DNA from: a virus
DNA: 35,301 nucleotides
Strand: one strand, 5' to 3'
IMG/VR virus record: IMGVR_UViG_3300024518_003081
Location: 1-35,301 of that record
A program made the position numbers and the translations under genes. Shown here one piece after another: positions 1-35,301 of this stretch. The first letter of the stretch is position 1, and the number at the start of each line of letters is the position of its first letter. The notes beneath the pieces were generated by a model that was not told the DNA's origin, made no database searches, and saw only the letters and a list, made by a program, of their open reading frames with translations.

Positions 1-3
1 ACT

Positions 4-915
4 TCACTTAATCCCCCGGAAGATATCCGCGACATATAAAGCATAATCGGCATAAGACAATTTTTCAACTATTTTCCTGGCAGATTCTCGCCTATAAACA
101 ATTGTAGCTAAGGTCTCGATTAAATCCTCTACGTCGTCAAATGGATAATCTACAGGAATTTCATTCTCTACCCAACCAACCCTACTAGCAATAATTGGTA
201 TGCCCAAAGCAGCCGCCTCTATAAGGCTCATTGGGCCACCCTCCCATTTAGAAGGAATTAGAAGATAATCTATATTGTTGTATTCGGCCAAATAATCCTG
301 TGGATAATTACACTCCGAATCTTGTATACATCGGACGTCCGCTTTACCTTTTAGTTTTATTACTACGTCACCCCAGCCACTACCAATAAATAGCCATTTG
401 TAGGATGTTGCGATTGGAGAATCTATAACGCAGTGCATTACACCGTGGCCCTTACCCTCGTGCTTGCCTCGCTGAAATATTCCAATTGTTGGTTTTGTGT
501 ATTCGAAGCCTTCGGGAATTTCCCCTGGCATTTTACATGTCATAGGTGGTTTAAATTGGTCGTATCTATAGTCACATAAGAAAAGACTATATGAGCGCCT
601 ACTCATATGAATAATGTGGTCTAGAGTATGCCACCAGAATTTAATATTTTCGTTGTCGTTCTCATGAACATGAGTAAATAAACCAACGTCCTTGCCGCCA
701 CTTCGTCCACGATAACAGTTAGTTACGTCCACATAGAAGTTGTTCTCACCTCTTCTAGGGGAATAAGTTAGTTCCATCTCTACGTCTGGCGGCGCATTCA
801 TTACGATACGCTCGGCAATTTTTGAGAGAATCCAGCCGCTCTTGACCGTAACAACGTTTATTTTCATTTTCTCTCTAGTAGCCAGGATGGTCGGCTTTGG
901 CGCAATAGCTAACAT
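4..915 (-). CDS. GT4-like glycosyltransferase (GT-B fold), last gene of the cluster
   Basis: Predicted 303-residue retaining glycosyltransferase that would transfer a sugar from a nucleotide-sugar donor. The C-terminal donor-binding half is recognisable: around residues 219-252 it reads PSKWEGGPMSLIEAAALG followed by IPIIASRVGWVENEI, the E-x7-E-type signature of GT4 enzymes. The N-terminal acceptor half is poorly conserved and the protein is shorter than the usual 350-400 residues. The start is uncertain. The ATG at 915 follows the upstream stop directly and has GAGG about 6 bases upstream. An internal ATG at 867 (protein then begins MKINVVTVKSGW) has only AGAGAG before it, but gives a more typical GT-B N-terminus. 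The gene closes a run of glycosyltransferases. Family confidence is good; sugar and acceptor are unknown. Confidence 0.75.
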   Translation of the reverse strand: MLAIAPKPTILATREKMKINVVTVKSGWILSKIAERIVMNAPPDVEMELTYSPRRGENNFYVDVTNCYRGRSGGKDVGLFTHVHENDNENIKFWWHTLDHIIHMSRRSYSLFLCDYRYDQFKPPMTCKMPGEIPEGFEYTKPTIGIFQRGKHEGKGHGVMHCVIDSPIATSYKWLFIGSGWGDVVIKLKGKADVRCIQDSECNYPQDYLAEYNNIDYLLIPSKWEGGPMSLIEAAALGIPIIASRVGWVENEIPVDYPFDDVEDLIETLATIVYRRESARKIVEKLSYADYALYVADIFRGIK

Positions 916-1734
916 TTATTCCTCAGGCCATCCGGCGAGCCCTACAAAATTCCCATCGGTCCAGCCGGGGACGGGGCCAATCTCGTAATCCTCATTATTC
1001 TGGGGCGCCTCTTCGCCTAGATAAATGTGGCGCGCGAGAGCCTTACAATCGTCAGCGGCTTTAGCCTCTTCGACCTTACTGCTTCCTGTAATTTGGCCAC
1101 CGTGAACCCTAAAGGCGGCGAGGGGATTTTTAATCAAACCAAACGTGCAATGTTGCGCGGCGCGAACTACCCAGTGGAAATCCTCACAAATTCTAGGCCA
1201 ATATGGCCCAGTCTTAATCCATAAATCTTTCTTGTACATAAAGGACATTCCCACGTCATATCCGTGAACGAGGTCTGGTCCTTGTTGTGGGGCATCATGG
1301 GTAATATTCGAAAGAACCTGACCACGCTCATTCATAAAGACGAAGTCTGAATAAATTAATCCGATTGGCGCCCCTTCTTTTTCTACCTGCTCAAATGCTT
1401 TAGTAAAACATTCGATAAACCTATCGAAGTAGATGTTGTCGGCACTACACCAAGTAAGGTATTTACCACGACTAAGCGCATGACCTAAATTAATAGCACT
1501 GCCGGTTCCACCGTTTTCCTTTTTGTAGTATCGAAGGTTACGGTGGAAACTGAATTGGTCTACGATTTGTTTGGTATTGTCAGTTGAGCCATCGTCGATA
1601 ATGATAATCTCGGCGCCCTTATGGGTTTGATTAATAAGCGAATTCAAAGTTTGTTGGAGATATTTCTCACCATTATATACGGGAACGGTAATTGATATTG
1701 AGGGAATTTTTTCATCTATATTAATTTCGCGCAT
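916..1734 (-). CDS. GT2 family glycosyltransferase (GT-A fold)
   Basis: Predicted 272-residue inverting family 2 glycosyltransferase. Residues about 12-55 carry the GT2 start, with ITVPVYNGEKYLQQTLNSLI and then EIIIIDDGSTDNT. SADN at about residue 97 stands where the metal-binding DxD motif usually lies. The CEDFHWVVRA segment near residue 183 matches the acceptor-side ED motif that supplies the catalytic base. No membrane segment is seen, so it is probably a soluble cytoplasmic enzyme. The ATG at 1734 has GAGGTATC just upstream and overlaps the end of the preceding 138-residue gene by 14 bases. The stop at 916 abuts the next glycosyltransferase gene, so the two are probably co-translated. 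Confidence 0.85.
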   Translation of the reverse strand: MREINIDEKIPSISITVPVYNGEKYLQQTLNSLINQTHKGAEIIIIDDGSTDNTKQIVDQFSFHRNLRYYKKENGGTGSAINLGHALSRGKYLTWCSADNIYFDRFIECFTKAFEQVEKEGAPIGLIYSDFVFMNERGQVLSNITHDAPQQGPDLVHGYDVGMSFMYKKDLWIKTGPYWPRICEDFHWVVRAAQHCTFGLIKNPLAAFRVHGGQITGSSKVEEAKAADDCKALARHIYLGEEAPQNNEDYEIGPVPGWTDGNFVGLAGWPEE

Positions 1735-2137
1735 GATACCTCTTACAATATTCTCTTGCTCTTCGGAGTGAATTAGAATAACCCTGCATAGCTGTTATAA
1801 CTCTGTCCCAAGAATCAGGAATAGTAAATCCTTCAAGAATAAGTCCTCTAAATAAACGTTCTTGGGTTACACTTCCAACGCTTTTCATGGAAAGTATATC
1901 AGAAGGCTCAATTACCAAAAGCTCTTCTGTTGAAGAATCTTCTGAAAGATTAAAGGACTTTAGTCCACTAATAAGCCTTCTATACGTATGATTAAGATGT
2001 TTTTTTAAATCCAATATTTTCTTACCACTTGTACCAATACTATCTATTCTAGCAGCCAGACTTGCCCACCTCATCGCATTATCTGGACAAGGCATAGCTT
2101 TAAACGCAAGCATAGCGCGCCTTAATCTATTATCCAT
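1721..2137 (-). CDS. Hypothetical 138-residue protein with a helix-hairpin-helix-like segment
   Basis: I do not recognise this family. The protein is basic and mostly helical. Residues about 76-105 (PSDILSMKSVGSVTQERLF, then a helix ending LEGFTIPDSW) resemble a helix-hairpin-helix unit like that of the RNA polymerase alpha C-terminal domain (L-x-x-[IM]-x-x-[VI]-G-x-x-T/S). That similarity is by eye and weak. The start ATG at 2137 has GGAG about 7 bases upstream. The gene sits between two glycosyltransferase genes and overlaps the next by 14 bases. A nucleic-acid-binding or regulatory role inside a sugar cluster would be odd, so the call stays hypothetical. Confidence 0.7.
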   Translation of the reverse strand: MDNRLRRAMLAFKAMPCPDNAMRWASLAARIDSIGTSGKKILDLKKHLNHTYRRLISGLKSFNLSEDSSTEELLVIEPSDILSMKSVGSVTQERLFRGLILEGFTIPDSWDRVITAMQGYSNSLRRAREYCKRYHARN

Positions 2138-2167
2138 GAAGTTGCTCCGACTCTGTATACATGTATG

Positions 2168-3220
2168 TCATACCTTAATTACGTTGTAAAAAGACTTGGT
2201 CTTCTTCCAAGGACCCATCATGAATAGAGCGATTGTTGGTAGTGCATCTGCGGCGTAGACAAAGTTGTCTTTCCAATTGACAAACTTTGGAACCTGTTCA
2301 TGATTGAGCTTCTGCTCCTCGTCTATATCATAGAGCGGGTCAATCTTCCCTATTTGTGGATGGTCCCCTAGTGCCGCCGGATGCGAGTTATTAAATTCCA
2401 AAATAGTATCGTGTGGTTCGGTCCCCTCCATAAACTCCACAAACTTCTCGTCAAACTTATCAGAAGCGTTAGTTCCATCAGAGAGTTTAAACTTTTCGAG
2501 TTCACCCTGATAAAATTCTTTCTTCATCTTGTGGAATTCTTTCCCCTTAGCATGACCGTAGTGGTATATCCAGAGACCGGGAATTGTGAAGCGGTGTGGC
2601 TGATATCCTCCTGTGAAATACGTACATTGCCCTTGTCCGTCCGTAGCCACCGGATGTGTGTGATACCTGAGACCCGGCCTATATCTGATGATTCTTTGGT
2701 GTTGTGGTTGCCACTCTGGATGGGGAGCTTTAATGTGGTAGAAGTCTCTATAGAAGTGGAGGAACGTCGGAACAATCTCCGAAGCGGTAGGACGTTTAGC
2801 AATAGCTTTCCTAACACGGTCAATCTCGCCTTCCATGTAGAACTCGTCACAATCAATAATGAATAACCACTCACCATCATTTGCATAGTCTAAGAATGTT
2901 TGTTTTTGTTCTTCCAATGACTTGAAAAACCTGTTTCCGGTATATAGCTCAATTTTAGAGTCAGGGTCTGGGAAGGCTTTAATAATTTCAAGCGTTCTGT
3001 CTGTCGAATGGCCGTCATTTGTGCTTCCAGGGCGCCCCTGAACAGCCCCTTCGACAATTCTAATAATGTCGAACTCCTCGTAGCAGTTAGCCAAATTGTA
3101 AGCAACCCAATCCTCCTCGTTGTGCACGGCTAAACACTTGACAAGCTTAGTCTGGGGCCCGGTATGATTAACCTCGGCCAGAATTCCCACCATTTGTTTT
3201 TGCTGTTGTGGCTGATTCAT
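2168..3220 (-). CDS. GT2-like glycosyltransferase
   Basis: Predicted 350-residue glycosyltransferase of the GT-A type. Residues about 27-45 begin the fold (KLVKCLAVHNEEDWVAYNL). A D-G-H-S-T-D-R-T segment near residue 70 matches the DDGSTDxT loop, and WLFIIDCDEFY near residues 118-128 supplies a clear D-x-D metal and nucleotide-sugar site. The middle is rich in His, Tyr and Trp (FLHFYRDFYHI, YRPGLRYHTHP), as in family 2 or 92-like enzymes that recognise a polyanionic or glycan acceptor. The start ATG at 3220 has GAGGAAGA upstream and shares ATGA with the end of the small gene before it. The 30 bases after its stop, before the next gene, hold only a short palindrome. Confidence 0.8.
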   Translation of the reverse strand: MNQPQQQKQMVGILAEVNHTGPQTKLVKCLAVHNEEDWVAYNLANCYEEFDIIRIVEGAVQGRPGSTNDGHSTDRTLEIIKAFPDPDSKIELYTGNRFFKSLEEQKQTFLDYANDGEWLFIIDCDEFYMEGEIDRVRKAIAKRPTASEIVPTFLHFYRDFYHIKAPHPEWQPQHQRIIRYRPGLRYHTHPVATDGQGQCTYFTGGYQPHRFTIPGLWIYHYGHAKGKEFHKMKKEFYQGELEKFKLSDGTNASDKFDEKFVEFMEGTEPHDTILEFNNSHPAALGDHPQIGKIDPLYDIDEEQKLNHEQVPKFVNWKDNFVYAADALPTIALFMMGPWKKTKSFYNVIKV

Positions 3221-3375
3221 TCTTCCTCGAATACCGTAACCATTCTAATGTTGTGAAGAGGAATAACCATACTAGGACCTTCACCAGTAAATATCATTAC
3301 GCCATGAATAATTGTATCCGCATCCGCAATTATTTCTTCAGTTACTCCATCTACATAGTTCACTATATACTTCAT
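3217..3375 (-). CDS. Small 52-residue protein between two glycosyltransferase genes
   Basis: A short open frame of 53 codons including the stop. The product starts MKYIVNYVDGVTEEIIADAD and ends with three Glu. It alternates hydrophobic and polar residues as in a small beta-sheet protein (IVNYVDG, GVMIFTGEG, SMVIPLHNIRMVTVF). I do not recognise a family. Support for a real gene is positional: its ATG forms an ATGA with the stop of the glycosyltransferase gene upstream (3372-3375), and its own TGA forms an ATGA with the start of the next one (3217-3220). It fills the only gap there exactly. It is probably translationally coupled to both neighbours. Confidence 0.75.
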   Translation of the reverse strand: MKYIVNYVDGVTEEIIADADTIIHGVMIFTGEGPSMVIPLHNIRMVTVFEEE

Positions 3376-4508
3376 AACACTTCTACTATTTTCTTAACAG
3401 AATTTTCCCAAGTGAATTTTTTAGCCGTTATATTGCACTCATGTATTCTGCGACCTAGAGCGCCGCTATATACAGGTTCAACATCTGGCTTAAGGTTATT
3501 AACTTCAGTTTGTTTCAAACCATGAGCCTCACGCATTTTATCCACAAGGTCATCCACACTATAAGTGCACCACTCACCTTCACCGTGGAACCAAACTCCA
3601 TCCTTAGCCGGCTCCATTCCTTTGGGTTCTACTAGGAAGGAATTTATCCTGTTACAAAACTCGGTGTGACCGGAATAATTCGTTACTATTGACGGCACAC
3701 CACAGGCCATAAGTTCAATAACTTCTAAGTTCCACCCTTCTGCATGAGCGGGAAACACGCCAAAGTCTACGTGATTAAATACCTGGCGCATTTGTTCCTG
3801 AGTTTTCATACGCGGAAGGAGGTCTACCTTCATGCCCAGTTCGCTGGAAATATACTTGCGCTTCCATGTCTCATTGCCCTTCGGGCCGATAAAATCGTTT
3901 GTGTTCATCATCCATAGTTTGACGTCGTCGTCTTTAGTAAATGCTTTGGAGAATGCTTCGCATAGTTCGTTGTGACCTTTACGAACTTCCCACTTACCGA
4001 CATTTAAGAATACAGTTGTGTCTTTGGTCCAATACGGGCGATTTTTTCTGGCATCCGAATCAACGAAAAATACCTCGGGGTCCACGCCTAAAGGAATCAC
4101 ATCGATTGGAACATTCACACCGTTTTCTTGACAAATGGTCTTGGCCCATTCGGAACATACAAATAGACGGTCCACGCTATTAAGTTGGTGGAGTTCCTGG
4201 TCTTTGAACTTATTCAATTCAAAAATAGGCCACCCAATTCGCTCGCCCTTACCGACGAATTTATCCAGTTCATGTTGGTGCCAAATCCTAACGCAAGGCG
4301 CGGTGGGGTCATAGAGTTTTGCGTTTGCCAGGCTTGTTTTAATTATCTCGATGTCTTTAAGGTATGGCTCTAAGTCCCTGTCCTGAAGAGGGTTATTGAC
4401 TGGAAACAGACTTACTTGGTGACCAGCCTTATGGAGGGCCTTCAGAACATTAAACCCGGTGACGCCATAGCCCAAATTATTTATTGGCGCAATTAGATTT
4501 ACAAACAT
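3372..4508 (-). CDS. GT4-like glycosyltransferase (GT-B fold)
   Basis: Predicted 378-residue glycosyltransferase. The N-terminal domain begins MFVNLIAPINNLGYGVTGFN, with the glycine-rich first loop typical of GT-B enzymes. The C-terminal domain has FLNVGKWEVRKGH (about residue 170), VDFGVFPAHAEGWNLEVIEL and MACGVPSIVTNYSGHTEF (about 248-285), which are hallmark GT4 donor-binding motifs. I chose the ATG at 4508, which overlaps the previous stop as TGATG and has GGGGGA about 5 bases upstream. A TTG one codon earlier is also in frame but less likely. The protein is similar in layout to the next two upstream genes, so these probably arose by duplication. Acceptor unknown. Confidence 0.85.
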   Translation of the reverse strand: MFVNLIAPINNLGYGVTGFNVLKALHKAGHQVSLFPVNNPLQDRDLEPYLKDIEIIKTSLANAKLYDPTAPCVRIWHQHELDKFVGKGERIGWPIFELNKFKDQELHQLNSVDRLFVCSEWAKTICQENGVNVPIDVIPLGVDPEVFFVDSDARKNRPYWTKDTTVFLNVGKWEVRKGHNELCEAFSKAFTKDDDVKLWMMNTNDFIGPKGNETWKRKYISSELGMKVDLLPRMKTQEQMRQVFNHVDFGVFPAHAEGWNLEVIELMACGVPSIVTNYSGHTEFCNRINSFLVEPKGMEPAKDGVWFHGEGEWCTYSVDDLVDKMREAHGLKQTEVNNLKPDVEPVYSGALGRRIHECNITAKKFTWENSVKKIVEVL

Positions 4509-5731
4509 CAATTCCCCCTAGCAGTCTTCCACTTGATATAGTATCTGCCAATTACGTCGCGCAACTGAGGCCCAATCTTTTCGTGGGAAAAATCCCCAAC
4601 CCTATGACGAGCGGCGGCGACCATTTTGTTCCATTTAGTTTCTATTTCAGTAGATTTAGATACGGCCCATAGACTATAAGCCTCCCGCATTGCTGCCTTA
4701 AGCTCGTTTACATGCGGCTCTGCCCAGTTTTCCCTAGCCGTATAGAGGTATGGGAATGGATGTGGCATATCACAAACCGGACTCATGTTATATGGAACCA
4801 GCCATCCGCACTCAGGCGTAATAAATTCTGTTGGTCCGGCCCAGTTTGTTGCGATAGCGGGAAGCCCATGTCCCAACGCATCAAAGTGTGGGATTGACCA
4901 ACCCTCGCCCCTTGAGGGTAGTGCATAACAATTGGCGGTTTTGTATAGACGAGCTATATCCTCATCACTCATAATTTCGTGGATTAAATGGATTGGCGGA
5001 TAATTGTTTAGCCTAAGAATAGCCTTCATGGCTTTAATAATATGTTGGACGCGCTCCTTTTGTTCCGGTCCGTCCTGTGGTCCGACGTATGTTTTGAGAA
5101 TAAGAACAACGTTTTCTTCTGGACCAAACTCGCTTAGATATGCTTTTAGCAGTGGGTCGACACCCTTCTTCTTAGAATACTGACAGATTGCCAAAAACTT
5201 AAACCGGTTCGATAATCCAGGCATATCAAACGGTTTAATCTCCTTCTTGTATTTCTGGATATCGGTCGCAAAGTGTACCTTTTCAACAGGAACGATTACA
5301 CCAGAACGCTTACACGCTTTAACATTCTCGTCACACGATACAATGACAAGGTCCATTTTGTTAAGTTCATTTACCCATTCCGGCGGGATTGTATCAGTCT
5401 CCCAACAAAAGATATTGACGTTGAATACGTTCTCTTTGCGCTCCGTTTCATTTGGTGTAGTATGTTGAATAACGATATCGACACCTTGAACATCTTCATT
5501 CGCCAACTTGTCTTCTCTTGGTGTTCTATCATAGGTTCCTCCGTCGTAAATAACATCGCGTGTTACCAGATTAAGACCAAGAGCATCTAGAGAAGAAACG
5601 TAGTCCCGCGCCGCGTGCGCGTAGCCGGAGAAATCTCTCAGCGGCCCAATATAAAGAATTTTGGCGTGATTAATATTGGATAACATTTTCTTTCTATCTA
5701 GCAGTCCGCGCGATGTTAGTGTAGCCATCAT
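4508..5731 (-). CDS. GT4-like glycosyltransferase (GT-B fold)
   Basis: Predicted 407-residue glycosyltransferase. ILYIGPLRDFSGYAHAARDY (about residues 25-44) is the N-terminal glycine-rich loop. FKFLAICQYSKKKGVDPLLKA starts the C-terminal domain, and CYALPSRGEGWSIPHFDALG with LPAIATNWAGPTEF is the GT4 donor-binding signature. Tandem ATGs occur at 5731 and 5728; the first shares ATGA with the upstream stop and is taken as the start. The stop overlaps the next gene's ATG (TGATG). No signal peptide or membrane segment is seen, so action in the host cytoplasm on a virion protein, lipid-linked sugar or similar acceptor is inferred. Confidence 0.85.
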   Translation of the reverse strand: MMATLTSRGLLDRKKMLSNINHAKILYIGPLRDFSGYAHAARDYVSSLDALGLNLVTRDVIYDGGTYDRTPREDKLANEDVQGVDIVIQHTTPNETERKENVFNVNIFCWETDTIPPEWVNELNKMDLVIVSCDENVKACKRSGVIVPVEKVHFATDIQKYKKEIKPFDMPGLSNRFKFLAICQYSKKKGVDPLLKAYLSEFGPEENVVLILKTYVGPQDGPEQKERVQHIIKAMKAILRLNNYPPIHLIHEIMSDEDIARLYKTANCYALPSRGEGWSIPHFDALGHGLPAIATNWAGPTEFITPECGWLVPYNMSPVCDMPHPFPYLYTARENWAEPHVNELKAAMREAYSLWAVSKSTEIETKWNKMVAAARHRVGDFSHEKIGPQLRDVIGRYYIKWKTARGN

Positions 5732-7392
5732 ACAAGAACTCCAGGCATAGTATTGGTTTTTTGTTCAGAAGCTTGCTCTGGTTGCAGGCCGCGAATCTTC
5801 AAAGAATTATTCCACCTCATCTCTTCAAAGATATTTTGCCCTACAATTTCGTTACGGAAAAATTGCTCTACAGACTCCCTGCTGCCATTCTTAGCTAACG
5901 AAGCCATCCAGTCATTAAAACCCTTCTCGTCTGCGACTCGTCCGAGAATATTTGTATAACACCAATGAACGAAATCTCCATTGGACATCCCCTGCGGTGG
6001 CCTATCATGGGTCATAGACTTAAATTTTGGCCGCCTGTTCCACGTGCCTTCTCTATCAAGAGCTTCAATTTCTTCAAAGAGCTTAATAAATTTTTTGGCA
6101 GTTACCTCCCAGTCGTGGAGTTTGACCGCACATTCTCTTGCTTTAATCGAAAGCTTCTTTCTCTTCTTGGCATTAATACATAACAACTCAAGCTTCTTCA
6201 GGAAATCGTCGTTGTCTGGTAATGAACGAATAGCCATGGTCTCGGCTTCGGTATAAAAGCGCCCAATTTTAATTGGTAAGCCGCCGCCATTTTCTACGTG
6301 GTCTTCCATAGCAGAATAGTTCTGATATAGACCAGGAACGCCACAAGCCTTGGCCTCCATAATCGGAAGACCCCAGCCTTCGCAAATAGCCGGCTGCACA
6401 TAGATATCCATGAGGTTATAAATCTCGATTAATTGTTCTTCAGTTACACCGCTATGGGTATTAGGCATATGCGCGGTTTGTTTACCACAAATTCGGCAGA
6501 TACCCATTCCTTGTTTGTTACAAGGGATAAACCATGAGTGGAATACTTCTTTACAATCCTCGCATTTGTAAGTGAATATAACGTGGCGCGCTAAACCATA
6601 TCTCTCTAGAAGCTCTGGAATATCCCAGCCATTATCGGGCCAGCTGGTATGACACAAAAGAGCGCTGTGATTAATTCTTACAATTTTGCCGTCGTTCTTG
6701 TTTTTCTTGGTCATTCTATATTTACGACGGAGTTTAGAATAGACCTCGAAAAGCTCGGGGAAAAGCTTTCTCTTTTGGTTACGCATTACCGTACCAATAA
6801 TAAGTAGGGATGATTTTATTTGATACTTGTCTCGGATATATTCTCGACTTATCGGTTTAAATATCTCTGGATTAATACCGGGACTAGTCACGCCTGCAAC
6901 TTTAATACCTTCGGCCTCAAGAACTCGCTTGCCATATCTACTATAAGTGGTTACTACATTGGCTTTACTAAATAATCCTTGTATCCAATCCTTCCTCTGG
7001 GGTGCAGAGTCTACGGTCGGCATAAGAACCAAGCGGAATAAATCCCTAAACTTAGCGTCCTGCAGGTGTTGTGTCATCCAAGGGTCGCGCGCATCAAATA
7101 CGATATCAGGTTGAAAATCTGCCAACACCGCGTTTATTTTATATGCGCCAAATGCATTGTGGGGATTTGAATCGTATATTTGTTTTTCTTTTTGGCTGTT
7201 GGGCAATACTCCATAGTATTTCCAGGGGAGCTTCTTTGCCTCTGGAGACCCATCGTTTCCATAGGAGCCCATCTCGGCAATTTCAAACTTGCCGGTAGAA
7301 TGGAGTCTTTTCAGAATTTCTCTATTGTATTTGGCAAAGCCTGTAGAGAGCCATGAAGACTCCCCACAGACTAGTATTCTACATTTGCCCAT
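5728..7392 (-). CDS. GT4-like glycosyltransferase with zinc-knuckle insert and DUF4214-like C-terminal domain
   Basis: Predicted 554-residue multidomain protein. Residues about 4-440 are a GT-B glycosyltransferase: RILVCGESSWLSTGFAKYNR at the N-terminus, and YVQPAICEGWGLPIMEAKAC with GVPGLYQNYSAMEDHVENGG (about 331-370) as the donor site. Between the two conserved parts of the C-terminal domain lies C277-x2-C280 with C299-x2-C302, which could bind zinc. Residues about 470-525 (GDFVHWCYTNILGRVADEKG, then FNDWMASLAKNGSRESVEQF and F) match the pattern of DUF4214, a domain found next to surface and glycan-related proteins. The start ATG at 7392 has AAAGGAG 6 bases upstream. It is the longest and probably first glycosyltransferase of the cluster, following SSB after a 56-base gap. 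Confidence 0.85.
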   Translation of the reverse strand: MGKCRILVCGESSWLSTGFAKYNREILKRLHSTGKFEIAEMGSYGNDGSPEAKKLPWKYYGVLPNSQKEKQIYDSNPHNAFGAYKINAVLADFQPDIVFDARDPWMTQHLQDAKFRDLFRLVLMPTVDSAPQRKDWIQGLFSKANVVTTYSRYGKRVLEAEGIKVAGVTSPGINPEIFKPISREYIRDKYQIKSSLLIIGTVMRNQKRKLFPELFEVYSKLRRKYRMTKKNKNDGKIVRINHSALLCHTSWPDNGWDIPELLERYGLARHVIFTYKCEDCKEVFHSWFIPCNKQGMGICRICGKQTAHMPNTHSGVTEEQLIEIYNLMDIYVQPAICEGWGLPIMEAKACGVPGLYQNYSAMEDHVENGGGLPIKIGRFYTEAETMAIRSLPDNDDFLKKLELLCINAKKRKKLSIKARECAVKLHDWEVTAKKFIKLFEEIEALDREGTWNRRPKFKSMTHDRPPQGMSNGDFVHWCYTNILGRVADEKGFNDWMASLAKNGSRESVEQFFRNEIVGQNIFEEMRWNNSLKIRGLQPEQASEQKTNTMPGVLV

Positions 7393-7448
7393 ACTACTCC
7401 TTTAGAAGTGAGACACCTGTAGCCCCGTGCCTCCCTGCGGGTCGAATA

Positions 7449-7880
7449 TTAAAACGGCAAGTCGTCTTGTTTACCAGTGCCTGCGGCTACGGGCTCTTTG
7501 GTCTCACCCTGGGCCTTATCCTCGGTCCCTTCGCTCTTGTTTCCCCCATCGGTTCTCAGAGCCTGAATACTGCTACCGTAAATCTTCAGCTTACTACGCT
7601 TCTGCCCATCCTTCTCCCACTCATCAGTCTCAAGCTGACCCATGACGAGAACTGGTGTGCCTCTTTTAATATAAGCACCAGCATAGTCTGCCCTCTGGCC
7701 CCAAACCTCTACATCAACAAACGTTGACTTTTCCTCTTTAGTTCCATCACGTTTCTTAATCTGCCTATTGGAGACAATCCGAAACGTTGCAACCTTACTA
7801 GTAGGACTAAGCTCTTTGAGCCTAGCATCGGCTGTGGCCCTACCAATCATCCTTACTTCGTTCAAATAAAACAGTGCCAT
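7449..7880 (-). CDS. ssb: Single-stranded DNA-binding protein
   Basis: Predicted 143-residue SSB. The OB-fold core spans about residues 4-108, starting FYLNEVRMIGRATADARLKE and including TFRIVSN, STFVDVEVWGQRADYAGAYI and KRGTPVLVMGQLETDEW. It is followed by a flexible tail ending in the acidic tip DDLPF, the form of tail that binds replication partners. It would coat single-stranded DNA for the phage polymerase, helicase and RecA encoded upstream. I chose the ATG at 7880, which has AAGGGAGAG 4 bases upstream; an in-frame TTG at 7898 lies inside that leader and would add six residues. A promoter and a hairpin lie just upstream (7897-7956), so SSB probably has its own transcription start. The 56-base gap after the stop contains GC-rich sequence but no clear terminator. 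Confidence 0.93.
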   Translation of the reverse strand: MALFYLNEVRMIGRATADARLKELSPTSKVATFRIVSNRQIKKRDGTKEEKSTFVDVEVWGQRADYAGAYIKRGTPVLVMGQLETDEWEKDGQKRSKLKIYGSSIQALRTDGGNKSEGTEDKAQGETKEPVAAGTGKQDDLPF

Positions 7881-7896
7881 AATACTCTCCCTTTTC

Positions 7897-7919
7897 AAAA
7901 AATGGAGCCAGAATGCTCC
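7897..7919 (-). terminator. Hairpin with U-tract in the SSB leader
   Basis: On the minus strand GGAGC, a six-base loop and GCTCC form a 5-bp stem, followed by ATTTTTTG. This is the form of a short rho-independent terminator. It lies downstream of the -10 box at 7929 and upstream of the SSB ribosome-binding site, so it may stop transcripts reading through from the polymerase gene, or act as an attenuator or a 5' stabilising stem in the SSB message. The stem is short and I cannot tell these apart. Confidence 0.45.
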
Positions 7920-7928
7920 CGTGATAGA

Positions 7929-7956
7929 ATTATACGTTGGAAAAAATCAAGGTAAA
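7929..7956 (-). promoter_or_regulatory. Sigma-70-like promoter for SSB and the glycosyltransferases
   Basis: On the minus strand TTTACC (7951-7956), a 16-base AT-rich spacer, and a perfect TATAAT (7929-7934). Sequence after the -10 (TCTATCACGGGAG) resembles that after the promoter at 21909. The predicted start point is near 7922. It lies in the 83-base gap between the polymerase C-terminal gene and SSB, the right place for a promoter. The -35 is only a partial match. Confidence 0.55.
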
Positions 7957-7963
7957 GGAATAT

Positions 7964-10357
7964 TTAAAGATGTTCGATTTTCCGAACAATGAAATTATTT
8001 TCATCCTTTTTCCCGGTCAATAAAACCGGTTTACCCTCTTCAATAATCCAAGAAGAATGTTTGTAGGTGGAGGAAAATACCACACATTCCATCATATACG
8101 TGTCGTCATGAGCCATTAGGAAACACATATGCTTTCCACGCTTATCCTTGATTCGTTTAACTTGACCAATAATAACGGCAATAGCGCCCTCTGTCCCATT
8201 TCTGAGACGGTGGAAGTCCCTACATCTAAAACTGGTATAGGGATTATTGTGGAGTTCAAGCTCGCTACCGCTCAGTGGGATACCTAAGTAGAACTTCTCA
8301 TAACCAATTGCCTTACGCTTCCTATTTCCATCGAGGTCTTGCATGACTTCGACTATTAATTCGGCCAGCTTTTTCTTTCTTGGCTTATTAGGTTTTTTGC
8401 CCTTCTCCTCAGATTTAATAAGAAGTCTGACGGCTTTTAGAATGTCATTACCACCTCTGGCAAAAAATTCCGAACTAACCAAATCGCGCTCACGGTCAGT
8501 AAGACCGCTAAGAATTTTATAGCGAACAAGCAATTCTACACGATTAACGCCTAGATAATCAAGGGCTCCTGATTTAATCAGCGCCTCCATTACATTCTTC
8601 TTTACCTTACTCCCTTTAACAAAAGACTTTAGGAGAAGCTCATTAGATTCCGTAAACTTTGAGATACGCTTTAAGCTGGCCACAGAAGTCTTACCGATTC
8701 CACGAATGTGTGTAAGTCCAAACGCGATGGTTTTTTCGTCTTGCACAGCAAAATCATTATTTAACAACTTCAAACATGGTGGCACAATATTAATGTCGAA
8801 CAGACGAGCCTCGTGGACTAAAGCCTGAACCTCTTCTTTGGTATCTTGCTTATCCTCGGAGTGAGTCAACTTGGCCTTGAAATATTGCAACGGGAAATGA
8901 CGCTTAGCATAAGCTGTTTGATATCCAATAATTGCATAGGACACGCCATGAGAATTTGATACAACAAAACCATCGGCTACCCAGTTGTGCTCTGGGGTGT
9001 CCATCTCAACATCATAGGTATCGTATTCTTCTGTAAATTCTTCAATATTTACAATGGTCGCAATTCCAGTCTTATGTCCTTTATCAAACCTCTTATTTCT
9101 ACCAAGCTTGTAATCTTCCTTTTTGTGACAAGAAACACAAAGTTTAATTAAATTGTCCTCTGTATTATTTGTTCTATCACCATCTATATGATGCCACTCA
9201 ATTCTATTGGGAATCATCAGACACATTTGGCAATAATTAATATTCCAATTCTTCTCTTTTATCTTTTCAAATGCCTTCCAGTTTCCATCGATAAACCCCC
9301 AGTTTTTCCTGCCAGTAGTATCGATTAAACCATCTTTATTTCCACGTTCTTTATCTTTATGAACACAATGGTCGTAAATATACTCGTCATCATATGAATC
9401 TATGTGACACACAACCTGTCCACCAATTCCTATTTCTCCGATAGTCTTCATTGTTCCATCTGGAGTCATAAATTTATGGTCAAGTGTACATGTAATACCA
9501 CGCCCACCATTGTCGGTCACCCTAACCATTTTCTTTTTTCCATTAAAGTGTATTGTCTTAATTGGCATAGGACGAATTCTGCCGTCCGCACAAACGGCCA
9601 TACATTTGCCATAACCTTTACTCCGAAGCTTTTTACGCAAAGGGATTTTCTGACAATCCTTAGCATATTGGTAATCATTAACTAACTTATATAGATGCTC
9701 AACAGTATAAAGACCAGAAGAATGCTGGTTTGCTGCGCCACGATTTAATACTGTATCACCACTAGCGCACTTATTAAATCCGTATCCACTAAACTTTTCA
9801 ATCCAGCCAAAGATTTCCTCGGCAATCTCTTTGTCGTGTCCACGACCAGCCGCTCCTTCAAGAAACATGACCTTGACCTTGGCCATAACATCGGCCTTTT
9901 TCTTACCCACAGCCTTACGAGCTTTATCGGCATCCTCAAGGGAGAATCCCGCGAAGTCCGTGCAGATACGCATGATTTGTTCTTGATAAACAGGCACTCC
10001 ACAAGTAGGGGCGAAGATTGGCTCTAGTGTTTCGTGGACATATTCGGGTTCAAGTCGTCCTTGCTTGACCTCTTGATAGGTCTCAGTAATTGAGAAATAC
10101 TTACCCGGCTTATCTTCTTTCTCACGATACTCAGCCTCCAAACAGCCTGGTCGGATTAAACTAATAACATCCGATAGCTCCTCAATATTACGAGGCTTAA
10201 GTTCCTTCGAATACTTCTTGCCTAAAGACCCTTCTAGCTGAAAAATACCTCTGGTGAAGCCGGAATTAATCAGGTCCCAGGTGGCCTCGCACTCTAAATT
10301 AATATCGTCGAAGTCGAGCTTATCGAATTGGCAGCCGCACTTAAACTTGTGTTTCAT
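7964..10357 (-). CDS. dnaE: DNA polymerase III alpha, C-terminal part, with an intein
   Basis: Predicted 797-residue precursor of the C-terminal half of a bacterial-type replicative polymerase. Residues 1-196 match the region just after the palm (GFTRGIFQLEG, ELKPRNIEELSDVISLIRPG, VPVYQEQIMRICTDFAGFSL, DADKARKAVGKKK, KFSGYGFNK). Residues 197-468 are an intein. Residues 469-797 resume at SHGVSYAIIGYQTAYAKRHF, then continue through a helix-hairpin-helix region (ALIKSGALDYLG) and an OB-fold region (AVIIGQVKRIKD, CVVFSS), and stop there, without the extended tau-binding tail. The spliced product would be 525 residues. The catalytic Asp residues are absent; they lie in the separate gene at 12833-14764. 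The ATG at 10357 overlaps the thymidine kinase gene by 17 bases. Confidence 0.92.
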   Translation of the reverse strand: MKHKFKCGCQFDKLDFDDINLECEATWDLINSGFTRGIFQLEGSLGKKYSKELKPRNIEELSDVISLIRPGCLEAEYREKEDKPGKYFSITETYQEVKQGRLEPEYVHETLEPIFAPTCGVPVYQEQIMRICTDFAGFSLEDADKARKAVGKKKADVMAKVKVMFLEGAAGRGHDKEIAEEIFGWIEKFSGYGFNKCASGDTVLNRGAANQHSSGLYTVEHLYKLVNDYQYAKDCQKIPLRKKLRSKGYGKCMAVCADGRIRPMPIKTIHFNGKKKMVRVTDNGGRGITCTLDHKFMTPDGTMKTIGEIGIGGQVVCHIDSYDDEYIYDHCVHKDKERGNKDGLIDTTGRKNWGFIDGNWKAFEKIKEKNWNINYCQMCLMIPNRIEWHHIDGDRTNNTEDNLIKLCVSCHKKEDYKLGRNKRFDKGHKTGIATIVNIEEFTEEYDTYDVEMDTPEHNWVADGFVVSNSHGVSYAIIGYQTAYAKRHFPLQYFKAKLTHSEDKQDTKEEVQALVHEARLFDINIVPPCLKLLNNDFAVQDEKTIAFGLTHIRGIGKTSVASLKRISKFTESNELLLKSFVKGSKVKKNVMEALIKSGALDYLGVNRVELLVRYKILSGLTDRERDLVSSEFFARGGNDILKAVRLLIKSEEKGKKPNKPRKKKLAELIVEVMQDLDGNRKRKAIGYEKFYLGIPLSGSELELHNNPYTSFRCRDFHRLRNGTEGAIAVIIGQVKRIKDKRGKHMCFLMAHDDTYMMECVVFSSTYKHSSWIIEEGKPVLLTGKKDENNFIVRKIEHL
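8954..9769 (-). mobile_element. Class 1 intein with HNH endonuclease in DnaE
   Basis: A 272-residue in-frame insertion between FSGYGFNK and SHGVSYA of the polymerase. It starts with Cys (CASGDTVLN) and has a block B-like ITCTLDHKFMTPDG. It ends in a block F/G-like segment, EEYDTYDVEMDTPEHNWVAD, then GFVVSN before a Ser +1 residue. The penultimate Ser instead of His is also seen in cyanobacterial DnaE inteins. The middle carries an HNH-type endonuclease: CxxC at intein residues 180 and 183, WHHIDGDRTNNTEDNLIKLC, and a second CxxC-H at 211-215. It should splice out autocatalytically. Borders follow from alignment with the uninterrupted DnaE motif FNKSHS. Confidence 0.92.
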
Positions 10358-10919
10358 TTATTTTCATACCCTTCTTCCAACAGTCAAAGCATCTTGGTTC
10401 ATACATATCGGCGCCACCCACTACGGTCTGGCGCGTATCATTGGTTGTTCTGAATGTCCTTGTGGCCGTATCAATTTTTCTACACTTGACGCAAACTGCC
10501 TTGAGCGAAACAATACAATCGGCAACCGATAGAAGATAGGGCATCGGGCCAAATGGAAATCCTTGGAAATCATTAGCAAGGCCGGCGCAAATAATATCTC
10601 TATCTAGAAGTTTACGAATAAGCCAGCAAAATTTGTCTGTATTAAAGAACTGACATTCGTCAAAAAACAAAACCCTATCTGGACTATATTTAGTGGCGTA
10701 AAATCCATTAAACCAAAGCTTATCTGGATTGTGCCTATCTAACATACCAGCCGGTATTTCTCGACCATCGTGAGTAGCGATTCCTTCAACGGAATATCTA
10801 TCATCATTAGATGGTTTGTAAACGGCAATCTTATTGCCAGCGATTAAATTAGACTTCGCAATAGAGATAAGTTTAGAAGTTTTGCCAGACCACATTGGAC
10901 CAGTAATCACTGTTAACAT
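10341..10919 (-). CDS. tdk: Thymidine kinase (type II)
   Basis: Predicted 192-residue ATP-dependent thymidine/deoxyuridine kinase of the salvage pathway. Walker A GPMWSGKTSKL is at residues 7-17, and the FFDECQFF Walker B segment carries the likely catalytic Glu at 88. The lasso loop is VVGGADMYEPRC near 167-177. A structural zinc site is formed by C143-x2-C146 and C177-x2-C180. Length is normal for the family, so the gene is intact although a homing endonuclease gene overlaps its start by 7 bases. The start ATG at 10919 has GAGGC about 6 bases upstream. It lies between the two polymerase halves. With ThyX and dUTPase it would support dTTP supply. Confidence 0.93.
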   Translation of the reverse strand: MLTVITGPMWSGKTSKLISIAKSNLIAGNKIAVYKPSNDDRYSVEGIATHDGREIPAGMLDRHNPDKLWFNGFYATKYSPDRVLFFDECQFFNTDKFCWLIRKLLDRDIICAGLANDFQGFPFGPMPYLLSVADCIVSLKAVCVKCRKIDTATRTFRTTNDTRQTVVGGADMYEPRCFDCWKKGMKINETQV

Positions 10920-11554
10920 ACGGAAGCCTCGATATAGCTCAGATATTTAGAGTGCTTTCTTACCAAGAAGAAATTTAATGGCGCCGAATATATCCAATCA
11001 CAAAGATTTTTAGAATCTGTAGTAGAATACGCAATTTTTGATATCTTACTATTGTTGTGTTTTAGGATACTTCTCTTATTAAAACTAAGCGTTTTATGTA
11101 GGTAGTCAGATAGTCCATTCAAAAAGTCATAAGAACCAAGAATAATGGTATAAAGCTTATTTGAACTATTACAAATACAGCCGTCGCCATCTATATATCC
11201 TCTAATAAAGTCTTTCATAAACAGACCGCTGGTTGGCCATTTCAAAGTTAACGATTTGTTTGATTTTAAACCATAAGAATTCAACAATTTTGCAAACTTA
11301 ACAGAATGAATTCTCATTCGTAAAGAATTCTCTCCATTAAAACCATCTTTTCTTTTAACGATATCAAACCTTGGATTTAATTCTAAATTGTATTTTAACC
11401 ATCCACCAATCTGTTTAAGGATATAGCCGTCTGACTCCTTTAATTTTATCTCAAGCCCACCTTTATGGATATAGCCGTCTGCATAAATAAGACCAAGTAT
11501 ATACGACCATTCCCCAGACATAGATGGTATTAGTATATCTTTTGCCTTAGCCAT
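10913..11554 (-). CDS. Free-standing LAGLIDADG homing endonuclease
   Basis: Predicted 213-residue homing endonuclease. Two LAGLIDADG motifs are visible: WSYILGLIYADGYI (about residues 16-29) and MKDFIRGYIDGDGCI (about 112-126), the arrangement of a single-chain, two-motif enzyme. There are no intein splicing blocks at either end, so it is a stand-alone gene. The ATG at 11554 overlaps the upstream stop (TAATG), and the stop overlaps the thymidine kinase start by 7 bases, so it has inserted without breaking its neighbours. Base composition is more AT-rich than the flanking genes, consistent with later acquisition. The natural target site is unknown. Confidence 0.88.
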   Translation of the reverse strand: MAKAKDILIPSMSGEWSYILGLIYADGYIHKGGLEIKLKESDGYILKQIGGWLKYNLELNPRFDIVKRKDGFNGENSLRMRIHSVKFAKLLNSYGLKSNKSLTLKWPTSGLFMKDFIRGYIDGDGCICNSSNKLYTIILGSYDFLNGLSDYLHKTLSFNKRSILKHNNSKISKIAYSTTDSKNLCDWIYSAPLNFFLVRKHSKYLSYIEASVC

Positions 11555-11841
11555 TATTGACCAGTCTTTCTTCTAAATTCCCGCTCTAAAGTTTTGCGGT
11601 CTTCAGCTTGCTGCGCTTTATTTAATGAGCCCTCACCCAAATCATGACCGTATTCCTTTTTATACCAGTCCCCGGCAAATACCTTATTTACATTTTCTGG
11701 CATTTGTGGAATGAATTTAATAACCCTCTTCATTGTATATCCACATTCACAAGCAAATGTCTTTTTGGGGTTAGTGCTTATTGGAAGATTTAAAACGGTT
11801 ACATTTTTACATTCACAACAGCGATAAGCGTAATTAGGCAT
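11554..11841 (-). CDS. FmdB-type zinc-ribbon protein
   Basis: Predicted 95-residue protein. The N-terminus MPNYAYRCCECKNV, followed by ACECGY and MKRVIKF, matches the FmdB/CxxC_CxxC regulatory zinc-ribbon family (P-x-Y-x-Y-x-C-x2-C ... C-x-C-G). The C-terminal half is charged and probably helical. Members are common as small nucleic-acid or protein-binding modules in phages, but their function is mostly unknown. The ATG at 11841 overlaps the preceding gene by 8 bases, and its stop is fused to the homing endonuclease start. A role as a transcription or replication accessory factor is only inference. Confidence 0.75.
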   Translation of the reverse strand: MPNYAYRCCECKNVTVLNLPISTNPKKTFACECGYTMKRVIKFIPQMPENVNKVFAGDWYKKEYGHDLGEGSLNKAQQAEDRKTLEREFRRKTGQ

Positions 11842-12313
11842 TTGGAATTTCCCACCTCTGGCACCACACTCCTTCGCTGATTATAGTGGTTTTTTTAACC
11901 AGGGCAAGCATGAATCTCTTCTTATCTCCACCGTTGGCGAACTTGACATCGGAAGCTGGATTAAAAAGAAATTCTTTGAGTGTCGTTGGGTCAAATAAAT
12001 AAACCTCAAACTTGTCGGTAGACGGACAAACGTAAACAATACGGTCGGCCTTGGTCTTACAGATTCCGGTCATACCTTTATTGTTGGCCACCTCAAAGCA
12101 CATATTGCCAGTTCTCTTGCTCATTTTGTCGTATTTAATTTCCAGGTCCATAGGTTTATCCATGTCGCCTTCTGGATAATATCGAATATCGCCACGTTTT
12201 TGCTCCCGCTTACCTTCGAGTTCATGGGCGACAAATCCTCGGTCGATTAAATAATCAAGGACTGCGTCGACAGCCACCTGGCTCTCGGCAAGGTCTTTAA
12301 GGAAGTTGCCCAT
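11834..12313 (-). CDS. PD-(D/E)XK nuclease-like protein
   Basis: Predicted 159-residue protein that looks like a small PD-(D/E)XK enzyme. An N-terminal helix (VAVDAVLDYLIDRGF) is followed by GDIRYYPEGDMDKPMDLEIK, giving an Asp and a downstream E-x-K (LEIKYD, about residues 57-62), the core catalytic arrangement. KTKADRIVYVC (about residues 87-97) resembles the next core strand of such folds. It lacks any obvious extra domain. Small nucleases of this kind in phages process branched DNA, degrade host DNA or are inactive. Start and stop overlap both neighbours (TAATG with dUTPase, 8 bases with the zinc-ribbon gene). Fold assignment is moderate; substrate unknown. Confidence 0.6.
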   Translation of the reverse strand: MGNFLKDLAESQVAVDAVLDYLIDRGFVAHELEGKREQKRGDIRYYPEGDMDKPMDLEIKYDKMSKRTGNMCFEVANNKGMTGICKTKADRIVYVCPSTDKFEVYLFDPTTLKEFLFNPASDVKFANGGDKKRFMLALVKKTTIISEGVWCQRWEIPNA

Positions 12314-12840
12314 TATTTCGTTCCAGTCGAGCCAAGCCCATCTTCTCCCCTAGCAGAATCGGACAACTCACTTACTTGCTCAAACTTGGCGCGAGGAGCA
12401 CGTTTGAGAACAAACTGCGCGACTCTTGTTTCAGGTTTAATAACTCGCCATTTATTTGTGTTGTTATGTAACAAAACCATACATGGTCCTCTGTAGCCTG
12501 AATCTATAGTTCCCGGAGCATTAGCTACAACCAAACCTCGCTTTGCCATCCCGCTTCTAGAACGAACTTGCATTTCCCAACCAGGCTGCAGCTCGATTTT
12601 TAATCCAAGGTCAAGAACAGCTGTGAGTCCTGGTCCAATAATACAATCATTGGCGACTGGAATAATAGAATTGTTCTTTTCGTCGAAAAACTTGTACGTA
12701 GATATTAAGTCTTGCAAAACACTAGGGTTCCATTTCTTATTTGAGACAAAAGAAACATCAGCACCAGCGTCGCCTGGTTTGGCATAAAAGGGAATCTTCG
12801 CATCTTTGTGTGTCAAAACAATCTTTACTACACTATCCAT
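12313..12840 (-). CDS. dut: dUTP diphosphatase (trimeric dUTPase)
   Basis: Predicted 175-residue dUTPase that hydrolyses dUTP to dUMP and pyrophosphate. It keeps uracil out of DNA and feeds ThyX. All five motifs are present: KPGDAGADV (21-29), RSRSGMAKRGL (93-103), NAPGTIDSGYRGPCMVLLHN (107-126), ETRVAQFVL (137-145) and RGEDGLGSTG (164-173), where Leu replaces the usual Phe/aromatic in the last. Between motif I and the PG turn at 70 there is an insert of roughly 25 residues, so the chain is longer than the usual 140-150. The ATG at 12840 shares eight bases with the end of the polymerase N-terminal gene. Confidence 0.94.
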   Translation of the reverse strand: MDSVVKIVLTHKDAKIPFYAKPGDAGADVSFVSNKKWNPSVLQDLISTYKFFDEKNNSIIPVANDCIIGPGLTAVLDLGLKIELQPGWEMQVRSRSGMAKRGLVVANAPGTIDSGYRGPCMVLLHNNTNKWRVIKPETRVAQFVLKRAPRAKFEQVSELSDSARGEDGLGSTGTK

Positions 12841-14764
12841 TTATATCCTCCTCGATATCGGCTAATACATCCATTGTTACGATTCCCAAAGCATCCATTT
12901 TTAAATAACCGAGGTCATCTAATACTTCCATATCCCACTCAGAAGTGTAATACTTACCGGTAGTATTCCACCTAAGTGGGAAGCCATTCTCAAATGGCTC
13001 ATCTGAAATAACCACGCCGGCAGCATGGGTACCGCGACCTCGTGGACAACCTTCAAGCTTCCGAGCAACCCTAAAGAGACGTGGGTATTTTTCCGAATAC
13101 TCCCTGATTTTGTCACTTGCTTCAATCGCATCAGCGATACTCATCGGCACATTGTGTTTCTTTGGAATAAAACGCGTCATAACGTTAGCGTCTTCGTATT
13201 CCATGCCGCCAGATTTACCCAATACTTTGGCCGCATCCTTAAGAGCCGCCTTAGACTTCATCCCTTGCCATGTCCCAATTTGGGCAACTCGGTCCTCGCC
13301 AAATCGCTCAGCAATATATCTGACAACGTCCATGCGCCGAGACTTGGGAAAGTCCGAATCAATATCGGCCAGCGAGCCTTTACGTCCTACGTTATAGAAT
13401 CTCTCCCAAATTAAGCCATACTTAAGAGGGTCAATTTTAGTAATACCAAGACAGAACGAAACCATCGAGCCGGCAGCTGACCCGCGACCTGGCCCCACTT
13501 TAATTCCCTGGCGCCGAGCCCAGTCAATGATATCCCAGACAATTAGGAAATAATCCGTGAGGTCTGCGTCCTTGATGTCGGCCAACTCTTTTTTCAGGCG
13601 GGCCAGATGAACCTTGGACATTTCTGAAACAGGTCCATAGACCTTCTCATATCCAGCAGCTATCAATAAGCGCAGGTAATGATATCCAGGGTCATCTTTT
13701 ACTTTCTCCTGAATCTCGATTGGAACAAATGCATATTTGGGCAAATGGAGTCCTGTCTTAATGTCATACTCCATAATCCTGTCTGCAATTTTGGCAGACT
13801 CTTCCACCTCGCCCTGAAGAATATCCGATAAACGACTCTCGCCATATTCGTTAATGATGTTCTCGTTTAGAATGTGATGGCCATCCTTTAGCCAATACTC
13901 CTTTGTAGAATAATACATACGGCATTCTTCCAACTTACAGTTGTGTCTGTGAGTTGGGTCGCCACATTTATCGTCTTCACATCTACCACGAGCCCACTTA
14001 ATATCACACTCTGTTGGCACATCAAACGTCTTTTTGGTCTTGCCAATAGTTCTAACGGCCCAAATAGCTTCGTGTCCCTCAGAGTCGTTCCTATCGATAT
14101 AATGGGAGTCTTGAGTCGCTACAACTTTAATCCCATATTTTTTACCAATACGGCGAAGTATCAAGTTTAATTTTAGTTGGACATCAAGCCCACCATCCAT
14201 TACTTCTAGGTAAAATCTATCCCCGAAAATCTCCCGATATTTCAGAACATATTTAACAGCCGCGCCATATTCTTCATTAAGTATGGCCTGATTAATTTGA
14301 TTCTTAAGGCAGCCGGATAGACAAATAATTCCATTGCTGAATTCGCGGAGGTCATTAAATCCAATGGTCGGACTGTAATAAAATTGTTTGTTGGCGCGCG
14401 TCACCAACTTCATTAAATTGACCCAGCCCTCATAGTTCATGGCCATGAGAGTGACGTGACCCTTTTTACGCTGCTTGGAACGAATCGCCTTTTTGGTTTC
14501 CTTATCCATATCCTCGCTAGGAGGTTTGGCATCTGGCACGAAATAAAACTCACAGCCTAGGATTGGCTTAATACCTTTCTTTCGGCACTCAGTATGAAAT
14601 ATAGGGGCGCCGCCAATATTTCCGTGGTCAGTTAGGGCAATAGAACTCCAACTAAATTCCACAGCACGCTGAACAATATCCGGGATTTTACTAATCGCGT
14701 CAAGCTCACTATAGTTGCTATGTATATGTAGGTGTGCCATCGGCACCTTCTGATATTTACTCAT
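12833..14764 (-). CDS. dnaE: DNA polymerase III alpha, N-terminal part (PHP and catalytic palm)
   Basis: Predicted 643-residue N-terminal half of a bacterial replicative polymerase. The PHP domain is at residues 8-240, with HLHIHSNYSELD, ALTDHGNI, ILGCEFYF and ATQDSHYI; its metal-binding His/Asp residues are largely kept, so it may be catalytically active. A Cys/His-rich insert lies at 253-281 (C262, C267, H272, H274, C276, C281). The palm has GPGRGSAAGS (424-433) and the catalytic pair D467/D469 in LADIDSDF. The third Asp, D624, is in YLKMDALGI. The protein stops 19 residues after D624, whereas E. coli DnaE runs to about 1160 residues. The start ATG at 14764 has GAGGAAA upstream. Fingers and beyond are encoded at 7964-10357. 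Confidence 0.93.
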   Translation of the reverse strand: MSKYQKVPMAHLHIHSNYSELDAISKIPDIVQRAVEFSWSSIALTDHGNIGGAPIFHTECRKKGIKPILGCEFYFVPDAKPPSEDMDKETKKAIRSKQRKKGHVTLMAMNYEGWVNLMKLVTRANKQFYYSPTIGFNDLREFSNGIICLSGCLKNQINQAILNEEYGAAVKYVLKYREIFGDRFYLEVMDGGLDVQLKLNLILRRIGKKYGIKVVATQDSHYIDRNDSEGHEAIWAVRTIGKTKKTFDVPTECDIKWARGRCEDDKCGDPTHRHNCKLEECRMYYSTKEYWLKDGHHILNENIINEYGESRLSDILQGEVEESAKIADRIMEYDIKTGLHLPKYAFVPIEIQEKVKDDPGYHYLRLLIAAGYEKVYGPVSEMSKVHLARLKKELADIKDADLTDYFLIVWDIIDWARRQGIKVGPGRGSAAGSMVSFCLGITKIDPLKYGLIWERFYNVGRKGSLADIDSDFPKSRRMDVVRYIAERFGEDRVAQIGTWQGMKSKAALKDAAKVLGKSGGMEYEDANVMTRFIPKKHNVPMSIADAIEASDKIREYSEKYPRLFRVARKLEGCPRGRGTHAAGVVISDEPFENGFPLRWNTTGKYYTSEWDMEVLDDLGYLKMDALGIVTMDVLADIEEDING

Positions 14765-14772
14765 TTATTTCC

Positions 14773-15027
14773 TCATGCTGCGGGGTTAGGTTTTGGACTA
14801 TACGGCCCGGTAGGTGTCGGCTTTGGTTTCCCGCCATGTAACACCCTGAAAAATACTCTAATCGCATCCTTACTAATATTCATTTCGTCGTCTACATACT
14901 TCGGAATCTCTCCCTGACGGGATTGTTTATAGTTCCAAATTATTAAACGACCACGACCTTTCTTAGACTTCTTCGCCCAAATCAAAGTATTATCGTATAA
15001 TCGCACCACCGTCAGGTTCTCGTTCAT
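14773..15027 (-). CDS. Hypothetical 84-residue protein
   Basis: Not recognised. The first 60 residues are basic and mixed alpha/beta (LTVVRLYDNTLIWAKKSKKG and RLIIWNY), and the last 20 are Pro/Gly-rich (KPKPTPTGPYSPKPNP), as in a flexible tail. I chose the internal ATG at 15027, preceded by GGTGGTGAG, rather than the ATG at 15060, which lies deeper inside the preceding nuclease gene. Even so the two genes overlap by 38 bases in different frames, one of the longest overlaps in the window. Its TGA lies within the leader of the polymerase N-terminal gene. Confidence 0.6.
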   Translation of the reverse strand: MNENLTVVRLYDNTLIWAKKSKKGRGRLIIWNYKQSRQGEIPKYVDDEMNISKDAIRVFFRVLHGGKPKPTPTGPYSPKPNPAA

Positions 15028-16150
15028 ACTCACCACCCTTATGAAGATTAATATGACCACAACAAGCGTAGGTCATCTTATGTGTATTAGATGCGGTAAT
15101 CTTCTTTGGACTCTCTGCTGATAACCCACCCCAACACGGCTCCTCTTTAGTATAGCCACGTTGATTAAATTGGCCATACCCACACCGAATTGTTGGCAAC
15201 ATAAACCTACCATTCTTTCTATAGTTATCCTGAATTTGTCCACAAGTATCGTGTCCAACACAAAAATTGCACAACCAAAATGAACGCTGTGAACGGTAAG
15301 GGTTTTTATTATTACGAATCTTATTCCAATGACTCTTCACTGCTTTTAAAGTGTCTTTATCGTCTTGCTCACCAAATACGCAGGAGACCATTTTTCGTTT
15401 ACGAATGTAGAATAGTGACGTTATGTATGTTTCGTATTCCGGCCAAAGAATTTTGGCGGCCATAGAATAGATTCTCATCTGTGGGTCGGTCAACGCGGCG
15501 TCATAACCTAATGTTTTATTGCCACTTTTGAAGTCGATAATTTCCAGCGTATCGTCATCTTGTTTTACGACAAGGTCGATAACCCCACGAATAATAACTC
15601 CATCCTCAAGCTCAAGCGTAAATTCAACCTCACACCCGATTATTTCGCCCTCAGTAAAAACAGGATATTCGTCAGCCTCTTCGATAGTCCAATGAACTAA
15701 AGAAAGGTCATCTTCGAAATTAGGCTGCGGACAACCTTCTACGCTTACATAGGGCTTATTGACAATCGAACACAATCCAGCCTTCGTTGCCCACGGACAA
15801 ATCTCACATTGCTTCGCAACAGGATGTGGAAAACCTTTCGGATTTCCTTTCCTGTCGGTCCCATAACGGTCATCGGTTTTCCATAATTTAGTCTCGGCAT
15901 AGTAATCCTTAAGAGCTTGAATATAATCCACGCTAGTCTTGTCTTTAAGCTCCTCTGCTAATTCGGGACTCTTCAAAAGCCTAATATGATTCCCGTAGAA
16001 TTCGAGCGCCGTATGTGCAGCCGTTCCCTTTAACCCATAAATATTAGACTCCTTAGCTTCTGGTAGCCTAATGTGGTATTGAAGGAAATACTTAAACTCA
16101 CAATTTTTGGTGGTCGCAATTCTGGACGGACTAAGCGCGCTACAGTCCAT
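14990..16150 (-). CDS. Cas4/RecB-like PD-(D/E)XK nuclease with Fe-S cluster
   Basis: Predicted 386-residue nuclease of the PDDEXK_1 (RecB/AddB/Cas4) type. In order: LSPSRIATTKNCEFKYFLQY (6-25) with C17; GTAAHTALE (42-50) with the conserved His; GVIDLVV (189-195) with D192; LEIIDFKSG (202-210) with the D-x-K pair; and DPQMRIYSM (222-230), the Q-x3-Y motif. The C-terminal CNFCVGHDTC (C294, C297, C303), together with C17, could hold a 4Fe-4S cluster. There is an extra Cys-rich insert at about 115-140 and a long C-terminal extension with more Cys. Such enzymes resect or trim DNA ends during phage recombination or host DNA breakdown. The start ATG at 16150 has GGAG 6 bases upstream. Confidence 0.83.
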   Translation of the reverse strand: MDCSALSPSRIATTKNCEFKYFLQYHIRLPEAKESNIYGLKGTAAHTALEFYGNHIRLLKSPELAEELKDKTSVDYIQALKDYYAETKLWKTDDRYGTDRKGNPKGFPHPVAKQCEICPWATKAGLCSIVNKPYVSVEGCPQPNFEDDLSLVHWTIEEADEYPVFTEGEIIGCEVEFTLELEDGVIIRGVIDLVVKQDDDTLEIIDFKSGNKTLGYDAALTDPQMRIYSMAAKILWPEYETYITSLFYIRKRKMVSCVFGEQDDKDTLKAVKSHWNKIRNNKNPYRSQRSFWLCNFCVGHDTCGQIQDNYRKNGRFMLPTIRCGYGQFNQRGYTKEEPCWGGLSAESPKKITASNTHKMTYACCGHINLHKGGEYEREPDGGAIIR

Positions 16151-16751
16151 TAAATACTCCGGGACATTTCTCGATTAAAATGTGTCTGGCCATATCTATT
16201 ATTTCTTGAATTTGTGGATGAGCCCTTTTATTTTCCGAAGAACGTAAGGCAAAAACGTGGAGCCACTCTCTAAAGTTACACGTCATAACGATTTCGGTCT
16301 TAAGGCAATTTGGTAATACCGAGCGAGCCATCTGAGGAGATTCGCCCCACTTCAAAAGCCTTAGATACGCCTCCTCTATTCTCTCACAAACAAACTCCCA
16401 TTCCTCTTGGGACTTGTCCAGTTTAAATGGAGGTTCGATAACTCTAATTTGTCCACCAAATTTACGTTTACCGTAATTGCAATAGCGGGTAGATTCTTGA
16501 GAATAAGACGCCAGTCTATGACGAACCAATTCGTGAGTTACACCTCTATCGCAAACGAATTTAAAGGAAGCTGCCGCGTGTTCTAATACAGAGTGATGTT
16601 GTAAGCTTCTTATTTTCTTGACAAACTTAATTGCCGAATCTGGCGTAATTTTATCTTCCGACTTATAACAAGTGCGCCCGCTCAACTCAATCATCTGTTC
16701 CGCGTTGGGAGTTATCCATAGAAGTTTTGCGCTTGGTTGTTCAATTATCAC
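16140..16751 (-). CDS. thyX: FAD-dependent thymidylate synthase ThyX
   Basis: Predicted 203-residue flavin-dependent thymidylate synthase, which converts dUMP to dTMP with methylene-tetrahydrofolate and NADPH. The ThyX signature RHRLASYSQESTRY is at residues 77-90 (RHR-x7-S type), preceded by SVLEHAAASFKF. SVLPNCLKTEIVMTCNFREW and a C-terminal Arg-containing helix complete the dUMP/FAD site. Length is slightly below the usual 210-250. The start is a GTG at 16751, directly after the TGA of the HAD gene, with GAGAGAAG upstream. The stop overlaps the Fe-S nuclease gene. Together with dUTPase and thymidine kinase it gives the phage both de novo and salvage routes to dTMP. Confidence 0.94.
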   Translation of the reverse strand: MIIEQPSAKLLWITPNAEQMIELSGRTCYKSEDKITPDSAIKFVKKIRSLQHHSVLEHAAASFKFVCDRGVTHELVRHRLASYSQESTRYCNYGKRKFGGQIRVIEPPFKLDKSQEEWEFVCERIEEAYLRLLKWGESPQMARSVLPNCLKTEIVMTCNFREWLHVFALRSSENKRAHPQIQEIIDMARHILIEKCPGVFNGL

Positions 16752-17174
16752 TCAACTTCTCTCAATCTTGTTTTTGCAATACCGGCGCCCAAAATCTGAC
16801 TCAGAACTTGTCTTCCAATTATCACTCCAATAGGGCTTAGTGCTATCAGGCATTACTAATAATCTGATATGGCTACCATCGGCTACATATCCAACAAAGT
16901 CATCCACCAAAATATCTATACCAAGCTGCTCACACAGTCTAGCTTTACAATACTCTCCATACTTCGCATAATCTGCTGAATATACGTCTTTTGTATCAAT
17001 ACAGTGTCCTATAAAGTTATTTAATTTTAACACATCTATAATTTTTTCTTTAGGATGCATATCGCTAATAACAAAAACTTCGTTATATGGATTATTCTTT
17101 AATGAAATCATCATGTGTCGAAATTGCTGTGGATATTTTGATATGACTCCGCCAACATCAAAGGCAATTTTCAT
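16752..17174 (-). CDS. HAD-like hydrolase, possibly degenerate
   Basis: Predicted 140-residue protein with a haloacid dehalogenase-like layout: motif I AFDVGGVIS (residues 4-12), motif II VFVISDMHP (34-42) and motif IV DILVDDFVGY (86-95). The second Asp of the DxD motif is Gly here (D-V-G), as in some HAD proteins of the FDxGGV type. The cap is minimal and motif III is unclear. Catalysis as a phosphatase is therefore uncertain; a polynucleotide or nucleotide phosphatase role would fit the neighbours. It overlaps the preceding small gene by 17 bases, and its TGA abuts the GTG of ThyX. Confidence 0.65.
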   Translation of the reverse strand: MKIAFDVGGVISKYPQQFRHMMISLKNNPYNEVFVISDMHPKEKIIDVLKLNNFIGHCIDTKDVYSADYAKYGEYCKARLCEQLGIDILVDDFVGYVADGSHIRLLVMPDSTKPYWSDNWKTSSESDFGRRYCKNKIERS

Positions 17175-17445
17175 GATGTACCATCCATGTTTTTAGTAAT
17201 TTTGCAAATTCCCCTTTTCTTATAAAAGTTTCAATCGGGAATCCTCCTTTAACTATTAACTTTATCTTTATTGCTTTTGGATATTTCAATTCCCTAGACT
17301 CGATATCTACCACATCTCTTAAATCAATATAATGATTTTTCCAATATCTATATACTAAGCTAAAAGACATTTCCCTTACGCTTATATAGCTTTTCTTAAG
17401 AAGTTTCCAACATCCTGCTGGTGCTAAAGTTCTACTCGCCGGCAT
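17158..17445 (-). CDS. Hypothetical 95-residue basic protein
   Basis: Not recognised. The sequence is basic, with strands such as DLRDVVDIESRELKYPKAIK and IKLIVKGGFPIETFIRKGEF, and a C-terminal helix KLLKTWMVHH. The ATG at 17445 overlaps the preceding gene by 14 bases and has no good ribosome-binding site. An internal ATG at 17370 (MSFSLVYRYWKNH) has AAGGGA close by and could be the true start, giving about 70 residues. The gene lies inside the nucleotide-metabolism run, but no function can be drawn from that. Confidence 0.55.
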   Translation of the reverse strand: MPASRTLAPAGCWKLLKKSYISVREMSFSLVYRYWKNHYIDLRDVVDIESRELKYPKAIKIKLIVKGGFPIETFIRKGEFAKLLKTWMVHHENCL

Positions 17446-18061
17446 TTAGTTTCACTTGTGTAAATGGCTCCTTGGCCTCTGGATGTTTTTCAATTAGGTC
17501 TATACACATTTTGTCAATAAGGGTCCAGAATTCATGAGAATTAGGCAGCGCAGGAGGTCTATCATCTGTCCAATTATTAAATATCATAGCATCGCGCAGC
17601 ACCATGAGGGAGGCTAATGCCTTAGTTATATGATTTAATCCACTATCTTTATCTATGTCTTGCCCAGCCCACCATTTAGCAATATGTCTCCATGCAGCAT
17701 CCCTATAAACGCTTGCTCTTATGCCACTCACCCTATAATTGTGCCGGCCATATTTGCGAGCACCCTCAAGCATGGCTACGCCCAACTCTGCCATTACAGG
17801 GCCAGATACAGTTGAAATGGGGCCCTTTTTAATTCCCACGGCATCTTTGGGATTTGTATCTTTTAAATTTGTAACATCAGATGGCTCAATTACACAAATA
17901 CATCCAATTAAGAGCATATTACATTTAGAACATATTGTTGGCTCTACTAGTTTATCTAATGGCATCGACTTCTCCTTTAATACTTGCGGAGTCATTAAAT
18001 CTACTGGAGACCCACAAACACATCCCTTACAACCACAACGACTACACCTATAACCCCGCAT
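17432..18061 (-). CDS. dATP/dGTP diphosphohydrolase-like protein with two Cys knuckles
   Basis: Predicted 209-residue protein. Residues about 69-162 match the phage dATP/dGTP diphosphohydrolase N-terminal (DUF5664-like) domain: NPKDAVGIKKGPIS, GPVMAELGVAMLEGARKYGR, HNYRVSG, YRDAAWRHIAKWWAGQDID and SGLNHITKALASLMVL. The RH...W..G...D...G..H..kA pattern supplies the metal-binding helices. Members hydrolyse purine dNTPs. The first 56 residues carry two similar Cys units, C6-x2-C9-x-C11-x2-C14-x-C16 and C44-x2-C47-x6-C54-x-C56, probably zinc-binding. The start ATG at 18061 has GGAAG upstream and overlaps the nucleotidase stop by one base. Substrate preference cannot be read from sequence. Confidence 0.75.
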   Translation of the reverse strand: MRGYRCSRCGCKGCVCGSPVDLMTPQVLKEKSMPLDKLVEPTICSKCNMLLIGCICVIEPSDVTNLKDTNPKDAVGIKKGPISTVSGPVMAELGVAMLEGARKYGRHNYRVSGIRASVYRDAAWRHIAKWWAGQDIDKDSGLNHITKALASLMVLRDAMIFNNWTDDRPPALPNSHEFWTLIDKMCIDLIEKHPEAKEPFTQVKLNAGE

Positions 18062-18666
18062 TAAATATCTTCCGCTGCCAAGAACTCGTCCCAGTTATTA
18101 ACCCTGGTGAAGAATGTATCGTCTAAATGCTCATTAAATTTGTAATTCCTGCAATAAACAGTCGCTCTAGTATTAGCCGTCAACTCCACTAATGTTCTTG
18201 GACTGTCATCAATAAACACATCAACACCAAACTTCTTTATCAGCGGAGCTTTATGTCCCTTACCCTGTGGTCCACCAGCAAAATGGAGATTCTCACGCTG
18301 AGGGAATCCGTGTTCTTCTAGACAGGAAATAGTATCCGCCAAAGCATACAGCGGGCGATTGGTAATGTAATAAATCTTATGGCCTGCGGCGTGGATTTTC
18401 TTTAGCCCCTCCAAAGCCCCAGGGAGAAGTTTAAGATGGCGGTAACCGTGACCTTGGTCGCCAAACTTATCAAATTCTTCATAGAATTCTTTTTCTGAAA
18501 TATCATCGGTATTTTTATACCAGTAATAGGACGTAATTTCTCTCTCTTCGAGATGAATATGGAGTGCGTCATTGAGCCATTCGCGGAATGCATTTAGGAA
18601 ATCGAAACAAACTCCATCGAGGTCAATACCGTAGACCTTATGTTTTACAGCACTTTTTATTTTCAC
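18061..18666 (-). CDS. 5'(3')-deoxyribonucleotidase-like HAD phosphatase (NT5C type)
   Basis: Predicted 201-residue phosphatase that would remove phosphate from (deoxy)nucleoside monophosphates. HAD motifs: VYGIDLDGVCFDF (11-23) with D15 and D17, KIYYITNRP (about 95-103), a Lys in GHKAPLIKKFG, and VDVFIDDSP (about 146-154). The small helical cap between motifs I and II fits the NT5C family. The start is a GTG at 18666, chosen because AAGGAGG lies 10 bases upstream. The gene overlaps the primase gene by 29 bases. Together with the adjacent diphosphohydrolase it could turn dNTPs into deoxynucleosides, which thymidine kinase and host enzymes would recycle. Confidence 0.82.
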   Translation of the reverse strand: MKIKSAVKHKVYGIDLDGVCFDFLNAFREWLNDALHIHLEEREITSYYWYKNTDDISEKEFYEEFDKFGDQGHGYRHLKLLPGALEGLKKIHAAGHKIYYITNRPLYALADTISCLEEHGFPQRENLHFAGGPQGKGHKAPLIKKFGVDVFIDDSPRTLVELTANTRATVYCRNYKFNEHLDDTFFTRVNNWDEFLAAEDI

Positions 18667-19648
18667 AATTAAAAATCCTCCTTACCTTTTCAATAGAAAG
18701 GTCACCACAATCCTTACCATCAGGTAAAAGAATTGTACTTACACCAAAAAATGATTTGGCCAACTCCATGGCCTTCTGTGTCCCACTGCGCCCCGCCGCG
18801 TCGGCATCTAGCGCAAATTTAATATTGTCGGCCGGAATTCCCATGAGTAACGTCATTTGGGCGTTGTGTAATATTTTCCCTAGTAGCGCCACAGAATTGT
18901 GGACACCTGCTTCCTCAAGCCTCAGAACGTCAAATGGCCCTTCTACAATAATCGCCTCGCCACGTTGCCTAATACTGTCCTGGGCATTGTTGATATTAAA
19001 TAAATTACGACTAGCGTCAAAGTCCAAACTATGCTTCCACTTGGGTATATTGCGCTCTTCCCAGTCGTCAAATAAAGTTCGTCCTGTAAAACCAACAATC
19101 TCGCCGGCCATATTAATTACAGGAAAGATAAGTCTATCAGACATATATCCGTTCTTACGTTCACCCACCCCTGCATGGTATCTCTCGATTATTTTCCGGC
19201 TATACCCGCGCCTCTCTAGATAGTCATGATAGATAAGTCGGTCCAAGCAGGACACGTCATAGACCTTTTTTCTGGACGCGAAACGTTTGGCGTGATTAAC
19301 AAATTCACGGTTCGACCTTTGGTCCTCTAGCTCCTTCATCTCTTCTTTTGAATAAGAACAATCTACATTTTTTTCCAGCCACGCCTTAGCCTGGCGGAAA
19401 GTCATATCTTTTAATGCGCGAATTAATCCAAAGATATCGCAATCATGCTCGTCATGACAATGGGCCGTATAGCACTGCCAAACTCCACGATTAATATGCC
19501 AAGACCAGCCATTCTTTTTGTCACCACCATGAATTGGGCATGGACCATTAAGATAAACATAGCGGTCTTTATACGTAACCCCTAGAAGCTCTAGGAGTTC
19601 ATGTATATTGGCGTTGGCTTTTTCTTTAAGGATTTTAATTTTGTTCAT
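18638..19648 (-). CDS. dnaG: DnaG-type primase
   Basis: Predicted 336-residue DNA primase that makes RNA primers for lagging-strand synthesis. The N-terminal CHC2-like zinc finger has C37-x2-H40 (CPIHGGDKKNGWSW), C59 and C64, with a wider C-x4-C spacing (CYTAHC) than the usual C-x2-C. A DnaG core follows (YMSDRLIFPVINMAGEIVGF and TGR). The TOPRIM domain has IIVEGPFDVLRLEEAG with the catalytic Glu, VALLGK, and FALDADAAGRSGTQKA with the metal-binding Asp pair. It ends soon after TOPRIM, so the helicase-binding domain of cellular DnaG (about 580 residues) is missing. It shares ATGA with the helicase gene before it, so the two products are likely made together. Confidence 0.92.
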   Translation of the reverse strand: MNKIKILKEKANANIHELLELLGVTYKDRYVYLNGPCPIHGGDKKNGWSWHINRGVWQCYTAHCHDEHDCDIFGLIRALKDMTFRQAKAWLEKNVDCSYSKEEMKELEDQRSNREFVNHAKRFASRKKVYDVSCLDRLIYHDYLERRGYSRKIIERYHAGVGERKNGYMSDRLIFPVINMAGEIVGFTGRTLFDDWEERNIPKWKHSLDFDASRNLFNINNAQDSIRQRGEAIIVEGPFDVLRLEEAGVHNSVALLGKILHNAQMTLLMGIPADNIKFALDADAAGRSGTQKAMELAKSFFGVSTILLPDGKDCGDLSIEKVRRIFNCENKKCCKT

Positions 19649-21111
19649 TCTCTAATGTCGCCAAACTCCGCAGTATCGTCATCACTTAATCTATCTTGGA
19701 CAGGTCTGGAGTTACGGATAGCCTCATTAATTTCGCTGTTCCGTTTGTCCTCTTCGAAGTGCCCACGAAATTTATCAAAATGAAGGTTAACCCACTCATC
19801 GTAGTCGTGGCCGGCGCCCTTTCTGCTAAGAATTACTTTTACCAGATGGCTACCTCTCATGATTCCGTCAGTTTCAATTTCCTCAGGACGCTTCTTCCTA
19901 AATAATGTGAGTGAATCAACATTATGAGTGATTCTATCAGACGCAGCAATGGCCGCAACAGTGTCTGACCTTAGGCCCTCCCTATTTAATTGACCAAGAG
20001 CAATCATGGGGAAGTTTAAATCGCTAGCTAAGTCGTGAAGGGCAGACAGGAGAAATCCCAACATCTGGTATTCCTGAGCGTGCTTAAGGTCTGCAGCCGT
20101 CATAAGTTTAATGTAATCATAAATAACTAAACAGCGTGGCGTATTCCCTTCGGTTCTACCTCCAACATACTTATGAATAAACTTACGAATTACCGGAATC
20201 ACATAACTTACAGACTTGCCGGCAATATTTTTGTAATAAATCTTGGCGTCTTTCACTTTCTTAAAAGCCGCCTTAACGGCCTCAAGTTCCTCTGGTTTAG
20301 AACGCCACGCACCAGACTCAATTCTATGGTATGGAATTGCAGTCATCATGGAACATAGTCTCATTTGTTGGTCGCGAGCCTGCATCTCTGTATCGAGATA
20401 CAAAACTGGAAGCCTACCAAGACGCTCGGAGCCATCAATACCAACACACTTCATAGAGTGGGCGGCAAACTGGGACTTTCCTTCTTTGGCCCTAGCAAAC
20501 ATTCCGGTTATTGTTCCGTTACGAACTCGCCCACAGTCTCTTTCCCAACGGGGCATATCTATCTCAAGCCCTATTGTTGCGTCGTCATCAGCAAATTCAT
20601 TAATTGTTTCTTCGAAATCTGTCGCAAGATTGACAATATCCTTCTCACCAGAGTCGATATTCCTCATGGTTCCAAGGATTGCGTCTTCAACAAAATTACG
20701 TAAGTCTACGATACCACCGTCATAATTTTCGATATCGTCCTTTAAATCATCAATGGTAAAGAGCAAGGTCCTTTTAATGGTTGCCTTTTTAATCGCCACA
20801 ATATATTTATTAAGACTCTTCTCCTGAATACTTTTCTTTGTTTGCTCAAGAGCTTCGAGAAGGTCTCCGTTCTGAGTAAGTTTGAAAAAATCCTTAATCC
20901 CTTTCTCTTCTGCACGAGAAATAAGAATGAAGTGGTCAAGCGATGCGCTGGCATCTTCAAATACAATGTCGCGCATTAAAGAGTAGATTAGTTTGTTTCC
21001 ACTATTTGTAAAGTCATCTTCGTCTAAAATCTCGTCAGCGATAAAGATAGAGTCCGGCTTCTTCATAATGATAGCGAGTAGGGCTCGCTCGGCACCAACA
21101 GCTTCAAGCAT
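19645..21111 (-). CDS. dnaB: DnaB-type replicative helicase
   Basis: Predicted 488-residue ring helicase. The N-terminal part (1-150) is the DnaB N-domain-like helical region beginning AVGAERALLAIIMKKPDS. The RecA-like motor begins around 185. Walker A is ARAKEGKS at 206-213, where Ala takes the place of the first Gly. PVLYLDTEMQARDQQMRL is motif H1a, LVIYDYIKLM carries the Walker B Asp, and IALGQLNREGLRSD is motif H3. DRITHNVDSLTLFRKK and the later KVILSRKGAG resemble the H4 region. It would unwind the fork for the split polymerase and recruit the primase encoded next. The start ATG at 21111 has AGGAG 6 bases upstream. Confidence 0.9.
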   Translation of the reverse strand: MLEAVGAERALLAIIMKKPDSIFIADEILDEDDFTNSGNKLIYSLMRDIVFEDASASLDHFILISRAEEKGIKDFFKLTQNGDLLEALEQTKKSIQEKSLNKYIVAIKKATIKRTLLFTIDDLKDDIENYDGGIVDLRNFVEDAILGTMRNIDSGEKDIVNLATDFEETINEFADDDATIGLEIDMPRWERDCGRVRNGTITGMFARAKEGKSQFAAHSMKCVGIDGSERLGRLPVLYLDTEMQARDQQMRLCSMMTAIPYHRIESGAWRSKPEELEAVKAAFKKVKDAKIYYKNIAGKSVSYVIPVIRKFIHKYVGGRTEGNTPRCLVIYDYIKLMTAADLKHAQEYQMLGFLLSALHDLASDLNFPMIALGQLNREGLRSDTVAAIAASDRITHNVDSLTLFRKKRPEEIETDGIMRGSHLVKVILSRKGAGHDYDEWVNLHFDKFRGHFEEDKRNSEINEAIRNSRPVQDRLSDDDTAEFGDIRE

Positions 21112-21119
21112 ATTTTCTC

Positions 21120-21542
21120 CTATTTACCATGCCACATAAAGGCGGGAGTTATGGCTACAATAGACCCATTATAACTCAGGCCATTTTCACCCCTAATATG
21201 TCCCCATTCTTCACAATAAACACGCCAACCTTGGGAGTTAGAACCATCGTGGTTACAATTGCTATCCCAATCCTCTAACTCGATAGTTTTGGCTTCATCA
21301 CTTTGTAGCCACTCCATAACTATTGGCGCCACAGCCCTAGCCGTCAGTGGAGTAAGAAACTTACTTACCTTCTTTTTTTGACTATCAGCAGTATACCAAA
21401 GTAAGATTAGTCCCTTTTTCTTATCAATCACAAAATATTTTGCTTTTGCATTTGAGCCGCCGTCTTGGACGAAGGCTAGCTCTAAAGTCTTTGTTAACAT
21501 TTCAATCCCGCTACCATTTACATTAAATACTCGATTATCCAT
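21120..21542 (-). CDS. Conserved-looking phage protein of unknown function, 140 residues
   Basis: I cannot name a function. The layout, an N-terminal FNVNGSGIEMLTKTLELAF, a strand GLILLWYT, LTPLTARAVAPIVMEWLQ, then DWDSNCNHDGSNSQGWRVYC and a final AITPAFMWHGK, resembles a type of small protein I recall from several tailed phages. This recollection is not verified. It is Trp- and Asp-rich and has no membrane segment. The ATG at 21542 has AGAGGAAA upstream and overlaps the preceding gene by 8 bases. It sits between a promoter-proximal small gene and the helicase, so a replication accessory role is possible but unproven. Confidence 0.75.
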   Translation of the reverse strand: MDNRVFNVNGSGIEMLTKTLELAFVQDGGSNAKAKYFVIDKKKGLILLWYTADSQKKKVSKFLTPLTARAVAPIVMEWLQSDEAKTIELEDWDSNCNHDGSNSQGWRVYCEEWGHIRGENGLSYNGSIVAITPAFMWHGK

Positions 21543-21891
21543 TATTTCCTCTTATATTTTCACGAACCTTACGGTCAAATAGTTTCTTAACCACGCTTAT
21601 CTTCAGTTCAATCGAATCATGATGTGGCTTGATAATATTTAGTTTTGCCCGAGACACAGCATCCTGCGAGTTATATCGCATCTTGGCATAAACTCGCCCC
21701 ATCTCTGCTGCTAGAGAATAATGATAGCTGCTCAGAATAAACAGCAGCTGGCCCGTTTCATCCAGGTCTAGCTTGGCGGCCTCCAAGTCGGGATTTAATG
21801 CCCAGTGCAGCTTGTCTTGTTCGGGCGATTTTCTCAAAGATAGCGCAAATTTAGAAGCCCACGGCGCCATATCTTCCCACATTTTTTCCAT
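21535..21891 (-). CDS. Hypothetical 118-residue helical protein, first gene after a promoter
   Basis: Not recognised. Predicted mostly helical, with a Trp-containing N-terminus (MWEDMAPWASKFALSLRKSP) and a long charged helix (AAEMGRVYAKMRYNSQDAVS). The start ATG at 21891 has AGGGAGAG directly upstream; an ATG three codons later is also possible. It is the first gene after the strong promoter at 21909-21936, so it leads the helicase/primase transcript. Its position next to a nuclease and RecA on one side and the helicase on the other would suit a recombination or replication mediator, but no motif supports this. Confidence 0.7.
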   Translation of the reverse strand: MEKMWEDMAPWASKFALSLRKSPEQDKLHWALNPDLEAAKLDLDETGQLLFILSSYHYSLAAEMGRVYAKMRYNSQDAVSRAKLNIIKPHHDSIELKISVVKKLFDRKVRENIRGNNG

Positions 21892-21908
21892 ACTCTCTCC
21901 CTAGTAGA

Positions 21909-21936
21909 ATCATACGGCGAAGACCCTAGGTGTCAA
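21909..21936 (-). promoter_or_regulatory. Sigma-70-like promoter for the helicase/primase operon
   Basis: On the minus strand TTGACA (21931-21936, consensus), a 16-base spacer, and TATGAT (21909-21914). The -35 overlaps the last codons of the Vsr-like nuclease gene. Downstream, TCTACTAGGGAGAGAGT leads straight into the ATG at 21891, so the 5' leader is only about 10 bases. CTACTAG also follows the -10 of the promoter at 25267. Confidence 0.75.
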
Positions 21937-22330
21937 GGATGAGCTTTATTATGTTTTCTTCCTTCGTCCCGGTGTCTATTTTTACAAGCCGAATTCTATT
22001 TAATTCGCACCACTCATCTTTGCGGGCATCGCGCTGCTGTTGTTTTTTAAAGCCACTCTTGTCCCCGTGAAAAAACTCAACGAACTGGTGGTGCTGTCTA
22101 CCCTGGACCTCAATGGCCACCTTTTTTCTGGGGACGAAAAAATCTAAATGGAGCCCTTCGCCACTACAGGGAAACTCCTCACATATGACATCGCCGGGGT
22201 AAAGCTCCGATAGGATATTCCCTACCTTTGATTGGAACTTTCCCCGACCTTCGCCATAAACGCGGCGCTCCCATCTGGATGGGCGGATATCTACAGAATG
22301 TTCACGACCACGAGTATCAAAGAACTTCAT
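21926..22330 (-). CDS. Vsr/DUF559-like PD-(D/E)XK endonuclease
   Basis: Predicted 134-residue nuclease. The core is GLHLDFFVPRKKVAIEVQGR followed by QHH (about residues 59-81): an Asp on one strand and E-x-Q on the next, as in Vsr, DUF559 and related small phage endonucleases. A helix with FKKQQQRDARKDEWCELNRI and the strand RLVKID follows, the usual end of the fold. It overlaps the RecA start by ATGA, so the two are co-translated. A role in recombination (for example a resolvase-like or nicking enzyme) is inferred from the neighbour. It could instead attack host DNA. The promoter for the next operon starts inside its last codons. Confidence 0.72.
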   Translation of the reverse strand: MKFFDTRGREHSVDIRPSRWERRVYGEGRGKFQSKVGNILSELYPGDVICEEFPCSGEGLHLDFFVPRKKVAIEVQGRQHHQFVEFFHGDKSGFKKQQQRDARKDEWCELNRIRLVKIDTGTKEENIIKLILDT

Positions 22331-24390
22331 TCAAGTAGTTCTCTCACTGCCTTCAAAATGGTTTGGCGATATTCCTTATCGGTACGCAAGACATCAAGAA
22401 ATTGTGCTTCGCGCATACGTTTCATTTCACCGGACTCGCTCCCATAGTCGGTGATATACCATCCTTTGCTATACTCAACGACACATAGGTCTCTTGCAAG
22501 TTGCGCAAGGTCCAACGCTTTATCAATACCCTTGCCCCAAATAATAGGGACAGTAACTTTCCTAAAAGGCCGAGCCATATTATTCTTAATGACTTCGCAT
22601 TGAGTATTTTGACCATACGAATTGCCTTTTGTGTCTTTAATTATATCTGCCGCATTCCTTTTGAGCTTAATAACTTGGGAAGCAAGATTACTTATGGCCT
22701 TACCGCCCTTCTTATTGTCGCCAGTCTGATAAGGATTCAGCTTGGGGGAAATATGGGAGATAAATAATATGACACAGCGATTTCTTTCTGTGGGGCCAAG
22801 ATTCTTCCTCAACATTGTCCAGCAAAGCTTGGCAACCTTACCCATCATTTGCTTAGAGGCAGACTCTGCACCCTCAACTTCAGGCATCATAGCGCTCACA
22901 CTATCAAAGACAATGAAACATCCAGGAAAATCCATAATACAGTCGTGAACTAAATCAACAGCTTCCTCTCCAGTATCTGGGCGAATTCTCGTAAATAATT
23001 TACGCGCATCTCCGCTTAATCCCTTAATCATATTAAGGGAGGTTTCTCTTAACTTACGCTCAAGGTCAAAGAAAAACACTGGACGACCTTGTTTAATAGC
23101 GTTTGCTGCGGCTTCTAGAGCAAGAGTTGTATTGTGGGTAGGCGTGACGTTGTCAGTTATATAGAGGTGGTTTGGGTCATCTATAAAAATGCACTGACAT
23201 TCCTTGCGTCCCACAGAAACCACTTCTTTAATGAACCTATCGCAATGTAGGTATTCATCATTCAATCTATCTCTTTTTCTTGTGAGGCGGGCTGGTTTAA
23301 TCCCATTTGCAAATCTAATTCTTAATCTATAATTCTCTCTAGTTTCTATTACTTGGTCATTTTTCCTATATCTTCCCATTCTAGATTTATAGGAGCACTT
23401 TCCACCTAAAGACCTCACTAAAAACATAGTGTCTTTAAGAAGCTGAACCGAAGTTGTCGAAAACTCTATGGAGCCATTTTGTTCTACGTATCCATCAGTA
23501 TCAATAAGACCCTGTAGTAAAGCTATTCTATTTTCGTGAGAAGTAATCAAGTATGGTTCTGGAATAAACTTATCAAAAGACCTTTTACCCAAGAGACCCA
23601 GCGCGCTTAACTCCTTTTTGAGGGTAGAATCTTTGCCGGTAAATCTATAGTCACAATTGTAATCACATACTTTTTTAAGTTCTGTTTTTTCATGAGCCTG
23701 GGATGCAAATGCAACTATTTCTTCATCTTCAGACGAAAGCTTAATACAACCATTTTTTGGTAAATAGCCATCACCAATTAACAGTCCTAACAAATAGGGC
23801 TTAATATGCAATTTACTTTTACTTGCAAAAAATACGTTACTACTAGCAATAGAATGGTTATTCGCTTCTCCCGCTTTAATCTTTAAGGTATCTCTGATTT
23901 CTTTAAGAGTCTTTACTGTTCCAGGTTGTGATGCCAATCTATCTTTAGATGTTCTAGTAAGCCATAAATGATTAAGAGTACATTCAACTGAAGAATTGTC
24001 ATCAAAAATAACTCTATAAACATCCATAACGCCTTGGGGATGAATACTGCGTACTACGGCATTACCACCAAAAGGCGTACAAACATACATTCCTGGTTTA
24101 ATATCGCGCATCTCGATATAACCGTCGGGCGTTAAAACTTTTGCGTCTAATGGTTGAGCTTTGCCCGTTTGCTCTGCGCCATAAATCTCATTAATCGAAC
24201 CCTGAACAAATGGTGTGCCTAGGGCCCAGTCTAATTTAAAACTGCCGGTAGAAATGGAAGTTAGTTTTGAATCATCAATAGATTCGCCAAAAGCAACCTT
24301 GGCGCCCAACTTTTTAAGTAGGTCTTCACGCATAGTCTCGAATTCGCCAGAACCGAGTGGCGCGGTAGCGGTTGTCTTTTTCTTAGCCAT
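22327..24390 (-). CDS. recA: RecA recombinase interrupted by an intein
   Basis: Predicted 687-residue precursor. Residues 1-77 and 421-687 form a RecA of 344 residues, normal for bacteria. SISTGSFKLDWALG leads to the P-loop NEIYGAEQTGK|TTLALEAAA, which is split by a 343-residue intein after the Lys. VFFFDLERKLRE carries the catalytic-type Glu, CFIVFDSVSAMMP is Walker B, QMMGKVAKLCWTMLRKNL follows, and CVILFISHISPKLNPYQTG is the loop before L2. KAISNLASQVIKLKR and PFRKVTVPIIWGKGIDKALD continue the core. It would catalyse strand exchange and recombination-dependent replication. Without splicing the ATP site cannot form. The ATG at 24390 overlaps the MazG-like gene by 8 bases; its ribosome-binding site is weak. 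Confidence 0.93.
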   Translation of the reverse strand: MAKKKTTATAPLGSGEFETMREDLLKKLGAKVAFGESIDDSKLTSISTGSFKLDWALGTPFVQGSINEIYGAEQTGKAQPLDAKVLTPDGYIEMRDIKPGMYVCTPFGGNAVVRSIHPQGVMDVYRVIFDDNSSVECTLNHLWLTRTSKDRLASQPGTVKTLKEIRDTLKIKAGEANNHSIASSNVFFASKSKLHIKPYLLGLLIGDGYLPKNGCIKLSSEDEEIVAFASQAHEKTELKKVCDYNCDYRFTGKDSTLKKELSALGLLGKRSFDKFIPEPYLITSHENRIALLQGLIDTDGYVEQNGSIEFSTTSVQLLKDTMFLVRSLGGKCSYKSRMGRYRKNDQVIETRENYRLRIRFANGIKPARLTRKRDRLNDEYLHCDRFIKEVVSVGRKECQCIFIDDPNHLYITDNVTPTHNTTLALEAAANAIKQGRPVFFFDLERKLRETSLNMIKGLSGDARKLFTRIRPDTGEEAVDLVHDCIMDFPGCFIVFDSVSAMMPEVEGAESASKQMMGKVAKLCWTMLRKNLGPTERNRCVILFISHISPKLNPYQTGDNKKGGKAISNLASQVIKLKRNAADIIKDTKGNSYGQNTQCEVIKNNMARPFRKVTVPIIWGKGIDKALDLAQLARDLCVVEYSKGWYITDYGSESGEMKRMREAQFLDVLRTDKEYRQTILKAVRELLE
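23131..24159 (-). mobile_element. Class 3-type intein with LAGLIDADG endonuclease in the RecA P-loop
   Basis: A 343-residue in-frame insertion between GAEQTGK and TTLALEA. Its first residue is Ala (AQPLDAKVLTPDGYIEMRDI), not Cys or Ser. Block B is ECTLNHLW with Trp at intein position 66. Block F is QCIFIDDPNHLYI with Cys 323 at the place of the usual Asp, and block G is TPTHN with Thr 341. The +1 residue is Thr. Ala1 with Trp/Cys/Thr is the class 3 signature, in which the internal Cys makes the branched intermediate. Two LAGLIDADG motifs, LLGLLIGDGYL and LLQGLIDTDGYV, give a homing endonuclease domain. Confidence 0.9.
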
Positions 24391-24787
24391 CGGCTCGACC
24401 AGAAATCTTTAGTCTTTTGGCCTTTAGCTTTTGACTACCGGTATCTAAAAGAACAGATAGTGGAATATCAAATTGTTCTGCTAGGAGAAAAGCAACATTG
24501 ACTACGTCGCCAAGCTCTTCTTTAATCCTGTCGATGGGCGTATGACCCTGAGCCGCGAGCTTTTTAATCTTTCTGCGTGAACCTTCGTATGCAAGAACAG
24601 CTTCGGCCAACTCGCCGGTCTCTTCGCTTAGTTTGGCAATGTAATAAAGATTGTTCTTTGGCCTGTGGCGATTTTTTCGATACGTATCAAGCTCCTCTAT
24701 ATATGTGGCCATATGAAGGGCCGTCTTTGTTTTCTCTTCAAGGTTAGGAGCAAACGGAACGTTGCGGGGTTTAGTAGAATTAGTCAT
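24383..24787 (-). CDS. MazG-like nucleotide pyrophosphohydrolase
   Basis: Predicted 134-residue all-alpha NTP pyrophosphohydrolase. The metal-binding helices are KLSEETGELAEAV (E55, E56, E59) and RIKEELGDVVNVAFLLAEQF (E90, E91, D94), the E-E-x2-E ... E-E-x2-D arrangement of the MazG/dCTPase-like superfamily. I chose the ATG at 24787 because GAGGAG lies 7 bases upstream; the ATG at 24850 would place the start inside the preceding gene. Such enzymes hydrolyse (d)NTPs to monophosphates and in phages may edit the nucleotide pool or affect alarmone levels. It overlaps both neighbours by 8 bases. Confidence 0.82.
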   Translation of the reverse strand: MTNSTKPRNVPFAPNLEEKTKTALHMATYIEELDTYRKNRHRPKNNLYYIAKLSEETGELAEAVLAYEGSRRKIKKLAAQGHTPIDRIKEELGDVVNVAFLLAEQFDIPLSVLLDTGSQKLKAKRLKISGRADG

Positions 24788-25220
24788 TTTCAATCTCCTC
24801 AATCTTTTCAAATAGCCCCTTTTTCTTGGGGCGCGAGTTGGTTTGACCACGAAGGTCTAATCCAAGAATCTCTGACTCCTGAGAAACTTCGGACTTGTCT
24901 TTTGGGGCGCGAATTCTCTCGGCTATTTCTTTGCGAGCTTGTGCCAAAACTTCAATTTTAGCATAGTCCGTCCAAGAAGTAATGTAGTTTTTGAGAGCAA
25001 TGTATAGGATGACTGACTCGCCATATTTTTTAATGTGTTTGCGGCAAGCCTGAATCTCACGGCGATAGCGGAATTTATATTTCCCTAGTTGCCAGAACTT
25101 TGGCGGTAATTTTTGCCCGTGTTGCTGACGAAGGAAGGCCAGTTCTACTAAGTAGTTAGAGAGGTCTTGTTTTGTTCCTGGAGTTGAGAGCGAATTAAAT
25201 CGCGATTTTCTCTTTGCCAC
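24780..25220 (-). CDS. Hypothetical basic protein, first gene after a promoter
   Basis: Not recognised. The 146-residue product is strongly basic (starting VAKRKSRFNSLSTPG, then LGKYKFRYRREIQACRKHIK) and ends in a Lys-rich and Glu-rich tail. I chose the GTG at 25220, which has GAGGAG 6 bases upstream. An ATG at 25250 is possible but its ribosome-binding site would abut it. The in-frame TTG at 25295 is excluded because it is the -35 box. The gene opens the recA operon directly after the virion genes. A DNA-binding role would fit the charge but is only inference. Confidence 0.72.
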   Translation of the reverse strand: MAKRKSRFNSLSTPGTKQDLSNYLVELAFLRQQHGQKLPPKFWQLGKYKFRYRREIQACRKHIKKYGESVILYIALKNYITSWTDYAKIEVLAQARKEIAERIRAPKDKSEVSQESEILGLDLRGQTNSRPKKKGLFEKIEEIEND

Positions 25221-25266
25221 GGAACGCTCCTCTTCATTCAAACGCCTCATCCCACCACTAGTAGCT

Positions 25267-25295
25267 AGTATACTGTCAGTGGATGGCCGGGTCAA
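25267..25295 (-). promoter_or_regulatory. Sigma-70-like promoter for the recA operon
   Basis: On the minus strand TTGACC (25290-25295), a 17-base spacer, and TATACT (25267-25272). It lies in the gap between the last virion gene and the first replication gene. AGCTACTAGTGG follows the -10, sharing CTACTAG with the promoter at 21909. No terminator is visible between it and the virion gene ending at 25314. Confidence 0.72.
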
Positions 25296-25313
25296 GAAGA
25301 GAATTAATAAGTT

Positions 25314-28019
25314 TTAATTTCCTCCGATAGGTCTGAACGACTTAGATGGTCCACCAGGGAGAGGAGTGTTCTGACCACCGAGACCCACGGTTTTTCCTGT
25401 AGGTTTAAAAACCTGACCATTATTTGGATTCGCGCCACCGGTAGGTGCGCCCTCAGGCGTTCCTGGGTCGCCAGCACCTGGCTTAGGTTTCCCACCTGGT
25501 GCTCCAGCACCCTTACCACCTGGGCACGGACCGTGAGTAGAGAATCCACCACATGGGTCTTTAATCGTAATGATAGGACACATTGGCTTAGGAGGAATTG
25601 GAACGTCGGATGGGTCGCCACCTATTGGAGGACCAAGCTCTGGGTCACCGGCATCGCTTCCAGGTCCCTTCTTAACTCTAGGTTTCGATGTGACTCTCTT
25701 AGGAGTCTTTTTAGTTGTTGTGGACTTAGGACATGGGCTAGCTCCACCGGTAGTATCTATAGGACAAACAGGTGGAATTTCAGTTGGAGGGAATTCCACA
25801 CCGCCGGTTCCAGTCTCTGGGTTGTAACCAGGAATAGAACTACCAAGCTTGTCATTAATGCTACTTCTTAAACCTGTAAGACTATTGTCAACAGACATCG
25901 CCAGGTCTTTTAATGCCTTCTGAATAGTTTCACCTACAGCCTGCCCCATTGAAACCAAATCTGCCTGGTTTTTACATTCTACACCACTAATTCTATTACC
26001 AAGCTCTTCTTCAATTCTATCACAGCAAGGACAACAGTCTTCTTCTTTCTCATCGTCTACATCATGTAGACCAGCATTCTCCCTGGCTTTCCTGGCAGCT
26101 TCGGCGTCAGCATCAGCCTTATCCATCGCGTCTTTAACTTCTGCTGGAAGTTTGTCGCCGGCATCTTCTTTAACCTGGTCGGCTTTTGTTTTGGCGTCCT
26201 TAGCCGCGTCGTTAGCTTCTTTATCGGCAGCCTTAGCTGTCTGAACATCTGCATCGGCCTTTTCATTGGCCGCATTAAACTTGGCCTGTTCGGCGTTCTT
26301 GTCCGCTTGAGCCACAGCATTAGCATTATTTGCGTCTCTAGCAGCTTCTATAGTTGAAGGGTCATTTGGACTTACAACTAAATCTGCATTCGCATTATCC
26401 GCTAGCTTTTGAGCCGCATCAGCCTTCCCTACTGCTTCACCTAAGTCTTGCGCGGCAGTATTGGCAGCAGTCGTGGAGTCGGCAGCATCATTAGCAGCAT
26501 CAGCGGCCTCCTGTTGTTTGGCAGAAGAGTCTTGATACGCTTCGGATGCAGCCGGAAGAGAGTCGTTAAGAGCGGAGGCTTCGGCTGCGGTTAGAGGTTG
26601 ACCACCACTTTGAAGTGTATCACCCGCGACATACTCGCCACCCGTACCAGAACCAGAAGGTAATCCGTCCAGAGCAGCCTCTGCTTTACCTGCTGAGTCC
26701 GCAGCCTTTTCAGACGCATCTGCGGCACCTTTAGCTTTAGCAGGGTCAACACTACCAGTAGCCTTACCGAGTAATATAAGTATCATCTTACATACTTCGA
26801 TAATCTTATCGGCTAAAATCTTATCGTTCTGATACAGGATATCAAGCTCAAATCCAACATCAACACAAGGGTCAAATTCAACAGCAGGAATCCATTGCGC
26901 TCCATCGAACTTCATGCATCCAATAAGGTCAGACCCAACGTCATCTATAGAAAAACAAATTGGGCCATCAAAATTATCGTCAAGATGGAAGTAGGTTCCC
27001 GTAAGAATTTCAATCTGTTCGGCTCGTTGAGTCTTTTCCATTCCACAAGTTGTTATTGGAGCATCTTTTACGGCTCGATGAATCTTAAACGTTGAAGATA
27101 GAGCGGCATATTTATAAATCTCGTCTGGATTAAACTGAGACCATATGTGACCTAGGTGCGTAGTAATTTCCGCGCTTTGTTCCGTGTCACTACTGTCGCC
27201 TACGTCTCCTGAAAATGTTTCTGTCTTGAGAACGTGCCACGTGTCCTCAAGTCTTCCTTTGAGGAATGGGAATCCACATGCAACATCGGGATTTGTAGAA
27301 AAAACCAATGTGCCAAGATTCTTCTTTTCTTGGTCTGCAATAAGGTCGTTCCACGCGCCCCATACTCCACGACGCTCGTCCCATCTCAAGTCTATCGGAC
27401 CAAGCTTCCAGCTTTCACGAGCAAGCTTGTGTTCTATATCATTATCTCGTGGGTCCGCAGAAGAACTGTCGGTTGGCAGCATTCCAATTGTTCTGCCCCA
27501 TCCAGCCGCCATTAGTGGAACTCTCATACTGAGGGTCCTGGCATCTTCTACCGTATCAATATTTGCAAAGAAATCGCTTCTTGCCTCTTCGGCCGTTTCT
27601 CTTCCAACAATAAAGTCAACCTGCTGAACGCCAGGACTAATTGTTGGAGTTGCGCCAGGAATATTAATAAGGTCATAGATATGAAAATCAGCATTACCTA
27701 TAGAACGACGATAAACGCTATTCTCCGCCAATTCTATATTGTCAATTGTCGCTGTTTTAAATTTGCCGCCATTAAAGATTGCCAACACGCAGTCGTGTGA
27801 TGCGCCGTATGTAAGTATCCAGTTTTCATCGGTGTCCGCAAACGCGCCTGGAGGTTGCGAGGTAATAGACATAGGGGCAGCGTCGGTTGGTCTTTTACCA
27901 CCCCTCTCGGCAAGGTCCTGAGATGCGCCCAATTGCATACCACTCCAGGCATAAGTCTGTAGCGGATAGTTTAGACCTTTTAACCAGTCAACATTTCTAA
28001 CTTCTCTGTTATCACTCAA
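25314..28019 (-). CDS. Large virion-type protein with Ala-rich stalk and Pro/Gly-rich tail
   Basis: Predicted 901-residue protein, probably structural. Residues 1-420 look globular and beta-rich (for example WILTYGASHDCVLAIFNGGK, LRWDERRGVWGAWNDLIADQ and HLDDNFDGPICFSIDDVGSD). Residues about 420-650 are an Ala/Asp/Lys-rich helical stretch, probably a coiled-coil or trimeric stalk. A DCCPCCDRIEEELG cluster (661-674) follows, which could bind metal or form disulphides. The last 150 residues are low-complexity Pro/Gly/Lys (PGGKGAGAPGGKPKPGAGDP). The start is a TTG at 28019 overlapping the previous stop by 8 bases, with GGGGGAG 9-10 bases upstream. I do not recognise the family; tail-fibre or neck-appendage is inference. 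Confidence 0.75.
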   Translation of the reverse strand: MSDNREVRNVDWLKGLNYPLQTYAWSGMQLGASQDLAERGGKRPTDAAPMSITSQPPGAFADTDENWILTYGASHDCVLAIFNGGKFKTATIDNIELAENSVYRRSIGNADFHIYDLINIPGATPTISPGVQQVDFIVGRETAEEARSDFFANIDTVEDARTLSMRVPLMAAGWGRTIGMLPTDSSSADPRDNDIEHKLARESWKLGPIDLRWDERRGVWGAWNDLIADQEKKNLGTLVFSTNPDVACGFPFLKGRLEDTWHVLKTETFSGDVGDSSDTEQSAEITTHLGHIWSQFNPDEIYKYAALSSTFKIHRAVKDAPITTCGMEKTQRAEQIEILTGTYFHLDDNFDGPICFSIDDVGSDLIGCMKFDGAQWIPAVEFDPCVDVGFELDILYQNDKILADKIIEVCKMILILLGKATGSVDPAKAKGAADASEKAADSAGKAEAALDGLPSGSGTGGEYVAGDTLQSGGQPLTAAEASALNDSLPAASEAYQDSSAKQQEAADAANDAADSTTAANTAAQDLGEAVGKADAAQKLADNANADLVVSPNDPSTIEAARDANNANAVAQADKNAEQAKFNAANEKADADVQTAKAADKEANDAAKDAKTKADQVKEDAGDKLPAEVKDAMDKADADAEAARKARENAGLHDVDDEKEEDCCPCCDRIEEELGNRISGVECKNQADLVSMGQAVGETIQKALKDLAMSVDNSLTGLRSSINDKLGSSIPGYNPETGTGGVEFPPTEIPPVCPIDTTGGASPCPKSTTTKKTPKRVTSKPRVKKGPGSDAGDPELGPPIGGDPSDVPIPPKPMCPIITIKDPCGGFSTHGPCPGGKGAGAPGGKPKPGAGDPGTPEGAPTGGANPNNGQVFKPTGKTVGLGGQNTPLPGGPSKSFRPIGGN

Positions 28020-30426
28020 AACTAAATGCTCCCCCAGAAAGACCGGATGTATTTCTATTTCCTCTACCGCTAAATTGCGTGTTTACTCTCGTTCGGTATT
28101 TCTCAATAAATCCCACTGTATCTTGTGGGATATTTCTGGCCCCGCCCCTTCTAGCGAAGAGACTTAATGTTGCAAGCTCCTCCTTTGTCAATTCGCCAAA
28201 CTTTCTTTGGAAACTCTGAAGCTGATATGTGGTTGCGACTTGCGCGGAAAGACTGATATTGATTGACGAAATATTACTATTGCGACCAAGAGAATCGCCA
28301 ATACTAAATTGCGGGAATCCTTCAATTGTCACGTTTGCACTTTGAACGTCCTTCACGGCAGAACTCCTATTGTCCACTCTGAATTGCATGGCGTCCAGCA
28401 TTAATTGGAAGCCGCCAAACTCCCATGGCGAGAACCCGTCGTCCTGGTCAATATTTAAACGACCCACAGATGCCGGCACAATGTTGCTTGAGAAGGCGGG
28501 ACCGTAACGATTAAATTTCGCCCTAGTAGGAACGTGGACTTTCGTTGGTTGATATGCTCCCGCATGAATATTGTTGTACATTTCAATCGCACCAACAACT
28601 TGCTTGAGTCTTCTTTGTTCTCTTGTATCTAGGTCTATCGCATTATCATCAGCATCTCGTTCGATAACTTTCTTAGCCGCGTTTTGGTCTGCGACTTGGT
28701 CATCTAATTTATTTTGTAGTGCGGTTTCGGTTTCTCTAAGATTCCGTAGGTCGGCCATAAGTCTAAGTTGCGAGTTGGCTTCAAAAATTCCCGAGTTTAA
28801 TCTAACGATGTTGCGCTTTTCCTCAATGGTTCCAGCTAGGAAAATCCTCCCATCTGGAAGAATAAAGTAGTTTTCCTTATCCTCTTCGATTTTTCTATTA
28901 CCAGCATCGACCGGCCCCAGCTGAAGTTGTAAAGGTTGTGTTCCACCTTGTCCCGTTACAAAGCCGCCTCCAATGCCCAACCCTAGATTAGACTGAACAA
29001 CCGTTACTGTTGTCCCAGCTTGTCCACCAGTTGTGCCAAATCCATCAGGTTGAAATTCAACGTAACAGCGAGTCTTACCATCGTCATTTCTAAAGTATTC
29101 ATTGGCATCATTATTACCCGCCACTACATCAACAGTCCAAGCTGCATCGACATAATCTACATCAATAGCACCAGTAAACAAGAATCTCTTTCCATAATTA
29201 GCTTCGGCGTGACTCTTTAGAATCTCATATAATCGACCAACCTTGCTCTCGAATGCTGTTAGATTCTTTTTATTTCTTTGGTCAATTAAACCTCTTCTTT
29301 CATCGATTCTTTTAGCCGCCACCTTTCCAATAACACTCTTTGGGTCAATTAATCGCGGGGGTTTTTTAATCGGTTGAAACTCAATATCGAACCCATAGTT
29401 TCGGTCGACTAAAAATGCGTATTTCTCCCAGGCACCTTTGGTTCCCAGAACAACTTTCATTTCTAATTCGGTCATAAAGAACTGCTGGAATCCGCCGACC
29501 TCGGTTAAATCAACCGCTGTATTGGCCATACCATTGATATTAAATACCCTCATCTGCTCCACAGGCGCTCCTAGGAGAACAGAACATGCGACTTCGTTGC
29601 GAAGCTCAAGTCCACTGGTGGCCGTAATAACCCTCCCGGAATTAGCGGCCAAGAAATTATTTAGGTCAACATCAATATTATCAACCTTACGAGGAATGGT
29701 CTTAATAATAATCTCGATGTCGTCGCCACTATCGCCATTAGTTTCTACATACCAGTCGAATGAATGGTTTGTGGCCAACTCTTGAATGAAATCCGCCATA
29801 GAAATTAAATTGGTATTGGCGCGATATTCTAGATTGACCAATGGCGTAACTTCACTTAGGTTAAAGAAGTATTTTTCCCCAAACGCTTTTGCACCCTGAG
29901 CGGGAACTTGGAATCCAGCAAATCCTTGGATATTTACAGCACCACCCTCAAGGGCTTTCCTTACGTTATCATACGCGAGGCCCGCCTGATTCCACCCGGA
30001 TAGATTAAATCCAAACTCTTCTGAATCGAACGCGCCGTATACGTCGATAACTGAACACTCGGAGCTAGCCTTAATAAAATCAGCAACAGTTCTGTATCCG
30101 GGAGCCAATATTAATGGAATGCCCGCCATTATTTCACGAACATCTGCAATACTGACCCTAGTTAGTCTGCCGGAAATATTCCTTACGTCTCTGTCGTATT
30201 TGGTAATAACGCCAGTGAATGTAAAGGTAGACCCAACTTGTAGTTTTGTAAACGTACCAAGAACCGGTGGAATAAAAGTGGCTGGTGGCACAGAGTTCTC
30301 GTCCTCAGCCAACGTAACACTGCATGTGCTTGGGCCTTGAGCTAAACCAAGATTACACGTAACATCTTTTACAAATGCACCTAAGTATTTAATTGGCGAT
30401 GTTAAACCAAGAGTTGTTGCTGTCAT
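28012..30426 (-). CDS. Probable tail/baseplate hub-like protein
   Basis: Predicted 804-residue protein. Residues about 66-112 (GSTFTFTGVITKYDRDVRNI, SGRLTRVSIADVREIMAGIP, LILAPGY) resemble the first beta domain of phage hub/baseplate proteins, in which a tail-specific F-x-G-x-[IV] strand is followed by a D-x-R-E-[IL] helix. That similarity is by eye. ADFIQELATNHSFDWYVETN (about 225-244) fits the second domain. A charged helical region spans about 555-620 (LRNLRETETALQNKLDDQVA). It lies between two large virion genes. The ATG at 30426 has AAGGTG 4 bases upstream, as does the next gene (GAGGTG). Hub function is moderate; being a structural protein is more secure. Confidence 0.65.
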   Translation of the reverse strand: MTATTLGLTSPIKYLGAFVKDVTCNLGLAQGPSTCSVTLAEDENSVPPATFIPPVLGTFTKLQVGSTFTFTGVITKYDRDVRNISGRLTRVSIADVREIMAGIPLILAPGYRTVADFIKASSECSVIDVYGAFDSEEFGFNLSGWNQAGLAYDNVRKALEGGAVNIQGFAGFQVPAQGAKAFGEKYFFNLSEVTPLVNLEYRANTNLISMADFIQELATNHSFDWYVETNGDSGDDIEIIIKTIPRKVDNIDVDLNNFLAANSGRVITATSGLELRNEVACSVLLGAPVEQMRVFNINGMANTAVDLTEVGGFQQFFMTELEMKVVLGTKGAWEKYAFLVDRNYGFDIEFQPIKKPPRLIDPKSVIGKVAAKRIDERRGLIDQRNKKNLTAFESKVGRLYEILKSHAEANYGKRFLFTGAIDVDYVDAAWTVDVVAGNNDANEYFRNDDGKTRCYVEFQPDGFGTTGGQAGTTVTVVQSNLGLGIGGGFVTGQGGTQPLQLQLGPVDAGNRKIEEDKENYFILPDGRIFLAGTIEEKRNIVRLNSGIFEANSQLRLMADLRNLRETETALQNKLDDQVADQNAAKKVIERDADDNAIDLDTREQRRLKQVVGAIEMYNNIHAGAYQPTKVHVPTRAKFNRYGPAFSSNIVPASVGRLNIDQDDGFSPWEFGGFQLMLDAMQFRVDNRSSAVKDVQSANVTIEGFPQFSIGDSLGRNSNISSINISLSAQVATTYQLQSFQRKFGELTKEELATLSLFARRGGARNIPQDTVGFIEKYRTRVNTQFSGRGNRNTSGLSGGAFSFE

Positions 30427-30434
30427 CTTTCACC

Positions 30435-32429
30435 TTATAGATATTGCCAAACTATCTGTCTTGTAAATACTAACGTTTGGCGGTTCCAGCCCTTCTGGTC
30501 TTGTGTCTTAAAGACCTTAGTAGATTCCGGCTTTTCTCCCCTGGCATTTGCTGTTGGCGTATTATCAACCAAGATATCAGATTCCGCGATAGCTGTCGAC
30601 AATAAAAGATTATTTGGCACCACAGTGTTGCCACACATACTCGTGTTTCTCTTCATAGTATACGTAATATTCAAATTCTTTGTTTTGCCTGTTACTGTCT
30701 GTTGGTCCTGTAAAATAGGTCCATCTGCCTTCGCTGGAATAGGAATAACGGCAATTACCTCGGCTGGGTCATCAAAACCAATTTCAATTTCCTCTTTGAG
30801 AATATTTTCATTTGTGGTCTTAAACCTACTCTCAAAGGTTTTGGCATATACGATAGTTCCAGCAAACTCACTAAAGGATAATGTGGATGTTGTTGGTGTG
30901 CTGTCAATACAGCTACCCGTAGGCGTAATAGCTGCAACGCGACCAGGAATTAAATCTTCAATACCACCAGGGCCGAAGAACGCACCAGATGCATTAATAA
31001 ATCTAGTATTGTCTTTTGTTGAAGTTTCTACGCCTAAACCAAATACAGTTCCCTGAATCGAAACCGATGTTACAGAAGTATCAGAGGACTCCTGTCTGTC
31101 TACTTGAACTTCTTCTCTATAAAGAGCAGTTGATTGGTCGTGGAACGTCTTTGTCAAAGAGAACGAGTTGGCGATTTCGTCCCTATTACTACTTACGCTA
31201 ACTAAGTTTCCAGAAAGAGAAGCGGCGAAAATTGGCTCGGCCGAATCAATTGGGAAGTTATTTTCAAAACAAAAATCAATAGCTAGTTGAATTCCAGAAG
31301 CACTACCCTGTCTAATAGATGCGGAAGTAGAAACCGTCTGAGTTACACTACCATCCTCTTGACGCTCAATCGACCTTTGAATCGACCTACTTTCAAGTTG
31401 GTCGTCTGGGTCCGTTGGAGTTCTCGATAATGAATAAGTTACCGAGCCAGCGAACCTGTTCTCGGTTGTGCTTTTTGTTGTAATTCCAGAAGTAGCAGTA
31501 AATCCAATTTGTGGAGAAACAAACGTATTAAACCCAGTTAGCGCATTCGTAAACTTGTCAAACGTAGTATTACCATATCCTTGGACGACCCCATTGATAT
31601 TTACAGTTTGTACAAGATTATTTGTCTCATCAAGAGAGAAGGTTTTCTCAACAGTCCTATCGTCTTTAAATGCACCAGAGGCTAAAACCCAAGTTTCATT
31701 TATTTCATAGGAGCCAGCTGTTAGGTCAACGTTTTCGGTAAAGACGTGGTTAAAGGGAGTTAGGCCATCGATATCTATTAAAGCATCGACGAACGGTACA
31801 CGCATTATAGAAGAGTTGGTTTTATCTGGCAGTCCAGCAGAGCCACTTACTCTTGCAACTACAAAATCACGCGCGTTTTGGAATGGAGTATTTCCAGTAA
31901 TAGGGTCGCTTATACCTACAGCATTAATAGCATGAGTTGCGGCTATAGTATCGTCGTCTAGTTGATTAAAATTCCAAGTCTCAGTAAACTCTCTTACCTT
32001 TTTCGCATCATTAAAATCGCTGTTGTATTCGAAAATCAATGTATATTGGCGTGTGCTAACCATTTGACTTTCGTCAAAGCTCAGACTTACAACTCTTGGA
32101 CGCTCAGAAATAACCGGATATCCAGAAGCGTCAACAATTAAAAGACTACCGAAGTCTTCACTGAGAGCGCTGCAAAGCTGGTCGCTCTTACGGTCCAGAA
32201 CTTCTAGGCAAGAAGCATCAGGGCTAATCCCAGATAGCGCCGGAATAGTGGCAAGTAAAAATCCATTAAATGTAACTTGGTGAACAATACCGAGTCTCTC
32301 GGCGCCATCGCCTGTTGTTAGAAACTCTTTGCTCTCAGCCAATAAGGGGACCGGACTAAAGCAATAGGTTGCTCCGTCTGACGGTCTAGTGTAGAACATT
32401 TGGGCGCCGGCATTAAAATTTAGAGCCAT
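30435..32429 (-). CDS. Virion-type protein built of repeated beta domains
   Basis: Predicted 664-residue protein of unknown family. The first 160 residues form one region (MALNFNAGAQMFYTRPSDGA, then SLSFDESQMVSTRQYTLIFE). From about 225 onward a pattern of a strand-rich unit of 90-110 residues seems to recur four times. Each has an F/S-x-G-[ST]-x-x-[YV] opening, a charged strand with R/K-E-E/S, and a final T/V-V-x-[IV]-x-G-x-V-x-G: AGSYEINETW, AGSVTYSLSR, ANSFSLTKTF and AGTIVYAKTF mark the starts. It sits between the hub-like and repeat-rich tail genes, so a tail structural role is inferred. The start ATG at 32429 has GAGGTG 4 bases upstream. Confidence 0.7.
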   Translation of the reverse strand: MALNFNAGAQMFYTRPSDGATYCFSPVPLLAESKEFLTTGDGAERLGIVHQVTFNGFLLATIPALSGISPDASCLEVLDRKSDQLCSALSEDFGSLLIVDASGYPVISERPRVVSLSFDESQMVSTRQYTLIFEYNSDFNDAKKVREFTETWNFNQLDDDTIAATHAINAVGISDPITGNTPFQNARDFVVARVSGSAGLPDKTNSSIMRVPFVDALIDIDGLTPFNHVFTENVDLTAGSYEINETWVLASGAFKDDRTVEKTFSLDETNNLVQTVNINGVVQGYGNTTFDKFTNALTGFNTFVSPQIGFTATSGITTKSTTENRFAGSVTYSLSRTPTDPDDQLESRSIQRSIERQEDGSVTQTVSTSASIRQGSASGIQLAIDFCFENNFPIDSAEPIFAASLSGNLVSVSSNRDEIANSFSLTKTFHDQSTALYREEVQVDRQESSDTSVTSVSIQGTVFGLGVETSTKDNTRFINASGAFFGPGGIEDLIPGRVAAITPTGSCIDSTPTTSTLSFSEFAGTIVYAKTFESRFKTTNENILKEEIEIGFDDPAEVIAVIPIPAKADGPILQDQQTVTGKTKNLNITYTMKRNTSMCGNTVVPNNLLLSTAIAESDILVDNTPTANARGEKPESTKVFKTQDQKGWNRQTLVFTRQIVWQYL

Positions 32430-32437
32430 CTTTCACC

Positions 32438-35301
32438 TCAACAGTTATTAATGAAATTGCCGGTAGGAATTGTAAATGCGGGTAGTGCCGGCAATGGAAC
32501 CGTTCCATGAGGCACACAATCGTCAAAACCAATTAGGTATCCGTCAATTACACTCGAAGGAATTTCGACACCGATTAAGTATGAATTAATACTTCCACTA
32601 GCATTTCCACTAATACCTGCAATATAACCGTTTATTATTGAGTTTTCAAATCCAATTCCACTTGTCCAGGCGTTTACGCTACCTGATGCAAAAACATTAC
32701 CTTTCATGTATCCATAAACTTGAGCCGACTGAAGAACATTTAGATATCCAAAGACCTCTTCAGAAGCCCCTGCATTAAATAAATAACCATGAACTCGCTG
32801 TTGGCTGCCAACTAAATCATCCCCACTAGCAGGTAAATATCCAAATACATCGCTCTCCGCGTCGGCAACCTTCATAAATGTGAATATAGTTCCTGTCGCA
32901 GAACTCAATCCTCGCATGTATCCAAGAATCACACCGGTTGGTTGTGGTGGAATATATCCAAAGACCGAACTAAAAGCTCCGGGTGGTGCCGCAACAAAAC
33001 CACGAACGCTCTCAAACTCTCTATTGGCCAAGAATCCAAGAACACGCTCGCTTGGTGTTCCAGAAACGCCCATGTTTACACCGCCATAAATAATTCCGGT
33101 CATGTCAGGAACCATCATATAGCCATGAATACCGGAAGGCGGCTGGAAGCCACTAGCAGCGGATAACCATCCAAGAATCTGGGCCTGCTTATTCCCTAGA
33201 AGATATCCGTAGACCTGTTTAGTTATTCCAGATTGAACAGCAACATATCCATGTGTGATACCAGTTGGAATAGAAAGTAATCCAGACCCACCTAGCATGT
33301 AGCCGAGAACCTGTCCTTCTTTATTTCCAAGCATGTAAGCGTTAACACTACTGAAGGCATGAGGTTGTCCGACCATAAAACCGTGTCGAGGTTCAAACCA
33401 GAAATAACCCTTAGTATAAACATCAACTGAAGACCACTTTGCCTTTTTCATATATCCGTGAATTACACCGGTCGCAAAACTTTCGCCTCTCATGTATCCG
33501 AAAATTGATGTAAGTGGTGGGCCATCTAGCCCGCGAACATTATCAATATAGGCTACAGCTTCATCTCCAGCAATTGGAATTATATTGGCTGTCGACCCTC
33601 TTCTGAATACCCATCGAAGTGTCCATTTGCCTGGTGGAATATCTGTGGACACTGTAAAATATTGACATGTTCCTACAAAACAAGGACCCTGAGTAAAGAA
33701 CCCCTTTACTTGACCCATATTTGTAGAAGCCGGCGCACCTGTTGGTGCCGCATAAAAATTAAATTCATCGTCTTCTGGACCAGCAGGAATAGTAACGCCA
33801 GCGCCAATTTTGTGATAACGAGTGTCCCATTGAATATTTCTACCGGGCGCCCCGCTTGAGTCCACTTCGGTTATGGCAATATCAATATCGACTTCCACAA
33901 CACCAGAACTATTTAATGACATCCATTCTGCTGTTCTAAGAGCAGAACCATCTCCATTACCAACTGACTGACCAACAAAAATACCAGACTGAATCGTTCC
34001 AAGTTGCGTTGGCTGAGCGGTCGGCAAACCATTTGGTTTGGTTAAATTTCCACTAGCACGCACAAACCAGTCCCAATCGCCAGTTGCACGCCAGCCAGGA
34101 GGAAGTGAGGAGAATTCAAAAACGCCGTCGAATTTTTCCACAGATGATTCGGTTCCCTTGGCCGCAACTAAATCCTTCTCAAATCCACTAGTCACCCACT
34201 TATTTGGGGTTTGCGATGGACCGTATAGTCTTATCTGATAGACGGGAACATTGTTTGTTTTACCATTTGCCGCCGCACCAGCAAACAACAAGCGAATAAA
34301 TTTCCCAACAAAAGGCATAATATATGAGCCACTAGAAATAGTTCTATCAACGAATCCAAGTTCTACTTCAGATGTAGCCTTAACTAATCTGTCTGGATAA
34401 ACAGGCTGCGGGGAAGCAAAGTTCGCTGGCTCGATACTAACACCAGTTGGAATAGTGCCAACACTTTTAAAGGTTACACCGTCAAATGAAGATTGAATAT
34501 CTATAGCAGGAAGTTCTCTATTTCCGAAAGTTGGGGCTCTCCATGCCAATTCAACCCTACTAAATGGATATACTTGGTCAAAGCCCAAAGTAAGAACGTC
34601 ACCCTTACTGATATTTGTTGACGTGCCAAGCTTGCCATCAAACGCATTTTCTGGACCAAATCCAATTGCGCCAATGGAAAGTAGTTTTGTTCCAATACCA
34701 GTCGCCATTGTTCTATCTGCGGTATAATCTGGTAATCTAAGTGAGAACTGAGAATCAACTGATTTATCATAGTCCCAGACTACTAGAGAAGAAAGTGCAC
34801 CGGAAATTGTGGCGCCAGCCGTGACCACGATTTCTTGTTTAAAAACTCCACTACCTTGGTCTACTGGGTGGTGAAGGGCTTTGAAATTATTCCATGCGAA
34901 TAAACAGCCACTGCCGCCAACAAAGGTCTTGTCAGATGGGGCCCAACTATGGATGCCCGAAGTTGGTGCGAGTATTTCTGAGAATGAGAATTGGAGTGTT
35001 TGGTTTTTATCAGCCCCAAGCTTTCCAGCGTGCTTTACGTCAGACATTATTCTACTGATAACTTGCTTGCCAGAAGAATCCCTATTCATAAAATAAAGAT
35101 GTATGCGACCAGGCTTGTCTCTCCACGAGATATCACAGGCAGTTCCACTTGCATCAGTCCTGAAGATACCATTGTCGGATGGAATATTTCCAGTAGCTGG
35201 AATTCCTCTTCCTACTGTAGTCATTGGGACGACGCCACCGATAGATGATGGTGGGTCAGAATAGCCTCTAGAGCCACGTAGGTTTACAAAGACATCTCCT
35301 A
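32438..35301 (-). CDS. Repeat-rich tail protein with carbohydrate-binding-like domains, 5' end beyond window
   Basis: The frame is open from the right window edge; the first ATG inside it is at 35224, which would give 928 residues, but 25 earlier codons (ending YSDPPSSIGGVVP) are also open and protein-like, with no good ribosome-binding site before 35224. The gene is therefore probably cut by the window. Residues about 190-335 (counted from that ATG) resemble an F5/8 type C/discoidin-like beta sandwich (NAFDGKLGTSTNISKGDVLT, SSFDGVTFKSVGTI, VYQIRLYG). A second beta domain lies at about 370-560, with a CFVGTC pair. Residues about 573-901 are about 24 short G-Y-[ML]-x-G repeats. This suggests a host-surface or receptor-binding appendage; not confirmed. 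Confidence 0.7.
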   Translation of the reverse strand, partial: GDVFVNLRGSRGYSDPPSSIGGVVPMTTVGRGIPATGNIPSDNGIFRTDASGTACDISWRDKPGRIHLYFMNRDSSGKQVISRIMSDVKHAGKLGADKNQTLQFSFSEILAPTSGIHSWAPSDKTFVGGSGCLFAWNNFKALHHPVDQGSGVFKQEIVVTAGATISGALSSLVVWDYDKSVDSQFSLRLPDYTADRTMATGIGTKLLSIGAIGFGPENAFDGKLGTSTNISKGDVLTLGFDQVYPFSRVELAWRAPTFGNRELPAIDIQSSFDGVTFKSVGTIPTGVSIEPANFASPQPVYPDRLVKATSEVELGFVDRTISSGSYIMPFVGKFIRLLFAGAAANGKTNNVPVYQIRLYGPSQTPNKWVTSGFEKDLVAAKGTESSVEKFDGVFEFSSLPPGWRATGDWDWFVRASGNLTKPNGLPTAQPTQLGTIQSGIFVGQSVGNGDGSALRTAEWMSLNSSGVVEVDIDIAITEVDSSGAPGRNIQWDTRYHKIGAGVTIPAGPEDDEFNFYAAPTGAPASTNMGQVKGFFTQGPCFVGTCQYFTVSTDIPPGKWTLRWVFRRGSTANIIPIAGDEAVAYIDNVRGLDGPPLTSIFGYMRGESFATGVIHGYMKKAKWSSVDVYTKGYFWFEPRHGFMVGQPHAFSSVNAYMLGNKEGQVLGYMLGGSGLLSIPTGITHGYVAVQSGITKQVYGYLLGNKQAQILGWLSAASGFQPPSGIHGYMMVPDMTGIIYGGVNMGVSGTPSERVLGFLANREFESVRGFVAAPPGAFSSVFGYIPPQPTGVILGYMRGLSSATGTIFTFMKVADAESDVFGYLPASGDDLVGSQQRVHGYLFNAGASEEVFGYLNVLQSAQVYGYMKGNVFASGSVNAWTSGIGFENSIINGYIAGISGNASGSINSYLIGVEIPSSVIDGYLIGFDDCVPHGTVPLPALPAFTIPTGNFINNC
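32521..33508 (-). repeat. About 24 degenerate protein repeats, consensus [VI]-x-G-[YF]-[ML]-x-G
   Basis: Within the tail protein a unit of 11-18 residues recurs, for example SIFGYMRGESFATG, VIHGYMKKAKWSS, VLGYMLGG, VYGYLLGNKQAQ, VFGYLPASG, VHGYLFNAGASEE, VYGYMKGNVFASG and VIDGYLIGFDD. On the DNA (plus strand) this shows as many copies of cat-g-tat-cc or nearby variants. Repeats are diverged and unequal in length, so the array is old and protein-level rather than a recent DNA expansion. Confidence 0.85.

Follow-up and report, generated by a model that had tools for sequence, protein, structure and literature searches.

Replicative polymerases are usually taken to require one unbroken core. In the stretch of viral DNA analysed here (the window, a linear IMG/VR record of 35,301 bases), DnaE is not one continuous catalytic chain, its parts being encoded by two ORFs that lie 2475 bases apart. 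The question raised by this locus is whether the two genes specify a polymerase made of two chains, a single gene that has been damaged or misassembled, or two proteins that act apart. Records of this type are often fragments, and the completeness of this one is unknown.

Gene layout of the DnaE locus

The initial annotation described two genes with five further intact genes in the 2475 bases between them, and this layout was recovered in full (Table 1). The two ORFs are intact, with 643 and 797 amino acids, and the five intact ORFs between them encode dUTPase, a 159-residue protein of unknown family, a Zn ribbon, a LAGLIDADG protein and thymidine kinase (TK). The domain content it assigned agrees with Pfam, which places PHP and DNA_pol3_alpha in the first gene and finger, HhH and OB domains in the second. 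The product of the first gene (the N-half) matches the PHP domain (PF02811, E 8e-44), with eight metal-ligand positions kept, and the Pol beta-type palm (PF07733, E 4e-76), with D467, D469 and D624 all present and 19 residues from D624 to its end, as had been read from the sequence. The product of the second (the C-half) has its domains in DnaE order, the Pfam OB match falling just under the cut-off (26.3 vs 27 bits). Removing the intein of 272 residues leaves 643 + 525 = 1168 residues, as calculated previously.

The gene overlaps at both junctions with the halves suggest translational coupling. An SSB-like gene lies downstream of DnaE not only in the window but also, judged from ORF translations, in four related loci (L003, L004, L007 and L008).

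Table 1. Positions in the window of the DnaE genes, their sequence features and the neighbouring genes.
Feature	Position	Strand	Remarks
DnaE N-half: PHP, thumb, palm with three catalytic Asp	12833..14764	-	643 aa; corresponds to E. coli alpha 1-574
Catalytic D467 and D469 codons	13358..13366	-	
Catalytic D624 codon	12893..12895	-	19 residues before stop
DnaE C-half: fingers, HhH, OB fold	7964..10357	-	797 aa with intein, 525 without; corresponds to E. coli alpha about 581-1073
HNH-domain intein inside C-half	8954..9769	-	272 aa, C197 to N468, between FNK and SHG
CGC (C7, C9) at new C-half N-terminus	10331..10339	-	putative metal-binding cap
dUTPase gene between halves	12313..12840	-	start overlaps N-half stop
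159-aa protein, unknown family	11834..12313	-	common to at least 12 split loci
Zn-ribbon protein	11554..11841	-	common to at least 9 split loci
Free-standing LAGLIDADG homing-endonuclease-like gene	10913..11554	-	at this place in the window only, among matches listed
Thymidine kinase (TK) gene	10341..10919	-	end overlaps C-half start
SSB gene directly downstream of C-half	7449..7898	-	Pfam

Other features of the window were recorded in passing. A run of glycosyltransferase genes (4-7392) lies beside the replication genes, a RecA/UvsX-like gene (22327-24390) has a LAGLIDADG-bearing insert at about residues 69-420 that is probably an intein, and four long genes (901, 804, 664 and 928 aa) at 25314-35224 are without a Pfam or PHROG match.

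Conservation of the break across viral contigs

We searched IMG/VR with profiles of both halves and pooled the matches with loci fetched earlier; the resulting counts come from best matches and are lower bounds, not frequencies. In this pooled set, at least 109 loci have the halves in separate ORFs and at least 51 have a continuous gene. The split loci contain at least 91 distinct N/C pairs, nearly all from viral contigs other than the window, and because so many distinct pairs share it, the break is well beyond chance. Cellular relatives served as a control: of 80 matches listed, 79 could be scored, and all 79 were continuous.

All three catalytic Asp residues are kept in 94 of 94 split sequences, and finger residues are conserved across the split pairs. 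With dN/dS values of 0.005-0.09 in both halves, we infer that both are under strong purifying selection. The halves also diverge together (Mantel r 0.915, a value reached in 0 of 2000 permutations), and among split relatives divergence extends to about 31% identity to the window N-half.

These results bear directly on the possibility of an assembly or sequencing artefact, or of a pseudogene decaying in one phage. The window does come from a metagenome, its completeness unknown, and single copies are indeed interrupted by mobile elements, as in Alicyclobacillus phage KKP_3916 (L011) and the N-half of L077, both of which are in extra pieces. However, the same break occurs in at least 91 distinct pairs from public viral contigs, with intact ORFs, dN/dS far below 1 and every catalytic residue kept, and conservation thus already refutes an artefact, to which we assign practically no chance. 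The initial annotation had held that a full-length dnaE elsewhere in the genome, or close relatives with a continuous gene, would overturn its reading. A search for a full-length dnaE found none, there is no second PF07733 copy in the 35,301-base window record, and all closest relatives among the matches listed are split. Some human faecal MT83xxxx records and Pseudomonas phage Y1, which have a continuous dnaE, appear to be bacterial contamination and were excluded as phage evidence.

Predicted folds of the two halves

The window N-half gave a confident AlphaFold model (pLDDT 90.2, pTM 0.90), as did the C-half of an intein-free relative, L015, which is 66% identical to the window C-half and from which the C-half structure was taken (pLDDT 91.3, pTM 0.87). 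The N-half model aligns with residues 5-637 of the Taq enzyme (2hpi; Z 43.4, rmsd 2.5, 557 aligned) and with residues 1-574 of E. coli alpha (2hnh; Z 39.1, rmsd 3.2, 558 aligned). The C-half model aligns with E. coli residues 581-1073 (5fku; Z 23.1, rmsd 8.1, 453 aligned) and with M. tuberculosis DnaE1 (Z 22.0, rmsd 3.4, 445 aligned), and given the lower rmsd to DnaE1, the high value against 5fku may reflect domain movement. Thus the two models tile E. coli alpha from 1 to 574 and from 581 to 1073, with the break directly after the last palm helix (N-half residues 629-642).

The C-half model can be aligned through the E. coli OB fold and no further: its alignment stops at 1073 of 1160, so that the phage enzyme lacks the tau-binding C-terminal domain of E. 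coli-type alpha (about 1074-1160). For this domain, the earlier view that little or nothing of the protein had been lost is wrong. The total length comes close to that of E. coli alpha despite the lost domain because the N-half has insertions. One of these insertions is a Cys/His-rich loop (about residues 245-290, window 13900-14000; CEDDKCGDPTHRHNCKLEEC), which has low predicted confidence and possibly binds zinc.

We propose that the phage makes a C-family (DnaE-type) replicative polymerase as two chains from one tightly packed gene cluster. An N chain (PHP, thumb, palm) and a C chain (fingers, HhH, OB) would reassemble non-covalently, so that a native-like alpha would be rebuilt across the palm-finger interface. 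The cut is placed right after the last palm helix, in what is the linker of continuous DnaE, and would leave no domain broken. The heterodimer and its activity are inferred, since no complex was predicted and no assay was made; with that proviso we consider this two-chain arrangement highly probable.

An alternative is that the halves are rejoined, by a hidden intron or a split intein, into a mature single chain. Phage polymerase genes often contain introns or inteins, and the C-half itself carries an ordinary intein. However, the gap is filled by intact, conserved genes, and the intervening genes differ between clades; no intron was found at the locus in Rfam. As the initial annotation had noted, the broken ends (...DIEEDING and MKHKFKCGCQF...) are, by inspection, free of intein halves or intein-like sequence. 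Rejoining is therefore extremely unlikely in our estimation.

Other polymerases in related genomes

Another way to view the importance of the two genes is to ask what else could replicate these phages. We scanned 20 large contigs of 68-177 kb from relatives, of which 17 are split and 3 (L007, L102 and L105) are continuous. In every large split contig there is a single palm gene and a single finger gene, listed as two pieces wherever the gene is interrupted by an insertion or a break, and continuous L102 has two copies with identical scores. No match to PolA or PolB was found in any of the 20, and the family B domain PF00136 was likewise absent from them; the window lay outside that DNA scan. 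The two-gene DnaE thus appears to be the sole recognisable replicative polymerase of this large, mostly uncultured phage group. Since the window, like most of the contigs, may be incomplete, a further polymerase in the window's own phage cannot be fully excluded.

It could still be argued that the halves have separate roles: the N chain would be a PHP nuclease or nucleotidyltransferase and the C chain a DNA-binding factor, while a host polymerase replicates the phage. PHP and OB domains are able to act alone, and there is no assembly assay to set against this. Separate functions are nevertheless hard to reconcile with catalytic Asp and finger residues that are conserved across pairs, with halves that co-diverge, with the lack of another polymerase in the large relatives, and with the existence of continuous phage enzymes related to these and of one that is probably a re-fusion (see below), and we judge them very unlikely. 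We therefore retain the two-chain polymerase. The evidence in hand for it is the sequence itself, conservation, selection, co-divergence, the absence of another polymerase from the large relatives and separate predicted folding. The two-subunit polymerase without a peptide bond that had been suggested from the window alone fits all of these, its assembly and activity remaining inferences.

Genes between the halves and proofreading

Among the matches listed, 77 of the 91 distinct split pairs have, between the two halves, a gene whose DnaQ-like product is about 227 aa long. In a test of five DnaQ-like proteins, the match to the RNase_T exonuclease family covers most of the family's length in four and its C-terminal part in the other. 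The placement of this gene suggests co-production of polymerase and proofreader. The window clade has no DnaQ-like gene between the halves; dUTPase, the 159-aa protein, the Zn ribbon and TK are found there.

PHP ligands are kept in the listed examples of split loci that lack the exonuclease gene, and all degenerate PHP sites are at loci with that gene. The pattern suggests that proofreading can pass to the DnaQ-like protein, but the degenerate cases are confined to a few clades, two of them are truncated by the end of a contig, and each locus spans only a few kb around the gene. Proofreading in most relatives probably comes from the DnaQ-like exonuclease whose gene separates the halves; in the window clade, with no such gene at the locus, the PHP site with its kept metal ligands may provide it.

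A cysteine motif at the new N-terminus

A CxC motif starts 43 of the 94 split C-halves among the matches listed. A further Cys just before the TWDL helix (C23 in the window) is present in all 43 C-halves with the motif, compared with 3 of 51 without it, and the L015 model places the CxC motif between two short strands. A putative metal-binding cap formed by CxC and the third Cys is a reasonable guess, no fourth ligand having been identified. The coupling of the two features is strong in raw counts; on supported branches it comes down to 5 independent pairs, too few for significance. A Cys at column 459 was considered as the specific fourth ligand and rejected: it is present in 43 of 43 C-halves with CxC, yet 32 of the 51 that lack CxC have it as well.

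History of the split

Most split sequences fall together in the tree, in a single large clade made up of a window subclade and an exonuclease subclade. A distant relative with a continuous gene, L007, is nested within the exonuclease subclade (SH-aLRT 98, 97, 95), and its exonuclease gene lies upstream of its continuous polymerase gene. Its linker has 48 residues, as does that of L104, compared with about 55 in most continuous genes, and it has retained the Cys ahead of the TWDL helix, a residue present in only 1 of the other 44 continuous sequences. An AU test rejected placing L007 outside the core exonuclease clade plus L119 (p 0.0005); for the core clade without L119, p was 0.115, not significant. 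Because of the nesting, the short linker and the kept Cys, L007 is likely a re-fusion and not the parent state, although with these two AU results this is not proven.

The continuous L096, L098, L104 and L105 adjoin the window clade, and a single split clade that unites the window and exonuclease clades and excludes these four was rejected (p 0.006), which implies that the split arose at least twice or that further re-fusions took place. Rossellomorea phage phiT1 (L009) and L143 also have the break at this linker and fall outside the main clade. The gene is continuous in Bacillus phage 276BB001, the isolate nearest to the phiT1 N-half. We infer from these relationships that the phiT1 split is an independent event. 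On the evidence of sequence comparison, the split is old and stable; either it arose at the linker repeatedly or it has also been undone, the number of events being unresolved.

As to origin only, a homing endonuclease may have caused the split, with the genes now between the halves as later arrivals. Endonuclease genes of three kinds do lie between halves (LAGLIDADG in the window, GIY-YIG in L015 and HNH-like in L002), and mobE in nrdA of phage Aeh1 offers a precedent (PMC2988022). However, the endonucleases vary by locus and are missing from most split loci, so that they too look like later arrivals, whereas the neighbours held in common are the DnaQ-like gene or the dUTPase and TK genes. 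The position of the L007 exonuclease gene makes a rearrangement equally likely. An endonuclease origin is thus possible, and we lean well away from it.

The two-chain polymerase can be set within a broader reading, to which we give slightly less than even credence. A major uncultured lineage would have an obligate two-chain alpha, mostly and probably as a three-gene alpha(N)-epsilon-like-alpha(C) arrangement, in which the new N-terminus of the C chain often has a split-associated three-Cys metal-binding cap holding the junction stable now that the linker is gone, and in which the split was reversed at least once by fusion.

Comparison with known split polymerases

Split phage polymerases are already known. 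Group 2.2 jumbo phages have a minimal Pol III alpha in two separate genes whose products are thought to reassemble; an NTP-binding part and a Mg2+/template-binding part are encoded by distant genes, without other Pol III domains and beside a family B polymerase (PMC7824862). Like the window, these phages have a C-family polymerase in two genes; unlike them, the window split includes PHP, is cut after the third Asp and has its genes close together, and no other polymerase was found in the window's large relatives. In Aeromonas phages 25 and 44RR gene 43 is split (43A/43B) with no splicing known, and the phage 25 pair co-purifies and is active (PMC2988022); this T4-like polymerase is of family B, with another fold and cut site, whereas the window has C-family domains. 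Cyanobacterial DnaE is also encoded by two genes, its halves being joined at the intein site by protein trans-splicing (PMC3919608), whereas the window is cut elsewhere and its ends lack IntN and IntC. In phage Aeh1, nrdA was split by the mobE insertion and the two chains still work (PMC2988022), likewise a working phage enzyme in two chains, though a ribonucleotide reductase and not a polymerase.

In phiT1 (gp20/gp18, PV767480), an isolated phage, DnaE is cut at the same linker, with expected chains of 573 and 469 aa; it differs in having only a 49-aa ORF between the halves and no CGC motif. Rhodococcus phage Weasels2 (gp101/gp102, 305/947 aa) and Microbacterium phage Cybele (56/57, 345/767 aa) also have a two-gene DnaE, but by gene sizes the cut appears to detach PHP and, unlike that in the window, to leave the polymerase core undivided. 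No published report of a palm-finger DnaE split was found in the open-access literature. What is unusual here is the breadth of the split, the cut core of what is seemingly the only polymerase, and the link to an exonuclease gene.

The significance of the arrangement is that a catalytic core shared between two genes has persisted over deep divergence. That the palm-finger linker has been cut repeatedly marks it as a natural break point in C-family polymerases, and this would be useful for split-enzyme design and for studying the assembly of palm and fingers. Pipelines that expect a full-length dnaE may score such phages as fragmented.

Inteins and further interruptions of the halves

At 76% identity, the C-half intein is closer to its L003 counterpart than the exteins are to theirs (59%), suggesting a more recent transfer of the intein. 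A second, intein-like insertion is present in the N-halves of L003 (2027-5200) and L017 (2649-5900), that of L003 sitting within the conserved PGRG/SAAGS motif. In L077 (4114-7107) the N-half is in two ORFs with an extra ORF between them, so that its polymerase may be in three pieces or the copy may be broken.
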